From Accumulibacter sp. (GTDB lineage Bacteria > Pseudomonadota > Gammaproteobacteria > Burkholderiales > Rhodocyclaceae), in the NCBI RefSeq assembly GCF_023806635.1, contig NZ_JAMTDQ010000093.1:1-62356 (forward strand): a stretch of DNA of 62,356 nucleotides, given 5' to 3'. Each line of letters opens with the position of its first letter. Position 1 is the first letter of the stretch. A model generated the notes under the pieces. It was not told the origin of the DNA. It did no database searches and was given only the letters and a program-made list of their open reading frames with translations. Both the position numbers and the translations under genes were made by a program. Shown here in pieces: positions 1-62,356 of the stretch.

Positions 1-1
1 C

Positions 2-214
2 AACACGCATCTTCTTTCATCATCCGGGGCGGCCGCAACTGCAATGACCGTTAGTCGGATTCGCCTCCCGCTGCCGCCCCTTCTGTTACAGCGCCAGTTC
101 GCGGACCGGTTTGCCGCAGTAGAGGCCTGGAAGCGGACGCACGACGCTTGCCTACAGGCCTCGGATCAGCTCTTCGCCTCTCTCCAGCACCGTGCCTTCC
201 GGGGAGAGCTGTAG
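2..214 (+). CDS. hsdS: Type I restriction specificity subunit HsdS, C-terminal end (partial)
   Basis: Only the last 70 codons are inside the window; the frame is open from base 2 and ends in TAG at 212-214. The peptide has the typical end of an HsdS protein: a Pro/Leu-rich turn (RLPLPPLLLQRQFADRF) followed by a helical stretch and a terminal SLQHRAFRGEL. In the family this is the conserved helical dimer region after the second target recognition domain, which sets the DNA sequence recognised by the HsdM/HsdR complex. The next gene begins two bases after the stop, so the genes are co-transcribed. hsdM would lie to the left, outside the window. The assignment rests on motif recognition only. 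Confidence 0.75.
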   Translation, partial: NTHLLSSSGAAATAMTVSRIRLPLPPLLLQRQFADRFAAVEAWKRTHDACLQASDQLFASLQHRAFRGEL

Positions 215-216
215 CC

Positions 217-1047
217 ATGCGCGGCGAGTTCATCGGCGTGTGGTCCGAGACCTGGCGCGAGATCTGGCTGCCGCTGATCGACCATGAAGGCGTCCCCGAG
301 GACATCTTCTGCGAGCTGTGCCGCGAACTGGCGCGGGCGCTGAAGGACAAACCGTCGGTCGAGGCCCTGGCGGACATCATCGACAACCCGGTGCAGAGTC
401 GCGAGGCGTTCGAGAGGACAGGCGCGAGTGACTTCGCCGGTGAGCGTGCTCTCGTGGCGTTCCTCGAAGCGGCTCACTCCGCGCTCGACGAGCTGGCCGG
501 CGACGAGCTTTCCAATCGCTACTTCAACTTGCTCGCGAGCTTCGTCGACAAGTTCAGCCTGCGCTACGACCTGCGCCGCCCTTGCACCTTGTGCCCGACG
601 CTACCCGGCGTGTTCGCGAGCCTGGTGCGCGATCTGCGCGCGCTCGCCAGCCAGGATGCACACCTCGATGCGCTGATGAAGGACTTCGAGAACGCGGTGC
701 GCGACCTGCGCCACGACGGCTCCGACGGGCGCATCAAGACCTGCATCCAGAAGCAGGTGAGCCTGCTGGAAGCCATCGGGCGAACGACGCCTGGCATCAC
801 CGAGGGCGAGTTGAGCGGTATCTGCAACCAAGTCACCACTTGGCCGCACGGTGCGACCAAGGCGTCGTTGAAGAATCTCTACGGGTTCGCTTGCGACTAC
901 CCGGGGATTCGGCACGGCGGAAACCCCGCGGGTGCCCTGTGCGCCGTCAATATGCGCGACATGGTGGCCATGTCGATCCTGCTGGCGGGTTTCACGCCGT
1001 ACCTCGCTGCGCAGTTGAACGCGGATTCCGTCTACCGAGGCGCATGA
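217..1047 (+). CDS. Unrecognised 276-residue protein inside the type I restriction operon
   Basis: I chose the ATG at 217 because it has a GGGGAGAG ribosome site about 8 bases upstream and follows the hsdS stop by two bases; an in-frame ATG at 148 would overlap hsdS. No signal peptide or membrane segment is visible. The C-terminal third (KNLYGFACDYPGIRHGG then a hydrophobic helix ending FTPYLAAQL) resembles the short RHG-plus-helix end of abortive-infection-type proteins, where a conserved His follows Arg, but this is a loose likeness. The middle is helical with a CTLC motif. The next gene starts one base after its stop. Function is unknown; its position suggests an accessory to the restriction system. 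Confidence 0.6.
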   Translation: MRGEFIGVWSETWREIWLPLIDHEGVPEDIFCELCRELARALKDKPSVEALADIIDNPVQSREAFERTGASDFAGERALVAFLEAAHSALDELAGDELSNRYFNLLASFVDKFSLRYDLRRPCTLCPTLPGVFASLVRDLRALASQDAHLDALMKDFENAVRDLRHDGSDGRIKTCIQKQVSLLEAIGRTTPGITEGELSGICNQVTTWPHGATKASLKNLYGFACDYPGIRHGGNPAGALCAVNMRDMVAMSILLAGFTPYLAAQLNADSVYRGA

Positions 1048-1048
1048 G

Positions 1049-1570
1049 ATGGCGAGCGGATCAAACATCGCGAATGTGGCGCCGCTGGCCGTTCAAGAGG
1101 TTCGCTTCGAGGGCGGCATTCTTCAGCGTGGGTTCTGGCTCTATGTGTGGGAGGTGATGCCAGCGGGTCAGGCGCCGCTGTACTACGTAGGCCGCACCGG
1201 CGACAGCTCATCGACAAACGCACAGTCGCCGTTCAACCGCATGGGCCAGCATCTGGGCTTCGCCAGGAACAGCAACATGCTGCGGCGGCATCTCATGCAG
1301 CGCGGTGCGGTGCCCGAGTCGTGTGCGTTTCGGCTGATCGCGCTCGGGCCAATCGAGCAGGAGGCCAGGGCGCCGGGCCGGCGGGAGCACGACCAACGGC
1401 GCGATCTGGTCGCGGCGATGGAGAAAGCGCTCGCCGAACTTCTTGCCTCGTCGGGGCTCCAGGTGATGAACCGCGTGGTGTCACGCAAGCCGTTGGACGA
1501 AGCACGGTTTGCGCAAGTGCGGGCCGCGTTCGCCAGGGCGTTTCCGCAGCTGGTGGCTGCACGCCGGTGA
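1049..1570 (+). CDS. GIY-YIG-like putative nuclease
   Basis: The 173-residue product carries the two-part GIY-YIG signature in divergent form: LYVW at residues 31-34 and YYVGRT at 45-50, followed by an Arg at 64 and His at 68 (NRMGQH), as expected for the catalytic Arg and His of the fold. GIY-YIG domains cut DNA or act as repair or homing nucleases. A C-terminal helix (EKALAELLASSGLQVMNRV) may complete the fold. The start ATG lies one base after the preceding stop, so translation is probably coupled. It sits between hsdS and the Fic gene, an unusual place for such a nuclease. I see no glutamate assignment I would trust for the metal-binding residue. Confidence 0.6.
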   Translation: MASGSNIANVAPLAVQEVRFEGGILQRGFWLYVWEVMPAGQAPLYYVGRTGDSSSTNAQSPFNRMGQHLGFARNSNMLRRHLMQRGAVPESCAFRLIALGPIEQEARAPGRREHDQRRDLVAAMEKALAELLASSGLQVMNRVVSRKPLDEARFAQVRAAFARAFPQLVAARR

Positions 1571-1806
1571 TCGACGAGCCCGGCATGGCGAATGGGTGCT
1601 GATCCGGCGAATTGCAACCTCGACGAGTCTTTGTCGTGACACTCGCTATCGGCAAATGGCCCGACCCATGCAACTATCTGATCTGCAAGCGTCTCTCGAC
1701 AGCGCGATTGCAACCGACGGGTCGCTGGTTGCAATCTCCGAGCAATTCCGCCCCGATTCGACGACCCCGGTCGGGCGCTCCACCCTACAACAAGCCTGAC
1801 CATTGA

Positions 1807-1835
1807 TTTACGTTCGCATACTAACCTAAAATTAT
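1807..1835 (+). promoter_or_regulatory. Candidate sigma70 promoter for the Fic-hsdR pair
   Basis: TTTACG at 1807-1812 and AATTAT at 1830-1835 are separated by 17 bases. They lie in a short AT-rich patch in otherwise GC-rich DNA, about 29 bases before the Fic start codon. The 294-base space 1571-1864 has no other feature I can support. Confidence 0.4.
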
Positions 1836-1864
1836 GCCGAGTCTTGTTATAGGTTCCCCGTCCG

Positions 1865-3031
1865 ATGCACCGACCCGCTCCCGGCCGCTACGTCACCGTC
1901 ACGACGGCCAGCGAGCCGTTTCAGGCCTTCGTGCCCGTGCCGCTGCCGCCCGAGCCGCCGATCGTGTGGTCGGCCGCACTGCGGCGGCGCTTCGACGCGG
2001 CGCTGCTGGCGCTCGGGCGGCTGGACGCGGTCACCGCGCTGTTGCCCAATGCGGCGCTGCTGCTCTACAGCTTCGTGCGCAAGGAGGCGGTACTGTCCTC
2101 GCAAATCGAAGGCACGCAGTCCTCGCTGGCAGATCTCTTGCTGTACGAGATCGACGAGCAGCCGGGCGTGCCGGTGGAGGATGCGCGCGAAGTCAGCCGC
2201 TGCGTGGCGGCGCTTGAACGCGGCCTCGAGAAGCTGCGCGGCGGGTTGCCGCTGTGCACGCGCTTGCTGTGCGAGATGCACGAGGTGTTGCTGACGCATC
2301 CCCGCGGCCGGGGCAAGACACCGGGTGAAGTGCGCCGCTCGCAGGTCTGGATCGGCGGCACGCGGCCTGGCAACGCGGCCTTCGTTCCGCCGCCGGCCGA
2401 TGCGTTGCCGGAGTGCCTGACGTCGTTCGAGCGCTTCCTCAACGACGAGCCCGAGCCCGTGCCGCCGCTGATCAAGGCGGCGCTCGTGCACGTGCAGTTC
2501 GAGACCATCCACCCGTTTCTCGACGGCAACGGGCGCATCGGGCGTCTGCTGATCGTGCTGCAGCTGGTGGCCGACGGCGTGCTGCGCGAGCCGATCCTGT
2601 ATCCCAGCCTGTTCTTCAAGACCCATCGGGCTCTGTATTACGAGCTGCTCAACGAGGTGCGCCTGCGCGGGGACTGGGAGCGCTGGCTCGACTTCTTCGC
2701 CGAAGGCATCGAGGCCAGCGCGACGCAGGGCGTGTCGACGGCGAATGCGTTGCTCGCGCTGGTCAACGCGGATCGCGACCGCATTGCCGGCCTGGGTCGC
2801 GCGGCGACATCGGCGCTGGCGGTACACCAGGCGCTGCAGCGCCAGCCGATCGCCACCTCGGCCGCGCTGGTCAAGTTCACGCGGCTCACGCCGGCGACGG
2901 TGAACAAGTCGCTGGCGCATCTGGAGCGCATCGGAGTCGTGGCTGAGGTCACCAACCGGCAGCGTGGCCGCGTGTTCAGCTATCGCAGGTACGTCGAGGA
3001 ACTGGCTGCCGAACTGGAGGAGCCCGCGTGA
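1865..3031 (+). CDS. Fic family protein (putative AMP transferase)
   Basis: Fic proteins transfer AMP, or another nucleotide phosphate, to target hydroxyls. The core motif HPFLDGNGRIGR begins near residue 216, with the catalytic His and the phosphate-binding GNGR loop intact. An N-terminal inhibitory helix motif SSQIEGT at about residues 78-84 matches the S/TxxxE(G/N) signature of self-inhibited (class II) Fic proteins, where the Glu blocks ATP. The C-terminal 80 residues look like a winged helix. The 388-residue length is normal for this Fic/DUF4172-type group. hsdR follows 61 bases later with its own ribosome site. Fic genes are often found inside type I restriction loci; any target here is unknown. 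Confidence 0.9.
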   Translation: MHRPAPGRYVTVTTASEPFQAFVPVPLPPEPPIVWSAALRRRFDAALLALGRLDAVTALLPNAALLLYSFVRKEAVLSSQIEGTQSSLADLLLYEIDEQPGVPVEDAREVSRCVAALERGLEKLRGGLPLCTRLLCEMHEVLLTHPRGRGKTPGEVRRSQVWIGGTRPGNAAFVPPPADALPECLTSFERFLNDEPEPVPPLIKAALVHVQFETIHPFLDGNGRIGRLLIVLQLVADGVLREPILYPSLFFKTHRALYYELLNEVRLRGDWERWLDFFAEGIEASATQGVSTANALLALVNADRDRIAGLGRAATSALAVHQALQRQPIATSAALVKFTRLTPATVNKSLAHLERIGVVAEVTNRQRGRVFSYRRYVEELAAELEEPA

Positions 3032-3092
3032 GCCCGAAGGGCCGCCCCAAGGGCGAACAGCCCCGCAGCGCGTCAGCGCGGAGGGTAGTCCA

Positions 3093-6000
3093 GTGAGCCA
3101 GTTCGCCTTCCTGCAGGGTGAGTGGGCGGCAGTCTTCGAGTCTGCTGTGCGGGCCGAGACGGCCGCGCACGCCGATCCACGCACGGCTTGCTTCTACGCG
3201 CGGCGCGCGCTCGAACTGGCGGTGATCTGGGCCTACAAGCACGATGCCTCGCTGAAGTTGCCGTACCAGGACCACCTGTCGGCGCTGATCCACGAGCCGA
3301 GCTTCAAGGAAGCCGCGGGCGAGGCGGTGTGCAGCAAGGCGCGGATCATCAACACGCTGGGCAACCGTGCGGTGCACGGGCATCGGGCGATTCCGCTCGA
3401 CGACGCGACGGTCGCGGTTCGCGAGCTGTTCCACGTGACGTACTGGCTCGCCCGGACCTACGGCCGCGCGGCGCGACCGGCACCTGGCCTGGCCTTCGAC
3501 GCGTCCGCGCTCCCGAAGGCGACACCGGTGCGCGGGCAGACCGCCGAGCAGCTGCAGCAGCTCGAAGCGGGCCTGCGCGAGCGCGACGAGAAGCTCGCCG
3601 CCTTGCTGGCCGACAAGAGCACGCTCGACGAGGAGCTGCAGCGCCTGCGCGCCGAGGTGGCGGCGGCCAAGCTGGCCGCGGCGGCGGAGCCCGACACGCA
3701 CGACTACTCCGAGGCCGAGACCCGCGAGTACTTCATCGACCTGCTGCTGAAGGAGGCTGGCTGGCCGCTCGACCAGCCGCCAGGTCACGCAGCTGCGCGG
3801 GAGTTCGAGGTCGGCGGCATGCCCAACGAGAAAGGCGTCGGCTTCGTCGACTACGTGCTCTGGGGCGACGACGGCAAGCCGCTCGGGCTCGTCGAAGCCA
3901 AGCGCACCCGGCGCGACGCGCGCGTTGGCCAGCAGCAGGCCCGGCTGTACGCGGACTGCCTGGAGCGCCAGTTCGGCCAACGGCCGCTGATCTTCTACTC
4001 GAACGGCTACGAGCACTGGCTCTGGGACGACACGCGTTATCCGCCGCGCGCGGTGCAGGGCTTCTACAAGAAGGCGGAGCTGGAGCTTGCGATCCAGCGG
4101 CGCAGTACGCGCAAGCCGCTGGCGGCGGGCGAGATCAATCCTGCCATCGTCGAGCGCCATTACCAGACGCGCGGCATCCGGCGCATCGCCGAGGCATTCG
4201 AACGCGACCACGACCGCAACGCGCTGCTGGTGATGGCCACCGGCGCCGGGAAGACCCGGACGGTCATTGCGCTCGCCGATCTGCTGATGCGCTGCAATTG
4301 GGTCAAGCGGGTGCTGTTCCTCGCCGACCGCGTGGCGCTGGTGAACCAGGCGGTGAATGCCTTCAAGCACCACCTGCCCGATGCCTCGCCGGTGAACCTG
4401 GTGACCGAGAAGGACGCGGAAGGACGGGTCTTCGTCTCCACCTATCCGACGATGATGGGGCTGATCGACGAGACGCGCGATGGCCAGCGACGCTTCGGGG
4501 TCGGCCACTTCGATCTGGTGATCATCGACGAGGCGCACCGCTCGGTGTTCCAGAAGTACCGCGCCATCTTCGACTACTTCGACTCGCTGCTGGTCGGGCT
4601 CACGGCCACGCCGACAGACGAGGTGGACCGCAATACCTACAGCCTGTTCGACCTCGAGAACGGCGTGCCGACCGACGCCTACGGACTCGACGAGGCGGTA
4701 CGCGACGGCTTCCTCGTGCCGCCGAAGGCCGTTTCGGTGCCGCTGAAGTTCCAGCGCGAGGGGATCAGGTACGACGAGCTGTCCGAAGAAGACAAGGACC
4801 AGTGGGACGCGCTGGAGTGGGACGACGACGGCAGCGTTCCCAATCGCGTGGAGGCCGAGGCGGTCAACAGGTGGCTGTTCAACAAGGACACGGTGGACAA
4901 GGTCCTGGAACATCTGATGACGCGGGGCTCGACGGTGGCCGGGGGCGACCGGCTCGGCAAGACCATCCTGTTCGCCAGGAACCAGCACCACGCCGAGTTC
5001 ATCGCGGAGCGCTTCAACGCCAACTACCCGCACTACAAGGGCGAGTTCGCGCGCGTGATCACGTTCAGGACCGAGTACGCACAGAGCCTGATCGACAACT
5101 TCTCGGCCAAGGACAAGGCGCCGCACATCGCCATCTCGGTGGACATGCTCGACACCGGCATCGACATTCCCGAGGTCGTGAACCTGGTCTTCTTCAAGCT
5201 CGTGCGCTCGAAGACCAAGTTCTGGCAGATGCTCGGTCGGGGCACGCGCCTCTGCGCGGACCTGTTCGGGCCGGGCAATCACAAGGAGTACTTCTGCGTC
5301 TTCGACTACTGCCAGAACCTGGAGTACTTCAGCCAGAACATCCCCGCCACCGAGGGAGCGCTGGGTGAATCGCTGGGCAAGCGGCTGTTCGATGCCCGGC
5401 TGGAGCTGGTCGGTGAGCTGGACAAGAAGTTGGCCGAAGCCGACCGCCAGACGGCGCGCGAGACACGGGCGCCTCCGCATGGGCACCCGGCATCGGAGGG
5501 CGAGGTGCGCGCGCAGGTCGCAGCGTTGCTGCACAGGGAAGTGGCCGCGATGAACCTCGACAACTTCGTCGTACGGCCGCGGCGGCGCATCGTCGAGCAG
5601 TATGCCAAGGCCGAGGCGTGGAAAGTGCTGTCGTCGGAGGCGCTCCTGGATCTGTCGCACCAGGTCGCGGGCCTGCCATCGGAACTCGACCCGGAGAACG
5701 AGGAGGCGAAGCGTTTCGATCTGCTGGTACTCAACCTGCAGCTCGCGATGCTGCGGTCGGAGCCGGGCTTCGCCCGCCTGCGCGATCAGGTCAAGGAGCT
5801 CGCCGGTCTGCTGGAAGAGAAGTCGGCGATTCCGATGGTGCTCAACCAGATGGCGCTGATCCAGGACGTGCAGACCGACGAGTGGTGGCAGGACGTGACC
5901 GTCCCGATGCTCGAGGCGATGCGCCGGCGCCTGCGTGATCTGATCAAGCTTATCGAGCGGAGCAAGCGCAAGCCCATCTACACCGACTTCGAGGACGAGA

Positions 6001-6521
6001 TGGGCGGCGAGACTGCGGTCGAGCTGCCCGGTTTCGGCGAGGGCACCGACTACGCGAAGTTCCGCGCCAAGGCTCAGGCCTTCCTGCGCGCGCACCAGGA
6101 CCACATCGCGATTCACAAGTTGAGGATGAACAGGCCGTTGACCACCTCCGATCTCGCTGAGCTTCAGCGAATGCTTGCCGAGAGCGGCGTCGGCGGCGCG
6201 GAGGAGATCCAGCGCGCCGCCGAGGAGTCCGAAGGGCTCGGGCTCCTTGTGCGCTCACTGATCGGCCTCGATCGCCAGGCGGCAAAGGAGGCCCTGGCCG
6301 GGTTTCTCGACGGCAAGTCTCTCGGCGCCAACCAGATCGAATTCGTAAACCTGGTCGTGGACCATCTCACCGAACACGGCATGATGGACGCGGCGCGGCT
6401 CTACGAATCCCCGTTTACCGATCTGACGCCGTGCGGCCCAGACGGGATGTTCACTTCGGGACAGGTCGACGAGCTGGTGCGCGTCCTCGCGAGTATCCGC
6501 GCGATGGCGAGTGCAGCATGA
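3093..6521 (+). CDS. hsdR: Type I restriction enzyme R subunit with N-terminal DUF4145 domain
   Basis: This is the ATP-dependent translocase/nuclease of a type I system (EcoEI-like), 1142 residues. I chose GTG 3093 because GGAGGG lies 7 bases upstream; the in-frame ATG at 2964 lies inside the Fic gene. The order is a DUF4145-like helical domain (about 20-110), a coiled coil (about 165-215), the HSDR_N nuclease with D and ExK in VDYVLWGDDGKPLGLVEAKR (about 252-270), Walker A ATGAGKT (about 382), DEAH (about 478), LTATP (about 502), motif VI GRGTR (about 715), and an EcoEI_R_C-type tail. All motifs are intact. hsdM is not in the window; hsdS ends at base 214. Confidence 0.93.
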   Translation: MSQFAFLQGEWAAVFESAVRAETAAHADPRTACFYARRALELAVIWAYKHDASLKLPYQDHLSALIHEPSFKEAAGEAVCSKARIINTLGNRAVHGHRAIPLDDATVAVRELFHVTYWLARTYGRAARPAPGLAFDASALPKATPVRGQTAEQLQQLEAGLRERDEKLAALLADKSTLDEELQRLRAEVAAAKLAAAAEPDTHDYSEAETREYFIDLLLKEAGWPLDQPPGHAAAREFEVGGMPNEKGVGFVDYVLWGDDGKPLGLVEAKRTRRDARVGQQQARLYADCLERQFGQRPLIFYSNGYEHWLWDDTRYPPRAVQGFYKKAELELAIQRRSTRKPLAAGEINPAIVERHYQTRGIRRIAEAFERDHDRNALLVMATGAGKTRTVIALADLLMRCNWVKRVLFLADRVALVNQAVNAFKHHLPDASPVNLVTEKDAEGRVFVSTYPTMMGLIDETRDGQRRFGVGHFDLVIIDEAHRSVFQKYRAIFDYFDSLLVGLTATPTDEVDRNTYSLFDLENGVPTDAYGLDEAVRDGFLVPPKAVSVPLKFQREGIRYDELSEEDKDQWDALEWDDDGSVPNRVEAEAVNRWLFNKDTVDKVLEHLMTRGSTVAGGDRLGKTILFARNQHHAEFIAERFNANYPHYKGEFARVITFRTEYAQSLIDNFSAKDKAPHIAISVDMLDTGIDIPEVVNLVFFKLVRSKTKFWQMLGRGTRLCADLFGPGNHKEYFCVFDYCQNLEYFSQNIPATEGALGESLGKRLFDARLELVGELDKKLAEADRQTARETRAPPHGHPASEGEVRAQVAALLHREVAAMNLDNFVVRPRRRIVEQYAKAEAWKVLSSEALLDLSHQVAGLPSELDPENEEAKRFDLLVLNLQLAMLRSEPGFARLRDQVKELAGLLEEKSAIPMVLNQMALIQDVQTDEWWQDVTVPMLEAMRRRLRDLIKLIERSKRKPIYTDFEDEMGGETAVELPGFGEGTDYAKFRAKAQAFLRAHQDHIAIHKLRMNRPLTTSDLAELQRMLAESGVGGAEEIQRAAEESEGLGLLVRSLIGLDRQAAKEALAGFLDGKSLGANQIEFVNLVVDHLTEHGMMDAARLYESPFTDLTPCGPDGMFTSGQVDELVRVLASIRAMASAA

Positions 6522-6619
6522 GCTTCACGCCGGCGTCGACCCATCACGGCAGCGCCAGCCTGCCGGTGGACGTGCTCGGCGCGTACGTGCCGCTGCCCAA
6601 CGCGCTGTGGGCCGAGTAG
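6518..6619 (+). pseudogene. Short open frame overlapping the hsdR stop, probably a gene stump
   Basis: An ATG overlaps the hsdR stop (ATGA) as in a co-translated neighbour. The frame gives only 33 residues (starting MSFTPASTHHG) before TAG, and the stop lies in the operator of the next toxin-antitoxin pair. I do not recognise it. The likeliest reading is the 5' end of a former downstream restriction gene cut off when the toxin-antitoxin module was acquired. Confidence 0.35.
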
Positions 6620-6644
6620 TCTCATAGGCGTATGATGTGACTAC
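6616..6644 (+). promoter_or_regulatory. Imperfect palindrome, likely autoregulatory operator of the Phd/PIN pair
   Basis: GTAGTC-TCAT at 6616-6625 is mirrored by ATGA (6632-6635) and GACTAC (6639-6644), with three extra bases in the right arm. It ends 27 bases before the antitoxin ATG. Phd/YefM antitoxins normally repress their own operon by binding such palindromes; binding here is inferred. Confidence 0.45.
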
Positions 6645-6671
6645 ATCCCCCGTCCCGCAGGAGATTCAGGC

Positions 6672-6947
6672 ATGACGCAACCCGTGGTCAGCATCCGCGA
6701 GCTGAAGAGCCGCTTGAGCCATTACCTGCGCCTCGCCCGCGGTGGCGAGTCGGTGGTCATCACCGACCGCGGGGTACCTGTCGGACGCCTGGTGGCGATC
6801 GGGCAGGACCACGAAGGGCAGATCGCCGCGCTGCGCGCCGCCAAACAGATCCAGTGGAGCGGTCGGCGGCTGATGCCCCGCAAGCCTACAGTCCTGATCC
6901 CGGCAGGCAAGAGCGTCGCCGAGCTCCTCATCGAGGATCGCGAGTGA
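6672..6947 (+). CDS. Phd/YefM-type antitoxin
   Basis: The 91-residue protein begins MTQPVVSIRELKSRLSHYL and continues with a GGESVVITDRGVPVGRL segment, the pattern of prevent-host-death antitoxins: an N-terminal DNA-binding dimer fold and a C-terminal tail that wraps the toxin. AGGAGA sits about 7 bases before the ATG. Its stop overlaps the GTG start of the PIN toxin (GTGA at 6944-6947), so the two are translationally coupled. It would neutralise the toxin and repress the shared promoter. Confidence 0.88.
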   Translation: MTQPVVSIRELKSRLSHYLRLARGGESVVITDRGVPVGRLVAIGQDHEGQIAALRAAKQIQWSGRRLMPRKPTVLIPAGKSVAELLIEDRE

Positions 6948-7381
6948 TCCTCTATCTCGACGCGAGCGCCTTGGTGAAGCGGTACGTGGCTGAGGCGGGC
7001 TCGGCCGAGGTCGCCGCCTTGATCGATGGCGCCCACAGCGTGTCGACCGCGCTCATCAGCCGGGCGGAGGTCGCCGCCGCGCTGGCCAAGGCGGTGCGCG
7101 TCGGGTTTGCGACACCTGGGGCCGCAGCCGCTGGACTGGCGGATTTCGAGGCGGACTGGCCCGACCTGATCCGCCTCGACGTCAATGAGGCCGTGGTCGC
7201 GCGCGCAGCCTCGGTCGCCTGGCAGCAGGGCCTGCGCGGCTACGACGCGGTGCATCTGGCCAGCGCGCTGCGCTGGCAGGAGGCACTCGGCGACCCCGTC
7301 ACCGTCGCCACCTATGATCGCGAACTCTGGCGCGGTGCCCGAGCGAGCGGGCTCGTGCCGTGGCCCGCTGACCTGTCGTGA
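6944..7381 (+). CDS. PIN-domain (VapC-like) toxin
   Basis: The 145-residue protein starts VILYLDASALVKRYV, giving the first acidic residue of the PIN ribonuclease site. An acidic residue in the middle (SRAEV), and GYDAVHLASAL plus ATYDREL near the end, supply the remaining carboxylates. VapC toxins cut tRNA or rRNA using Mg2+ held by these residues. The GTG start overlaps the antitoxin stop and gives the conserved N-terminus directly after it; earlier starts would run through the antitoxin gene. The following frame begins four bases before its stop. Confidence 0.88.
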   Translation: MILYLDASALVKRYVAEAGSAEVAALIDGAHSVSTALISRAEVAAALAKAVRVGFATPGAAAAGLADFEADWPDLIRLDVNEAVVARAASVAWQQGLRGYDAVHLASALRWQEALGDPVTVATYDRELWRGARASGLVPWPADLS

Positions 7382-7728
7382 GCACAAGGAGCGGGGCTTG
7401 GCTCGGCTTCGACACGCTGCGCCTCGAAGGCGCGCTGCTGCTGCCCGACCTGCTGGAGAAGGCCGCACACGGCCAGGCGAGCGGCCACGCGGCCAAGGGC
7501 TACGACGTCCCCCGCGGCTTCACGCTGCCGGAGGAGATCGGCCGCGCATGCCGCATTGCCCAGGCGTAGTGGGAGGCCTATGGCGCAACCCTGCAGCGCA
7601 CCGGCCTGGACGCCGCCGCCCGCCGCATCCATCCTCTGGGCTACAGCGTCTGCCGCCTGCGCGAGCGCTGCCTGCGCCGCGTGGCGCGCGACGCGCACGA
7701 CGACCTGTGGCAGGGGAGGCGCAGGTGA
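7378..7728 (+). pseudogene. Decayed N-terminal piece of a large restriction-type methyltransferase
   Basis: A GTG-started frame overlaps the PIN toxin stop and reads WLGFDTLRLEGALLLPDLLE, then YDVPRGFTLPEEIGRACRIA, until an in-frame TAG at 7567-7569. The same frame continues as WEAYGATLQRTGLDAAARR to TGA at 7726. The composite resembles, from memory, the start of large SAM-dependent DNA methyltransferase/restriction proteins, with the stop inside the usually conserved RIAQA-x-W motif. A further open stub begins at GTG 7725 (VIAFRALASSEPRLALPALG) and runs into the opposite-strand gene, so a second adjoining gene was also truncated. The family assignment is tentative. Confidence 0.45.
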
Positions 7729-7893
7729 TCGCCTTCCGCGCGCTGGCAAGTAGTGAACCGCGCCTCGCGCTGCCGGCGCTGGGCGGGCTGCTCGCGTCCC
7801 ATCGCGGCAGCGCCCGGGAGGTTTTCGCCGGCGTTGGCAGCGCAGCGCCGTTCGCCAGACGCGCGCGGTTGGCGACGCCGGCCCGGCGGAGCT

Positions 7894-8997
7894 TCAGGCA
7901 CTCACCTCGCGCGAGCTGATGCGGTAGCGGAAGCTCTCCGGGTCGAGGCTGTCGAAGCGGCCGGCGGCGTTCTCGCCCTGCGGATACATCAGGAACGGGA
8001 TCTTCGGGCCGCTGGAACCGGGCAGGCTGAGGTCATGGGCGGTGTTGTACGCCAGCCAGTTCATCTCCCAGCTGCCGAACAGCCGGTCGCGCACGGCGAC
8101 GACGACGTCGTCCTGCAGCTTCAGCCCCGGTTTTTCCTCGAGCACCACCTTGCGCACGTCGGCCGGATCGACCGGTACCCAGCCGAAGCCGGCAAGCCAG
8201 ACCTCGGCCCGGCAGTGCTGCGCCTTGCTGATCTCGCCCGACTTGCCGAGGCTCCTGTAACCGAAGCGCGAATCGGCGACCCGGATGCCGTAGACGTCGC
8301 GTGCCGGCAGCCCGGCGGCGCGCGCGAGGCCGACGTAGAGCGCGTTGAGGTCGGCGCACTTGCCGGAGAGGTCACCGCTCTCGAGCATCGCGCGGATGTC
8401 GCCGACGCCGCAGCCGCGGGTCTTCGGGTTGCGCGCCGTGTGGTCGACGACCCATTCGTAGATGGCGCGAGCCTTGTCCAGATCGCTGCGCGCGCCGCCG
8501 GTGATCTCGTTCGCCGTCCGGCGGACGATGCCGTCGGTTGGCAGCAGGTCGGTCGGCCCCGTGTAGCGTTTCAGCGCTGCCTTGTCGAGCGCCGGTACCG
8601 GGCCGGGGCGGCTGAAGTCGGTCGCCCGGTCGCGGGCGGCGATGCGGCTGGTGACTTCGACGACGGGCGCGGTGGTGTCGGCGTTCCAGGTGGCGACGAG
8701 CATCTGCGCGCCGTAGACCGGATCGCGCTCGATCTGCATGCTCGCCGCGTTGCCCTGCCAGAGATTGCCCATCGGTGTGATCCAGGTCGCCTCGTCGAGC
8801 GAGGGCAGCGGCAGCCAGACGCGCGTCGCGCTGCCGGGACGGGCGACCTCGACGCGCAGGGTGACTTCGAACACGCGCCAGCCGTTTGCCGGGTTGGGGT
8901 CGAAGAAGGCGGTCGCGGTGGCGCGCGCCGGGCGCCAGACGGCGGCGCCGGCGACGCCGAAGAGGGTGGCGCTGCGGAGGAAATCACGTCGATCCAT
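7894..8997 (-). CDS. Tat-exported transglutaminase-like protein
   Basis: The N-terminus MDRRDFLRSATLFGVAGAAV is a twin-arginine signal, so a folded protein is exported to the periplasm. The C-terminal half has the transglutaminase/papain-like triad: Cys214 in SGKCADLNAL, His261 in QHCRAEVW and Asp277 in PVDPAD. The family includes peptidases and amidases as well as true cross-linkers, so the chemistry is open. The length (367 residues) is typical of bacterial transglutaminase-like superfamily proteins. It lies 138 bases downstream of the TlpA-like gene on the same strand and may be co-transcribed with it. Confidence 0.88.
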   Translation of the reverse strand: MDRRDFLRSATLFGVAGAAVWRPARATATAFFDPNPANGWRVFEVTLRVEVARPGSATRVWLPLPSLDEATWITPMGNLWQGNAASMQIERDPVYGAQMLVATWNADTTAPVVEVTSRIAARDRATDFSRPGPVPALDKAALKRYTGPTDLLPTDGIVRRTANEITGGARSDLDKARAIYEWVVDHTARNPKTRGCGVGDIRAMLESGDLSGKCADLNALYVGLARAAGLPARDVYGIRVADSRFGYRSLGKSGEISKAQHCRAEVWLAGFGWVPVDPADVRKVVLEEKPGLKLQDDVVVAVRDRLFGSWEMNWLAYNTAHDLSLPGSSGPKIPFLMYPQGENAAGRFDSLDPESFRYRISSREVSA

Positions 8998-9135
8998 GGT
9001 GGGGCTCCTGAGTGGGCAAGCGGAAAATTGGCCGTGCCGGCGGACGGCGACCGCCGGCGGGGAGGTTGCGGCGAAGCGGGAGGCCGCGCTCGGGAAGGTG
9101 GCGTTTGCGCAGCTGCCGTTCGCGCGTGCGTGGCT

Positions 9136-9660
9136 TCATCGCCGCGTTCGCTCGAGGACGCCGCGCAGCCGCTCGCCGACGGCCGCCGATTCCCAGTCGA
9201 TGGCACCCTGGCCGCGCAGGCGGATGCGGTGGCGGTGGTCGAGGACGAGGGTCGTCGGCAGCAGGCGGACACCCCAGGCACGGCTGATCTGTTGCTCGCG
9301 GTCGTCGATCACCGGCAGTTCGATGACGTGGGCGGCGAGGAACTCGTCGACGCGTGCCCGCTGGTCGGCGACGGCGACCGTGACCACCGCCAGCCGCTGC
9401 CCGCGCCAGTGGTTGCCGAGCTGTTGCAGCGCCGGCAGCTCCTCGCGACACGGTTCGCACCAGGAGGCCCAGAAGTTGATCAGCACCGGGCGGCCGGCGA
9501 GCCCGGCGAGCATGCGGTCGAGCGGCGTCCCGGCGGCAGCCGGTGGTGGGTGCGCGGTGACGGCGCTCAGCTCGGCGGCGCCGGCCGCCCCCACGAGCAG
9601 ACAGGCGAACAGCACGAGCAAGCCGCGGCGGGGCGCGGCGCCGTGCCGTACGGACGACAC
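9136..9660 (-). CDS. TlpA-like thiol-disulfide oxidoreductase
   Basis: The 174-residue protein has a signal or membrane anchor (residues 11-29), then a thioredoxin fold with the active site WASWCEPC (Cys68 and Cys71) and the cis-Pro loop RLLPTTLVLD. Such proteins reduce periplasmic disulfides, often in cytochrome c maturation or to keep cysteine enzymes active. The downstream gene encodes an exported Cys-dependent transglutaminase-like enzyme, so keeping its Cys214 reduced is an attractive but untested role. Confidence 0.88.
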   Translation of the reverse strand: MSSVRHGAAPRRGLLVLFACLLVGAAGAAELSAVTAHPPPAAAGTPLDRMLAGLAGRPVLINFWASWCEPCREELPALQQLGNHWRGQRLAVVTVAVADQRARVDEFLAAHVIELPVIDDREQQISRAWGVRLLPTTLVLDHRHRIRLRGQGAIDWESAAVGERLRGVLERTRR

Positions 9661-9948
9661 GACAGTGCCGCGCGACGGGGGCGCTGCAGTTTCGATCGAT
9701 CTCTCCCGATTTCATCAACCGCCACGAGGCGGAAGCCCTCGCGACTTACGGTGTTGCTGCTGGCCGACGACTCGCCGGCGCGAACGATGGCGGTAACGCA
9801 GACCGCCGGGGCGCGATTATCGCATGCCGGGGCGCCGCGGCGAGCGCATGGCGCCGTGCAACAGTCGGTGGGGAGTCTGGCAGGGGGCTCGCCAGCTGCA
9901 CCGTTGTCAATCGCCCCACGGGCCGCCATCTCGCGATGCCGGTTGCTG

Positions 9949-9968
9949 ATAATGCGGACCTGCATTAT
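9949..9968 (+). promoter_or_regulatory. Perfect palindrome upstream of the AbrB/PIN pair
   Basis: ATAATGC (9949-9955), a 6-base spacer and GCATTAT (9962-9968) form a perfect 7-bp inverted repeat ending 34 bases before the antitoxin ATG. It is the AT-rich part of the 342-base space 9661-10002, which holds nothing else I can identify. It is a likely operator for the AbrB-type antitoxin. Confidence 0.45.
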
Positions 9969-10002
9969 TCTGGCGGTATCGTTGAGCCAAGAGGGTTGTA
10001 CC

Positions 10003-10254
10003 ATGACCACGCTGACTGTTACTGCAAGGGGGCAGGTGACTTTCCGGAAAGAGGTGCTGCAACACCTCGGCATCAAGCCGGGAGACAAGATCGAACTGGA
10101 CTTGCTGCCGGATGGTCGAGGTCTCCTCAAGGCGGCCCGGCCTGCCGCAACGATCGATGGCTTCGTCGGATTGCTCGCGGGTCGGACGCGGAAAGTCGCC
10201 ACCGTCGAAGAAATCAGCGAGGCGGCGGCGCAAGGCTGGGCGGGCATGGAATGA
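10003..10254 (+). CDS. AbrB/MazE-type antitoxin
   Basis: The 83-residue protein begins MTTLTVTARGQVTFRKEVL and continues HLGIKPGDKIELDLLPDG, the swapped-hairpin AbrB DNA-binding fold. The C-terminal 35 residues would bind the toxin. The ATG at 10003 is the one that gives the full AbrB motif; the open frame extends far upstream but without similarity. It overlaps the PIN toxin gene by ATGA and likely represses the pair through the palindrome at 9949-9968. Confidence 0.9.
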   Translation: MTTLTVTARGQVTFRKEVLQHLGIKPGDKIELDLLPDGRGLLKAARPAATIDGFVGLLAGRTRKVATVEEISEAAAQGWAGME

Positions 10255-10646
10255 AGGTCACTGTCGATACGAACATCCTGGTTCGAGCGGTCGTGTGCGA
10301 CGATCCCGAGCAAGGAGGCATGGCCGCCAAGCTGTTGACCGACGCCGAATTGATCGCCGTCGCGTTGCCGTGTTTGTGCGAATTCGTGTGGGTGCTGCGC
10401 CGGGTCTATGGCTTCCAGCCGTCGGATGCCGCCGCCGCAATCCGCGCCTTGCTGGCCACGGCAAACGTCGAAACGAACAGGCCAGCCGTGGAAGCAGGCC
10501 TGTCGATGCTCGAAGCAGGTGGCGATTTCGCCGATGGCGTCATTGCCTACGAAGGGAACTGGCTTGGCGGACAAACCTTCATCTCCTTCGACAGGAAGGC
10601 GGTTGCGCTGCTGGCGGCGCAGGGGCAGTCTGCGCGCCTCTTGTGA
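10251..10646 (+). CDS. PIN-domain (VapC-like) toxin
   Basis: The 131-residue protein begins MKVTVDTNILVRAVV, with the first PIN acidic residue in VDTN. A middle acidic residue lies in LCEFVW, and further carboxylates in GGDFADGVIAYEG and ISFDRKAV. It is the ribonuclease toxin matching the preceding AbrB-type antitoxin, with which it overlaps by four bases. The 414 bases after it (10647-11060) hold only GC-rich open frames without recognisable similarity. Confidence 0.9.
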   Translation: MKVTVDTNILVRAVVCDDPEQGGMAAKLLTDAELIAVALPCLCEFVWVLRRVYGFQPSDAAAAIRALLATANVETNRPAVEAGLSMLEAGGDFADGVIAYEGNWLGGQTFISFDRKAVALLAAQGQSARLL

Positions 10647-11060
10647 GGCGCCGCTGGGAAGCGGGCGTTTCCCGACAGGGGTAGCGATCGAGTATCCATG
10701 CCATGCGGTTTGAATGCGCCATTCCATCAGGGATGTCAGGACTCGACGCTTGCGAGGAGTAGGGCGGATACGCTCGGCGATGGCGGGCTGTGCAAGTGCG
10801 CCGGCGTGCAGCAAGGGCATGCGGCAGCCACTCCCCGCCTGGCGCATGCCCGGCGCGCAGCTCGGGACGACCGCGCCAAGGGCCGAGGCGTACACGGCTT
10901 GCCGGATCATTGCAGAAACTGGAATGGTGATTTGCGCCGTACGACGATTCCCCTCAGACGATTTCGCGCCGACCATGTCTACCCGTGACCGGCGCTCGCA
11001 TGGGCCTCCCGGAAACTGCCCCGCGTCGTCACCTCGTCCCCCACTCTCTGGAGAATCATC

Positions 11061-11696
11061 ATGTCGGCCACCCCCGCCACCGCCATCAAACTGTATCGTC
11101 ATCCCTTGTCCGGCCACGCCCATCGCGTCCAACTGATGCTGTCACTGCTCGCTCTGCCGACGCAACTCGTCGACGTCGACCTGATGAAGGGAGCGCACAA
11201 GGAGCCCGAGTTCCTGGCCCTGAACCCGTTCGGCCAGGTCCCCGTGATCGACGACAACGGAACGATCGTTGCCGATTCCAACGCGATTCTCGTCTACCTG
11301 GCACGCCAGTACGGAGGTGAACACTGGCTGCCGAGCGACGCCGTCGGCGAAGCCACGGTGCAAAGGTGGCTGTCCGTGGCCGCCGGTCAGATTGCCTTCG
11401 GGCCGGCGGTGGCGCGTCTGGTGACGGTCTTCGGAGCGAAGAAGGATGCGGACGCAGCGATTGCCCTTGCGCACGCCGTCCTGGGCGTCATCGAGAGCGA
11501 GCTGTCGCGGCACCCCTTCCTCGTCGGTGACGGGATGACCATCGCCGATGTCGCTGCCTATACCTACCTCGCGCATGCGCCCGAGGGCAACGTGTCCCTG
11601 GACGACTACCCGAAGGCGCGCGACTGGCTGGCGAGAATCGAGGGCATGCCCGGCTTTGTCGGCATGCAGAAGACCGCCGTCGGACTGGCAGCGTGA
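11061..11696 (+). CDS. Glutathione S-transferase family protein
   Basis: The 211-residue protein has the thioredoxin-like N-domain ([19 protein letters not shown], then [11 protein letters not shown] with the cis-Pro and [11 protein letters not shown] with the glutathione-contacting Ser) and an all-helical C-domain ending [12 protein letters not shown]. The N-terminal Ser in HPLSGHAHR is the probable thiol-activating residue. Its substrate cannot be told from sequence. The GAGAATC ribosome site precedes the ATG. The PNPOx-reductase gene starts 25 bases after its stop, suggesting one transcript for a redox or detoxification function. Confidence 0.92.
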
Positions 11697-11721
11697 TCAC
11701 CGGCACCGGGAGCTGGCAAGA

Positions 11722-13791
11722 ATGAGCGCTGCAACCACTTCCCCCTGGCACCGCGGCGAGCGCGAGTTGCAACAGAGCGTCGGTGTCGCCGAACGCATGG
11801 AGGTCTTTGGTCGCCAGGTCATCCGCGACTTCATGCCGGAGCAGCATCGCACCTTCTACCGGCAGCTACCGTTCCTGGTGATCGCCGCCGTCGACCAGGC
11901 GGGCGATCCCTGGGCGACGCTCGTCGAGGCGCGCGCCGGCCTGGCGCAGTCACCCGACGCGCGGCACCTGCAGATCAACGCCCTTCCCGGCCAGGGGGAT
12001 CCCGCAGGCGACGCGTTGCGGCCGGGCGACGGTATCGGCGTGCTCGGCATCGAGCTGCAGACGCGCCGCCGCAATCGCGTCAATGGCAGGGTGGTCGCAT
12101 GCGACGACCGCCAACTGACGCTGCAGGTCGAGCATGCCTTCGGCAACTGCCCACAATACATCCAGGCAAGGAACTTCAGCTTTGCCGGTGATCCCGCCGA
12201 GCCTTTCAGTGGTCGCAGCGAACTCCTGTCGACACTCGACGCCGAGGCGAGCGCCATGATCCGGGCTGCCGATACCTTTTTCGTCGCCAGCTATGTGGAT
12301 CCGGATGGGGATGCAGGCAGGCGGCAGGTCGACGCCTCGCATCGCGGTGGCAAGCCCGGCTTCGTCCGTGTCGACGCCGATGTGCTGACCATCCCCGATT
12401 TCGCCGGCAACCTGCATTTCAACACGCTCGGCAATCTGCAGGTCAATCCGCGGGCAGGCCTGCTCTTCATCGACTTCGCCACCGGCGATCTGTTGCAGCT
12501 TGCCGGTCGTACCGAACTCGTCCTGGCCGGTGACGAAGTGGGCAGTTTCCGGGGCGCCGAGCGGCTCTGGCGTTTGCATGTCGACAAGGCGGTGCGCCGT
12601 CGCCGCGTGCTGAAACTGCGCTGGCGGCTTGAGGAAATCTCGCCCAACTGCTTGATGACTGGATCGTGGGAAGAGGCTCTGGCTCGCCAGCAGGCAGAAG
12701 CGCTGCGCAACCAGTGGCGGCGTTTTCGCATTGCAGGCATCATCAACGAAAGCGCGACCATCAAGTCCTTCCATCTCGAAGCCGCCGACGGCGCCGGATT
12801 GCCGCTCTTCAGGGCCGGGCAGCACCTGCCCATCCGGCTGGCCGTCGCTCCGGGAGCTGCCCCGCTCATTCGCACCTACACCCTGTCGGTGGCGCCGTCG
12901 GATGGCTACTACCGCATCAGCGTCAAACGCGCAGGACGGGTTTCGCGGTTCCTGCATGAGCACGTCGCCGTCGGCGATGAAATCGAGGCGCGTGCGCCGC
13001 TGGGCGATTTCGTCGTGGCTGCGCATGAACGCCGCCCGCTCGTCCTCCTCTCGGCAGGGGTGGGAATCACCCCCATGCTTGCCATGCTGCGCGAGGTGGT
13101 GTACGAAGGCGTGCGTACCCGCCGCGTGCGCCGGACATTCTTCGTGCATGCGTCGCGCACCCTGGCCGAGCGGCCCTTCGACGGCGAACTGCAGGAACTG
13201 GTCGAGCGTGCCGATGGTGCGGTTGACGCAGTGCGCATTCTGAGCCAGCCTGAACCGGCTGCCGTTCTCGGCAGCGACCATGACGTTCACGGCCGCATCG
13301 ACCTGCCCTTGCTGAAGGCCATCCTGCCCTTCGACGATTTCGATTTCTACCTCTGCGGTCCGGCGGCGCTCGCCCAGGACCTGTACGACGGCTTGCGGGC
13401 GATGCAGATTGCCGACGAGCGAATCCACGTCGAGCAGTTTGGCCCCTCGTCGCTGCGCCGAAGGGTGACGGAAGCAGTCACGGAAAACCCCCGACCCACC
13501 CTGCCGGCAGCCGAAACTTCCGTCGCGGTCGTGTTTGCGCGGTCGGCCAAGGAGGCCCGCTGGCAACCGGGTGGCGGCAGCCTGCTCGAGCTGGCGGAAG
13601 CGCGCGGGCTGACGCCGGAATTCAGTTGCCGGGGCGGCTCGTGCGGCACCTGCAAGACCCGGATACTCGCCGGCCAGGTCAGCTACACGTCGCTGCCGGC
13701 CGTCGCCCTGGGGACCGACGAGATTCTGACTTGCTGCTCGGTGCCGGCAGCGGGTGCCGGCAATGCGGCGGGCCTGGTGCTGGACCTGTAA
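11722..13791 (+). CDS. PNPOx-like domain fused to FAD/NAD(P)H reductase and 2Fe-2S ferredoxin
   Basis: The 689-residue multidomain flavoprotein is cytoplasmic. Residues about 1-330 form a pyridoxamine-5'-phosphate-oxidase-like flavin split barrel. Residues about 340-600 are a ferredoxin reductase with the FAD motif RTYTLS (about 384) and the NAD(P) motif GVGITPM. The last 85 residues are a plant-type ferredoxin with SCRGGSCGTCKTRIL (Cys about 636, 641, 644) and a final Cys in LTCCS. I chose ATG 11722 because it follows GGGAG and gives the domain start. Electrons would pass NAD(P)H to FAD to 2Fe-2S and possibly to the flavin of the N-domain. The physiological acceptor is unknown. Confidence 0.9.
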   Translation: MSAATTSPWHRGERELQQSVGVAERMEVFGRQVIRDFMPEQHRTFYRQLPFLVIAAVDQAGDPWATLVEARAGLAQSPDARHLQINALPGQGDPAGDALRPGDGIGVLGIELQTRRRNRVNGRVVACDDRQLTLQVEHAFGNCPQYIQARNFSFAGDPAEPFSGRSELLSTLDAEASAMIRAADTFFVASYVDPDGDAGRRQVDASHRGGKPGFVRVDADVLTIPDFAGNLHFNTLGNLQVNPRAGLLFIDFATGDLLQLAGRTELVLAGDEVGSFRGAERLWRLHVDKAVRRRRVLKLRWRLEEISPNCLMTGSWEEALARQQAEALRNQWRRFRIAGIINESATIKSFHLEAADGAGLPLFRAGQHLPIRLAVAPGAAPLIRTYTLSVAPSDGYYRISVKRAGRVSRFLHEHVAVGDEIEARAPLGDFVVAAHERRPLVLLSAGVGITPMLAMLREVVYEGVRTRRVRRTFFVHASRTLAERPFDGELQELVERADGAVDAVRILSQPEPAAVLGSDHDVHGRIDLPLLKAILPFDDFDFYLCGPAALAQDLYDGLRAMQIADERIHVEQFGPSSLRRRVTEAVTENPRPTLPAAETSVAVVFARSAKEARWQPGGGSLLELAEARGLTPEFSCRGGSCGTCKTRILAGQVSYTSLPAVALGTDEILTCCSVPAAGAGNAAGLVLDL

Positions 13792-13861
13792 CGTGTCGCT
13801 GCCCGTCCATCGCCGGCGGCGGGCATCGGCAAGGACTGATTCGACGAAAAGGGGCTTGTCC

Positions 13862-15301
13862 GTGAATACACTGGAAGTTGATGTTGCCATCATCGGCGCC
13901 GGCACTGCCGGAATGTCCGCGTACCGCGCCGCGCTGGCGCACACCCGCAGCGTCGTGGTGATCGAGGGAGGGCCGTACGGGACGACCTGCGCACGGGTCG
14001 GTTGCATGCCCAGCAAACTGCTGATTGCCGCCGCCGAGGCGGCACATGTGGCAAGGCACGCCGATGCCTTCGGCGTCGTCGTCGATTCGCTGCGCATCGA
14101 TGGCGCCGCCGTCATGCAGCGCGTTCGTGACGAGCGCGACCGCTTTGTCGGCTTCGTCACCGAGGCGGTGGAACATTGGCCGGCCGAGCATCGCCTGCGC
14201 GGCCACGCCCGTTTTCTTGACCGCCACACGTTGCAGGTGGGCGAGCACACGCGCGTCACGGCGGGACGCATCGTCATCGCCACCGGCTCGCACCCGAACG
14301 TGCCGGCAGATTGGCGCGAGGCCGCCGGCGACCGGCTGATCGTCAACGACGACGTCTTTGCCTGGCAATCGCTGCCGCAGTCCGTCGCCGTGCTCGGTAC
14401 CGGGGTGATTGCCCTGGAGTTGGCGCAGGCCTTGCATCGATTGGGCGTGCGCGTCGGTCTCTACGGTCGCAGCGAGCGCGTCGGTCCGCTCACCGACCCC
14501 GTCCTGCAGGCCGAGGCGCGCAAGCTCTTCGCGCAGGAACTGCCGCTGCGCCTGGGTGCGTCCGACTTGCACCTGCGGCGTGTCGGCAACGAGGTCGCCG
14601 TTCGCGTCGGTGACGAGGATCCGGGCGTTGAGCAGCGTTACGAGTGGATACTGGCGGCGAGCGGCCGCCGTCCGAATCTGCACGCACTGGACCTGCAGCA
14701 TGGCGGACTGCCGCTGGACACGCGCGGCGTGCCCCTCTTCGATCCCAGTACCGGCCAGATTGCCGACAGCCACGTCTTCATCGCCGGCGATGCGACGCAT
14801 GAGCGGGAGATCCTGCACGAGGCGGCGGACGAGGGCCGTATCGCCGGTGACAACGCCGGCCGCTTCCCCGACGTGCGCGTGCGCCCGCGTCGCGCCCCGC
14901 TGTCGGTGGTGTTCTCCGATCCGCAGATCATGCTCGCCGGGCGGAGCCACGCGCAGTTGCTGCGCTCGGGGGTGGACTTTGCCGTCGGTGCGGTCTCGTT
15001 CGAGGATCAAGGGCGCAGCCGCGTCATGCTGAAGAATCGGGGGGCCCTGCATCTCTACGCCGAGCGGTGCAGTGGTCGACTGCTGGGTGCCGAAATGCTC
15101 GGTCCGGCGGCGGAGCATCTGGGGCATATGCTCGCCTGGTCGGTGCAGCGAGGCGACAGCGTACAGGAGATGCTCGACAGTCCCTTTTACCACCCGGTCA
15201 TCGAGGAGGGTCTGCGAACGGCGCTGCGCGGGCTGCAGCGCGCCCTGCGCATGGGGCCGCCGCCCGTCGAGCATTGCCTGGACTGTGGTCCCGGCGCGTG
15301 A
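13862..15301 (+). CDS. Dihydrolipoamide dehydrogenase-like pyridine nucleotide-disulfide oxidoreductase
   Basis: The 479-residue protein has the FAD motif GAGTAG near the N-terminus and the redox-active disulfide Cys43/Cys48 in CARVGCMPSK. An NAD(P)-binding region (AVLGTGVIALELAQAL) and a second FAD motif (SHVFIAGDA) follow. The C-terminal FYHPVIEEGL supplies the His-x-x-x-x-Glu pair used with the disulfide. I chose GTG 13862 because it follows AAAGGGG and gives the conserved start; a longer frame from 13754 overlaps the preceding gene. It stands alone, without the E1/E2 genes of a dehydrogenase complex. A role alongside the preceding reductase or the glutathione transferase is plausible. Confidence 0.9.
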   Translation: MNTLEVDVAIIGAGTAGMSAYRAALAHTRSVVVIEGGPYGTTCARVGCMPSKLLIAAAEAAHVARHADAFGVVVDSLRIDGAAVMQRVRDERDRFVGFVTEAVEHWPAEHRLRGHARFLDRHTLQVGEHTRVTAGRIVIATGSHPNVPADWREAAGDRLIVNDDVFAWQSLPQSVAVLGTGVIALELAQALHRLGVRVGLYGRSERVGPLTDPVLQAEARKLFAQELPLRLGASDLHLRRVGNEVAVRVGDEDPGVEQRYEWILAASGRRPNLHALDLQHGGLPLDTRGVPLFDPSTGQIADSHVFIAGDATHEREILHEAADEGRIAGDNAGRFPDVRVRPRRAPLSVVFSDPQIMLAGRSHAQLLRSGVDFAVGAVSFEDQGRSRVMLKNRGALHLYAERCSGRLLGAEMLGPAAEHLGHMLAWSVQRGDSVQEMLDSPFYHPVIEEGLRTALRGLQRALRMGPPPVEHCLDCGPGA

Positions 15302-15401
15302 ACCATGGCCCGGAGAGCGTCCAATACAGAACCAAGGCGCCCGGGCAGCCACAAACCGTCGGCTCACCGACTGGGTTCAGGCCGCAAGCGCGCGCCGACG
15401 C

Positions 15402-15418
15402 AGAGGTTGTGAAAAGAT
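15402..15418 (+). repeat. Copy 1 of an AGAGG-Y-TGTGAA repeat (plus orientation)
   Basis: AGAGGTTGTGAAAAGAT lies in the 209-base space between two convergent genes. An inverted copy is at 15496-15511, so transcripts could fold into a stem, and a third copy lies at 16691-16706. Confidence 0.45.
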
Positions 15419-15495
15419 AGAAGATCGGGCACCGATGGTGCCGTAACCGGTTGTTTTATTGAGACGTTTATTAGCATATTGCTCCGTTTCAGGTA

Positions 15496-15511
15496 TTTTT
15501 TCACAGCCTCT
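15496..15511 (-). repeat. Copy 2 of the AGAGG-Y-TGTGAA repeat, directly at the LysR stop
   Basis: Read on the minus strand it is AGAGGCTGTGAAAAAA and begins at the third base of the LysR stop codon. Together with the copy at 15402-15418 it forms an inverted pair that may end transcription from both sides. Confidence 0.45.
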
Positions 15512-16410
15512 CAGTTCAGCGCCGGATCCGCCCGCAAACGTTCGACCGCCAGATCAAGAAACGCGCGTACCCTCTTTGAGGCATGCCGTCCCTCGCGGTG
15601 CAGCACGTGCACGGGCAGCGCGGGTGGCTCGAAGTCGCTGAGCACGGCTTGCAGCCGGCCGCTGCGCAAGTGTTCAGCGACCTGGTAGGAGAGCAGACGG
15701 GTCAGGCCCAAACCGCCCAAGGCGGCCGCCACCGCCGAGTCGTTGCTGGTGGTGGTCATCCGCGCCTGCAGCTTGACCACGCGTGGCGAACCGTCCTCGA
15801 TCAGTCGCCATTCCGGCGTCGGCGTGACGCCCGCCGCCGAGACGATCCGGTGGCCGAGCAGATCATCGGGCGTACGCGGCTCGCCGCACTGGTGAAGATA
15901 GGCCGGGGCCGCGCAAATGACCCGGCGCACGCGTCCAACCGGCAAGGCCTGCAGCGAGGAATCGGCCAGTTCGCCGATGCGCACCGCGACATCGACGCCT
16001 TCGTCGAGCATGTTGATCACACGATCGAGAAACAGACAGACGGCGCTGACCTCGGGATAACGCAACAGGTATTCGCTGACGATGGGGGTGACGAACTGGG
16101 CACCGAACAGTACCGGTGCCGTCAGCGTCAGGCGCCCGCGCAGTGCCCTGTGCGTGCCGCCCACCGATTCGTCCGCTTCGGCGACCTCGGCCAGAATGCG
16201 CCGACAGTCATCGGCATAGCGTGCGCCGGCGTCAGTCACCCGGACAATGCGCGTGCTGCGCGCCAGCAGACGAACGCCCAGTTGCCGTTCGAGTTCGTTG
16301 ATGGCTCGCGTCACCGCCGATGGTGAGAGGTTCAGCTTGCGCGCCGCGCCGGCGAAGCCGTTGGCATCAACCACGGCCACCAGTACCTGCATGTGATGAA
16401 GTCTGTCCAT
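15511..16410 (-). CDS. LysR family transcriptional regulator
   Basis: The 299-residue protein has an N-terminal winged helix (LVAVVDANGFAGAARKLNLS, then SAVTRAINELERQLGVRLL) and a C-terminal effector-binding domain of the CrgA/DmlR type. I chose the ATG at 16410 (MDRLHHMQVL) because it gives the usual LysR start; the frame extends 46 codons upstream without similarity. It faces the dehydrogenase-like gene convergently, and its upstream neighbour is the end of the cobalamin operon, so the usual divergent target is absent. The effector and targets are unknown. Confidence 0.9.
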   Translation of the reverse strand: MDRLHHMQVLVAVVDANGFAGAARKLNLSPSAVTRAINELERQLGVRLLARSTRIVRVTDAGARYADDCRRILAEVAEADESVGGTHRALRGRLTLTAPVLFGAQFVTPIVSEYLLRYPEVSAVCLFLDRVINMLDEGVDVAVRIGELADSSLQALPVGRVRRVICAAPAYLHQCGEPRTPDDLLGHRIVSAAGVTPTPEWRLIEDGSPRVVKLQARMTTTSNDSAVAAALGGLGLTRLLSYQVAEHLRSGRLQAVLSDFEPPALPVHVLHREGRHASKRVRAFLDLAVERLRADPALN

Positions 16411-16555
16411 GCTGTCGCGCACTCCGTTGCGCAAAGCCCAAAGGGGCGGTTGGCTGTCGGCTGTCCCTATGGGCGGAAATTCCACCTGCCCGGCATTTCC
16501 GCTCGTGGTTTGCCTCCATTCCGGCGACGGTGCACAGGAGGATTCCACGGATCAT

Positions 16556-16690
16556 GCCTGGACCATTGGTGAATAAATCTGCTGCGCGACCGATCTGCGG
16601 CGTTGCTCACTCGCTCACTCCTCGCCCATCCATCTGATATGTCTCGTCGTTCGCTCGCTCGCGCCTGGCATCTCGGCCTGCTCGCGACGA
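16556..16690. other. Non-coding space with short CTCACTCG/CGCTCGCT tracts
   Basis: Between the LysR start and the cobJ stop, 16600-16690 contains repeated GCTCACTCGCTCACTC and CGTTCGCTCGCTCGCG tracts leading directly into the repeat copy at 16691-16706. No open frame looks real. It may be a dispersed intergenic element of this genome; I cannot show that from one copy. Confidence 0.3.
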
Positions 16691-16706
16691 TTTCTTCACA
16701 ACCTCT
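16691..16706 (-). repeat. Copy 3 of the AGAGG-Y-TGTGAA repeat, at the cobJ stop
   Basis: On the minus strand it reads AGAGGTTGTGAAGAAA and begins at the third base of the cobJ stop codon, exactly as copy 2 does at the LysR stop. Confidence 0.45.
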
Positions 16707-17683
16707 CAGTCTTCCGCAGTTTCCAGCGGCGTGTCGAGCACCGACTGGATGTAATCGGCCGGCAGGCGGTATTCGCGCGCCAGATCGGCGGCCGAGCGGC
16801 CGCTCTGCTGGATCGTCGCGATCCAGCCGTCGAGCCCGGTCGACAGCGAGCGGCCGGCCTGCTCGCCGCCGCGCGTGGCGCGCTCGCCGTCGGCGACGGC
16901 GTACTTGTTGTCGTAACCGCGCGGCGTCACCATCAGCCCGTCGCGGACGAAGGTGCTCGAGTTGCCGATCAGCACCGTCGTCAGCATGCCGATGTCGGCA
17001 TCGACCAGCCGCTCGAGCGTGCTGAACTCGACCCGCTGCTTCGGCCGGTAGGCCGACTTGACGATCGCCACCGGAGTCCGCGGGTCGCGGTGACGCAGGA
17101 AGATGCGCTGCGCCTCGGCGATCTGCCGCGTCCGCCGCCCGCTCTTCGGGTTGTACAGCGCGACGACGAAGTCGGCGCCGGCGACGGCGTCGAGGCGGCG
17201 GGCGATCGTCGGCCAGGGGGTGAGCAGGTCGGAGAGCGAGATGGCGCAGAAATCGTGCGTCAGCGGCGCGCCGACGAGCGCGGCGCAGGTGTTGAGCGCC
17301 GAGGCGCCGGGGACGATCTCGACCTCGATCGCCGACTCCGGTGTCCAGCCGGCGTCGAAGAGCACTTCGAAGGTCGGGCCGGCCATGCCGTAGACGCCGG
17401 CGTCGCCGGACGAGACGATCGCCACCTTGCGGCCCTGGCGGGCGCGGTCGAGCGCTTCGATGGCGCGATCGAGTTCTTCGGTCATCGATTTGCGGATCAC
17501 CTCCTTGCCCGCCAGCAGGTCGGCGACGAGGCGGATGTAGGTGCTGTAGCCGATCACCGTGTCGGCTTCGGCGATCGCCGCGCGCGCGCGCGCGGTCAGG
17601 TGGTCGAGGCTGCCCGGGCCGAGGCCGACGAGCATGATCTTGCCGGTCTGGACGGTGGTTTCGCGGAGGGGTTCTGGCGTCAT
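16706..17683 (-). CDS. cobJ: Precorrin-3B/cobalt-precorrin-3 C17-methyltransferase
   Basis: The enzyme methylates C17 and drives ring contraction of the corrin precursor. The 325-residue protein starts at ATG 17683, overlapping the cobE stop by four bases, and has the class III methyltransferase motifs VGLGPGSLDHLTARA, VSSGDAGVYGMAG and VEIVPGASALN. About 60 C-terminal residues follow the standard domain, ending GRSAADLAREYRLPADYIQ, a helical region resembling a small helix-turn-helix and longer than the roughly 240-residue core. It is the last gene of the riboswitch operon. Confidence 0.92.
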   Translation of the reverse strand: MTPEPLRETTVQTGKIMLVGLGPGSLDHLTARARAAIAEADTVIGYSTYIRLVADLLAGKEVIRKSMTEELDRAIEALDRARQGRKVAIVSSGDAGVYGMAGPTFEVLFDAGWTPESAIEVEIVPGASALNTCAALVGAPLTHDFCAISLSDLLTPWPTIARRLDAVAGADFVVALYNPKSGRRTRQIAEAQRIFLRHRDPRTPVAIVKSAYRPKQRVEFSTLERLVDADIGMLTTVLIGNSSTFVRDGLMVTPRGYDNKYAVADGERATRGGEQAGRSLSTGLDGWIATIQQSGRSAADLAREYRLPADYIQSVLDTPLETAED

Positions 17684-18102
17684 GCGGGGATCCTGGCGAT
17701 GGAGACGGTGGCGTGGCGTCCGTCGGCGCCGCGCAGCTTGTGCTTTTCGATGAGCAGGTGGCGGCTGTCGGCGCCGGCGGCGAGCAGTGCCGCCGCTTCC
17801 GATACCGATGGCGTACCGGTGTGGCGGCGGACGGTCTCCGACGGGTTGGGAACGGCGACGGCGGCGAGTTCGCTCGCCGGGTGGAAGACGATCGTCCAGC
17901 CGTTGGCGCGCGCCACCGTCGCCAGTCCGGCCTCGTCGGCCTTGAGGTCGATCGAGGCGACGACGCGCACGTCGGCGACTGCGCCGCCGCAGGCGGCGAG
18001 GGCTTCGGCGATCGCCTGCGCGATGGTCGCCGCCGGGGTGCCGCGGTCGCAACCGAGGCCGAGCGCCAGTCGCGGCGCCGTCTTCGCCGGCATCGTCGTC
18101 AT
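17680..18102 (-). CDS. cobE: CobE / CbiG C-terminal domain protein
   Basis: The 140-residue protein starts MTTMPAKTAPRLALGLGCDR and contains ASIDLKADEAGL and EKHKLRGADGRHATVSIARI, the pattern of CobE and of the C-terminal domain of CbiG. In the anaerobic route CbiG opens the lactone ring of cobalt-precorrin-5A; here that domain is a separate polypeptide. The ATG at 18102 overlaps the cbiG stop and its own stop overlaps the cobJ start, so the three are tightly coupled. Confidence 0.88.
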   Translation of the reverse strand: MTTMPAKTAPRLALGLGCDRGTPAATIAQAIAEALAACGGAVADVRVVASIDLKADEAGLATVARANGWTIVFHPASELAAVAVPNPSETVRRHTGTPSVSEAAALLAAGADSRHLLIEKHKLRGADGRHATVSIARIPA

Positions 18103-18836
18103 GCCGGCGGACGGTAGGTGACGCAGCGGCCGGCGAGGCGCGCGGCGAGCGCGGCCGGCATGGCGCGCCGGCTGATCCAGAGGACGGCGGCGAAGTCGTC
18201 GATGGCGACATCCTCGATCCGGGCGAAGCGCCGCACGTTGGCCGGCAGGGGTCCGTCGCGGCCATTGGCATGCCCGGCCCACCAGTCGGCGCTGCCCGTT
18301 TCCTGGACCAGCGCCACCGGCTCGTCGTTGACCATCGCCGCGCTGCAGTGGACCAGTTCGCCGTGGCTCGCCGCGAGCGTCCAGCCCAGTTCGCGGCCGA
18401 GCAGGTCGACGGCGATCGTCGCGCGGGCGTCCGAGGCGGTGGTCAGCACGGCAGTCGCGCCGAGCGCCGTGGCGAGGTGGCCGGCGAGCGCGTTGGCGCC
18501 GCCGAGATGGCCGGAGAGGACGGGAATCGCGAATCGGCCGGCCTCGTCGACGACGACGATCGCCGGGTCGGTCTCCTTGCCCTTGAGGTGCGGCGCGATC
18601 AGGCGGACGACGGCGCCGAGCGAGACGATGGCGACGATGCCGTCGAACGCGGCGAAGAGCGCCGGCACCTGGTCGCCGACCTTGCCCGCATAGCAGTGCG
18701 CGGCGCCGGCGGCGGCGTTCTCGGCCTCGGCGCGGAACCTGTCGGGGGCGAAGAGCTGAGCACCGGGGAGGGCGGCGACGACGCGGCCGGCGAGCGCGAT
18801 GCCGTGGCGCGTGATGGCGACGACGGCGATCCTCAT
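18099..18836 (-). CDS. cbiG: Cobalt-precorrin-5A hydrolase CbiG, N-terminal and central domains
   Basis: The 245-residue protein starts at ATG 18836 (MRIAVVAITRHGIALAGRV). It has the CbiG N-domain motif AIVSLGAVVRLIAPHLKGKE and the central VVVDEAGRFAIPVLSGHLGG followed by ANALAGHLA. It stops before the C-terminal domain, which is supplied by the overlapping cobE gene. The enzyme removes the C2 unit as acetaldehyde after ring contraction. The open frame extends upstream through cobI in another frame, but that part is a shadow. Confidence 0.9.
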   Translation of the reverse strand: MRIAVVAITRHGIALAGRVVAALPGAQLFAPDRFRAEAENAAAGAAHCYAGKVGDQVPALFAAFDGIVAIVSLGAVVRLIAPHLKGKETDPAIVVVDEAGRFAIPVLSGHLGGANALAGHLATALGATAVLTTASDARATIAVDLLGRELGWTLAASHGELVHCSAAMVNDEPVALVQETGSADWWAGHANGRDGPLPANVRRFARIEDVAIDDFAAVLWISRRAMPAALAARLAGRCVTYRPPA

Positions 18837-18861
18837 CGCGACGGGATCCGGCTGGCGGCCA

Positions 18862-19659
18862 TCAGTTGCCGCCGGCGGCCACCTCGGCCGCCTCCCGGCG
18901 GCTGCGGCAGCCGCGTCGCAGTTCGCCGCGCTGGCGTTTCGGGTTCTGCACCAGGAGCAGCGACAGGTAGTTGGCCTTGCTGCCATGGAGGCTGGCGAGG
19001 TCGCGGACGACGCGCTCTTCGGGCGAACCGACCTTCTCGATGAAGCACGAGGTGGCGAGCAGGTCGCGCCGCGCGAGCAGTTCGATGATCTCGTCGAGCA
19101 GCGGCTTGACCTTGAGCAGCGCCAGCGTGTCGAACTCGTCGAGCAGGTGGTCGATGAGCTCGACGCCGTAGGCGGCGGGAATGATGGCGAAGGTCTCGTC
19201 CTCCTCGGCGAGCGTCGTGCCGGTCGCTGCGGCGGCGGCGGCGAACGACGAGACGCCGGGAATCGTCTCCACCGCAACCTGCGGCGCCAGTTCGCGGACG
19301 ACGCGCGCGAGGTGGCCGAAGGTCGAGAAGGTCGACGCGTCGCCCTCGACGAGGAACAGGAGGTCGCGGCCCTCGGCGAGCAGTTCGACGGTGCGCACGG
19401 CGGCGCGGGCCCAGGCCTTGCCAAGGATCTCCGGGTCGCGCGTCATCGGGAAGACGAGCTGCTCGGCATCGGCCGGGATCGCGAGGCCGCCGCGCTCGAC
19501 GATCGCCAGCGCGTAGGAAGACTCCTCGGCCTTCTTCACCGGGTATAGCCAGCGGGCATCGGACTGCAACGCCGCCCAGGCGCGGCGGGTGATCATCCCG
19601 GGGTCGCCGGGGCCGAGCGAGGCGCCGATCAGCTTGCCGAAGCGGGGTGTCGCGCTCAT
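18862..19659 (-). CDS. cobI: Precorrin-2/cobalt-factor II C20-methyltransferase
   Basis: The 265-residue protein starts at ATG 19659 behind AAAGGAC and overlaps the cobL stop by four bases. Class III methyltransferase motifs are present: GASLGPGDPGMITRRAW, FLVEGDASTFSTF and VETIPGVSSFAAAAAATG. It adds the C20 methyl group using SAM. The C-terminal tail is unusually basic and Cys-containing (LRRGCRSRREAAEV), probably without catalytic meaning. It is also called cbiL in anaerobic pathways, which fits the cbiX/cbiD/cbiG context. Confidence 0.93.
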   Translation of the reverse strand: MSATPRFGKLIGASLGPGDPGMITRRAWAALQSDARWLYPVKKAEESSYALAIVERGGLAIPADAEQLVFPMTRDPEILGKAWARAAVRTVELLAEGRDLLFLVEGDASTFSTFGHLARVVRELAPQVAVETIPGVSSFAAAAAATGTTLAEEDETFAIIPAAYGVELIDHLLDEFDTLALLKVKPLLDEIIELLARRDLLATSCFIEKVGSPEERVVRDLASLHGSKANYLSLLLVQNPKRQRGELRRGCRSRREAAEVAAGGN

Positions 19660-20972
19660 GTCGTGTCCTTTCCAGGTTTGCGGGTGGTGACGATCCAGAC
19701 CGGGTTCTGCGCCGCCAGCCGGTGCAGGTCGAGGATCGGCTGGCTGCGGTTCGCCTGCAGCTGGACGACCTGCCAGTCGGCGCCGGCAGCCTGCAGCCTG
19801 CCGGTCGCCGTGGCCAGGTTCTCGAGGGTGACGAAGTTCATCACCAGCCGTCCGCCCGCTCGCAGGCGGTCGAGGACGAGGTCGATCAGCTCGCCGAGTT
19901 CGCCGCCGGAACCGCCGATGAAGACGGCGTCGGGGTCGGGCCAGTCGTCGAGGCCGGCGGGCGCCCGGCCCTCGATCAGCGTGTAGTTGCCGACGCCCAG
20001 GCGGGCGGCATTGGCGCGCGCGATGGCGGCGTCGGCGGCATTCTTCTCGATCGCCCAGACGTGGCCGTGTGGCGCCAGTCGCGCGCATTCGAGACCGACC
20101 GCGCCCGAGCCGGCGCCGATGTCCCAGACGGTCGCCGCTGCCGTCAGGCGCAGCTTGGCCAGCGAGACGGCGCGCACCTCGAGCCGGGTGATCAGCCCGC
20201 TCGCCGGTGTCCGCTGCAGGTACTCGTCGTCCTCGCGGCCGAACGCCGGTTCTGCCGGCAGCTCGTCGCGCTCGACGAGGACGACGCTCGGCTCGGCGAA
20301 GTGCATCGTCGCCGCTGTCGCCGCCGAAAGCCGCGGATGCAGCTTCTCGTCCGGCAGCAGCAGGCGGCTGGCGACCGACAGGCGCAGGGTGTCGCCATGG
20401 CCGGCGGCGAGCAGTGCGCGCGCCAGCCGCGCCGGGTCGTTGGCCGGGCTGGTGAAGACGAAGACGCGGCGGTGCAGGGCGATCGCCCGCAGCACCGGGT
20501 AGAGGCCATGCGCCGGGGTCGCGCCGACGGTCCATTCGCCGGCATCCTGGCTGTGGCACGAAGCGATCGTCACGTCCTGCCAGGCCTTGCCGAAGCGCGC
20601 GCAGGCGATCTGCAGCGTCGACGGCGCCGGCAGCACGGCGACCGGCAGTCCGGACAGACGGTCGATCAGGCTGCTGCCGATGCCGTGGCAGAGCGGATCG
20701 CCGGTCGCCAGCACGGCGACGCTGCGGCCGGCGGCAAGGGCGTCGCGAATCCAGCCCGGGCACAGCGCCAGCGCACCGTCGAGCGGGCGCAGCTCGCAGC
20801 TCGCTGCCAGTTCCGATCGCACGAGCTGCAGCGTCCGCTCGACGCCGATCACCAGCGCGGCAGCGCGCAGGCAGTCGCGCGCGCTGCCGGCGAGGCCGTG
20901 CCAGCCGTCGTCGAGGATGCCGACGACGGTGCAGGTCGGCTGCGGCGCCGGCTCAGGGGGTTGCGGGTTCAT
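19656..20972 (-). CDS. cobL: Precorrin-6Y C5,15-methyltransferase (decarboxylating), CbiE-CbiT fusion
   Basis: The 438-residue fusion has an N-terminal CbiE-type tetrapyrrole methylase (VVGILDDGWHGL, LATGDPLCHGIGSSL) and a C-terminal CbiT-type Rossmann methyltransferase with WDIGAGSGAVGLE for SAM and FIGGSGGEL. Together they methylate C5 and C15 and remove the C12 acetate carboxyl. The ATG at 20972 overlaps the end of cbiD by 20 bases; the earlier in-frame start at 21080 lies deep in cbiD. The fused arrangement is common in proteobacteria. Confidence 0.93.
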   Translation of the reverse strand: MNPQPPEPAPQPTCTVVGILDDGWHGLAGSARDCLRAAALVIGVERTLQLVRSELAASCELRPLDGALALCPGWIRDALAAGRSVAVLATGDPLCHGIGSSLIDRLSGLPVAVLPAPSTLQIACARFGKAWQDVTIASCHSQDAGEWTVGATPAHGLYPVLRAIALHRRVFVFTSPANDPARLARALLAAGHGDTLRLSVASRLLLPDEKLHPRLSAATAATMHFAEPSVVLVERDELPAEPAFGREDDEYLQRTPASGLITRLEVRAVSLAKLRLTAAATVWDIGAGSGAVGLECARLAPHGHVWAIEKNAADAAIARANAARLGVGNYTLIEGRAPAGLDDWPDPDAVFIGGSGGELGELIDLVLDRLRAGGRLVMNFVTLENLATATGRLQAAGADWQVVQLQANRSQPILDLHRLAAQNPVWIVTTRKPGKDTT

Positions 20973-22095
20973 CGACACGGCAGATGAAGCGGCCCTCGAA
21001 GTCGCAGACCAGGATCGACAGCCGGTAGTCGCCCGGGTACTGCCGCTTGAGGCTCCGCATGGCGCGGTCCGCCAGCTCACGGTGGAAGGGAACCGTCAGT
21101 CCGAGGACGGCGAGCTTCTCGGCGGCGAAACGGGCCGTTTCGGCGGCCCGGATGGCGGCGATCAGCTCGCCCGGCGCGGCGACGGCGCGTGCCGCATCGG
21201 CCAGGATCTCGCGGTCCACCTCGGCCCGCCAGGCGTGGGTGACCGCCAGCCCCTGGCTCATCTTGGTCAGCTTGCCGACCATCGCGCCGACATACACCTG
21301 GCGCATGTGACGCTTGATCGCGGTGGCGAAGGCGGCCTTGACGAAATCGCCCATCTGCACGAAGCAGGCCTCGTCGAGCCCGGGCAACTGGCGCATGGCG
21401 AACTTCTCGCTGCGGCCGCCGGTGGTGAGGACGACGCTGCTCTGCCCCTGCGCGGCGGCGACATCGATCGCCTGCACGACGCTGGCGCGAAAGGCGGCGG
21501 TCGAGTACGGCCGGACGATGCCCGTGGTGCCGAGGATCGAGACGCCGTCGAGGATCCCCAGGCGGGCGTTGAGCGTCTTCTTCGCCATCTCCTCGCCGCC
21601 GGGCACCGAGATGCGCACCTCGATGCCATCGATCGCCAGGAGGTCGGCAGCGACGGCGCGCACGTTGTCGCGGATGTTGCGCTGCGGTACCGGGTTGATC
21701 GCCGGTCCGCCGACCGCCAGGCCGAGCCCCTCGCGCGTGACGACGCCGACGCCGGGCCCGCCGCACAGGGTGATCTCGCCGGCGCGCCGCGGCAGCCGGC
21801 GGACGTCGGCGGTGAGGTGGGCGCCGTGCGTTGCGTCCGGGTCGTCGCCGGCGTCCTTGACTACCGCGGCATGGGCGACGCGGGCGTTGCCTTCACCCTC
21901 GACGCGACCGTCGATGACGGCGAAGATCACCTCGCGGCCGTTCGGCAGCCGGCAGGCGATGCTCGCCGGCACTTCGCCGGTGAGCAGTCCGCAGGTCGCC
22001 GCGCGCGCCGCCGCCGCCGAGCAGGCGCCGGTGGTGAAGCCGGTCCGGTTGCCGCGCGTGCGCCGGGTGTCGCCCTTGCGGACCTTTTCGCTCAT
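20953..22095 (-). CDS. cbiD: Cobalt-precorrin-5B C1-methyltransferase
   Basis: The 380-residue enzyme begins MSEKVRKGDTRRTRGNRTGF and shows the CbiD hallmarks GFTTGACSAAAARAA, VPGGEEMAKKTLNARLGI and GTTGIVRPYSTAAF. It methylates C1 in the anaerobic route, so its presence marks the pathway as the cobalt-early type. The ATG at 22095 overlaps the cbiC stop by four bases. Confidence 0.94.
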   Translation of the reverse strand: MSEKVRKGDTRRTRGNRTGFTTGACSAAAARAATCGLLTGEVPASIACRLPNGREVIFAVIDGRVEGEGNARVAHAAVVKDAGDDPDATHGAHLTADVRRLPRRAGEITLCGGPGVGVVTREGLGLAVGGPAINPVPQRNIRDNVRAVAADLLAIDGIEVRISVPGGEEMAKKTLNARLGILDGVSILGTTGIVRPYSTAAFRASVVQAIDVAAAQGQSSVVLTTGGRSEKFAMRQLPGLDEACFVQMGDFVKAAFATAIKRHMRQVYVGAMVGKLTKMSQGLAVTHAWRAEVDREILADAARAVAAPGELIAAIRAAETARFAAEKLAVLGLTVPFHRELADRAMRSLKRQYPGDYRLSILVCDFEGRFICRVDEPATP

Positions 22096-22769
22096 GCCGC
22101 CCGTCGTCGCTGCGTCGCCTCGGCGAGCGAGAGCAGCGCATGGATGGCGGCGACGACCAGCGTCGACCCACCCTTGCGTCCCTTGACCGTGATCCACGGC
22201 ACTTCGTCCAGCGTCCGCAGGAGATCCTTCGACTCGGCCGCCGAGACGAAACCGACCGGCATGCCGATGACCAGAGTCGGCCGCATGTCGTGCTCGCGAA
22301 TCAGCCGCACGACCTCGATCAGCGCCGTCGGCGCGTTGCCGATGGCGACGATGGCGCCGTCGAGTTCGCCGAGCCGCCACGCCTTGCGCATCGCCTGCAC
22401 GGCGCGGGTGCTGTTCTCGGCCCGCGCCCGCTCGATGACGTCGGCGTCGGAAATGTAATGCCGCGGGCTCAGTCCGAAGTGTTGCAGGCGGGGCGCCGAG
22501 AGGCCGACACAGATCATCTCGACGTCGGCGACGAGCGCCCGCGGGCCGTTGAGGATGGCGTCGAGGCCGGCGCGCATGGCATCGGGATGGAAGGCGGCGA
22601 GGCCGTTGAACTCGAAGTCGGCGCTGGCGTGGATCATTCGCCGCACCAGCGGCCACTGCTCCGCGCTGTAGCCGTGCGGGCCGACCTCGGCGTCGATGAT
22701 GGCGAAGGAATCGTGCTCGATGGCGCGGCCGGCGGCGGTGAGCTGTTCGGTGATGGCGTCGTTGGTCAT
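22092..22769 (-). CDS. cbiC: Precorrin-8X / cobalt-precorrin-8 methylmutase
   Basis: The 225-residue protein moves the methyl group from C11 to C12 to give (cobalt-)hydrogenobyrinate. The catalytic His lies in RRMIHASADFEF, and AIGNAPTAL with GMPVGFVSAAESKD are conserved. It is the size expected for CobH/CbiC. A 15-base gap separates it from cbiX upstream. Confidence 0.94.
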   Translation of the reverse strand: MTNDAITEQLTAAGRAIEHDSFAIIDAEVGPHGYSAEQWPLVRRMIHASADFEFNGLAAFHPDAMRAGLDAILNGPRALVADVEMICVGLSAPRLQHFGLSPRHYISDADVIERARAENSTRAVQAMRKAWRLGELDGAIVAIGNAPTALIEVVRLIREHDMRPTLVIGMPVGFVSAAESKDLLRTLDEVPWITVKGRKGGSTLVVAAIHALLSLAEATQRRRAA

Positions 22770-22784
22770 GGCGTCTCCGGGTCT

Positions 22785-23708
22785 TCAGGCGGGTTTGTGG
22801 GAACAGCCGTGATGATGCGCGTGCGCCGCGGGCTGTCCATGATCATGCTCGTGCTGGCCGCCGCCGGTCGCGGTGTGGCTGTGGTCGGGCAGGTGGCCGT
22901 CCTCGGCGAGCTCGCGATACTTGCAGCCATCGCATTCGAGCATGCGGCATTCCGGCATTCCCTGGTCCTCGACGCGGGCGTCGAGCAGCGCGAAGATGCC
23001 GCGGTCGAAACCGAAATGCGTGCCGAGGGCGAAGGCGATCTGCGGGTACTGCCGCTGCAGGCGTTCGACCTGCTCCCTGATGCGCTCGATCAGCACGCCG
23101 GTGAACAGGTAGACCGGGACGATGCAGATCTGCATCATCCCAAGGCGCGCCTGGCGCTGCACGGCGGTCTCGAGTCGCGGCCAGGTGATGCCGGTGAAGG
23201 CCAGGTCGACGAGCTCGTGCTCGTTGGCCTCGAAAATCCAGCGCGCCATCTTCGCCAGCTCGCCGTTGGCGCCCGCGTCCGACGAGCCGCGGCCGAGCAG
23301 GATGACGCCGGTGCTGCGTGGATCGGGCACCGCCAGCTGCTTCATCAGCCGCTCGAGCTGCGCCTGCAGGACCGTGAACAGCGGCCGCCCCATGCCGAGA
23401 TGCGGCGTGACGGCGAACTCGACCGCTGGATGACGCAAGCGGGCGCGCTCGAGCGCCGCCGGCAGTTCCATCTTGACGTGGCCGGCGGCATTGAGGATGA
23501 AGGGGATGAGGAGGACGCGCCGCGTGTCGCGGGCGGCGCGGTCGAGCCCTTCGTCGAGCAGCACGTCGGCGTGTTCGATGAAGCACACCTCGATCCGCCA
23601 GTCGGGATGCTGTTCGCGCCACTGCGCGGCGAAATGCAGCGTTTCCCGGTTGCCGTCGCGGTTGCGCGAACCGTGGCCGACGAGCAGGATGCTGGTGTCC
23701 GATATCAT
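22785..23708 (-). CDS. cbiX: Sirohydrochlorin cobaltochelatase CbiX (long form) with Cys cluster and His-rich tail
   Basis: CbiX inserts cobalt into sirohydrochlorin, starting the anaerobic branch. Two chelatase repeats are visible: the first with LLVGHGSRNRDGN (His11-12 region), the second with ILLGRGSSDAGANGE. Near the C-terminus CRMLECDGCK has three Cys in eight residues, and the last 40 residues hold at least ten His (HDHGQPAAHAHHHGCSH). Long CbiX proteins of this kind are known to carry an iron-sulfur cluster and a His-rich metal store; that role here is inferred. The ATG at 23708 overlaps the cobM stop. Confidence 0.93.
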   Translation of the reverse strand: MISDTSILLVGHGSRNRDGNRETLHFAAQWREQHPDWRIEVCFIEHADVLLDEGLDRAARDTRRVLLIPFILNAAGHVKMELPAALERARLRHPAVEFAVTPHLGMGRPLFTVLQAQLERLMKQLAVPDPRSTGVILLGRGSSDAGANGELAKMARWIFEANEHELVDLAFTGITWPRLETAVQRQARLGMMQICIVPVYLFTGVLIERIREQVERLQRQYPQIAFALGTHFGFDRGIFALLDARVEDQGMPECRMLECDGCKYRELAEDGHLPDHSHTATGGGQHEHDHGQPAAHAHHHGCSHKPA

Positions 23709-24493
23709 GGCTTGGCCTCGCTGGCTTTGCGGAAGCGGTGGGAGAAGGATGGATCGTAGAGCTTCGAGCGGGCGAGCTCGGGCCAGTCGGCGGCACCCAG
23801 CGTCGGCGAGGCGATGATCATCGCCTGCGCGGCGATCCGTTCCGCCTGGCATTTTCGCTTGATGTCGGCGAGGGTGCCGCGGACGATCTTCTCCTCGCCC
23901 GGCCAGCTCGCCTTCTGCACCACCAGGATCGGCGCGTCCTCGGCCCAGCCGGCGGCGCGCAGAGCCTCCTGCACGCGGTGCAGCAGGGTGATCGAGAGGA
24001 AGATGCAGAGCGTCGTCCGGTGCGCCGCGAGTGCCGCGAGCTCTTCGCCGGCCGGCATCGGCGTGCGCCCGGCGACGCGCGTCAGGATCACGGTCTGCGT
24101 CACTTCGGGCAGCGTCAGCGTCTCGCCGGCGGCGGCCGCCGCCGCCAGCGCCGACGAGACGCCGGGGACGACCGCCCAGTCGATGCCGGCGGCGGTCAGC
24201 GGCCGCGTCATCTCGATCAGCGCGCCGTAGAGGCCGGGGTCGCCGGTCTGCAGGCGGACGACGGTGGCGTGCCGCGCCACCTGGTCGAGCAGCCAGTCGG
24301 TCATCTCCGGGAGCGTCATGTCCTTCGAATCGCGGATCGTGCAGCCGGCGGCGGCGAAGCGGGTCGCCGCCTCGTCGACCAGCGAGCCGGCGTAGAGGAT
24401 GGCGCCGGCTGCCGCCAGCAGATTGCGGCCCTTGACCGTGATCAGGTCGGGGTCGCCCGGGCCGGCGCCGACGAACCACACCTTGCCGGCCAT
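23705..24493 (-). CDS. cobM: Precorrin-4/cobalt-precorrin-4 C11-methyltransferase
   Basis: The 262-residue class III methyltransferase starts MAGKVWFVGAGPGDPDLITV, with LQTGDPGLYGAL and VVPGVSSALAAAAAAGE as substrate and SAM loops. It methylates C11. Starting at ATG 24493 shares one base with the cbiO stop; an in-frame start five codons earlier is possible but lies inside cbiO. The equivalent anaerobic name is cbiF. Confidence 0.93.
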   Translation of the reverse strand: MAGKVWFVGAGPGDPDLITVKGRNLLAAAGAILYAGSLVDEAATRFAAAGCTIRDSKDMTLPEMTDWLLDQVARHATVVRLQTGDPGLYGALIEMTRPLTAAGIDWAVVPGVSSALAAAAAAGETLTLPEVTQTVILTRVAGRTPMPAGEELAALAAHRTTLCIFLSITLLHRVQEALRAAGWAEDAPILVVQKASWPGEEKIVRGTLADIKRKCQAERIAAQAMIIASPTLGAADWPELARSKLYDPSFSHRFRKASEAKP

Positions 24494-25386
24494 CAGGCGG
24501 CACTCCATTGCCGGACGCGTGGCGTGTCTTCCATGCCCTCTTCCCCTGCCGGCGGCGCGGCGAGCAGCGCCAGCAACTGCGGCATGCCACAGGGGACGGG
24601 GCCAGCCGGCAGCACGCCGCGCGCGACCAGCAGGCGGTGCAGGGCGACGACCGCCGGCAGCGGCTGGCCGGCGGCGTGCAGGGCAGCGGCCTGCTGCGGC
24701 AGTTCCGCCGCAGCGAACGAGGCGGTGCAGCGGCCGGCGGCCAGGAGATGGATGTCGTCGGCCCAGCGGTAGGCGAAATCGACGTCGTGCGTGGCGAGAA
24801 CGATGCTGATGCCGCGCGCCGAGAGGTCATCGAGCACGCGCAGCAGATCGGCCTGCATGCCTGGGTCGAGGCCGGCCATCGGCTCGTCGAGCAGCAGCAG
24901 ATCGGGCTGCATGGCGAGCACGCCGGCGATGCAGACGCGCTTCTTCTGGCCGAAGCTCAGGTGATGCACCGGTCGTTCGGCCTGCCCGCCCATGCCGACC
25001 GCCGCCAGGGCCTGTGCCACCCGTTCGCGTACGTCGGCTTCGTCGAGGCCGAGGTTGAGCGGCCCGAACGACACGTCCTCGAAGACGTTGGCCGAGAAGA
25101 GCTGGCGGTCCGGGTTCTGGAATACCAGGCCGACCCGCCGGCGCAGCGCCGCCAGCCCGCCACGGCTGTAGTCGAGCGCCCTGCCGTCGATGCGGATGCA
25201 GCCCGTCGAAGGTTGCAGCAGGCCGTTGAGGTGCAGCAGCAGCGTCGTCTTGCCGGAGCCGTTGGCGCCGAGCAGCGCATTGCGGCTGCCGCGGCGGATG
25301 GCCAGCGAACAGTCGGCGAGCCCGTGGCTGCCGTCGGCATAGACATGGCCGACGGCGTGCACCTCGAGCAGCAGTTCGCCGGCCAT
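24493..25386 (-). CDS. cbiO: Cobalt ECF transporter ATPase CbiO
   Basis: The 297-residue ABC ATPase has Walker A GANGSGKT, the Q-loop LVFQNPDRQLFS, signature LSFGQKKR and Walker B LLLLDEPMAGLDPG, then the H-loop LATHDVDF. It energises cobalt import by CbiMNQ. A C-terminal extension of about 60 residues (after about 235) contains a Cys-Gly-Met segment and is longer than in minimal CbiO. One-base overlaps connect it to cbiQ and cobM. Confidence 0.94.
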   Translation of the reverse strand: MAGELLLEVHAVGHVYADGSHGLADCSLAIRRGSRNALLGANGSGKTTLLLHLNGLLQPSTGCIRIDGRALDYSRGGLAALRRRVGLVFQNPDRQLFSANVFEDVSFGPLNLGLDEADVRERVAQALAAVGMGGQAERPVHHLSFGQKKRVCIAGVLAMQPDLLLLDEPMAGLDPGMQADLLRVLDDLSARGISIVLATHDVDFAYRWADDIHLLAAGRCTASFAAAELPQQAAALHAAGQPLPAVVALHRLLVARGVLPAGPVPCGMPQLLALLAAPPAGEEGMEDTPRVRQWSAA

Positions 25387-26126
25387 CAGGCGAGGCCAGC
25401 CAGCAGGACCAGCGCGCTGCCCACGCCGGCGGCGAGCAGCGTGTCGCGGCGGGCGTTGGCGAAATCCGGTGCCAGGAAGCGCAGCGACCCACCGCCATTG
25501 CGCGCCAGCGCCGCCTGGTTCAGCGCCCGCGCGCGCTGCCAGATCTGCAGCGCGAGGTTGCCGACCAGCAGGCCGAGCGAGCGGCGGCCGTGGCGCAGTG
25601 AAGCGTAGCCGAGGCGGGCGGACTGTGCGGTCAGCGTGTCGTGCACGGCCGCCGCGAGGACGAAGAGCATGCGGTAGCAGAGCACCATCAGGTCGAGCAG
25701 CACGTCCGGCACGTGCAGGCGGCGCAGCAGGCCGATCAGGTCGGGCAGGGGCGTCGTCAGCACGAGCAGCAGCAAGGCCGCCAGCGAGGCCAGCGAGCGA
25801 CCGGCGACGGCGGCGATGCGTGGCGCCGCATCGGGCGCCAGTCCCCAGGCGAGTTGGCCGGTGGCATCGGTGCCGACGGCGACGAGCAGCGACAGGCTGC
25901 CGAAGCCGAGAAAGGCGACTGCCGGCGCTGCCACCCGCAGGTAGAGGCCGGTCGCGACACCGGCGCCGACGATCGTCACCAGAGCCAGCAGCAGGGCGAC
26001 TGCGGCCGCTGTCGCCGGCGTCGCGGCGACGAATGCCGCCAGCAGGCCGGCCAGCGCCAGGCTGGCCTTCGCCGTCGGGCTGACGCGTCGCCAGCGGTTG
26101 CCGTAGGCCGCCTGCTCAATCAGCAC
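25386..26126 (-). CDS. cbiQ: Cobalt ECF transporter transmembrane protein CbiQ
   Basis: The 246-residue integral membrane protein has about five or six hydrophobic helices. A cytoplasmic stretch between them (LQIWQRARALNQAALARNGG) holds the Ala-Arg coupling motif that contacts CbiO. It is the T component linking the ATPase to CbiM. It overlaps cbiN by 11 bases and cbiO by one. Confidence 0.9.
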   Translation of the reverse strand: MLIEQAAYGNRWRRVSPTAKASLALAGLLAAFVAATPATAAAVALLLALVTIVGAGVATGLYLRVAAPAVAFLGFGSLSLLVAVGTDATGQLAWGLAPDAAPRIAAVAGRSLASLAALLLLVLTTPLPDLIGLLRRLHVPDVLLDLMVLCYRMLFVLAAAVHDTLTAQSARLGYASLRHGRRSLGLLVGNLALQIWQRARALNQAALARNGGGSLRFLAPDFANARRDTLLAAGVGSALVLLAGLA

Positions 26127-26457
26127 GGTCGCGGCCTTCCGGCCCGGCTGCCCGCCGCATCTTCTCGCGCGTCACCGACGCCCCCAGCCAATAGCCGATG
26201 ATGCCGGCGCCGATGGCGGCCTGCAGGGCGAAGAGCAGCGAGGCGATCTCGCCGCTCGCCGGTTCGAGCAGCGGCGCGAACCACGGCTGGTAACCCGGGG
26301 CGATCTCCTCGATCGCCTTCTGCGCCACGCTGTCGGCACCGGCAAAGATCTCGCCCGGCTGGCCGTCCGGGCCGGCGGCCGGCCGCGGCACGAGCCACAG
26401 GGGCGCCACCGTCAGGAGCAGCACGGCGGCGATCAAGAACCAGTTCGTGCGCTTCAT
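26116..26457 (-). CDS. cbiN: Cobalt transporter component CbiN
   Basis: The 113-residue protein has two membrane helices (residues about 6-24 and 74-93) flanking a periplasmic loop with the CbiN pattern [20 protein letters not shown]. CbiN loads or activates CbiM for cobalt uptake. The ATG at 26457 overlaps the cbiM stop by four bases. The last 17 residues ([17 protein letters not shown]) are cytoplasmic and charged. Confidence 0.92.
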
Positions 26458-27131
26458 GCCCGCACCTCGCGACCGGCAAACAGCGGCATGCCCTTCAGCT
26501 CGTCGCCGTTGAAGCGCAGCAGCGCCCTGACCACCAGCACGCTCAGCAGGCCCTCGCTGATCGCCAGCGGAATCTGCGTGATGGCGAAGATGCCGGCGAA
26601 CTTGGCGAACGAGGCGGCGAAGCCGCCGACCGGATCGGGAAAGGCCCAGGCGAGCTGCAGCGAGGTCGTGACGTAGGTCGCGAGGTCGGCAAAGCAGGTG
26701 GCGACGAAGACGCAGGCGGCGAGCGGCAGGTGCAGCCGGCGACCGGCGCGGAACAGCCCGGCGGCGACGAAGGAACCGACGATCGCCATCGAGAAGAGGT
26801 TGGCGCCGAGCGTCGTCAGTCCGCCGTGCGCCAGCAGCAGCGCCTGGAAGACGAGGACGACGAGGCCGACCGGCACCATCGCCGTCGGCCCGAAGAGCAG
26901 CGCGCCGAGGCCGACGCCGGTCGGGTGCGAGCAACTGCCGGTCACCGAGGGCAACTTGAGCGCCGAGAGGACGAAGGAGAAGGCAGCGGCGACGCCGAGC
27001 AGCATCCGCTGTTCCGGTTGCTCGTGCAGTCGCCGGCGCAGCGAGCGCACGCCGAGGACGACGAACGGCGCCGACGCCAGTGTCCAGCCGACGGCGTGCT
27101 CGAGCGGCAGAAATCCTTCCATGATGTGCAT
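26454..27131 (-). CDS. cbiM: Cobalt ECF substrate-binding membrane protein CbiM
   Basis: The 225-residue protein begins MHIMEGFLP, the CbiM hallmark in which the N-terminal amine and His2 bind Co2+, so the start at 27131 is certain; GGAGGAGC lies just before it. A further metal-site loop, [19 protein letters not shown], contains the second conserved His. Six to seven membrane helices are visible. It is the first gene behind the B12 riboswitch. Confidence 0.95.
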
Positions 27132-27257
27132 CGTGCTCCTCCCTGCGACGGCTGGCCGAAGCGCGGCAACGGGTTCCGATCGGTGGGAGGTGGCCTGGAC
27201 TCGCACTGCGCGCGACCAGCGACGCCTTCCCGCCACCCCGGGGAATGTTGCCATCCG

Positions 27258-27457
27258 GTTTCGGGCCGGTCTTCTGGCTCGCCGTCGACCTTCCCCGCGC
27301 CTTCCCGTGCCTGGGCACAGTGGCGGATTGCGGAGTCGTCAGGCTTACAGCAGCGGGGGCTGCGCCGGAATGGACTGGCGTCGTTGGCGACGCCGCCGTG
27401 CACCGGCTTCCCGTTTCACCCGCCCCGTGACCACGAGGCAAGGCACCCGAAACGGCT
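27258..27457 (-). promoter_or_regulatory. Cobalamin (B12) riboswitch controlling the cbiM-cobJ operon
   Basis: On the minus strand the leader opens with GGGTGCCTTGCCTCGTGGTC. It then has GGGTGAAACGGGAAGCCGGTG, GCAGCCCCCGCTGCTGTAAG (the L4 region), a CACTGTGCC element and the B12 box GAGCCAGAAGACCGGCC at 27265-27281. These are the conserved parts in the right order. Adenosylcobalamin would fold it so that expression of the cobalt uptake and corrin genes falls. The 127 bases between the box and cbiM hold the expression platform. Confidence 0.93.
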
Positions 27458-27499
27458 CTGATTATACGTCGAAACGGCCGCCTGCAAGGCGGCTGCGGG

Positions 27500-27720
27500 G
27501 ATCAGCCAGGAGTTCTCGCTGCAAACTCCGGCAGGCGGTGAAGGGCCGGCGCGATCTCGATCCCGGTAGAGACGCTTGGCGCGACCGCCTGCCATTCGCT
27601 CCCGCGACTTGGCCACCGCCGGGCTGTCCGTCGCCTTCGCCTGATGAGCAGTCGTTGCGGGGTTCCTGGCCCTGAGCACCGGCGCATCGACGGCCGTCTC
27701 GTCGACCACGGCGTGCATCT
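27500..27720 (-). mobile_element. IS1182-like transposase remnant (frameshifted)
   Basis: A minus-strand frame from 27718 reads MHAVVDETAVDAPVLRARNP and then DSPAVAKSRERMAGGRAKRL. The latter matches the DSPAVAxWRERMxTxxAKxxY region near the end of IS1182-family transposases as I remember it. No complete frame remains. Confidence 0.45.
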
Positions 27721-27755
27721 GCCCGTCTCCCGAATGGCCGTCATCGAGCAGGCAC

Positions 27756-27941
27756 TTATCCGGATCTTGACCACAGCCCGTTGAGCTGCTCCGCCATCGG
27801 CCGCTTCCAGTCCGTGATTTGATTCGGGTGCATGTCGTGCTGCTGCGACAGCTCGGCCAGCGTCTTGTCGCTCTTCAACGCCGCCAGCGCCACCTGCGCC
27901 TTGAATGCCGGCGTGTGGTTCCGCCTCGTCCTTCTCGTCAT
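27756..27941 (-). mobile_element. IS3-family OrfA fragment
   Basis: The 61-residue frame starts MTRRTRRNHTPAFKAQVAL, followed by KTLAELSQQHDMHPNQITDW, the helix-turn-helix of IS3/IS911 OrfA proteins. Then similarity ends (KRPMAEQLNG) and the frame stops. No OrfB or terminal repeat is visible, so the element is inactive. It lies between the cobalamin and pigment clusters. Confidence 0.75.
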
Positions 27942-28029
27942 GCTCTTGCTCTTCTTGGGGCCGCTACCGCAGCCGTTCGATGGGGCAAAGCTTCCACTTA
28001 TCCTGCTGTCCGAAATCCCGAGGCCTCCT

Positions 28030-29244
28030 CTATACCTTGCGGAAGATCAGCACCGCGTTGCTGCCACCGAAACCGATGCTGGACGAAAGGGCGGTGTCGA
28101 TCGGCTGTACGGTAGTCCGACGGGCGATGGGCAAGGCATCGTATCCATCGTCGGGGGCCTTCAGGTTGGCTGAGGCAGCGACGAAACCATCTCGCATCAT
28201 CAGCAGGCAGAAGATTGCTTCCTGAGCGCTGATGGCACCGATCGAGTGGCCGGTCAGACCCTTGGTCGCCGAAAGCACCGGAATGCTCTCGCCGAATACG
28301 GCACGGATCGCATCAAGCTCAGCCGCATCACCGCTCGGTGTCGAGGTGGCGTGCGGATTGATATAGTCAACGGAAAGTCCGCCGGCTTCAGCGAGTGCCG
28401 CACGCATGGCGCGTGCAACACCGTCGGCGTTCGGTTGCACCATGTCGGCGCTGTCGCTGGCTGCGCCGTAACCAGCGATCTCGCCGTAAACTCGAGCGCC
28501 TCGCCGACGGGCGAACTGCTCCGCTTCAAGCAACAGCACCGCTGCGCCGCCCGCGATGACGAAACCGTCACGGTCACGGTCGAACGGGCGCGAGGCCGTT
28601 CCTGGGTCATCGTTGCGTCGCGTCGAAAGCGCGCCCATCGCGTCAAAAAGCACGGCCGAGGTCCAACACACTTCCTCGGCACCGCCGACGAAGGCTCGGT
28701 CGACGATGCCATGACGGACCATCTGGTATCCGTTGCCGATGCAGTGTGCCGACGAGGCGCAGGCGGCGGTGACCGAGTAGCTCGGCCCGCCGACCCCGAA
28801 AGCCTGCACCAGAGTTCCCGAGGTCGTGCTGCCCATCACCTGCGGCACGTAATACGGCGGCAGCTTCTCCAAACCGCGCTGACGGAAGATGGCCAGCGCC
28901 TCGTCATGGCGGTAGGGCGAGCCGACGCCGGAACCGACGATCAACGCCGTGCGCGGGTCACGAATCTCGTCGGGGCGGATTCCTGCGTCGTCGATGGCCT
29001 TGCGCATGGCATGCCAGGCATATACCCCGGCGTCGGCCATATAGCGTCTCAGCTTGCGTGGGATGGCCGCTTCGCCAACTAGATCGGGGATGCCCGCGAC
29101 TTGGCTGGCCAGACCCAGCGCGGCATACTCTGGCATGTGCCGGATGCCGCTACACGAGTGGCGCAACGCATGGGCAACGGTGTCGAGTTCGTTGCCGATG
29201 CAAGAGACGATGCCAAGGCCGGTGACGACGACGCGACGCTTCAT
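28030..29244 (-). CDS. FabB-like beta-ketoacyl-ACP synthase
   Basis: The 404-residue enzyme has the complete Cys-His-His triad of elongating ketosynthases: Cys162 in TAACASSAHC, His298 in NPHATSTPSGD and His333 in GLTGHSIGA, at nearly the same numbers as E. coli FabB. I chose ATG 29244 (MKRRVVVTGLGIVSCIG). It is the last gene of the pigment cluster and comes after the four-gene ketosynthase-dehydratase-reductase-ketosynthase block. A 217-base space (29245-29461) precedes it, in which a weak 60-codon frame is open but unsupported. It may add or prime chains for the polyene. Confidence 0.9.
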   Translation of the reverse strand: MKRRVVVTGLGIVSCIGNELDTVAHALRHSCSGIRHMPEYAALGLASQVAGIPDLVGEAAIPRKLRRYMADAGVYAWHAMRKAIDDAGIRPDEIRDPRTALIVGSGVGSPYRHDEALAIFRQRGLEKLPPYYVPQVMGSTTSGTLVQAFGVGGPSYSVTAACASSAHCIGNGYQMVRHGIVDRAFVGGAEEVCWTSAVLFDAMGALSTRRNDDPGTASRPFDRDRDGFVIAGGAAVLLLEAEQFARRRGARVYGEIAGYGAASDSADMVQPNADGVARAMRAALAEAGGLSVDYINPHATSTPSGDAAELDAIRAVFGESIPVLSATKGLTGHSIGAISAQEAIFCLLMMRDGFVAASANLKAPDDGYDALPIARRTTVQPIDTALSSSIGFGGSNAVLIFRKV

Positions 29245-29461
29245 TTCGTCATCGCCCTCGGCTGAGCCCAGGAGCAGTCTCCGGGACGCCGGGAGCAACC
29301 AAAAGCCCTGCCGCCGGATTCGTCAGTGCCCGAGGCGCGCGTGCGGGCGTGGGTGTTTCCGTCAGAACGAGCAGCATGGCCCGTGCGGTCCCTACACGGG
29401 CCTGCAGTCGCATCGGCACCAGCTTGACGCGAACACCGTACGTGTGTACATGATGCGGCTT

Positions 29462-30694
29462 TCAAGGCATCGAGAAGATCAGAGAGGTGTTGATGCCCCC
29501 GAAGGCGAAATTGTTGCTCATCACGTATTGCGTCTCGAGCGTCAATCCGCTGCCGACGACGTGCCGCAGTGGCGCGCAGGCCGGATCGGGGGTGTCGAGG
29601 TTCAGCGTGGGGGCGAACCAGCGCCGGTTCATCATCTCGATTGCCCACCATGCTTCGATGGCGCCGCAGGCACCGAGCGTGTGTCCAAGGTAGCTCTTCA
29701 TCGAACTGATTGGTACTGCGTTGCCGAGCACTTCGTTCGTCGCACGACTCTCGGCGACGTCACCCCGGTCGGTGGCCGTGCCGTGGGCGCTGACGTAGCC
29801 GATGGTTGCGGCGGGCAGGCCAGCATCGGCGAGCGCCAGACGCATCGCCGTCGCCATGGTCTCAGCTTCGGGCTGCGTGACGTGTGAGCCATCCGTATTG
29901 GTGCCGAACCCGATGACCTCGATGAGAATCTTCGCACCGCGGGCGCGGGCATGCTCGTATTCCTCGAGCACCAGCGTCGCCGCGCCCTCGCCAACCACCA
30001 GGCCGTCGCGATCCCTGTCGAAGGGGCGCGGTGTGAGAGAAGGTGCGTGGTTCTTCGTGCTGGTGGCAAACAGCAGGTCGAAGACCGCGGCGGAGGCGGC
30101 CGACAGCTCCTCGGCTCCGCCAGCGAGCATGACCGTTTGCTTGCCAAAGCGGATGGCCTCATAGGCGTAACCGATCGACTGGCTGCCCGAGGTGCACGCG
30201 CTCGAGGTCGGAATGACTCGCCCTTGCAGACCGAAGTGCAGCGCGGCGTTGACCGCCGTCGTGTGCGGCATCATCTGGATGTACGAGGTGGCGTTGAGAT
30301 CGGCCATGCTGTGCTGGTCAAGCATCTTGCCAAAGCCCCGAACCGGGTCGATGCTGCCGAACGACGAACCGTAGGCGATACCCATGTCGCCGCTGGAAAC
30401 GACACGGTCACCCAGCAAACCCGCGTGCACCAGCGCCATCTCTGTCGCACGCACGGCCAACAGCGAGACACGCCCCATCGAACGGATCGCCTTGCGTGGA
30501 TAGTGCGCCGGCGGCACGAACTCGACAGGCGCTCCGAGGTGCGTGTTCAGCCCTTCGATTTCAGCCCATTCGGGAATGTGGCGCACAGCGCTGCGGCCAG
30601 TACGCAGATTGGCTTCGATGGTTTCCCAGTTGTCGCCGAGCCCGGTGATACCCGCCATACCGGTGACGACGACACGTCTCAGCCCACCGTTCAC
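29462..30694 (-). CDS. Beta-ketoacyl-ACP synthase (ApeR-like)
   Basis: The 410-residue elongating ketosynthase has Cys167 in SSACTSGSQ, His304 in SAHGTATDRGD and His338 in SYLGHTLGA. Its position next to a ketoreductase and overlapping it by four bases matches the ketosynthase that ends aryl polyene clusters. It would extend the ACP-bound chain with malonyl units. SPRPFDRDRDGLVVGEG-like sequence identifies the FabF/FabB group. Confidence 0.9.
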   Translation of the reverse strand: MNGGLRRVVVTGMAGITGLGDNWETIEANLRTGRSAVRHIPEWAEIEGLNTHLGAPVEFVPPAHYPRKAIRSMGRVSLLAVRATEMALVHAGLLGDRVVSSGDMGIAYGSSFGSIDPVRGFGKMLDQHSMADLNATSYIQMMPHTTAVNAALHFGLQGRVIPTSSACTSGSQSIGYAYEAIRFGKQTVMLAGGAEELSAASAAVFDLLFATSTKNHAPSLTPRPFDRDRDGLVVGEGAATLVLEEYEHARARGAKILIEVIGFGTNTDGSHVTQPEAETMATAMRLALADAGLPAATIGYVSAHGTATDRGDVAESRATNEVLGNAVPISSMKSYLGHTLGACGAIEAWWAIEMMNRRWFAPTLNLDTPDPACAPLRHVVGSGLTLETQYVMSNNFAFGGINTSLIFSMP

Positions 30695-31419
30695 GCCAAG
30701 CCTCCGTTCACTCCGATCACCTGCCGCGTGATGTAGGCTGCGCCTTCCGACATCAGGAAGTCCACCGTCGCGGCGATTTCCTCGGGTTTGCCGACGCGCC
30801 CAAGCGGAATCAGCTTCAACAGTCCATCCATCGGCAGGCCGGCCAGCATCTCGCTATCGACCAAACCCGGCGCGACGCAATTGACCGTGATGCGCCGGCT
30901 GGCCAGTTCGAGCGCCAAGGCCTTCGAGGCGGCAATCAGCCCGCCCTTCGCGGCACTGTAGTTGACCTGACCACGGTTGCCGATGACTCCCGAAACCGAG
31001 GCCAGCGTGACGATGCGCCCGCCCCGCTTCGCGCGCACCATCGGCATCACAAGCGGATGAACGACATTGTAGAAGCCGTTCAGGCCGGTATCGATGACCA
31101 CGTCCCAGTCCTCGTCGCTGAGCGCGGGAAACGCGTTGTCGCGAGTCACACCGGCATTGACAACGATCCCCCAGCAGCTTCCGTTCGTGGCGAGATCGGC
31201 TTCGAGTGCAGCGCGCGTCGCAGCACGGTTGCACACGTCGAACTGAAGCACGCTGGCTTTGCCGCCCGCCATGCGGATCGACTCGGCGACCGCTTCGGCC
31301 TCGTCGCGCCGGCTGCGGCAATGCACGCCGACGGTGAAACCGGAGGCCGCGAGTCGCTGTGCTATCGCCTTGCCGATGCCCCGGCTGGAACCGGTGACCA
31401 GAACGCGTCGAATCTCCAT
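30691..31419 (-). CDS. 3-oxoacyl-ACP reductase (FabG-like, ApeQ-like)
   Basis: The 242-residue short-chain dehydrogenase has TGSSRGIG for NADPH, NAGVTRDN, and the catalytic Ser/Tyr/Lys in SVSGVIGNRGQVNYSAAKGG. It reduces the 3-keto group after each condensation in polyene synthesis. It overlaps the downstream ketosynthase by four bases, and its start shares one base with the upstream dehydratase. Confidence 0.93.
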   Translation of the reverse strand: MEIRRVLVTGSSRGIGKAIAQRLAASGFTVGVHCRSRRDEAEAVAESIRMAGGKASVLQFDVCNRAATRAALEADLATNGSCWGIVVNAGVTRDNAFPALSDEDWDVVIDTGLNGFYNVVHPLVMPMVRAKRGGRIVTLASVSGVIGNRGQVNYSAAKGGLIAASKALALELASRRITVNCVAPGLVDSEMLAGLPMDGLLKLIPLGRVGKPEEIAATVDFLMSEGAAYITRQVIGVNGGLA

Positions 31420-31892
31420 TACTGTGCTTCCCCATGTCCTTGTCCGGCGAGGAATTGTGCGAAGTCCTCGGGTTCGTAGACGGTGATCGCCGCCATGGCG
31501 AGCACCGTGCCACGGTCATCGGCCAGCGTGCAGTCATAGGCGCCGAGACCGGTAGCGTCGCGGTGGGTGGAGCGAGCTGTGATCTGCAGCGGCTGTCCGA
31601 CGGGAAAGCGGTCGGCCCCGGCCCGGTAGGCGCGCGTACCAAGCAGCACGCCCGGCCTTGGCCGCCTGCCGGCACGACGCGCGATCAGCGCGACGTGCAC
31701 AGCGATCGTCTGCGCCATCAGTTCGATGCCGATCCATGCTGGCATCGTCCCATCGCTTTCGGCGTACCAAGCCTTTGCATCGGGCATGGCCTCGCAGGTC
31801 GCAGACTCGGCGTCGGCCTCCAGCATGCCCGTCAGCAACAGCATGCTGCCGCGGTGCGGCAACAGATCCTCGATAGGCACGAGGGCGCTCAC
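31419..31892 (-). CDS. Hot-dog 3-hydroxyacyl-ACP dehydratase (ApeP-like)
   Basis: The 157-residue protein starts at GTG 31892, overlapping the ketosynthase stop (GTGA). LLPHRGSMLLL carries the catalytic His of FabZ-like enzymes, and GIELMAQTIAVHVAL the long hot-dog helix with its acidic residue. It dehydrates the 3-hydroxy intermediate so that conjugated double bases build up. It pairs with the second dehydratase at 41326-41676. Confidence 0.88.
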   Translation of the reverse strand: MSALVPIEDLLPHRGSMLLLTGMLEADAESATCEAMPDAKAWYAESDGTMPAWIGIELMAQTIAVHVALIARRAGRRPRPGVLLGTRAYRAGADRFPVGQPLQITARSTHRDATGLGAYDCTLADDRGTVLAMAAITVYEPEDFAQFLAGQGHGEAQ

Positions 31893-33082
31893 CCGGAGAC
31901 CCCGAGAATCAGGCTCAGATTGTTGCCGCCAAAGGCGAACGAGTTGCTCATGGCGACGCGGCGCCCCGCCGCGAAGCAACGACCGGGGGCGACCGTATCG
32001 AGGCGCGGCAGATCGGGGTCAGAATGGCCATCCCAGACATGCGGTGGCAGGCGGCCAGCGGGGTCGGTCAGCGCCAACCAGCAGATGGCGGCCTCAAGCG
32101 CGCCGGCGGCACCGAGGGTGTGGCCGGTCATCGGCTTGGTACCGCTCACGGGCACGCCATCGGGAAAGACGCGAGCGACTGCCAGACTTTCCATCGCATC
32201 GTTCTTCGGTGTTGCTGTGGCATGTAGGTTCAGGTAGCCGATGTCTGTCGGCGCAAGGCCGGCGTCGGCCAGCGCTGCGCGCATCGCCGCCTCGGCACCC
32301 CGGCCTTCCGGTTCAGGCGCCGAGATGTGGTGGGCATCACTCGACTCACCGATACCCAGAAGTGTGACCGGGCCGGTACCCGCAGTCATCAGAAACAGTG
32401 CCGCGCCTTCGCCGATGTTGATGCCGCGCCGGTTCCGTGACAGCGGCTGGCAGATTTCAGTAGTGGTCGATTCGAGCGCCGTGAAACCGCCGACCGTCAG
32501 CCGGCAAAGGCTGTCGACGCCACCGGTAACGACGGCGTCACAGAACCCGGCTTCAATCAGCAGACGCGCCGACGCGAGCGCCTTGCCGCCCGAGGTGCAG
32601 GCCGTCGACACGGTGTAGGCCGGACCGTCAATACCCAGATGTCGGGCAAGAAAGACGGCGGGGTCACCGATCTCCATCTGCTCGTAGGCAAAGCTGTCGG
32701 GCAAACAGCCGTCGCGGGTGTGGGTGGCGAAGGCCGCTTCGCCCTCGGCTACGCCCGAGGTGCTGGTACCGAGTACGACACCGATTCGATCGACAGCGAA
32801 GTACTCGAAGACGGCGCGGAAATCGTCTTCGATCTGGGCGAATGCTGCGAGGAGCAACTGGTTGTTGCGGCTGGCGTGGCGACGATGCCAGTCGTCATCC
32901 GGCAGGGGCCGCAAGGCGCCGCCAAACTTGCCGACGCGCGCGGTCGCGGCACCGCCAAGCCAACCCGATTCCACGATCATGCCCGACGTGTCGCCGGCAA
33001 ACAGGCGCGCGCACGCGGCCTCCGCACCAGCACCAAGTGCGCTGACCAGACCGGGGCGCGACAGGGCAAACCGACTGCTCAT
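31889..33082 (-). CDS. Beta-ketoacyl-ACP synthase (ApeO-like)
   Basis: The 397-residue ketosynthase has Cys162 in STACTSGGKALASA, His287 in NLHATATPKND and His321 in MTGHTLGAAGALE, so it is catalytically complete. In characterised aryl polyene systems this enzyme pairs with the chain-length factor (here 44835-45494) as a heterodimer. The ATG at 33082 overlaps the lipoprotein gene by four bases. The frame upstream of it is a shadow of the exporter region. Confidence 0.9.
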   Translation of the reverse strand: MSSRFALSRPGLVSALGAGAEAACARLFAGDTSGMIVESGWLGGAATARVGKFGGALRPLPDDDWHRRHASRNNQLLLAAFAQIEDDFRAVFEYFAVDRIGVVLGTSTSGVAEGEAAFATHTRDGCLPDSFAYEQMEIGDPAVFLARHLGIDGPAYTVSTACTSGGKALASARLLIEAGFCDAVVTGGVDSLCRLTVGGFTALESTTTEICQPLSRNRRGINIGEGAALFLMTAGTGPVTLLGIGESSDAHHISAPEPEGRGAEAAMRAALADAGLAPTDIGYLNLHATATPKNDAMESLAVARVFPDGVPVSGTKPMTGHTLGAAGALEAAICWLALTDPAGRLPPHVWDGHSDPDLPRLDTVAPGRCFAAGRRVAMSNSFAFGGNNLSLILGVSG

Positions 33083-33645
33083 TGCAAGTCCTCCAGAAGG
33101 CGACTGTCGATGGTCAGATTCAGGGCAGGCGCTTCGAAGCACAGCCGTTGATACGGCCATTCGTTCCCCTCCCAGGAAACGATCAGTATATCGCCGTTGT
33201 TGCCGCGGATGACCCGGCGACCCGGTTGTTCCAGCAGTACGAGGCCGTTCGACAGCCCATCCCGGATACGCTCCGCCGGCCAGGTGGCGATCTGCAGCAG
33301 CGCTGGTATCAGTGCCGGATCGAGACGGCCTTCGAAGATCGTCGGCGGCTCCAGATGCAGGACGGAATCTTCCCAGGAAACCTGGAACAGCGTCTGTCCA
33401 AGCGGGCTGAGCCCGGCGAAGCGTACGCCGGACTCGCCCGATGAAATGCGCGAAATGATCCGCAGCTTCTTGTCCTTCAGTGTCACCATGCTTGCCTGTT
33501 CGGTCACGTATTCTGGCCAGGAGCCAGCGAGCAGGCAGTAGCGGCCGTTGCCCGGAAGACGTGTGCAGGATTCGCTCGCAGGGGCGCACGCGATGGCCAG
33601 CAGCGCGGCGCAGAGTGTGCAAGATGCGGCTGGGCTCGGGATCAC
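33079..33645 (-). CDS. DUF3261-type lipoprotein of the pigment cluster
   Basis: The 188-residue protein starts at GTG 33645, overlapping the MMPL exporter stop (GTGA). Its N-terminus, VIPSPAASCTLCAALLAIAC, is a lipoprotein signal, with the probable lipidated Cys ending LLAIAC. The body is beta-rich (FQVSWEDSVLHLEPPTIFEG), like DUF3261 proteins routinely found in aryl polyene clusters. A role in carrying or anchoring the pigment at the outer membrane is inferred from LolA/LolB-like context. Confidence 0.82.
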   Translation of the reverse strand: MIPSPAASCTLCAALLAIACAPASESCTRLPGNGRYCLLAGSWPEYVTEQASMVTLKDKKLRIISRISSGESGVRFAGLSPLGQTLFQVSWEDSVLHLEPPTIFEGRLDPALIPALLQIATWPAERIRDGLSNGLVLLEQPGRRVIRGNNGDILIVSWEGNEWPYQRLCFEAPALNLTIDSRLLEDLQ

Positions 33646-35969
33646 CGACGCGCTCTGCCCAACGTCAGCGCCATTGGCGCGAACAACACCGCGATACTGA
33701 TTCCGACCAACAGCAACAGGCCAAACTGATGAAGTGCCGGCATGCTGGACAGCCCCAGCAGGCCGAATGCCAGCAACGTCGTTGTCGCCGATACCAGCAC
33801 GCCAGCAAAGGAGGCTGGGGCGCATACGCCGGCCTCGACGATGAAGATCGCGTAGTTTACGCCGGAACCAAGAACCAGCATCAGCGCCATCAAAGAAAAG
33901 AGGGTCAACGATACCCCGGCGGCACCGTAGAGGCCGAGACCTATGCCGATTGCTGCCAACGTCGGCAGCAGGATCGCCGCGCCCTGGCACAGACCATAGC
34001 GCCAGGCCAGCACCGTGAAGACGATCAGTCCGGCGAACGGCAACCAGAGTGTGGCGAGACGGCGATACTCGGCAAGGAGTGCGGAAACGCTGGCTGCCTT
34101 GTCGATCGCGCTGACACCCGGCAGATCCGCGGCGAGAGACCCCAGATCGAGGTTGGCATCGTCACCGCTCAGGATGACGATCAATGCCGTTCCGCTCGTG
34201 GTGGGGACAACCTGGGACCTGAACGGTTGCGCCAGCGGCGTTTCGAGCCATTCCCGCAGTGTCAGCGCGGCGTCGCTACCCAGCATATCGCGCCACGCCT
34301 CTGCAGCCTTGTTCTGCAGGCCCGCCTCGTCGAACAACGGTGCGACCTTGTCAGCAGGCAAGGCGCGTTGCAGCAGTGCCCGCCCGGCAGCCTGCGTGGC
34401 AGCCGAGGGGACGAAGCCGGATATCGCCGTGTACCCGGCGAGCCCCTGTCCGACACGTGTGCGCAGGCGAGCCGTCAACGCTTCCTCGCGGCGCAATGCC
34501 TCCTCGTCGTCGGCGCCCTCGACGAGGAAGAACCTGCTGCCGCCGGGAGTGCCGACGAGAACGCGAATCCCCTCTTCCTGCTCGACCAAACTCGCGGGCC
34601 GGACGACGAGCTGGCGCACGTCATCGTCCGTGGTGAGATGCAACCAGCCGGGTATGGAGGCGGACACCAGCGCGACGACGAGCGCGATGACACCGCCGGG
34701 CGTGGCGTGGTCCTGCCAGGCGCGCAGCAGGCGCTGCGGCAGGCGAACGTCGCTGCCGTCATGCGTCCCCGGCGCCCGTGCCAACAGTGGCAGCAGAAGA
34801 ACGACCGAAAGCCAGGCGGCTGCCAAGCCGGCAAACGCGAACAGACCGATCTGGCTGATCGCCGGGAAGGGCGTCAGCGTCAGCGCACCGTAGCCGATGA
34901 GGCTGGTGGCGAGGGCCACGGCAAGCCCCGGCAGCAGGCGGGTGAGGCCCCGCTCCGCCTGCCAGCTGGTGCCGGCGTCGAGGCGGGCGGCAAAGAACTG
35001 GATGGCGTAGTCGACCGCTTCGCCGATCAGGCTGGCGCCGAAGACGAGGGTGATCAGATGAATCCGATCGTGGGTGGCAAGTACGGCGGCGGTGGCGCAG
35101 ACGATACCGCAGGCGACGGTAACCAGGCTGAGAGCCAGTGGCTGTAGCGAGCGGAAGAGAAGCCACATCATGACGAGGGCGCCGACGAGCGAACCACCAC
35201 CGATCATGTCAACCTCGCGCTGGGCACTCCTGCGCGCGGCATCGCCGTAGAAAACCGCGCCAGTACGCAGCAGAGATGCCGTTGCGGTTTCGGCGCGAAG
35301 CGCCGCCTCTGCGTTGGCGACGGCGGCAATCACCGAAGCCTGTGTAGTGGCAGCGAAAGCGCTGCCAATGGGTTCGGCCATGACGAACACCCAGGTCGCC
35401 TGCGCATCGCGCACGGTGAGCATCCCGTCACTGGGCATCAGTTGTGTTCTCACGAACGGCAGCTGCGTCAGCCAGCGCTGCAGGAGACCGAAGGGATCGT
35501 ACATCGGATCGGTGGCAATGCCCGTCTGGAACGGCTGATGCAGACGACGCTGCAGCGTGGTCTCGGCGGCAAACGAGGAAGCGGAAAGCGCATCGCGGTC
35601 ACCCGGAGCGAGGAGCCCGGCACGGTGCGGCAGGTAGGTATTGCTCAGAGCAAGCTGGTCAACCGGGGGTGCGGCGGTGGTCACCCGCTTGAATGCGCCA
35701 GAGGCTTCCAGTCGGGCGGCAAAGCCGCGTGCCGCACGACGCGCCTGATCGGGGTCGGCGTGGCCGACGAAGAAAAGCGCGCGGTTGCCAAGCTGTTCAC
35801 TCAAGGCCCTGACTGCTGCTTCGGCGGTGTCGCTCTTCTCGGTCGGTGGCAACAGGGCGAGCAGGTCGGTTTCGAGTGGTGTCGCATCTGCGAAACGCTG
35901 TCCGACGTAGATGGCAGCGACCAGCACGAGCGTCAGCCAGGCGAGCGCCACCAGTTGCCGCGAACCCAT
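33642..35969 (-). CDS. MMPL/RND-family exporter
   Basis: The 775-residue membrane protein has an N-terminal helix, a large periplasmic domain, a block of helices (about 240-410), a second periplasmic domain and a final helix block, the duplicated layout of MMPL lipid exporters. GEAVDYAIQFFAARLD and GSGVNYAIFIVEAG are the paired conserved helix-4 motifs of this group. It probably moves the finished aryl polyene lipid out of the inner membrane. It shares one base with the LolA-like gene. Confidence 0.9.
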   Translation of the reverse strand: MGSRQLVALAWLTLVLVAAIYVGQRFADATPLETDLLALLPPTEKSDTAEAAVRALSEQLGNRALFFVGHADPDQARRAARGFAARLEASGAFKRVTTAAPPVDQLALSNTYLPHRAGLLAPGDRDALSASSFAAETTLQRRLHQPFQTGIATDPMYDPFGLLQRWLTQLPFVRTQLMPSDGMLTVRDAQATWVFVMAEPIGSAFAATTQASVIAAVANAEAALRAETATASLLRTGAVFYGDAARRSAQREVDMIGGGSLVGALVMMWLLFRSLQPLALSLVTVACGIVCATAAVLATHDRIHLITLVFGASLIGEAVDYAIQFFAARLDAGTSWQAERGLTRLLPGLAVALATSLIGYGALTLTPFPAISQIGLFAFAGLAAAWLSVVLLLPLLARAPGTHDGSDVRLPQRLLRAWQDHATPGGVIALVVALVSASIPGWLHLTTDDDVRQLVVRPASLVEQEEGIRVLVGTPGGSRFFLVEGADDEEALRREEALTARLRTRVGQGLAGYTAISGFVPSAATQAAGRALLQRALPADKVAPLFDEAGLQNKAAEAWRDMLGSDAALTLREWLETPLAQPFRSQVVPTTSGTALIVILSGDDANLDLGSLAADLPGVSAIDKAASVSALLAEYRRLATLWLPFAGLIVFTVLAWRYGLCQGAAILLPTLAAIGIGLGLYGAAGVSLTLFSLMALMLVLGSGVNYAIFIVEAGVCAPASFAGVLVSATTTLLAFGLLGLSSMPALHQFGLLLLVGISIAVLFAPMALTLGRARR

Positions 35970-36595
35970 CAGTGCAGCCCGAAACGCACGCGCTCGGCTG
36001 GCAGCAGCTCGCGATCCTCTCGGAAGTTGCGGAAAACCAGAGTCGCGCTGTCGCCGTTGGTTTCCTCGATGCGGATGTGCTCGACGTGACGACCGCCGTT
36101 CATGCGGATCTCGCGTATCGCCTGCGCGATCGGGCCAGGTCTTGGGGTAAGCGTCAGGCGCCAGGCGTCGAGCGTTCCCTCCGGCGTGACGGCGAACAGA
36201 TCCGCAAGGATGTCGATCCGCGCGCCGAGCAGCGCTCGGAACAGTGTGCCAACCTGCGCCAGACCGGGAATGTCGCGCGCCGTTCGGACTTGTGCCACTT
36301 CGTCCTCGCCGATCTCGACTACGCGATCATCGGCAAGCACGTAGGCCACCTTGAGCGGGGCGTCGATCTGCCAGATGACCCCGCGGTCGCGCGCCACCGT
36401 CAGCTGGCCGCGCGTCTGTAGCGGCTTCCGGAACGCCGCCATCCGCTTTTCCTGGATGAACTCGGCGCGCAGCACCGGTGCCTGTTCGAGCCGTTGTGCC
36501 ATGCGTGCCGCCAGTTCGGCGGTTGTCGGCCCGGCCAGCGCAGCGAATGGCAGCGTCAGTACCATGACAACACAGGCCGTCATCTGGCGGTGCAT
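35969..36595 (-). CDS. LolA-like outer membrane lipoprotein carrier protein
   Basis: The 208-residue protein starts at ATG 36595 with a signal peptide (MHRQMTACVVMVLTLPFAAL, cleavage near ALAG). The mature part has the LolA pattern LRAEFIQEKRMAAFRKPLQT and WQIDAPLKVAYVLADDR. LolA folds carry hydrophobic ligands across the periplasm. Lying between exporter and thioesterase, it could take the pigment from the MMPL protein to the DUF3261 lipoprotein. It overlaps the thioesterase gene by 16 bases. Confidence 0.88.
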   Translation of the reverse strand: MHRQMTACVVMVLTLPFAALAGPTTAELAARMAQRLEQAPVLRAEFIQEKRMAAFRKPLQTRGQLTVARDRGVIWQIDAPLKVAYVLADDRVVEIGEDEVAQVRTARDIPGLAQVGTLFRALLGARIDILADLFAVTPEGTLDAWRLTLTPRPGPIAQAIREIRMNGGRHVEHIRIEETNGDSATLVFRNFREDRELLPAERVRFGLH

Positions 36596-37002
36596 GTCGT
36601 CTCCACGCAGGCAATCAGGCAGTCGGGCGAGGCGAACTGCAGTTCGCCGCTGTTGCTGTCCACGGCGACCTGTACCGTGTATCCCCTGGTCAGCCGCACG
36701 CCGCTTGCCGCATCGCGAATCTCGTAGTCGAAGCGCAGGCGGTTCTCGTATTCGCGCAAAACGGTGCGGATCGACAGGCGTTGGTTGTAGCGGGCCGGGC
36801 GCACGTACTTCAGGTAGCACTCGACCACCGGCCAGACGTAACCGGACTCGCGCATCTGCGGGTGGTCATAGCCGATCTTCCGCAGCAGGGCGCAGCGCGC
36901 CAGTTCGAAATACTTGACGTAGTGGCCGTGCCAGGCGACTTCCATAATGTCAATATCGTGAAACGGCACATCGATCGTCACCTCGGCGGCGAGTTCAGGC
37001 AT
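36580..37002 (-). CDS. 4-hydroxybenzoyl-CoA-type acyl-(ACP/CoA) thioesterase
   Basis: The 140-residue hot-dog protein has the 4HBT active-site segment PFHDIDIMEVAWHGHYVKYF, with the catalytic Asp and the helix-start residues of the family. It may release or edit acyl chains during polyene synthesis (ApeK-like position). It overlaps the ammonia-lyase gene by eight bases. Confidence 0.88.
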   Translation of the reverse strand: MPELAAEVTIDVPFHDIDIMEVAWHGHYVKYFELARCALLRKIGYDHPQMRESGYVWPVVECYLKYVRPARYNQRLSIRTVLREYENRLRFDYEIRDAASGVRLTRGYTVQVAVDSNSGELQFASPDCLIACVETTCTAR

Positions 37003-38554
37003 AAAGGCTCCAGTACTGGCTGCGGATCAGTTCGACAGTGCAGAGCAAATCGCCGTCCAGCGGGCGATCCTCGTCGAGGAATTCGCTATGAACACGCACA
37101 GCCTCGACGAAAGCCGCGCAGGCTGCCGTCAGCACCGGCGTCTCGCCGCGAAAGCGCAGTTCCACCGCCTGTACCGTAGCCAGCACCAGCGCGGCAAAGA
37201 CCTGCTCGGTCAACTCGAGGATGCGCAGGCAGTCGCGAGCAGCGATGGTGCCCAGGCTGACCTTGTCCTGATTGTGGCACTCGGTCGAGCGTGAGAAGAC
37301 CGAAGCCGGCATGGTCAGCTTCAGCGCCTCTGCCGTCCACGCCGAAGTGCCGATCTGCACCGCCTTGAAACCGTGGTTGATCGCCGCTCGCGGGCCAACC
37401 GTGCCGGAGAGGTTCTGTGGCAGGCCGTGGTTGTAACGGTTGTCGACCAGCAGCGCGAGCTGGCGGTCCATCAGGTCGGCGAGGTTTGCGACAGCGGTCT
37501 TGAGAGCGTCCATCGCGAAGGCGACGTGACCGCCATAGAAATGGCCTCCGTGCAGCACCCAACCGGCCTCACCATCGATGATCGGGTTGTCGTTGGCGCT
37601 GTTCAGCTCGTTCTCGACGTCTCGACGTATCCACGACAGCGCGTCTCGGGCCACGCCGATGACATGCGGCGCGCAGCGGATCGAATAGCGGTCCTGCAGG
37701 CGCACGCCTTCGGCATTACTGGTAGCCGAGGTGCCGCCGAGGTCTTCCCAAATCCAGCGCGCAGCCTCCATCTGGCCGGCGTGCGGCTTGACGGCAAAAA
37801 GCCGTGGATCGAAGTGCTCGGCGTTGCCGCGGATCGCCTGCGAAGCGAGTGCCGTGATGCGGCAGCAGAGTCGAGTCAGGTACTCGGCGCGGGCGACCGC
37901 GAGGCAGGCCAGGCCCGTCATCACGGAGGTGCCGTTCATGATCGCCAGCCCCTCCTTCGGCGCCAGCTTCAACGGGGCGATACCGAGATCTTCCCAAGCC
38001 TCGGTCGCCGTCGTGAGTTTCCCGCGGTACAGTGCCGCGCGTTCGCCGATCAGTGTGGCTGCCAAGTAGGAAAGTGGTGTCAGGTCTCCACTGGCACCAA
38101 CCGAGCCTTCGGCCGGAATACACGGCAGCAGGTCGTGATTGAGCAGGTCGACCAGCCGTTGCAGCAGGACGTGGCGAACGCCCGAGGCGCCCCGCGCGAG
38201 CGAGACGAGGCGGGCGACGAGCACGGCACGCACGGCCTCCGGCGGCAGATGCTCGCCAAGGCCGCAGCCGTGATAGCGCGTCAGATGGAGCGGCAGTTCG
38301 GCGACGAGATCCGCCGGAACGACGACGGTGCAGGATTCGCCATATCCGGTGGTGACTCCGTAAACGGTGCCACCGTCGGCGAGCAGACGTTCCAGAAATT
38401 CTGCGCCGGCATTGATGCGACGCGTGAAGCGGGCATCGTCGGAGAGCGCGACGGTGGAACGGCAGGCCGCGATATCAACCACGTCGAGTACGGAAAGGGC
38501 GTCGTCACCGACGATACGGCACGACTGTGCCGACGCATTCAGGCCTGTCTTCAT
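36995..38554 (-). CDS. Aromatic amino acid ammonia-lyase (HAL/PAL/TAL family)
   Basis: The 519-residue lyase forms the MIO cofactor from Ala154-Ser155-Gly156 in SVGASGDLTPLSY; the catalytic Tyr is Tyr65 in YGVTTGYGES. It removes ammonia from an aromatic amino acid to give a cinnamate. The substrate-selecting loop reads LTRYHGCGLG, with a His (95) where tyrosine-specific enzymes have His, which favours tyrosine and 4-coumarate; this is inference. I chose ATG 38554; the frame stays open to a GTG at 38689 without family similarity. It probably makes the aryl starter for the AMP ligase. Confidence 0.88.
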   Translation of the reverse strand: MKTGLNASAQSCRIVGDDALSVLDVVDIAACRSTVALSDDARFTRRINAGAEFLERLLADGGTVYGVTTGYGESCTVVVPADLVAELPLHLTRYHGCGLGEHLPPEAVRAVLVARLVSLARGASGVRHVLLQRLVDLLNHDLLPCIPAEGSVGASGDLTPLSYLAATLIGERAALYRGKLTTATEAWEDLGIAPLKLAPKEGLAIMNGTSVMTGLACLAVARAEYLTRLCCRITALASQAIRGNAEHFDPRLFAVKPHAGQMEAARWIWEDLGGTSATSNAEGVRLQDRYSIRCAPHVIGVARDALSWIRRDVENELNSANDNPIIDGEAGWVLHGGHFYGGHVAFAMDALKTAVANLADLMDRQLALLVDNRYNHGLPQNLSGTVGPRAAINHGFKAVQIGTSAWTAEALKLTMPASVFSRSTECHNQDKVSLGTIAARDCLRILELTEQVFAALVLATVQAVELRFRGETPVLTAACAAFVEAVRVHSEFLDEDRPLDGDLLCTVELIRSQYWSLYA

Positions 38555-38651
38555 GTGCAGGGTGGAGCGATCAATCAAGAGACTCCTGGCATCGACGCCC
38601 CACTCTGCAGTCGGTGCTGACGACGAAGCATCACCCGTCGTACTCCGTGCA

Positions 38652-39422
38652 TCAACGTTCCATGTCGCGGACGACGCGGAACCCGACACGGCCCACAGCG
38701 TCTACGAACTCTGGCTCGTAACGGGAGCGAATGCCACAGCGGACGTAGTTGACCTTCTGGGCCCAGGAGCCGCCACGCATGACGCGCTTCTCCTCCCCGC
38801 CTGTTTCGATCCGCGGATTCTGCTTCGGCGAGACGGGATAGGGCGAGACGAACTTGTCCTGCACCCATTCCCAGACATTGCCGGCCATGTCGTGGATGCC
38901 AAGCCCGTTCGGCTTCTTCGTGCCAACCGGATGCGTGCGCTCGCCGGCGCTTGCCTTGTTGAACCAGGCGATGTCGAAAACCTGATCCGCCGATACCCCG
39001 CCCGGCCAGGTTTCCTGCTTACCGCCGCTCCTGCAGGCATATTCCCACTCTGCCTCAGTCGGCAGGCGAAATCCTCCGCGCCCTTGGGCGTTGAGCTTTC
39101 GAATGAATTCCTGTGCCTGCAACCATGACACCTGATCGACCGGGCAGGTAGCGCCGCAGGTGTCGAACTTCGAGGCATTCGTGCCCATCACGGCTTTCCA
39201 TTGCGCCTGGGTAATTTCGTACTTGCCGATTTCGAAACTGTCCACACACACCTCATGGACGGGAAGCTCGTGCGTTTCGTAGCCGGTGTTGCCCATCGCA
39301 TAACAGCCTTCCGGGACACGAACCATCTCGATGCTCGCCGCGAAATCGCTGCCTTGGGCAGCCGGTAGGCTGCCAATGACGGCGAATGTCGCCGCGAGCA
39401 GAACTGGATTTCTTCGAATCAT
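38652..39422 (-). CDS. SUMF1/formylglycine-generating-enzyme-fold protein, exported
   Basis: The 256-residue protein has a signal peptide (MIRRNPVLLAATFAVIGSLP, cleavage near AAQG), then the SUMF1 fold: MVRVPEGCYAMGN, KYEITQAQWKAVMG, LPTEAEWEYACRSGG, MAGNVWEWVQD and RVMRGGSW. In true formylglycine enzymes a Cys pair binds copper near the C-terminus; here GGSWAQKVNYVRCGIRSRY keeps only the second Cys, so sulfatase activation is unlikely. No sulfatase gene is nearby. The role in a polyene cluster is unknown. Confidence 0.88.
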   Translation of the reverse strand: MIRRNPVLLAATFAVIGSLPAAQGSDFAASIEMVRVPEGCYAMGNTGYETHELPVHEVCVDSFEIGKYEITQAQWKAVMGTNASKFDTCGATCPVDQVSWLQAQEFIRKLNAQGRGGFRLPTEAEWEYACRSGGKQETWPGGVSADQVFDIAWFNKASAGERTHPVGTKKPNGLGIHDMAGNVWEWVQDKFVSPYPVSPKQNPRIETGGEEKRVMRGGSWAQKVNYVRCGIRSRYEPEFVDAVGRVGFRVVRDMER

Positions 39423-39461
39423 GACACTCTCCCTCGTTGGTAGTAAACGACGACAGCCCGA

Positions 39462-39632
39462 TCAATGCAGCTTGACGACCGCGCCCCTGAATGCCACGCG
39501 GGCCCTCACCCCGGCTGCGGCGCCGGTATGCTCTGTCTCGCCGCTCCGCAACTTGATGTGGTCGTCGCGTGGACGCTCAGCGGTGCCGTCGAGCAGGCTG
39601 GCAAACGCGACGGGGGCGAGGCGGAATGGCAT
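39462..39632 (-). CDS. Small unrecognised open frame after the glycosyltransferase-acyltransferase gene
   Basis: A 56-codon frame starting MPFRLAPVAFASLLDGTAER fills most of the 224 bases between two pigment-cluster genes and has no alternative overlap. The sequence has charged turns and no signal peptide. I do not recognise it; it may be noncoding. Confidence 0.3.
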   Translation of the reverse strand: MPFRLAPVAFASLLDGTAERPRDDHIKLRSGETEHTGAAAGVRARVAFRGAVVKLH

Positions 39633-39646
39633 GCTTGATGTCCTGG

Positions 39647-41329
39647 TCAATGCCGTGGGCCGGATTCCGTGTTGGCCCAGAAATCAAAAAAATTGAACCA
39701 CTGGAACGGCGTTCGGCGGCACAGTTCGACGAGACGGTCGGCATAGCGCTGCGCGTGCGTGGCGATCGCGGCCTCGCGTTTGCCGCGCGGCAAGTCGATA
39801 CGTTCGGCGAAGGGCTCGAAGTGAACGCGGTGGCCGTCAGCCTCGCGAAAGCAGACGAACAGGTATACCGGGCATTCGAGCAGAGCAGCGAGGATGAACG
39901 GTCCCTGCGGGAAGCGGGCCGGCGTGCCTAGAAACTCGACGCTGACCACACGTCCATTGTCGGCGGACGGCGTGCGGTCACCGACGATGACCAACAGCTC
40001 GCCACGGTCGATCTTCTCGCGCAACAGGATGGCGGTCTCCGGCCCGAGGCTGCTGACTTGGAGAAGGTTGAGCTCGAAGCCAGGGGCGACCGAAGCCAGT
40101 GCCGCGTTGAAGCGTCGGGCATGGTCCGTGTAGACGACGGCGTTGACCCGGGCGATGCCATTGAGATGGGCCAGCGCGCGCATCATTTCGAGATTGCCGA
40201 AATGAGCACCGAGCAGCACCGCACCACGGCCCGAGGCGAGCAGTTCCTCGAAGGCATCCTGGTTTTCGAAGGAGATGCTGGCGGGCGCGACATGCCCGGT
40301 CCACGCTGCCAGCTTGTCGAGGTTGGCATTGGCAAAGGCCAGCATGTGGCGGTAGGCGTTGATCCAAGTCGGCGCCGGGGTATCGGAACGGGTCGCCTGC
40401 AGGCGGCGCAGATAATCGAGCGAGGCATCTCGTGCCGTTCCACCACTCAGAAGGAACCAAGCGACGATTGGGCGCAGCAGCGCGCGTGCAAACCGGTCGC
40501 CGAACAGGCGGTAACTGACGACAGTCAAGCGCAGGCCGACCGAACTTCCGCGCTCGCGATGCCGCGACCAATGCAGCGCGCTGAAGCGGGGTGGGCAGCG
40601 CTTGCGCCACAGCAGCAGGGGCAGGCGGCCCACCATTCCGGCGCAAAGCCGGGTGTGCATCCACGAGATGCCCAGATTGTCTCGCCACATGCGGAAGTGC
40701 GACAGGCCACCCTGCGGGTAGACGACCCGCGTAGCCAGGTTGACGACAGGCAGTCCCATCCAGAAAAGACGGACGATGATCTCGGTGTCGAACGTCATGC
40801 GCGTCGGTAGTCGATGACGTTCGATCAGTGCAACGGTCGGTGCAAGCGGGTAAACGCGGAAACCGCACATCGAGTCGCCGATCGCGAAAGAGAGCGTTTC
40901 CACCCATACCCAGAAATGGGTCACGCAGCGGCCGTAGCGCCGGCTGGCCGGTGCCGACTCGTCGTAGCATGCGCAGCCAGCAACGACGGCGTCGGGCCGG
41001 ATGCGACTCTGCTCGAGAAAGCGCGGCACGTCGGAGAGGTCGTGCTGGCCGTCGGCATCCACCTGCAACGCATGCGTACAACCTGCCGCAAAGGCTTCGC
41101 GCAGGCCGTGCATGACAGCAGCACCCTTGCCAACGTTTTCCCGCAGACGAGAGAGGCGTGCGAGTGGTTGGCTGGCGGAGACAGCGGCGAGAGTCTCCTG
41201 CGTCGCTTCGTCCGAGCCATCATCGACGATGAAGATCGGCACCTCGTAGTCCGACAACCGGGCAACCACTGCGGCGATCGTTTGCTTGTGGTTATAGATT
41301 GGAATGACGATGCCAGGGACGAAGCTCAT
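39647..41329 (-). CDS. Fusion of family-2 glycosyltransferase and LpxL-like acyltransferase
   Basis: The 560-residue bifunctional protein has a GT2 domain at about 1-240 (PGIVIPIYNHKQTIAAVV, FIVDDGSDEATQE, ALQVDADGQHDLSDVP). From about 270 to the end is a lysophospholipid/lipid A acyltransferase domain, with the catalytic GAVLLGAHFGNLEMM motif. In aryl polyene clusters such a protein is thought to attach the polyene to a sugar or lipid carrier. Its start overlaps the dehydratase stop by four bases. Confidence 0.88.
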   Translation of the reverse strand: MSFVPGIVIPIYNHKQTIAAVVARLSDYEVPIFIVDDGSDEATQETLAAVSASQPLARLSRLRENVGKGAAVMHGLREAFAAGCTHALQVDADGQHDLSDVPRFLEQSRIRPDAVVAGCACYDESAPASRRYGRCVTHFWVWVETLSFAIGDSMCGFRVYPLAPTVALIERHRLPTRMTFDTEIIVRLFWMGLPVVNLATRVVYPQGGLSHFRMWRDNLGISWMHTRLCAGMVGRLPLLLWRKRCPPRFSALHWSRHRERGSSVGLRLTVVSYRLFGDRFARALLRPIVAWFLLSGGTARDASLDYLRRLQATRSDTPAPTWINAYRHMLAFANANLDKLAAWTGHVAPASISFENQDAFEELLASGRGAVLLGAHFGNLEMMRALAHLNGIARVNAVVYTDHARRFNAALASVAPGFELNLLQVSSLGPETAILLREKIDRGELLVIVGDRTPSADNGRVVSVEFLGTPARFPQGPFILAALLECPVYLFVCFREADGHRVHFEPFAERIDLPRGKREAAIATHAQRYADRLVELCRRTPFQWFNFFDFWANTESGPRH

Positions 41330-41676
41330 GCTGCGGCTCCGCTGGCAAAAAAAATCTGGCCCGACGACATCGGGCGCCTTTCTTCCCGATAAGCGAAATC
41401 AAGGCGCTGCCTTTCCGGCAACCAGTCGATCTGCAGTGACAGCTTGGTTCCCGGCAGGATGGGCGCGGAGAACTTCAGCGCGCGCAGTGCTGAGAAACCG
41501 GTGCAGCGAATGCCCAGATGCTGGCGCGCGAGCCGGATTACCCAGTCGACCTGCACGATGCCGGGCAGGATCGGGTGGTCAGGAAAGTGTCCGGGGAAAT
41601 AGTCCAGTGACGGCTCGACCGTCAGTTGCAGCGTCGCCGATGTATCGTCGATCCACACCTGCCGGACATGCGGCAT
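41326..41676 (-). CDS. Hot-dog ACP dehydratase (ApeI-like)
   Basis: The 116-residue protein starts at ATG 41676, sharing a base with the AMP-ligase stop. DYFPGHFPDHPILPGIVQVD holds the FabA/FabZ-type catalytic His in GHFPxxP. Together with the dehydratase at 31419-31892 it would form the double bonds of the polyene. The frame runs further upstream, but only as a shadow of the ligase gene. Confidence 0.88.
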   Translation of the reverse strand: MPHVRQVWIDDTSATLQLTVEPSLDYFPGHFPDHPILPGIVQVDWVIRLARQHLGIRCTGFSALRALKFSAPILPGTKLSLQIDWLPERQRLDFAYREERRPMSSGQIFFASGAAA

Positions 41677-42941
41677 CAGGCACACGGCGCAGCCTCCAAC
41701 AATCTGGCGACGTCGTTGAGCGCGAGTTTGCCGCGCTCGCTGTAGGGTAGCGCTTCGACGAAGCGCCATCGCCGAGGCAGCAGTACGGGTTCAAAGCGCT
41801 GCCCCAAGTGCTGGCGGAGAGCATCGATCAGCACCCGGCGCTGCGTTGCGGCGGCAGTGGCGACAATGACCGCGCCGACCACTGTGCGACCGGAAACCGC
41901 CAGTGGGGCTACCGCAGCGGCGGCCACGCCCGGATGTCCGGTGAGCCATGCTTCCATCTCGGGAAGCGACAACCGCTTCTCCTCGATCTTGACGATCCGG
42001 TCGAGCCGACCGCGCAAGACGAAGGTGCCGTCTGCCTTGAGCTCGACGGTATCCTGCATGCGCAGTGGCTCGTCGTCGGGGAGGAAGGGCGAACGGACAA
42101 GCAAGGCGCCATCCCCGTCCACTGCCACCTGCACTTGCGGTAGCGGCGTCCAGTGCAGACCGTAGTCCTGCCGGCGCCAGGCGATCCCGCCGCTTTCGGT
42201 GCTGCCATAGACCTCGGTCGGCGCAGAGCCCCAAGCGCGCCGGTAGCTATCGGCTGTTTCGGCGTCCAGCGGCCCACCGGAGGAGAACACCAGTGCGGGC
42301 TTGTGCGGCAGCGCGGCGAGGTCAAGCAGTTGGTGCAGCCGTGACAGTTGTGCCGGCGACGAGACGAGAAGGGCCGCCTCTGTCGCGCGCAGCCGCTCGG
42401 CGAAAGCGGTCGGCTCGGAAATCGTCGCGTTGTCGAAGGGACGGCCGGAGAGCAGCGGCCAGAGCAAGCGAAACAGCAGGCCATAGATGTGGTGGTGCGG
42501 CGTTGTGGCAAGGACGGTCACGCCTTGGGCCAGTTTGCCCCAGCAGCCTTCCAGCGTGCGGCATTCGGCTTCGAGCTGGCACACCGCCTTCGGCACGCAC
42601 TTCGGCTCGCCGCTGCTGCCCGAGGTGTACAGCTCGATCGTCCGCGGTGGCACATCAACAGGCGACGGCAGTGCGGCGAGGGCGCCCAGCGTTTGTGGCT
42701 GGAAGTTCGGCGGGATGACTGCAACGTGGTTTTCGGCCAGTGCGGCGAGCAGTTCCGAAGTGAAATCTATCGGGGAGGCGCCCCGCAACAGGACGCGGCG
42801 GCGGCCTCCCGACGGCACACTCTGCGCGCCACGCTGTGCCGCGACGGCAGCGCGTAACTCACGCCAGCTGACACGGCGCGCGCCGTCAACTGCGACGACC
42901 CGACTGTCCGACGGATTGAGGGCATCAAGTGAGAAGCTCAT
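41676..42941 (-). CDS. AMP-dependent acyl/aryl-ACP ligase (ApeH-like)
   Basis: The 421-residue adenylate-forming enzyme has the P-loop-like motif ELYTSGSSGEPKCVPK, a stretch TTPHHHIYGLLF, the A5 motif EVYGSTESGGIAWR, and a C-terminal domain with RLDRIVKIEEKRLSL. It is shorter than typical acyl-CoA ligases, as is usual for the cluster-specific version that loads an aryl acid on an ACP. The substrate is probably the cinnamate from the ammonia-lyase or a hydroxybenzoate. Confidence 0.9.
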   Translation of the reverse strand: MSFSLDALNPSDSRVVAVDGARRVSWRELRAAVAAQRGAQSVPSGGRRRVLLRGASPIDFTSELLAALAENHVAVIPPNFQPQTLGALAALPSPVDVPPRTIELYTSGSSGEPKCVPKAVCQLEAECRTLEGCWGKLAQGVTVLATTPHHHIYGLLFRLLWPLLSGRPFDNATISEPTAFAERLRATEAALLVSSPAQLSRLHQLLDLAALPHKPALVFSSGGPLDAETADSYRRAWGSAPTEVYGSTESGGIAWRRQDYGLHWTPLPQVQVAVDGDGALLVRSPFLPDDEPLRMQDTVELKADGTFVLRGRLDRIVKIEEKRLSLPEMEAWLTGHPGVAAAAVAPLAVSGRTVVGAVIVATAAATQRRVLIDALRQHLGQRFEPVLLPRRWRFVEALPYSERGKLALNDVARLLEAAPCA

Positions 42942-42947
42942 CTTTCC

Positions 42948-43511
42948 TCAGGCCGCCCGGCGGCGGACACGAACGCGTACCAGCCATTCACAGGCAAAGA
43001 GCACCCCCATCAGCAGATAGGCGACAAAACCGTTGTATAGCAGCCAGACCTCGCGCGAGGCGAACGTGGTGGCGAGCGAAACGGCGGCGTTGAAGACGAA
43101 GAACGCACACCACACCTGCGTGACCCGGCGGGTATGGAGCACGCCCCAGGGAGGCAGGTCGGGCTCGGAGAGGCGGGCAATACGTTCGATCACCGTTGGT
43201 GGATTCAGCAGGCTGCGGCCAAAGACCGACAGCAGCGCGAGACTGACGACGACGGGGTACAGCAGGAGCAGGAGTTCGTTGTTGCTGGCGACGATTGTGA
43301 GCGTGTAGGCGCCGACGAGCGCGGCGGAGAGACGTTCGCTCGACTTCAGTCTGGCCGCGCAACTGCGCACCGATTGCCATCTCCGCAGCAGCAGCAAGGC
43401 GCCGAGCAGCGCACCGAAGATCCTCGGTTCGAAATGCTGTAGGCCGACATAGACGGCCAATGGGTAGGTGAGTGCGAAACCCACCGCCAATCCATTCGAC
43501 AGGTTCTTCAT
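42948..43511 (-). CDS. Pigment-cluster membrane protein (COG4648-like)
   Basis: The 187-residue protein has four to five hydrophobic helices (about 8-25, 30-42, 62-80, 85-98, 132-175) and a positive C-terminus (RVRVRRRAA). Proteins of this type recur between the ACP and ligase genes of aryl polyene clusters; their activity is not established. Six bases separate it from the ligase gene. Confidence 0.8.
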   Translation of the reverse strand: MKNLSNGLAVGFALTYPLAVYVGLQHFEPRIFGALLGALLLLRRWQSVRSCAARLKSSERLSAALVGAYTLTIVASNNELLLLLYPVVVSLALLSVFGRSLLNPPTVIERIARLSEPDLPPWGVLHTRRVTQVWCAFFVFNAAVSLATTFASREVWLLYNGFVAYLLMGVLFACEWLVRVRVRRRAA

Positions 43512-43531
43512 CGCTGTCCGATCCCGCCCGG

Positions 43532-43777
43532 CTAGGCCGCCATCAGGCGGCGTACGGCAGCAACGACGTCGGCGACCGACCGGATGTCCTTGAAGTCCTG
43601 TGGCTGAATACGCTTGCCAGTGAGCTTCTGCAACTGGATCGCGAGGTCGACAGCGTCGATGCTGTCGAGATCCAAGTCGGCAAACAACTGCGTTTCCGGT
43701 GTGACACGGGTCGCTTCGATTTCGAAGGCGTCATGCAGGATGGTCCGGAGCTTGTCGAGGATTTCCTGGTCGCTCAT
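43532..43777 (-). CDS. Acyl carrier protein (second)
   Basis: The 81-residue ACP has the phosphopantetheine attachment Ser in DLDLDSIDAVDLAIQL. It carries the growing chain as a thioester. It lies 13 bases after the first ACP gene. No phosphopantetheinyl transferase is in the window, so the general cellular enzyme must modify it. Confidence 0.93.
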   Translation of the reverse strand: MSDQEILDKLRTILHDAFEIEATRVTPETQLFADLDLDSIDAVDLAIQLQKLTGKRIQPQDFKDIRSVADVVAAVRRLMAA

Positions 43778-43790
43778 GGCGTTTCTCTCC

Positions 43791-44084
43791 TCAAGGTGTG
43801 TGGGTCAGGCTGCCTTTTCCCTGGTGCCGCACGAGCGCGGCAAGCGATAGGACGTTGCGGAAGTGTTCACGGATACGGCCATCACCGGCTTCGAGTTCGA
43901 TGCCGTACGTCTTCTTCATTGCAATGCCGAGTTCCAGCGCGTCGATGGAATCAAGGCCCAGGCCTTCGCCGAACAGGGGCATATCGCTAGCGATATCCTC
44001 CCCGCTTATGTCCTCGAGGTTCAGTACCTCGATGATGAGGATCTTGATGTCCTGTTCAAGCGTATCCATGGCGTCGTAGTTCAC
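43791..44084 (-). CDS. Acyl carrier protein (first)
   Basis: The 97-residue ACP has the attachment Ser in GLGLDSIDALELGIAM. An internal Met (MDTLEQDIK, at 44069) could be the true start. Characterised aryl polyene systems use two ACPs with distinct roles, matching this tandem pair. It overlaps the acyltransferase gene by 29 bases if the first Met is used. Confidence 0.92.
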   Translation of the reverse strand: MNYDAMDTLEQDIKILIIEVLNLEDISGEDIASDMPLFGEGLGLDSIDALELGIAMKKTYGIELEAGDGRIREHFRNVLSLAALVRHQGKGSLTHTP

Positions 44085-44838
44085 GGGAAAAATGGTCTTG
44101 AAGGGCGTTGGTCAAGTGCCGCGCACGGATGGCTGGCGTTGCCGCCATTGCTGCTTCTTCCTTCACCGTTGCCAGCTGTTCGCCAACGTCCACGCAGAAC
44201 GTGAAGGGGTGTTCCGGGGCAAGCCACCAAGGGGAATGCTTGGTCAATGTGGGCGGATCACAGCCGATCAGAACCGGCAGTATGGTGGCACCGCTTCTCA
44301 GGGCCACATGAGCGGCTCCGCGCTGGAAGCGAGGCACCTGGCCTGGCGTCGTGCGTGTGCCTTCGGGAAAAAGCAGCAGTGTCTCGCCCTGACGCAGTGC
44401 TTCCGCACAGGCTTCGATCACGCCCTCTGGTGAGGCATTGCTGATGTAACCGGCGGCACGGACGATGCCCCAGCAGAAGGGGTTTCGCCAGAGAGCAGCC
44501 TTGACGACGCAGTTGGCCTGCGGCATGAGAGAAATGAGGACGACGACGTCGCAGTAGGTCGGGTGATTGGCCACTACCAGCGTGCCGCGCGCCAGGGCGA
44601 GGCGCCCGGACTCCCGGGTCACCAGACGCATGGAGCCGCTACCGACGAGCGCCCTTATCAATAACCGAAAGCAGAAGCCAATTACGCAGCGGGCCCGCGT
44701 GCGACACTTGACCGCCGGATCGGGCAAGCTCATCAGCAACGGCATCAGCAGGGCCGACATCAGCGTGCCGCCGACAGCGAAGGCAACGAAGCAGAGTACG
44801 GCGACGAGACTGCGCCAGAGGCGCCCTGCCTCCTTCAT
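44056..44838 (-). CDS. 1-acyl-glycerol-3-phosphate acyltransferase-like (PlsC family)
   Basis: The 260-residue membrane-bound acyltransferase has a hydrophobic N-terminus, the catalytic NHPTYCDVVVL (HxxxxD) and the substrate motif FPEGTRTTPGQ. I chose ATG 44838 for its ATGA overlap with the chain-length factor; a start five codons earlier is possible. It likely helps join the polyene to a glycerolipid or sugar lipid. Confidence 0.9.
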   Translation of the reverse strand: MKEAGRLWRSLVAVLCFVAFAVGGTLMSALLMPLLMSLPDPAVKCRTRARCVIGFCFRLLIRALVGSGSMRLVTRESGRLALARGTLVVANHPTYCDVVVLISLMPQANCVVKAALWRNPFCWGIVRAAGYISNASPEGVIEACAEALRQGETLLLFPEGTRTTPGQVPRFQRGAAHVALRSGATILPVLIGCDPPTLTKHSPWWLAPEHPFTFCVDVGEQLATVKEEAAMAATPAIRARHLTNALQDHFSRELRRHGYA

Positions 44839-45494
44839 CGCAGATTCCAGCACCAGTGGTGCCGATCGCTGGTCCAGTCAGCCGAGCCTCGTTCGAGCGC
44901 CCGCAGGCAGGCGTTGGCCTGCAGGGTCGCTGGAGTTCCGACCATGGTGCCCGGACGGAACGCGGTATGCAGACGAGAGCTGGCATCCCCTTGGATCAGC
45001 AGGCCAAGGGCAAAGACCGCTTGGGGATCACCGGACTGCGGGCCGATCGGGTCGGGCGCTGGGGCGTCGGCGTACACGTAGACAAGTGGTTTCGCCGGGC
45101 TCTTCCGGGCACGCAGGTGCGCCTCGAGGAGGCCGTAGCCGAAGCTCTCGACTCCGGCCGCAATGGCCGTAGCCGGCGCTCGGTCGCCGCGGGCGATGGA
45201 GAAGATGCCGGCTGCCGCATTCAGCACCGAAAGGCTGAACAAGGTTGGCGACAGCTCCTCATCGTGCGCCAGGCTGCGCAGCAGCTCGACGGTTCGCGTC
45301 AGTTCCCCGTGGCGAGAGGCGAAGACGAAGGTTGCCGAGGGGCAGCCCTGCGCGCACGCATTGGCCACGTGCAGCGCCCCGCGCGCCAGTGACGACAGCC
45401 GGCGGCGCAGAAGCGGCTCGATGAAGCCGAGCTCAGCCGCCCCGATGCCTGGCCATTGGACCCAGCGTACGATGGGAACATCCCAAGAGATCAT
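44835..45494 (-). CDS. Ketosynthase chain-length factor (ApeC-like)
   Basis: The 219-residue protein matches the short ketoacyl-synthase-like family that acts as chain-length factor: IGAAELGFIEPLLRRRLSSL, LFSLSVLNAAAGIFSIARGD and AIAAGVESFGYGLLEA. The active-site Cys and both His of a working ketosynthase are absent. It should pair with the full ketosynthase at 31889-33082. I chose ATG 45494 (MISWDVPIVRW); a TTG eight codons earlier is possible. Confidence 0.85.
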   Translation of the reverse strand: MISWDVPIVRWVQWPGIGAAELGFIEPLLRRRLSSLARGALHVANACAQGCPSATFVFASRHGELTRTVELLRSLAHDEELSPTLFSLSVLNAAAGIFSIARGDRAPATAIAAGVESFGYGLLEAHLRARKSPAKPLVYVYADAPAPDPIGPQSGDPQAVFALGLLIQGDASSRLHTAFRPGTMVGTPATLQANACLRALERGSADWTSDRHHWCWNLR

Positions 45495-45533
45495 GGCTGC
45501 GCTCGGCGGTGCTGCCAAAATGTGGCAGACGAC

Positions 45534-45962
45534 CTAGAGCCTGTTCAGCTCCATCCGGATCGCATCGCGCAGCTCCGCGACCCAGCGGTTGTAGTAGGGG
45601 TGGATGATACGGACGTGCGTGTTCGGATCATGCGAATAGTTCATGTTCGTGCTGTCGTGATACACGATCGAATATGTCTGCGGTGAATAGGTGATGGCGA
45701 CGACAACAGTGTGTTTGCCGCGCACATTGAGTACGGCTTGCAGGCCACCGCCGTTTGGCGCGCCGGATACCTGCCAGCTATGCGACTGTGCTGCCGCAGT
45801 GATGGCCTGCCTGACCTGTTCGACCGTCAAAGCCTTTCCACTACTGGTCAGCACCGCGTTGTCGGGGTAATCGACGATCGGGACGGACTGACGCGCCTGG
45901 GCGAACAGAGGAACGATCAGCAAAGCGATCATGGCAAGAACTCGAACAATTGTCGCTTGCAT
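45534..45962 (-). CDS. Exported hypothetical protein, first gene of the pigment cluster
   Basis: The 142-residue protein has a signal peptide (MQATIVRVLAMIALLIVPLF, cleavage near AQA). The mature part contains VVVAITYSPQTYSIVYHDST and IIHPYYNRWVAELRDAI. This last motif recurs in small periplasmic hypothetical proteins of Gram-negative bacteria, with no known activity. It begins 40 bases before the chain-length factor on the same strand and is probably the promoter-proximal gene. Confidence 0.75.
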   Translation of the reverse strand: MQATIVRVLAMIALLIVPLFAQARQSVPIVDYPDNAVLTSSGKALTVEQVRQAITAAAQSHSWQVSGAPNGGGLQAVLNVRGKHTVVVAITYSPQTYSIVYHDSTNMNYSHDPNTHVRIIHPYYNRWVAELRDAIRMELNRL

Positions 45963-46635
45963 TCTTCAACCCCCCCGGTCGGATCGTGGCTAATATTCTA
46001 TGCTACATCTTAGGATTCACGCGACTCTTCTTCAAGGAAACAAGGACAGCCGTGACGCATGACCCTGCCGAATCGGGCCCGTTCGCCGGACAACCCTCCG
46101 CTTTCGCCGTTGGCGCGGTCAGATCGCGGCCGGCTGGCGGCCAGTGAGCGCTGGGTGGGCGGCTGACGTGCCGTGCGTGCAGAAGCTGTCGCGGCTTTCA
46201 GGATCTCTGGTGCGATCGCGTGCGAGGCTTTCCTAGCACCTTGAACGCTGCGTCGAAGGGTTCCCGGGGGGCGGCCATTCGAGTTGCCCGCGGCGCCCGA
46301 CCAGAGCGCAGGAAGCCCGTGCCGAAAGCGATGGAGGCCCGGCTGGGCGCCGCCGCCCCCCCCCCCCCGGGCAGTTCGCCACCAGCGGCAGGTTCAGCGA
46401 GCGCGGCTTCATACGGCAGGGTCCGAGCAACGAGTTGCAGATCCGCCGAAAGGATGGCGCCGGTATGGACGCGTTGTTCCATTGCGCAGATGTCCACGGT
46501 CAGGCCGGCATGGATGACTTGGGCCTGCATCGCCGTCCACATGATTGGGCATCTCACGCCATCGCGAACAGCGTTTCAGCGCGGTGGCAAGCACCCGGGG
46601 CACGACCTGCAGCACGATCGTGAGCAGTGCAGCAG
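45963..46635. other. Intergenic stretch upstream of the pigment cluster
   Basis: An AT-rich patch at about 45990-46020 (TAATATTCTATGCTACATC on the plus strand) is the likely promoter region of the minus-strand pigment cluster, with TATTAG as a possible -10. The rest is GC-rich, carries no gene I can support, and includes the 13-base C run at 46356-46368. Confidence 0.4.
46356..46368. repeat. Homopolymer of 13 C
   Basis: Thirteen consecutive C residues lie in a region without a supported gene, inside a minus-strand open frame (46198-46557) of unknown nature. It is the longest homopolymer I noticed in the window. Confidence 0.85.
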
Positions 46636-47898
46636 TCACTGAGCACTGGCCTGCATCTCCAGGATACGCCGGTAAGTGGCAATCACGACAGGACTGTTGA
46701 GAATGGATGTGTGGGTCTCGGTGAAGCCGAGGACCTCCCTCGCGTCGCGAACCGCGTCGGCGTGCAGTTGGCTCGACACGGCGATGGTGCCGTCGGTTGC
46801 CCTTTCGAAGGGCTGCGCGGGGTCGGTTTGAGCATAGAGCAGGTAATGCGCGGTTGCAGCAGGGAGCGGCCTGGCGAACATCGCCCGCTGGAACTCGCTC
46901 TCGGTTTGCATATCGACCCATGACGGAACGACCACAGGCGAGCGAGCGACGCCCATGGCCGCCGCTCGGTGGCCCCGCCACGGAGTGACCATTGACACGA
47001 ATACCGGCACCGGGCCACCGTAGCGCTGGATGAAGTCGCGCGCGAGCAGGCCACCCATGCTGTGCGCGGTCACGTAGAGGCGGTCGAAGCCGTACTCCCG
47101 CTGCATTGCCGTGACGCAGCGCTCCATTACCGCGACGGAGTTTGCGAGCCGCTGTCCGGACGGATAGACGAACACCCAGGGTTGGTAGAGCGAATGGTCA
47201 AGCGCTTCGATCAGGGCGCGCCACTCCCACGGGTTGCCACCAGCACCGCTGACAAACAGCACAGGTACCCGATTCGGGTCATACGGCGCGAGCATAAAGA
47301 TGCCAATGCCGACATTGGTCAGAAACTCGAATGGCTGCCACAGTCCCATGCGCCCACTCGTGGCCGAGAGCCGTTCGTCGTCCAGGTCCGTCACCTCGCC
47401 GACCCAAACCGGAAGCTCCTGGCGTTCAATCTTTGCCAGTGCCCGCAGCTCGGAGGCGATCGCGTGATCGACACGGCCGGTCCGCATGAGCGTGAGGTTG
47501 ATCTTGGCTATCCCCGTCCACCCCCGCGCCACGATGACGGTGTTCGGCGAGGCCACTGCAGGCTCGTCATCGTCCAAGCGGAGATTGTGGTTCCGGTCCG
47601 CGAAGGCCACGATGACGTAACGCTTGCCGACAACGAGCCGCATGAGAAAGTCATGCCGGGTCGCTAGGTGCACATGGTTCTCTGCGATCCACGTGTCGCC
47701 ATCTTCCCGCAATCCGACAACCACAATGGCGGAGTCTTCGCTCTCGTCATGAAACACCTTGCCGGCAACGCCCCCGGCCGCCGCGCCCGCCGTCAGGTCC
47801 CTGTGCAATGCCACCAGATTGCAGGAAGCAAGAACGAGAAGCATCGCGGCCACCCCGCCGGCGGTGAATGACCTGGTCCAACCCCTGTCGTTGCGCAC
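46636..47898 (-). CDS. Alpha/beta-hydrolase lipoprotein
   Basis: The 420-residue protein begins with a lipoprotein signal ending LLVLASC (Cys26), so it is probably outer-membrane anchored. After an N-terminal beta-rich part (about 40-170) comes a lipase-like alpha/beta-hydrolase fold with an oxyanion region VLFVSGAGGNPWEW and nucleophile Ser in YVTAHSMGGLLARDF; the final His is likely in FTETHTSIL. The substrate is unknown. It stands alone, transcribed away from the plus-strand MNT gene. Confidence 0.85.
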   Translation of the reverse strand: MRNDRGWTRSFTAGGVAAMLLVLASCNLVALHRDLTAGAAAGGVAGKVFHDESEDSAIVVVGLREDGDTWIAENHVHLATRHDFLMRLVVGKRYVIVAFADRNHNLRLDDDEPAVASPNTVIVARGWTGIAKINLTLMRTGRVDHAIASELRALAKIERQELPVWVGEVTDLDDERLSATSGRMGLWQPFEFLTNVGIGIFMLAPYDPNRVPVLFVSGAGGNPWEWRALIEALDHSLYQPWVFVYPSGQRLANSVAVMERCVTAMQREYGFDRLYVTAHSMGGLLARDFIQRYGGPVPVFVSMVTPWRGHRAAAMGVARSPVVVPSWVDMQTESEFQRAMFARPLPAATAHYLLYAQTDPAQPFERATDGTIAVSSQLHADAVRDAREVLGFTETHTSILNSPVVIATYRRILEMQASAQ

Positions 47899-48092
47899 GC
47901 CAAGCTCCCTTCGGTGGTTCAGCTCTCTGAGTTCAACCGTGGTGCCGGCAGGTCCCCAGCTTCAATGCAGCGACAGCCTTCAAGGCTCGGGGTGATTTTG
48001 TGCCGCACGGCACGTTCCACCGCCAAGCGAAGGACGAGAAATCCAACGGTACCGGAACGAGTATATGAGCCTTCGTCAACCCGCGTCAATGA

Positions 48093-48209
48093 CGCGTTTT
48101 CGGGGCCAGGTTCGACATTGACGCTGTTTGCTGACGAACCCTATACTCTGGCCGCTGCCGTTGGATTCCCTGTCCGCACGGGTGAAGTGCAGCGGACACC
48201 GGACCGACG
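48093..48209 (+). repeat. Promoter-bearing repeat, copy A
   Basis: This 117-base stretch matches 49605-49719 almost base for base. Both contain CGTTTTCGGGGCC, then TTCGACATTGACGCTGTTTG, then CTATACTC, and end near AGTGAAGTGCAGCGGACA. Inside is a sigma70 promoter (TTGACG 48118-48123, 18 bases, TATACT 48142-48147). It drives toward the MNT gene. Confidence 0.85.
48118..48147 (+). promoter_or_regulatory. Near-consensus sigma70 promoter in repeat copy A
   Basis: TTGACG and TATACT are separated by 18 bases, each one mismatch from consensus. The MNT start codon is 90 bases downstream. Confidence 0.65.
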
Positions 48210-48236
48210 TACCCGGTTGATGGAGAGAGTGGCGCC

Positions 48237-48566
48237 ATGATCGACATGCAGGACATCCTGGCGGCTGCCCGGCGATTGGTCGCTGCCGCCAGTTCGCCAA
48301 GTCGGGTCATCCTGTTCGGCTCCCATGCGCGGGGTATTGCCACCGAGGATTCCGACCTGGACCTGATGGTCATCGAGAAGGAACTGCCGGACAAGGCGGC
48401 AGAATACCTGCGCCTGCGCGGCGCGCTGGGCCGGATCGCGCCCGGCGTGGGCGTCGATCTGTTGCTCTATCCCCTGGCCGAATTCGAGCGACGCAGCCAG
48501 GTTCCGGGAACGGTCCTCCATGAGGCGCGCGTCGACGGCAAGGTGCTGCATGACGCCCTTCATTGA
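48237..48566 (+). CDS. MNT-type minimal nucleotidyltransferase
   Basis: The 109-residue protein has the polymerase-beta-like motif LFGSHARGIATEDSDLDLMV (GSxxRG and DxD) with a third Asp in GVGVDLLLY, so it looks active. In HEPN/MNT pairs this protein adds AMP to, and silences, the HEPN ribonuclease. GGAGAGAG lies 8 bases before the ATG. The partner gene begins inside its end but is broken. Confidence 0.88.
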   Translation: MIDMQDILAAARRLVAAASSPSRVILFGSHARGIATEDSDLDLMVIEKELPDKAAEYLRLRGALGRIAPGVGVDLLLYPLAEFERRSQVPGTVLHEARVDGKVLHDALH

Positions 48567-48632
48567 AGAAGCGCGGCGCCTGCTGAGTCTGGCTCGGGGC
48601 GATTACGCGGCGTTCGCCGTTCTTCGCGCGCC
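48550..48632 (+). pseudogene. Truncated HEPN partner gene
   Basis: ATG 48550 overlaps the MNT stop and gives MTPFIEEARRLLSLARGDYA then AFAVLR, the first helix of HEPN proteins. After that the frame loses similarity (APQRADLCTRR) and the RxxxxH catalytic motif is missing. The Uma2 gene begins at 48708, so most of the HEPN gene has been deleted. Confidence 0.55.
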
Positions 48633-48707
48633 TCAGCGAGCGGATCTCTGTACAAGGCGGAGTGCGCTGCCAGTATGGAGCCTTCATGGCGCAGGGAGGA
48701 TCTCGCG

Positions 48708-49280
48708 ATGCAGCACGGCAGAGTGATCCGTTGGACCGAGAGCGACTATCTGCGCGCCGAGCGCGAGGCGGTGGTGCGGCATGAGTATGTCGCCGGACAG
48801 CTTTTCGCCATGGCCGGCGGCAGCAAGGCTCACAACACGATTGCCCTGAACATTGCGGCGCGCCTGCGAACGCACTTGCGCGGCCGCCCGTGCCGTGCGT
48901 TCATAGCCGACATGAAAGTGCGCGTCGAGGGCGCGCGCAGCTATTACTATCCGGATGTCGTCGTGACGTGCCAGGCGGCAGACCTGTCGCCGGCCAGTCC
49001 GAGGGACTATTTGACGGCCCCTTCGTTGATCGTCGAAGTTCTCTCGGCGAGCACGGAAACCATCGACCGTCGGGAGAAGCTGCTGGCGTACGCGCAACTG
49101 CCGGGGCGTCTCGAGTACGTGCTGGTGGACAGCGCCAGCCGGCGGGTCGACATCTATCGTCAGGAGGAAGACGGCGAAATGGTGCTCGAGATTCCGGCGC
49201 AGGATGAACTCGTCCATCTCGACAGCGTGCGGCTTGCATTGACTTTCGAAGAAATCTACGAGGAATCCGGCATCGACTGA
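48708..49280 (+). CDS. Uma2 family (DUF820) PD-(D/E)xK nuclease-like protein
   Basis: The 190-residue protein has the Uma2 pattern: GQLFAMAGGSKAHNTIALNI, then RSYYYPDVVVTC with the acidic active-site residue, SLIVEVLSAST with the E, and RREKLLAY with the K. The role of the family is uncertain, although the fold is that of restriction nucleases. I chose ATG 48708 behind GGGAGGA. It follows the broken HEPN gene and precedes the duplicated cobB end. Confidence 0.85.
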   Translation: MQHGRVIRWTESDYLRAEREAVVRHEYVAGQLFAMAGGSKAHNTIALNIAARLRTHLRGRPCRAFIADMKVRVEGARSYYYPDVVVTCQAADLSPASPRDYLTAPSLIVEVLSASTETIDRREKLLAYAQLPGRLEYVLVDSASRRVDIYRQEEDGEMVLEIPAQDELVHLDSVRLALTFEEIYEESGID

Positions 49281-49390
49281 AGGCGCTGCCGTGCGCGGCG
49301 CCGGCGATTGCGCGGTGCGCCGTGGCGGCTGGGGAATGACTCGCCTGGCGGCGCGGGACCGCTGCGATGAGGGAAATGGTCGTCTGGCCT

Positions 49391-49577
49391 TCCCGGCGGC
49401 GTGACCCGCGTGCGTGTTCTGCATGCGGCGAGCGGCTGGTAGAGCCGATTGGGATTCCTGGCGTGGCGGGACGGGGAATCCTGCACGATCATGCGTCGGG
49501 AGACGACGCCGGAAAGCGGCTGCAAGGATCAGCCGTTGGCGCCGAAGAGGCGGGCGACCGCTGGCGGGTTGCCGGGG
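49391..49577 (+). repeat. Direct repeat containing the cobB 3' end, copy 1
   Basis: The 187 bases match 56264-56449 at most positions (about 85-90 per cent by eye). The last 49 (49529-49577), read on the minus strand, encode SPGNPPAVARLFGANG and a stop, almost the same as the CobB C-terminus. With copy 2 it brackets the Cus cassette. Confidence 0.85.
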
Positions 49578-49604
49578 CTGAGGAGCGAGGCGCTCCATGG
49601 ACGA

Positions 49605-49719
49605 CGTTTTCGGGGCCGGGTTCGACATTGACGCTGTTTGCTGACGGACCCTATACTCGGGTCGCTGCCGTTGGATGCCTTGTCCGCCAGAGTGAAGTGC
49701 AGCGGACAGCGGACCGCCG
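49605..49719 (+). repeat. Promoter-bearing repeat, copy B
   Basis: This is the second copy of the element at 48093-48209, with the same -35 and -10 and the same spacing (TTGACG 49628-49633, TATACT 49652-49657). It lies just upstream of the cusF-like gene. Confidence 0.85.
49628..49657 (+). promoter_or_regulatory. Near-consensus sigma70 promoter in repeat copy B, for the Cus operon
   Basis: TTGACG, 18 bases, TATACT. The Cus genes start about 120 bases downstream on the same strand. No CusR/CopR-type box was recognised. Confidence 0.6.
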
Positions 49720-49777
49720 CACCAACGCCTACCCTCTCCACGGGCGCCCCTGACCGATCGAGAAAGGAGTACGACCC

Positions 49778-50122
49778 ATCCAGACCCGCCTCTCCCTGCT
49801 GCTCGCCGCTGCCCTGTTCGCCGCCCCTGCCGCCGCCGTCGCAGCCGCGGCCGACCACTCCGGCCACGGCGCGCCGTCCGACAGGGCTGCGCCCGTTTCC
49901 GCCATGGCGGACGGCGAAGTGCGCCGCATCGACGGCGCCGCCGGCTCCGTGACACGCGGGCACGGCCCGATCGCGAACCTTGGCATGCCGGCGATGACGA
50001 TGACCTTCGCGGTCATTCCCAACGGTGCCCTCGACAAGCTAAAGGTCGGCGACAAGGCGAAGTTCGTCGCCGAGGACCGCTCGGGCAACACCGTCATCAC
50101 GGAGATGGAGCCTGCCCGCTGA
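49778..50122 (+). CDS. cusF: CusF-like periplasmic copper-binding protein, apparent ATC start
   Basis: The 114 codons begin at ATC 49778, 8 bases after AGGAG, and encode a signal peptide (QTRLSLLLAAALFAAPAAA) before the CusF fold GEVRRIDGAAGSV. There is no ATG, GTG or TTG between the upstream in-frame TGA (49751) and ATG 49904, which would drop the signal peptide. The metal-site residues are His62, Met70, Met73 and Met75; E. coli CusF has Trp in place of Met70. CusF passes Cu(I)/Ag(I) to CusB/CusA. Conservative annotation would use ATG 49904. Confidence 0.75.
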   Translation: MQTRLSLLLAAALFAAPAAAVAAAADHSGHGAPSDRAAPVSAMADGEVRRIDGAAGSVTRGHGPIANLGMPAMTMTFAVIPNGALDKLKVGDKAKFVAEDRSGNTVITEMEPAR

Positions 50123-50168
50123 GCGCAGGATCCGCCATCCGGGTCGCGCGTCCCGAAAGGATCTGCCC

Positions 50169-51563
50169 ATGAGCAAGTCCCTGATCATTGCCGTCGGCGG
50201 CCTGCTCGGGCTGCCGCCCAGCGCCTGGGCCGACCCCGGACTGCCACCGGCCGCGCCACCGGTGGTGATCGCCCAGGCGGCCCCGGCCCCCGCATCGGCG
50301 GCCGCCGCAGCTGCCACGGATCGACCCTGGCTCGCGCCCCTCGATCCGCTCGTCGCCGAGACCCTGCAGCGCAACCCGGAGATCCAGGCCGCCCGCCGCG
50401 AGCGGGAGGCTGCGGCGCACCGGGTGGCGCCGGCCGGCGCCTTCGACGACCCCACGCTCGAGGCCGGTTTCATCAACGTCCCTCTGCCGTCGCTATCGCT
50501 CAGCCGGGAGGACATGACGATGAAGATGATCGGTCTCGGGCAGCGGCTGCCGTTCTGGGGCAAGCGCGGGCTGCGGCAGGAGGTGGCCGCACGCGACGCC
50601 GAGGCGGTGGACCACGGCTACGAGGAAACGGTGAACCGGGTGGTACGGGAGCTGCTCGTGTCGTGGTACGACCTCGCGCTCGCCACGCAGTCCGAGCAGC
50701 TGATCGAGCGCAACCGCGCCGTCCTCGTGAAACTCGTGAGGAGCGCCGAGGGCCGCTACGGAGTCGGCCAGGGGGCTCAGGCCGACGTCCTGCGGGCGCA
50801 GACCCAGCTCAGCCGCATGCTGGACGAGCTCCTGCGCATGCAGCGGGACCGTTCGATGGCCGAGGGCGAGGTCGGGCGCGTGCTCGTGCTGCGTGGCGCG
50901 CCGCTCGGTCGCAGCGCGCAGCTTCCGCCGCCAGCCGCCGCGCCGCCCCCGCTCGCCGGGCTGCGCGAGCGCGCCTTCGCGCAGCGCCCGCAGCTGCGCG
51001 CGCTGCACAGCCTGCTGGCGAAGAACGAGCGTGCCATCGAACTGGCGCGCAGGGACGGCCTGCCCGACTTCGACGTGAAGGTCGCCTACGGCGCCCGCAA
51101 TCCCGACCCGCTCGGCATGAAGCGCGACGACATGATCACGCTGACGGTCGCGATGAACCTGCCGATCTGGCGCGAGACCAAGGTCGATCCGCGCATCGCC
51201 GAGGCGCGCGCCCTGCGCGAGCAGGCACAGGCCATGCTGGAGGCCCAGCAGGACGAGATCCGCATGCGGCTGCACCATCAGCACGCCACGGCGACCCAGC
51301 TCGCGCGCTCGCTCGCTCTTTACGATCGGGAAATCCTGCCGCAGGCCCGCCTTACCCTCGAATCCACGCTCTCCGCCTACCAGGTCGGGCGAGTCGAGTT
51401 CATGACGCTGCTCGACAGCCAGATGGCCGTCTTCAACTACGAGCTGGCCCGGCTCACCGCGCTCGCCGGCTACCACAAGGCGCAGACCGAGATCGACTTC
51501 CTCACCGGGCGGCTCGCCGCGGACGCGCTGGGCCTCGACCACGACAGGGGGAAAGAACTGTGA
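50169..51563 (+). CDS. cusC: Outer membrane efflux protein CusC-like (TolC family)
   Basis: The 464-residue protein has a signal peptide (MSKSLIIAVGGLLGLPPSAW, cleavage near AWA) and two outer-membrane-efflux-protein repeats made of long helices. It forms the outer membrane channel of the CusCBA pump. It ends in a GTGA overlap with cusB. The lipoprotein Cys of E. coli CusC is absent, as in many homologues. Confidence 0.88.
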   Translation: MSKSLIIAVGGLLGLPPSAWADPGLPPAAPPVVIAQAAPAPASAAAAAATDRPWLAPLDPLVAETLQRNPEIQAARREREAAAHRVAPAGAFDDPTLEAGFINVPLPSLSLSREDMTMKMIGLGQRLPFWGKRGLRQEVAARDAEAVDHGYEETVNRVVRELLVSWYDLALATQSEQLIERNRAVLVKLVRSAEGRYGVGQGAQADVLRAQTQLSRMLDELLRMQRDRSMAEGEVGRVLVLRGAPLGRSAQLPPPAAAPPPLAGLRERAFAQRPQLRALHSLLAKNERAIELARRDGLPDFDVKVAYGARNPDPLGMKRDDMITLTVAMNLPIWRETKVDPRIAEARALREQAQAMLEAQQDEIRMRLHHQHATATQLARSLALYDREILPQARLTLESTLSAYQVGRVEFMTLLDSQMAVFNYELARLTALAGYHKAQTEIDFLTGRLAADALGLDHDRGKEL

Positions 51564-53068
51564 AGAGCGCACGCATCGCCGCCGTCGCGCTGGCCATCCT
51601 GGTCGCTGCGGCGATCGGCTACTGGTGGGGCGCCCGCCAGCAGGCGATGCTTCCCGCCAAAACCGACGCGGCCGCGGCGGCCCCCGCCGCCGGCGAGCGC
51701 AAGGTCCTCTACTACCGCAACCCCATGGGGCTGCCCGACACCTCACCCGTGCCCAAGAAGGACTCGATGGGCATGGATTACATTCCCGTCTACGAGGGCG
51801 AGGACAAGGCCGGCGGCGGCGTGGGGCTCTCGCCCGAGAAGATCCAGATGACCGGCGTGCGCACCGAGGCGGCTGCGCCGCGCGAGCTCGGCCAGACGCT
51901 GCGCGTGGCCGGCCGGGTCGAGTTGAACGAGCGGCGCGTGTACGCGGTGACGCCGAAGTTCGAGGGCTGGATCGAGAAGCTCTACGTCAACGCCACCGGC
52001 CAGGGCGTGCGCGCCGGCGACCCGCTGATGGAGGTCTACAGCCCCGACCTCGTCACCGCGCAGCAGGAGTACCTCATCGCGCTGCGCGGTTCGGCCGCGG
52101 CGGGCGCCGAAACCGGCGACACGCTGAAGCGCCTCCAGGAGGGCGCCCTCGCGCGGCTGAAGAACTGGGACATCAGCGAGGCGGACCTCGAGCGGCTGCG
52201 CCGCGAGGGCACGGTGCGGCGCACGCTCACCCTGCGCTCGCCGGTGGGCGGCCTGGTGCTGGAGAAGCCCGCCGTGCAGGGCATGCGCTTCATGCCCGGC
52301 GAAATGCTCTTCCGCGTCGGCGATCTCGGCGCCGTGTGGGTGATCGCCGAGGTGCCCGAGCGCGAGCTCGGCGCGGTCCGCGTCGGCCAGAAGGCGCGCG
52401 TGCAGGTGACCGCGCTCCCGGGCCGCGATTTCGACGCCACCGTGGCCTTCGTCTACCCCACCCTCAACGCGCAGACGCGCACCGCGCAGGTGCGTCTCGA
52501 GCTCGCCAACCCCGGCGGCGTGCTGAAGCCGGCGATGTACTCGAGCGTGGAGCTCGCCGCGGGCGGCCGCGGCCGCGTGCTCGCGGTGCCGGCCGCGGCG
52601 GTGATCGACAGCGGCAGCCGGCGCGTGGTGCTGGTCCAGTCGGGCGAGGGGCGCTTCGAGCCGCGCGACGTCGAGCTGGGCGCACGCGGCGACGACTACG
52701 TCGAGATCGTAAAGGGCGTGAAGGACGGCGAGCGCGTGGTGGTCGGCGGCAACTTCCTCATCGACTCGGAGAGCAACCTGCGCGCAGCGCTGGCCGGCTT
52801 CACCGCGCCGCCGCGGGCCACTCACTCCGCCACGGGCGCCGTGCGGTCGATCGACCTCTCCGCTGGCACCGTCTCGCTGCGCCACGATCCTGTGCCGAGC
52901 CTCAGCTGGCCCGCCATGACGATGGACTTCGCGATGCAGGACAAGGGCGCGCTGAAGGCGCTCAAGCCGGGCCAGGAGGTCGAGTTCGACTTCCGCGAGG
53001 AGGGACAGGGCAACTGGACCGTCACCCGCATCGCGCCGCGCGCGGTGGCCGCACACAAGGGCCACTGA
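51560..53068 (+). CDS. cusB: Membrane fusion protein CusB-like with fused C-terminal CusF domain
   Basis: The 502-residue periplasmic adaptor is anchored by an N-terminal helix (VALAILVAAAIGYWWGA). Next comes a heavy-metal-binding motif (YYRNPMGLPD with DSMGMDYIPVY), the HlyD-type barrel and hairpin (about 95-400), and a C-terminal CusF-like domain with HDPVPSLSWPAMTMDF, in which the His, Trp and Met ligands are all kept. I chose GTG 51560 for its overlap with cusC. Confidence 0.92.
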   Translation: MKSARIAAVALAILVAAAIGYWWGARQQAMLPAKTDAAAAAPAAGERKVLYYRNPMGLPDTSPVPKKDSMGMDYIPVYEGEDKAGGGVGLSPEKIQMTGVRTEAAAPRELGQTLRVAGRVELNERRVYAVTPKFEGWIEKLYVNATGQGVRAGDPLMEVYSPDLVTAQQEYLIALRGSAAAGAETGDTLKRLQEGALARLKNWDISEADLERLRREGTVRRTLTLRSPVGGLVLEKPAVQGMRFMPGEMLFRVGDLGAVWVIAEVPERELGAVRVGQKARVQVTALPGRDFDATVAFVYPTLNAQTRTAQVRLELANPGGVLKPAMYSSVELAAGGRGRVLAVPAAAVIDSGSRRVVLVQSGEGRFEPRDVELGARGDDYVEIVKGVKDGERVVVGGNFLIDSESNLRAALAGFTAPPRATHSATGAVRSIDLSAGTVSLRHDPVPSLSWPAMTMDFAMQDKGALKALKPGQEVEFDFREEGQGNWTVTRIAPRAVAAHKGH

Positions 53069-53069
53069 G

Positions 53070-56000
53070 ATGCTCAGCCGCCTGATCGAATGGTCGGCCC
53101 GCAACCCGTTGCTGATTCTCATCGCCACCGCGTTCACGGTGGCCGCCGGCCTGTACGCGATGGCGCGCACGCCGCTCGACGCCCTGCCCGACCTCTCGGA
53201 CGTGCAGGTGATCGTCTACACGGACTTCCCGGGGCAGGCGCCGCAGGTCGTCGAGGACCAGGTCACCTACCCGCTCGCCACCGCCATGCTGTCGGTGCCG
53301 AAATCGCGCGTGGTCCGCGGCTTCTCGTTTTTCGGCGCGTCGTTCGTCTACGTCATTTTCGAGGACGGCACGGACATCTACTGGGCCCGCTCGCGGGTGC
53401 TCGAGTACCTGAACTCGGTGGCGGGGCGCCTGCCGCCGGGGGTCGCCCCGACGCTGGGGCCCGACGCGACCGGGGTGGGGTGGGTATACCAGTACGCGGT
53501 CGTCGGCAAGGAGCGTACGCTCGCCGAGTTGAGGAGCCTGCAGGACTGGTTCCTGCGCTATCAGATCGCCAAGGCGCCGGGCGTGGCGGAGGTCGCCACC
53601 GTCGGCGGCTTCGTACAGCAATACCAGGTGACGGTGGACCCGCGCCGGCTGCAGAGCTACGGCATCCCGCTGATGAAAGTCGTCGCCGCGATCCGCGCGA
53701 GCAACCGCGACGTCGGCGGCCGCACCGTGGAACTCGCCGAGACCGAGTACATGGTGCGCGGCCAGGGCTACCTGCGCGGCATCACCGACCTCTCCGAGAT
53801 CGTCGTCAAGAGCGAGGGCGGCACGCCCGTGCTGCTGCGCGACGTCGCGCGCATCGAGCTCGGCCCCGACGAGCGCCGGGGCATTGCCGAGCTCGACGGG
53901 CACGGCGAGGTCGTCTCGGGCATCGCGGTCGCGCGCTACAGGCAGAACGCCCTTGCGGTCATCGACAACGTCAAGGCCAAGATGGCCGAGGTCGCGAGCG
54001 GCCTGCCCGCGGGCGTCGAATTGAAGACCGTCTACGACCGCTCCGAGCTCATCCGCCGCGCGATCGACACGCTCAAGAACACGCTGCTCGAGGAAGCCGT
54101 GATCGTCGCGCTGGTGTGCATCGTGTTCCTGCTGCACGTGAGGAGCGCGCTGGTGGCGATCCTGATGCTGCCGGTGGGCGTGCTCATCGCCTTCATCTGC
54201 ATGCACGCGCTGGGCATCAACTCCAACATCATGAGCCTGGGCGGCATCGCGATCGCCATCGGCGCGATGGTGGACGCCGCCATCGTGATGATCGAGAACG
54301 CGCACAAGCACCTCGAGCGCCTGCCGCCCGGGGGATCGCGCTTCGACGCGATGGTGACCGCCTGCCAGGAGGTGGGCCCGGCGCTGTTCTTCAGCCTGCT
54401 CATCATCACCGTGTCGTTCCTGCCCGTGTTCACCCTGGAGGCGCAGGAGGGGCGGCTCTTCCAGCCGCTCGCCTACACCAAGACGTTCGCCATGGCCGGC
54501 GCGGCGCTGCTCTCGGTGACGCTGGTCCCCGTGCTGATGCTGCTCTTCATCCGCGGCCGCATCCTGCCCGAGTCGAAGAACCCGGTGAACCGCTTCCTCA
54601 TCTGGATCTACCGCCCGGTCATCACGGCGGTGCTGCGCTGGTGCCCGCTGACCATCGCGCTCGCCGTGGCGGCGCTGGCGCTCACCGCGTGGCCGATGGC
54701 GCGACTGGGCACCGAGTTCATGCCGACGCTCAACGAGGGCACCCTCTTCTACATGCCCACGGCACTGCCGGGGATGTCGGTCACCAAGGCCACCGAGCTC
54801 CTGCAGACGCAGGATCGCATCCTCAAGGGCTTCCCCGAGGTCGGGTCGGTGATCGGCAAGGCGGGCCGCGCCAATTCGGCAACCGACCCCGCGCCCATCG
54901 AGATGTTCGAGACCGTGATCAACCTCAAGCCCGAGTCCGAGTGGCGGCCGGGCATCGACATCGACAGTCTGATCGCGGAGATGGACCGCGCCCTGCAGTT
55001 CCCCGGCGTGGCCAACTCGTGGACCATGCCCATCAAGGCGCGCATCGACATGCTCTCGACCGGCATCCGCACGCCCATCGGCATCAAGGTCTTCGGCAAG
55101 GACCTCGCCGAGATGGAGACGCTCGCGCGCGAGATCGAGGCGGTCGTGCGCAACGTGCCGGGGACGACGAGTGCCTACGCCGAGCGCGTGACCGGCGGCT
55201 ATTACCTCAACATCGCCCCCGACCGCGCGCGCATCGCCCGCTATGGCCTCACGGTGGACGACGTGCTGGAGGTCGTGGCGACCGCGCTGGGCGGGGAGCC
55301 CATCACCACGACCGTCGAAGGCCGGGAGCGCTACGCGGTGATCGTGCGCTACCCGCGCGACCTGCGCGACGACCCGGGTCGCATCGCCACGCAGGTGCTG
55401 GTGCCGACGATGGACGGCGCGCAGGTGCCCCTCGGACAGGTCGCGAAGGTCGAGCTCGCCAAGGGCGCGCCGATGATCCGCACCGAGAACGGCCTGCTCT
55501 CGGTCTACATCTACGTCGACATGCGCGGCCGCGACATCGGCGGCTACGTCGCCGACGCCCAGCGCGCGGTGCGCGGGGAGGTCAAGTTCGCCCCCGGGTA
55601 CTACGTGACGTGGTCCGGCCAGTTCGAGTCCCTCGAGCGGGCCAAGGCGCGCATGAAGCTCGTCGTCCCGTTCACCCTCGGCATCATCTTCCTGCTGCTC
55701 TACCTCAACTTCCGCCGCCTCACCGAGACGCTCATCGTGATGCTCTCGGTGCCCTTCGCGCTGATCGGCGGGGTGTGGCTCATGTGGCTGCTCGGCTACA
55801 ACATGAGCGTGGCCGTCGCGGTCGGCTTCATCGCGCTGGCGGGCGTGGCCGCGGAAACCGGAGTGGTGATGCTGATCTACCTCGACCACGCGTTCGAGGC
55901 ACGCCGCGCGCAGCGGGCGTCCGCCGGGCAGCCCGTGGCGATGGCCGACCTCCACGCCGCGGTCATGGAGGGCGCCGTCGAGCGCGTGCGGCCGAAGATG

Positions 56001-56180
56001 ATGACCGTGTGGGCCATCATCGCCGGTCTGCTGCCGATCATGTGGGGCACGGGCACCGGCTCCGAAGTCATGCGCCGGATCGCGGCCCCCATGGTCGGCG
56101 GCATGGTTTCGTCCACCGTGCTGACGCTGGTGGTCATCCCCGCCATCTACGCGCTGGTCAAGGGCCGCGGCCTGCGGTGA
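53070..56180 (+). CDS. cusA: RND heavy-metal efflux pump CusA-like
   Basis: The 1036-residue proton-driven pump has twelve membrane helices, two large periplasmic loops and the RND proton-relay motif GAMVDAAIVMIENAHKHLE. The sequences GRANSATDPAPIEMFET and MPTALPGMSVTKATEL mark the monovalent-metal (HME) type. It exports Cu(I)/Ag(I) from the periplasm or inner membrane through CusB and CusC. It starts one base after the cusB stop. A 220-base space to the cobB end contains repeat copy 2. Confidence 0.94.
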   Translation: MLSRLIEWSARNPLLILIATAFTVAAGLYAMARTPLDALPDLSDVQVIVYTDFPGQAPQVVEDQVTYPLATAMLSVPKSRVVRGFSFFGASFVYVIFEDGTDIYWARSRVLEYLNSVAGRLPPGVAPTLGPDATGVGWVYQYAVVGKERTLAELRSLQDWFLRYQIAKAPGVAEVATVGGFVQQYQVTVDPRRLQSYGIPLMKVVAAIRASNRDVGGRTVELAETEYMVRGQGYLRGITDLSEIVVKSEGGTPVLLRDVARIELGPDERRGIAELDGHGEVVSGIAVARYRQNALAVIDNVKAKMAEVASGLPAGVELKTVYDRSELIRRAIDTLKNTLLEEAVIVALVCIVFLLHVRSALVAILMLPVGVLIAFICMHALGINSNIMSLGGIAIAIGAMVDAAIVMIENAHKHLERLPPGGSRFDAMVTACQEVGPALFFSLLIITVSFLPVFTLEAQEGRLFQPLAYTKTFAMAGAALLSVTLVPVLMLLFIRGRILPESKNPVNRFLIWIYRPVITAVLRWCPLTIALAVAALALTAWPMARLGTEFMPTLNEGTLFYMPTALPGMSVTKATELLQTQDRILKGFPEVGSVIGKAGRANSATDPAPIEMFETVINLKPESEWRPGIDIDSLIAEMDRALQFPGVANSWTMPIKARIDMLSTGIRTPIGIKVFGKDLAEMETLAREIEAVVRNVPGTTSAYAERVTGGYYLNIAPDRARIARYGLTVDDVLEVVATALGGEPITTTVEGRERYAVIVRYPRDLRDDPGRIATQVLVPTMDGAQVPLGQVAKVELAKGAPMIRTENGLLSVYIYVDMRGRDIGGYVADAQRAVRGEVKFAPGYYVTWSGQFESLERAKARMKLVVPFTLGIIFLLLYLNFRRLTETLIVMLSVPFALIGGVWLMWLLGYNMSVAVAVGFIALAGVAAETGVVMLIYLDHAFEARRAQRASAGQPVAMADLHAAVMEGAVERVRPKMMTVWAIIAGLLPIMWGTGTGSEVMRRIAAPMVGGMVSSTVLTLVVIPAIYALVKGRGLR

Positions 56181-56263
56181 CGGCGCGGCGCGGTAGGCGT
56201 CGCGGGCCTGCGGAAGCGGCGGGTCAAGGATTTCGTCGATCACCGGGAATTCTGCCGGCCGCG

Positions 56264-56449
56264 TCCCGGCGGCGTGACCCGCGTGCGTGTGCTGCATGCG
56301 GCAAGCGGCCGGTGGCGCCGGTTGGGATTCGCGGCGCGGCGGGACGGGAAGCGTGTACGATCATGCGTCGGGAGACGACGCCGGAAAGCGACTGCAACGA
56401 TCAGGCGGCGGCGCCGAAGAGGCGGGCGACCGCCGGCGGGTTGCCGGGG
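56264..56449 (+). repeat. Direct repeat containing the cobB 3' end, copy 2 (the genuine gene end)
   Basis: This copy includes the last 16 codons and the stop of the intact cobB (minus strand) plus 137 bases beyond it. See copy 1 at 49391-49577. Confidence 0.85.
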
Positions 56450-57687
56450 AAGTAGAAGTGAACGTAGGAAGCGGTGATCGGGCCGTGGCGGTAGATCGCC
56501 TCGCCGTCGCCGCCCGTCGGCCGGCGCGCGCGGCAGAACGGCGGCAGCGGCGTTTCGCTGCGCGAGTAGTGGAAGGTGTGGCCGGAGAGCGTGCCCTCGG
56601 GCAGTTCGGCGACCTGCATGCCGAGCGCAGCCAGGCGTTGCTGCATCACCGCGCGTCCGGGCAGCAGTCCGGCCAGCGCGTGCCGCCGACCCTCGCGGTC
56701 GACGAGCTCGTCGAAGAGGCTCATCATGCCGCCGCACTCGGCGAGCAGCGGCCGGCCGGCGGCGACGTGGGCGGCGAGTGCCTGCCAGAGGTCACGCCGC
56801 GTCGCCAGCATCGCCGCATGCAGCTCGGGGTAGCCGCCGGGCAGCCATAGCGCATCGCAGGCGGGCAACGCGTCGCCGGCGAGCGGCGAGAAGAAGTGGA
56901 TCTCGGCACCCAGCTCGTGCAGCGTGTCGACGTTGGCCGGGTAGATGAAGCCATGGGCGGCGTCGCGCGCGATGGCGATGCGGCGGCCGGCGAGCAGGGC
57001 CGCATGCGGCGCGCTCGCCGCCGCTGCGAAGTGTACCGGCGGTGGCAGGCCGATGTTCGCCGTCGCCGCCAGTGCGTCGGCAAGTCGGTCGAGGCGGCCG
57101 CTCAGGTCGGCGATCTCGGCTGCCTGCAGCAGCCCGAGATGACGCTCCGGCAGGCTGTCGTCGCTGCGCGGGACAGCGCCGAACCAGCCCATTCCCGCTG
57201 GCAGGCTGTCGCGCAGCAGTTCGCTGTGGCGGCTGCTGCCGCTGCGGTTCGCCAGCACGCCGGCAAACGGCAGCCCGGTCCGGTAGGTCGCGAGGCCGTG
57301 TGCGACGGCGCCGAAGGTCTGCGCCATCGCCCGTGCGTCGATCAGTGCCAGCACCGGAATGCCGAACAGGCAGGCGATGTCGGCCGCCGACGGCTCGCCG
57401 TCGAAAAGCCCCATGACGCCCTCGATCAGGATCAGGTCGGAATCGGCAGCGGCGCGTGCCAGCCGGATGCGCGCGTCGTCCTCGCCGCACATGCCGAGGT
57501 CGAGGTTGTAGCACGGGCGCCCGCTGGCGACGGCGTGGATCTGCGGGTCGAGGAAGTCGGGCCCGCACTTGAAGACGGTGACGCGTCGTCCCTGGCGCGC
57601 GTGCAGGCGGGCGAGGGCGGCCGTCACCGTCGTCTTGCCCTGGCCGGAAGCGGCAGCGGCAACCAGCATCGCCGGGCAGTGCGGCAT
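56401..57687 (-). CDS. cobB: Cobyrinate a,c-diamide synthase
   Basis: The 428-residue enzyme amidates the a and c carboxyls of (hydrogeno)cobyrinate with glutamine and ATP. It has the P-loop AAAASGQGKTTVTAALA, EGVMGLFDG, and a type I glutaminase domain with the nucleophile Cys in LLAECGGMMSL and the His in SYVHFYF. It is complete, but lies about 29 kb from the riboswitch operon and has no riboswitch of its own that I can see. A fragment of its middle recurs at 61313-61437. Confidence 0.94.
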   Translation of the reverse strand: MPHCPAMLVAAAASGQGKTTVTAALARLHARQGRRVTVFKCGPDFLDPQIHAVASGRPCYNLDLGMCGEDDARIRLARAAADSDLILIEGVMGLFDGEPSAADIACLFGIPVLALIDARAMAQTFGAVAHGLATYRTGLPFAGVLANRSGSSRHSELLRDSLPAGMGWFGAVPRSDDSLPERHLGLLQAAEIADLSGRLDRLADALAATANIGLPPPVHFAAAASAPHAALLAGRRIAIARDAAHGFIYPANVDTLHELGAEIHFFSPLAGDALPACDALWLPGGYPELHAAMLATRRDLWQALAAHVAAGRPLLAECGGMMSLFDELVDREGRRHALAGLLPGRAVMQQRLAALGMQVAELPEGTLSGHTFHYSRSETPLPPFCRARRPTGGDGEAIYRHGPITASYVHFYFPGNPPAVARLFGAAA

Positions 57688-57871
57688 TACGAAGAATCCC
57701 CGTCGGGCATGGTTGCGTCCTTTCCGCGGCGTGCGCGATCGCTGGCGGGCGGCATGGTTTCCCCCCTGAGATGCGCGGCCGACCGACCGATGACAGGCGG
57801 TCAGGATAGCACGCGCGCGGGCGGATCACCGCCATCGACCGCGCGCCACTGCCGCGCCGCGCTACTGCAGT

Positions 57872-57898
57872 GTCCAGGTGGTCCAGGTGGTCCAGGTG
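57872..57898 (+). repeat. Three tandem copies of GTCCAGGTG
   Basis: Three perfect 9-base units occur in tandem, in the 318-base space between divergent cobB and the DUF4157 gene. Confidence 0.8.
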
Positions 57899-57906
57899 GT
57901 CAATGC

Positions 57907-57936
57907 TTGCGGAAGTGGCGTCCGGTCCTCTATCCT
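57907..57936 (+). promoter_or_regulatory. Candidate sigma70 promoter for the DUF4157 gene
   Basis: TTGCGG, 18 bases, TATCCT, ending 69 bases before the ATG and directly after the tandem repeat. Confidence 0.4.
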
Positions 57937-58005
57937 GAGCCTCTTGCCGGCTGGGAAGGAGTGTCCTGACGCTTCCCGGAGGTCCGGCTTCTGGGGAGAA
58001 GCGTC

Positions 58006-59718
58006 ATGGCCCATACGAGGACGGCGTTGCAGCGGCGCCAGGCGGAATCCCGCATGAGCCCGAAGGTTTCCGAGCGGGGTGCGATGCCCTCACTGCAGGG
58101 AATGCCGAGGTTTCTCGGGATCGGCGCGGCGCGGCAACCGGCGAACGACATCGCGCGCGACGGCGTGCAAGGCGCCGGCCGGGCGCTGCCGCACGGCGAG
58201 CGCATCCAGGATTCGTTCGGATCGCGGCATGATCTGTCGTCGGTACGGATGCACGTCGGCAGGAAGTCGAGCGAAGCCTGCGACCGGCTCGGCGCGGCCG
58301 CGTTTGCGACCGGCTCATCGATCGCGTTTCGTTCCGACCCCGACCTGTGGCTGGCCGCGCATGAAGCGGCGCATGTGATCCAGCAGCGCCATGGCGAGGG
58401 ACCGCCGGCCGGTCTCGACTCGCCAGGTGACCGCCACGAGCGCGCGGCGAGCGCGGTGGCCGATCGGGTGGTGGCCGGGAAGTCCGCCAGCGATCTGCTG
58501 CCGCGCGGCGAGGGGCGGGCAGCCGGCGGTGCCGGCGGCGCCGTCCAGCGCTACACGATCGAAACGCTCGGAGCAGGACGTGCGCAGGTTGGCGAAACCA
58601 AGCAGACGGCCTTGTTCGGGTCGCAGACGCTGTATGCGACACCCGGACTCATCAGCGGAGCGAACTCCAAGCTTCAGGCGGCGGGCAAACAGGGCTCGTA
58701 CATCGAGCTGAAGGCCGCCGGTGGCTCGGTCAGCGTCGATGGCAACTCGCTGACCGGTGTCCAGCCGGAATTCCTCGCCAAGCCGGGGAGTGCCCACTCG
58801 GGAGTGGAAAAGGCCAATGCGCCGGGCGGCATGGACACCGAAGGAACAGCCAATGGCCCGATGGCCCTGTGGACCGACTGCGGCCGCTCGTCGGCGGCGG
58901 TGACCGGTTCTGCCGGCGGTGGCGACCGCAGTGTGGTCTATTTCGACAACGGCGTCGCCAAGCTCGGCAAGGGCGTCGACGACTCGACGGTTTCGGACTG
59001 GCTCAAGGGCGAGCCGAACCAGATGGCGAACCAGGTCTACATGGACCTGCTGCCACGCTTCATCGAGCGCTCGGACAACGCGGCGTTCGTCGTCGAGGGC
59101 GTGCACTACGACATGAAGAGCAACACGGCATCGGGCGCGCTGGCGGGTGCGGCCGTCGGTGCCGGGCTCGGTGCCCTGGTCGGCAGTTTCGTCGGCGGCA
59201 TCGGCGCGGTTCCCGGGGCCATCATCGGCGGCGTGGCAGGCGCAATCGGCGGCGCGGTCATCGGTTCGCAGGCGCGGAGCAAGGTCTTTCGCATGCCCGC
59301 CACCATTGCCGAAGCCAAGGCGATGTACCTGGCGCTGGGCAGCGCCGGCATGGACAAGTTCGACAAGGAGGCGGGAATCAACTTCCATGCCAATCCGGAG
59401 ATCGGCGAGTCCTACTCGATGGCGACCGAGGGCGACATGCCGGGTTTCAAGTCGTACCCCGGCGTCGATACATGGAATTACCACTGGGCCGGCGTCGTGA
59501 TGAAGGATGGTAGCGACAACATCACGCTCGAGAACTATGCCGTCACCGAGAAGTACGCGGCCAGCAAGGGGGTCGACCAGTATGACTTCATCGACCGCCA
59601 ATGGAATTTCGCCATGTATGGCACGGTGGACAAGAGCCAGACGTTCCACCAGGAGCACCTGGCCAGCAAGACGCATGGTTCGCACGCGACGTCGATTGCG
59701 GTCCGGACCGACCAGTGA
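58006..59718 (+). CDS. DUF4157 protein with glycine-zipper helix and possible C-terminal enzymatic domain (toxin-like)
   Basis: The 570-residue protein has a DUF4157 domain (about 60-130) with the metallopeptidase motif HEAAH (His119, Glu120, His123). A Gly/Ala-rich hydrophobic stretch (about 376-420) looks like a glycine zipper. A region around it has Cys292 in WTDCGRSSAAV and His493 in NYHWAGVVMKDG followed by ENYA. The Cys, His and Asn/Glu spacing suggests a papain-like site split by the zipper, but this is inference. DUF4157 proteins are often cargo of contractile injection systems. GGGGAGAA precedes the ATG. Confidence 0.85.
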   Translation: MAHTRTALQRRQAESRMSPKVSERGAMPSLQGMPRFLGIGAARQPANDIARDGVQGAGRALPHGERIQDSFGSRHDLSSVRMHVGRKSSEACDRLGAAAFATGSSIAFRSDPDLWLAAHEAAHVIQQRHGEGPPAGLDSPGDRHERAASAVADRVVAGKSASDLLPRGEGRAAGGAGGAVQRYTIETLGAGRAQVGETKQTALFGSQTLYATPGLISGANSKLQAAGKQGSYIELKAAGGSVSVDGNSLTGVQPEFLAKPGSAHSGVEKANAPGGMDTEGTANGPMALWTDCGRSSAAVTGSAGGGDRSVVYFDNGVAKLGKGVDDSTVSDWLKGEPNQMANQVYMDLLPRFIERSDNAAFVVEGVHYDMKSNTASGALAGAAVGAGLGALVGSFVGGIGAVPGAIIGGVAGAIGGAVIGSQARSKVFRMPATIAEAKAMYLALGSAGMDKFDKEAGINFHANPEIGESYSMATEGDMPGFKSYPGVDTWNYHWAGVVMKDGSDNITLENYAVTEKYAASKGVDQYDFIDRQWNFAMYGTVDKSQTFHQEHLASKTHGSHATSIAVRTDQ

Positions 59719-60131
59719 GCGCGGCGGAGGCCGGGCGCCGCGAGTTGCCCCCACGCCTTGATCGGGCCGAACAACTGAGACGGTTCGATGGCCAGCGGGT
59801 CTGCCTAGTGGGGACCTACCTGTTCGTGCCCAGCCTGAAGAGGATGCCCCGTCCGGGCCGGCCGCCCGAGTACGTGGACCCGGGCGAGGTCGTCATTCAG
59901 ATCGATGGCAGCGCCGCGGCCTACGACCCCACGGCCGGCGACATGCCGGCCCGCATCGGCCTTGGCAGCGAAGCGCGGTCGAGCGAGGAGATCGTTCGGC
60001 TCAACCATCGCCGCGTCGCGGTCGAGGGTCGCATCGTGCTGCGACCGGAGATGGCCCGGGTGCTCCCGTGCGCGGCGCGCAGACCTGGCCCGGAATTGCA
60101 GGACCCCAACGGACTGCGCCTCGCGGAGTGA
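59715..60131 (+). CDS. Unrecognised partner of the DUF4157 protein
   Basis: The 138-residue protein starts at GTG 59715 within the preceding stop (GTGA), so the pair is coupled. It has no signal peptide. It appears beta-rich, with RFDGQRVCLVGTYLF, EVVIQIDG and RRVAVEGRIVL, in the manner of a small OB-like barrel. I do not recognise the family. Immunity protein, adaptor or loading factor are all possible. Confidence 0.6.
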   Translation: MSAAEAGRRELPPRLDRAEQLRRFDGQRVCLVGTYLFVPSLKRMPRPGRPPEYVDPGEVVIQIDGSAAAYDPTAGDMPARIGLGSEARSSEEIVRLNHRRVAVEGRIVLRPEMARVLPCAARRPGPELQDPNGLRLAE

Positions 60132-60277
60132 ATTCCGCTGGAGTCGATAGGGCGGGTCAAGAGTAGTCCAAATCCAGCGGCTGGATCTCCTCCAGCCGTG
60201 GCGATGCATACCGCCCGACGGCCAGCGGATCGAATTCGGGCGGCTGGTGGGGTGATGACTCCCTCTTTCGGCCACAC

Positions 60278-60296
60278 GGCACGCGCTGCGCGTGCC
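60278..60296. terminator. Hairpin between convergent genes
   Basis: GGCACGC (60278-60284), a 5-base loop and GCGTGCC (60290-60296) form a perfect stem between the convergent partner gene and VapC-like gene. There is no T run, so intrinsic termination is only possible. Confidence 0.35.
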
Positions 60297-60314
60297 AGGG
60301 ATGTGCTTCGGTCA

Positions 60315-60716
60315 TCACAGGCGCGCATCCTGTCGCGACAACTGCGATGCCCACGCCAGCAGGCTCACGTCGGCTGTGATCAACGTTGCCTGGTGTTGCA
60401 ACGAAGTGGCCAGGATGAAGCGGTCGGCGGGGTCACGGTGCATGTTTTCCAGCTGGGTGGCGAGGATGCCGATGCGGCCATCCAGCGCAATTTCCCGGAG
60501 GCCGGCCTGGAGCAGCTCGGAACGCCATTCCGCCGCCGGCAGGGGCAGCACGATACGCCCGCGCTGCGCGAGCATGGCCGCCTCCCAGAAACTGATGGCG
60601 CTCACGGCGACCGGGCCGGCGCGCCAGGCATCTTCGATCAGGCATCGCGCGACCGCGCCGAGAGCTGGGTCATCGCGATCCATCCAGAGCAGCGTGTGGG
60701 TATCGAGAACGATCAC
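60315..60716 (-). CDS. VapC-like PIN toxin
   Basis: The 133-residue protein starts VIVLDTHTLLWMDRDD. It has SAISFWEAAM with the middle acidic residue, and MHRDPADRFILATSL and LITADVSLLAW with the last ones. The THTLLW start is that of the subgroup paired with Phd-type antitoxins. I chose GTG 60716 because it overlaps the antitoxin stop (GTGA). Confidence 0.9.
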   Translation of the reverse strand: MIVLDTHTLLWMDRDDPALGAVARCLIEDAWRAGPVAVSAISFWEAAMLAQRGRIVLPLPAAEWRSELLQAGLREIALDGRIGILATQLENMHRDPADRFILATSLQHQATLITADVSLLAWASQLSRQDARL

Positions 60717-60943
60717 GCCAGCGCCTTCCACTCGACCTCATCGAGCGGTTCGACAATGTCGCCGGATATCTCGAGTTTGGGGTGCAAGCCGAATGGTGAC
60801 GTGGAACGTCCACCGCGGTACGGATGCAACTCGGCGATCGGGCGGCCGTTCTTCGTCACGACCCAGATTTCGCCCTTGCTGGCGACCTCGTCCATCAGGG
60901 CAAGGCACCTGGCTTTGAACTCGGAAGCTTGAATGGTCGGCAT
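60713..60943 (-). CDS. Phd/YefM-type antitoxin
   Basis: The 76-residue protein begins MPTIQASEFKARCLALMDEV and continues GEIWVVTKNGRPIAELHPY, the prevent-host-death fold. The C-terminal part (LEISGDIVEPLDEVEWKAL) is the toxin-binding tail. It represses and neutralises its VapC partner. The 733 bases upstream (60944-61676) hold only the cobB fragment and no supported gene. Confidence 0.88.
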   Translation of the reverse strand: MPTIQASEFKARCLALMDEVASKGEIWVVTKNGRPIAELHPYRGGRSTSPFGLHPKLEISGDIVEPLDEVEWKALA

Positions 60944-61312
60944 GGCACACTCCAATGGATTAACCACATGGCTGACCATAGTCTTCAAAGTGGTCACCGT
61001 CAAGGGGCGGCGCAGCCTTTTCATTCCTGACCAGCAAGAATTCGCAGCCAGTCGCACCACGTGAAACTGGCAAGGTGCAGCCTGCACTTCATCCGAACAC
61101 AGGGGGCAGTGCCATGGGTCGTAGCTTGGCAACGTGAAGTGGTTCATGCCGCCGCCTTTCTCATCTGCCGATCCCAGAGGCAGACCGCGATGCCGGGACG
61201 AGCAGCATCGAAATCGGCCGTGCGTCCTCGACCGCCCAGCCGCCCGGATCGATCGAATGGGCCAGCCGGTCGAGGTCGCGCCCGTCGACCCGCGAGCAGG
61301 GCCGACAGCGGC

Positions 61313-61437
61313 GCTGCCGACGCTCGCCGTGGCGGCCAGCGCGTCGGCAATGCGGTAGAGGCGGCCGGCCAGGTCAGTGATCCCGGCCGCGTGCAACAGC
61401 CCGAGAGGACCCTCCGGCAGGCTGTCGTCGCTGCGCA
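61313..61437 (-). pseudogene. Internal fragment of cobB
   Basis: The minus-strand reading RSDDSLPEGPLGLLHAAGIT, then LAGRLYRIADALAATASVG, parallels RSDDSLPERHLGLLQAAEIA and LSGRLDRLADALAATANIG in the intact CobB (57050-57171). Neither flank continues into cobB. It is a degenerate duplicate of the gene's middle. Confidence 0.8.
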
Positions 61438-61676
61438 TCCTGGACAAGCGCGGCAAGCCCGAGTCGGGCATGGGTTGTAGTTGGCCATGCGCAAAGGCCC
61501 CGCCTGAAGCAAGACGAGCTGCCATCGCGCGTCGTGGGACGACGCGCAAGCGGATCGATACAGCATGCGAACCTGGCGACAAGATGGCCGAACTGCTGTC
61601 GGCTCATTGAGGCTCTGGTCAAGGTCGGCCCATGCTGCCACAATCGTTGGCGATACCCGTTTGGATGGTGAGACTG

Positions 61677-62345
61677 ATGTCAAGCAAGCCGCACGACGAT
61701 CTGCCGACCCTTTTCGATCGTTTGAACTGGGACGACGAACTCACGCGCCTGTGTGAGAGCATCGAGCACTGCACGCCCCCACACGTCTTTGGGGTGCACG
61801 GCGATTGGGGTTCCGGCAAGACCAGCTTCATGCGCCAGTTGCAGTGGCGCCTCGGTGGCGAAGCGACAAAGGAGGACGGTTCGGTCGGCAGCGACAGCAT
61901 GAATTTCGGCGGAACGCAGGATCAACTTACTGCAGCGCGCGAGACACGCAGCAAGAAGATCGCCACGATCTGGTTCGAAGCTTGGCGCTACCAGAGCGAG
62001 GTGGTGCCCGTGGTGGCGCTGCTCCATGAAATGCGCCGGCAGCTGTCGACGGCGATCGCAGTCAAGGAGAAGCTGTCAAAGCTTGGCCAAGTGACCGTTC
62101 GATATCTTCTCGGTAGTCTGAGCGACGCTGCCAGGACCATAGGCGTCGAAGCCTTGCTACCGAACGCGGATCGGATCGAAAGCATTGGCGAGAAGTGGGA
62201 GAAGGCGAACCTCGCCGAGTCCTTGCCGACCGATTCAATCCGCGGCTTCCTCAGCGAGGCAATCAAGGAACTCTTGCCGAAAGACGAAAGCGCCCGCTTG
62301 GTTGCGGTGGTTCCGGTCGTCTGGACAGCCACCGGGGTCGAATAA
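61677..62345 (+). pseudogene. KAP-family P-loop NTPase, truncated
   Basis: KAP NTPases are membrane-linked ATPases found in defence and other contexts. The start (MSSKPHDDLPTLFDRLNWDD) and Walker A GDWGSGKT (42-49) with the following KAP motif IWFEAWRYQSE are intact. After ESARLV, where the Walker B IDDLDR normally follows, the frame reads AVVPVVWTATGVE and ends in TAA, so only 222 of some 500 or more residues remain. A break point, perhaps an IS end, lies near 62300. I chose ATG 61677; 61632 and 61665 are alternatives. Confidence 0.7.
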
Positions 62346-62356
62346 GCTAAGGCCGG

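Follow-up and report, generated by a model that had tools for sequence, protein, structure and literature searches.

What has placed a copper/silver efflux operon behind a vitamin B12 gene in Accumulibacter sp., and why are blocks of genes inserted between copies of that gene's end here and in some relatives? To address this question we analysed a stretch of 62,356 nt, hereafter the window (GCF_023806635.1, contig NZ_JAMTDQ010000093.1, positions 1-62,356, forward strand), from a 4.47-Mb genome in 119 contigs (G000). The comparison set comprised 150 genomes, that is, this one and 149 relatives, 27 of which are of the same genus; the loci of relatives were compared solely via similarity to window DNA and window proteins.

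A compound direct repeat at the cobB end

Self-BLAST of the window aligned positions 56264-56449 with 49391-49577 over 187 columns, with 89.8% identity and 1 gap (E 7e-66). This direct repeat (R1), pointed out in an earlier note made from the sequence alone, is therefore real. The cobB stop codon lies at 56401-56403 and R1 extends to 56449, so that the last 16 cobB codons, stop included, are contained in the repeat together with the bases beyond, and the genuine cobB end is the copy at 56264-56449, as the note had stated. Its view of the repeat as cobB 3′ end holds for the right half; the left 95 bp are the remnant of a ParE toxin gene. As judged by alignment to relatives, R1 is thus a compound of a parE 3′ remnant (left half) and the cobB 3′ end with its non-coding flank (right half):

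49391..49486, plus strand: R1 copy 1, left half, 3′ remnant of a parE toxin gene, from alignment to relatives
49487..49577, minus strand: R1 copy 1, right half, copy of the cobB 3′ end
56202..56358, plus strand: longer parE remnant, whose part 56264-56358 forms the left half of R1 copy 2
56359..56449, minus strand: R1 copy 2, right half, genuine cobB 3′ end
56401..57687, minus strand: cobB, CobB/CobQ-like cobyrinic acid a,c-diamide synthase (Pfam CbiA, GATase_3)

The left half (~95 bp) and the adjoining 56202-56263 align to DNA of G022 and G009 that lies away from cobB, and the matching G022 DNA encodes ParD (Pfam E 4e-6) and a ParE toxin (Pfam E 6e-13); the 57-residue window peptide translated from the remnant had no Pfam match. 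Within its own genome R1 had no third copy at E <= 0.001 (40 of 104 first-look candidates scored). In the search of the 150 genomes, with 5 candidates scored per genome, R1 matched 11, own included: near-full-length copies outside the own genome were found in G003 and G027 only, once in each and at cobB, and the other 8 genomes gave partial matches, the parE half alone being found elsewhere in G022 and G009. The repeat without its cassette at many unrelated places, which would have marked it as a simple dispersed repeat, was thus not found in these genomes, and that reading was rejected. Integration at a tRNA site was likewise rejected, as the window contains zero tRNA genes. A cobB-internal fragment is also repeated in the window (57049-57169 and 61316-61436, self-BLAST).

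We considered whether the repeat might be an assembly artefact or a chance similarity. The division of the assembly into 119 contigs speaks for this; however, a misjoin of one sequence is not expected to yield copies that diverge by 10%, an E value of 7e-66 is not that of chance, and parts of the arrangement are also present in relatives. We hold this explanation to be extremely improbable.

The cus operon between the repeats

The inner edges of the two R1 copies, 49578 and 56263, enclose 6,686 bp with intact cusF, cusC, cusB and cusA. The earlier note placed these genes exactly between the repeats; the operon is indeed there and intact, but the segment is not cus alone, as it also carries a second repeat, R2 (49600-49723, described below), and the additional parE remnant at 56202-56263. 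The genes are as follows:

49778..50122, plus strand: cusF (Pfam CusF_Ec, from 49904)
50169..51563, plus strand: cusC, outer-membrane efflux protein (Pfam OEP)
51560..53068, plus strand: cusB with a C-terminal CusF domain (Pfam)
53070..56180, plus strand: cusA (Pfam; match to E. coli CusA)

The apparent start of cusF is without ATG: an ATC at 49778 stands behind AGGAG and opens an in-frame signal-peptide-like stretch, the first ATG occurring at 49904. The cusA product aligns over residues 3-1030 of 1036 with E. coli CusA chains, and its methionines 562, 612 and 661 are each 11 below 573, 623 and 672, which we take to be the metal residues of the E. coli protein. On these assumed residue numbers, the three-methionine site of CusA together with CusB, CusC and CusF identifies a Cus RND operon. 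A search with the whole cus segment matched 130 of the 150 genomes, own included, and among the matches listed the widest besides the own genome was in G144 (query 781-6586, 72%). Searching genome contigs, a collection that may lack the closest neighbours of the window's genome, with cusC returned 77 loci with best-segment identities of 30-60%; their titles were mostly Nitrosomonadaceae or other Betaproteobacteria. A plasmid search with 49760-56200 as query matched 3251 records, in none of which a single place covered 80% of the query.

Cargo flanked by direct repeats could suggest a cus transposon, with the 187 bp as its target-site duplication. Transposon target duplications are, however, typically far shorter than this, and they are expected to be short and identical, whereas the R1 copies are 187 bp long and 90% identical. 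Moreover, inverted repeats of at least 20 bp were absent from the edges of the segment, and each of the four genes scanned inside it belongs to the cus operon. Transposition of this kind is very unlikely.

The insertion site in relatives

DNA of the cobB region matched 86 of the 150 genomes, own included. In 22 of these searched by tblastn, cobB was found, whole or in part, in every one, and cbiM lay alongside in 6 (G015, G025, G021, G023, G003 and G027). The site is empty in G015, G025 and G021, in which the side of the cobalamin riboswitch (window position 27505) is joined directly to cobB (window 56348-56359). From these joined flanks it follows that 27506-56358, ~29 kb, is inserted in the window genome, a larger insert than the earlier note had supposed. 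In G003 and G027 this locus runs from a further cobB-end copy on the far side through R2-like sequence, Uma2 and a parE remnant to cobB, without cus; relatives with cobB and no cassette thus exist in two states, empty and occupied by other genes. At the same site G023 has R2 and MNT, and the order in the window is R2-MNT-Uma2-R1-R2-cus-R1-cobB. Inserts are therefore present in 4 of the 7 genomes with cbiM-cobB synteny, own included. These states are best explained if the intergenic site between cobB and the riboswitch is an insertion hot spot shared by a group of species within the genus; the cus operon is best regarded as having come to fill one inserted unit at a later stage. That integration took place at a gene 3′ end, as the note proposed, is borne out insofar as the cobB 3′ end is the insertion site; a fresh site-specific event is not, given the 10% drift between copies and the absence of Phage_integrase matches from the contig.

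The left part of the insert is occupied by other genes:

27756..27941, minus strand: transposase fragment (HTH_Tnp_1) at the left edge of the insert
28030..46046, minus strand: gene block with ketosynthases, MMPL exporter, LolA-like protein, aromatic amino acid lyase and glycosyltransferase/acyltransferase
46636..47898, minus strand: alpha/beta hydrolase gene, which adjoins the same block in G027

The block at 28030-46046, which we presume to be aryl-polyene-like, is found at other places in G027 (88%) and G025 (84-86%), and its surroundings in these two genomes share no flanks within 5-9 kb per side. An rpoB tree pairs G000 with G027 (100/100), in contrast to trees of cobB, of the cbiM side and of the downstream side, each of which sets G000, G015 and G025 apart from the other genomes compared (100/100; the downstream set lacks G021, whose cobB is in two parts). 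This conflict suggests that the cobB locus recombines between species.

A putative riboswitch promoter overlaps the cobB end

In the insert-free relatives the neighbour of cobB is the riboswitch of the cbiM operon, whose transcription is directed away from cobB. The corresponding features of the window are:

26454-27254: cbiM (CbiM, Pfam)
27247..27465, minus strand: cobalamin riboswitch of the cbiM operon (Rfam RF00174, 117.5 bits)
27459..27505, plus strand: left copy of the non-coding stretch of the cobB end, with TATAAT kept on the minus strand

The 5′ edge of the riboswitch coincides with this TATAAT (minus strand, 27466-27461), which would let its promoter reach into the cobB end; the cobB end thus probably overlaps the promoter of the riboswitch operon, TATAAT being the predicted element. 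No -35 near it was found at the scanner threshold. The motif is retained in 7/7 left or sole copies and in 0/5 right copies. Over the 47-bp non-coding stretch the left copy of the window is 60-64% identical to the window right copies, whereas identity to the latter reaches 80-87% in the G003 and G027 right copies. G023 is an exception, its right copy being 64% identical to the window right copies and 87% to the window left copy. Apart from G023, these values fit an old duplication whose copies have kept different functions, and the overlap of promoter and gene end could be the reason why insertions at this site are accompanied by a duplication. This suggests a rule: where a gene end overlaps the promoter of its neighbour, insertions may last only if the overlap is duplicated, the two copies then keeping different functions.

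The single 47-bp copy of G015 and G025 has a left part of the left type and a right part of the right type. We dropped its reading as an excision scar, as plain ancestry accounts for it equally well.

R2, a dispersed repeat with a promoter-like site

The second repeat pairs 48091-48213 with 49600-49723 at 89.5% identity (window self-BLAST):

48037..48090, minus strand: inverted R2 copy, promoter-like site 48089-48060
48091..48213, plus strand: R2 copy 1, promoter-like site 48118-48147 (TTGACG-18-TATACT)
48237..48566, plus strand: MNT-type nucleotidyltransferase (Pfam NTP_transf_2/Polbeta)
48675..49280, plus strand: Uma2-family gene (Pfam Uma2), which also adjoins cobB in G003 and G027
49600..49723, plus strand: R2 copy 2, promoter-like site 49628-49657, upstream of cusF

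Within 48000-56500 there are three sigma-70-like sites, one per R2 copy, as compared with a mean of 0.6 in shuffled sequences. R2 is dispersed in the genus: 13 of 28 genomes carry it, at 25 places in all, counting the own genome and the place used as query. The ORFs downstream of it vary and include MNT in G023 and Uma2 in G027; this reading covers the 11 of 23 loci that have R2 on the plus strand, and only MNT and Uma2 were annotated. The promoter-like site of R2 copy 2 ends ~120 bases upstream of cusF, a position from which it could drive the cus operon. The metal-efflux genes sit in an old toxin-antitoxin hot spot, whose promoter they may use.

Age and route of the duplication

The two repeats alternate as R2-R1-R2-R1, and this joint repetition suggests that a whole unit was duplicated. 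The simplest account, to which we assign as a whole scenario a probability of about one half, is a tandem duplication of an older inserted unit, the second unit now being filled by cus. An older unit rich in toxin-antitoxin genes (R2-MNT-Uma2-parE) would have entered cobB ~16 codons before the stop, leaving it flanked by two cobB-end copies, the state that G003 and G027 still show. The window lineage would then have undergone a tandem duplication, for which unequal homologous recombination between these two copies is the simplest route, giving R2-MNT-Uma2-R1-R2-...-R1-cobB; the interior of the second unit would have been replaced by the cusF-C-B-A operon, now behind the promoter-like sequence of R2, and the 18-20-kb block and the transposase fragment would have taken up the left side. 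The insertion would persist with the left copy retaining the promoter of the riboswitch operon and the right copy the cobB end. This order of events is our inference, whereas the repeats, the states of the relatives, the gene content, the divergence and the TATAAT pattern are observed.

Tandem duplication via the cobB-end copies would explain the R2-R1-R2-R1 order, the equal divergence and the shared breakpoint. The cobB halves of the R1 copies are 93% alike and the parE halves 85%. Both copies share derived bases, in the parE half relative to G003, G027, G022 and G009, and in the cobB half relative to the cobB-linked copies; a foreign origin of one copy is disfavoured, since these bases are common to both as against the relatives compared. 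A small tree places the R1 copies together as sisters (78/84), with the G003 and G027 right copies as their neighbours, and the R2 pair are sisters more weakly (76/67). In the cobB half drift is greater in copy 1, copy 2 having the base of the G003 right copy at 5/6 differing sites; in the parE half both copies have private changes. Similarity to cobB ends at offset 91 in copy 1 and at offset 90 in the left copies of G003 and G027.

Several observations speak against a duplication: (i) from the cobB break to R2 the spacer shows only a weak similarity to its G003 counterpart (p 0.036 from 2000 shuffles), (ii) the second unit showed no trace of MNT or Uma2, (iii) the sister support for R1 and R2 is modest, and the R2 of G023, which precedes its MNT, falls outside the window pair, (iv) the right cobB-end copy of G023 does not group with other right copies, and (v) identical breakpoints are also compatible with site-specific cleavage. 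The last point belongs to the main rival, in which integrase-bearing elements entered serially at the cobB 3′ end and lost their integrases, CIME-like units remaining. Insertion at the 3′ end of a housekeeping gene with restoration of that end, breakpoints agreeing within 1 bp across three cobB-end copies, units in tandem and the inserts in 4 of the 7 syntenic genomes, own included, are what such accretion would leave. However, the integrase search suggested by the note gave no support at this locus: the Phage_integrase profile had 7 matches in the own genome and 0 on this contig, and a Pfam scan of 20 window ORFs revealed zero recombinases. Furthermore, the lineage-specific changes common to the R1 copies are those expected of a local duplication. 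We regard serial accretion as possible, at a clearly lower probability than tandem duplication.

Another route would be a circle carrying R1-R2-cus, from the same or a very close strain, that entered by a single homologous crossover at R1 (Campbell-type). It yields the identical order R1-R2-cus-R1 and makes an integrase unnecessary, but the circle must already have contained the cobB/R2 junction. The present data do not separate it from unequal exchange; we consider it unlikely. Tandem duplication remains our preferred reading. Recent mobility is unsupported because the R1 copies have drifted by 10%; loss of the cus segment through recombination between them, as the note anticipated, is possible. 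A broader proposal is rather doubtful: an integrase-free cassette system in which an R2-led promoter repeat and its cargo would stack behind cobB by homologous recombination, the overlap of gene end and riboswitch promoter keeping the site open, with only duplicative insertions viable and the copies then specialising.

Comparison with known systems

A literature search of titles and abstract starts returned no paper on an insertion site at the cobB end. As an accumulation hot spot the locus falls into a known general class, resembling the build-up of islands at gene ends, and its layout is unusual. Its cargo resembles CusCFBA in the families of CusF, CusC, CusB and CusA and in the CusA methionines, in register with what we take to be the metal residues; it differs in the C-terminal CusF domain of CusB and in cusC relatives of 30-60% best-segment identity.

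The closest parallels concern the layout. CIMEs and the tandem accretion of integrative elements at gene 3′ ends, as outlined in PMC5704250, share with the cobB site (i) cargo in which integration genes are not recognised, enclosed by direct repeats of which one takes in the end of the target gene, and (ii) tandem build-up at a single site; the flanking repeats found here, which include the cobB end, are of the CIME type. In contrast, zero integrases or decayed integrative elements were recognised here (Phage_integrase; 20 window ORFs), the repeat copies have diverged by 10-40%, and the units begin with a promoter-like dispersed repeat. The ssrA islands of Dehalococcoides, 15 of which lack integration modules according to the summary in PMC3146451, are likewise tandem islands bounded by gene-end repeats; for those islands 20-bp repeats and an integrase, DsiB, are described, neither of which was seen at the cobB site. 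Finally, as a dispersed repeat containing a predicted promoter-like site, R2 resembles mobile promoters as these are generally outlined.

Surroundings of cobB and of the cus operon

Two features were identified close to cobB (56401-57687, minus strand), the first of them by comparison of the window with itself:

61316-61436, copy of an internal cobB fragment, matching 57049-57169 within cobB (121 bp, 85% identity)
58006-59718, eCIS-core-domain gene adjoining cobB

The 121-bp fragment lies upstream of cobB and close to a KAP NTPase gene. Short pieces of cobB were likewise found several kb away from cobB in three relatives of the same genus (G015, G023 and G027), and in G027 cobB is adjoined by a KAP NTPase gene, the counterpart of which in the window lies near the fragment. 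Among the six loci of relatives that share this synteny, five carry the eCIS-core-domain gene, two of these five only in part.

The dispersed repeat R2 (copies at 48091-48213 and 49600-49723, inverted piece at 48037-48090) carries a strong promoter-like site; among the matches listed, it occurs at 25 places in 13 of the 28 genus genomes. The apparent start codon of cusF is ATC (49778-49780); AGGAG precedes it, and the reading frame resembles that of a signal peptide. An ATG may have been lost, the sequencing may contain an error, or a rare start codon may be used. Directly after the MNT nucleotidyltransferase gene (48237-48566, plus strand), the stretch 48567-48674, for which a Pfam search returned no match, resembles the short start of a gene, presumably HEPN-like, and is perhaps the broken partner of the MNT gene.

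A repeat at 46047-46191 has many matches genus-wide, several within the own genome, among the matches listed. The biosynthetic block at 28030-46046, which we take to be polyene-like, occupies differing genomic places in the own genome, G027 and G025, as judged by the flanks compared.
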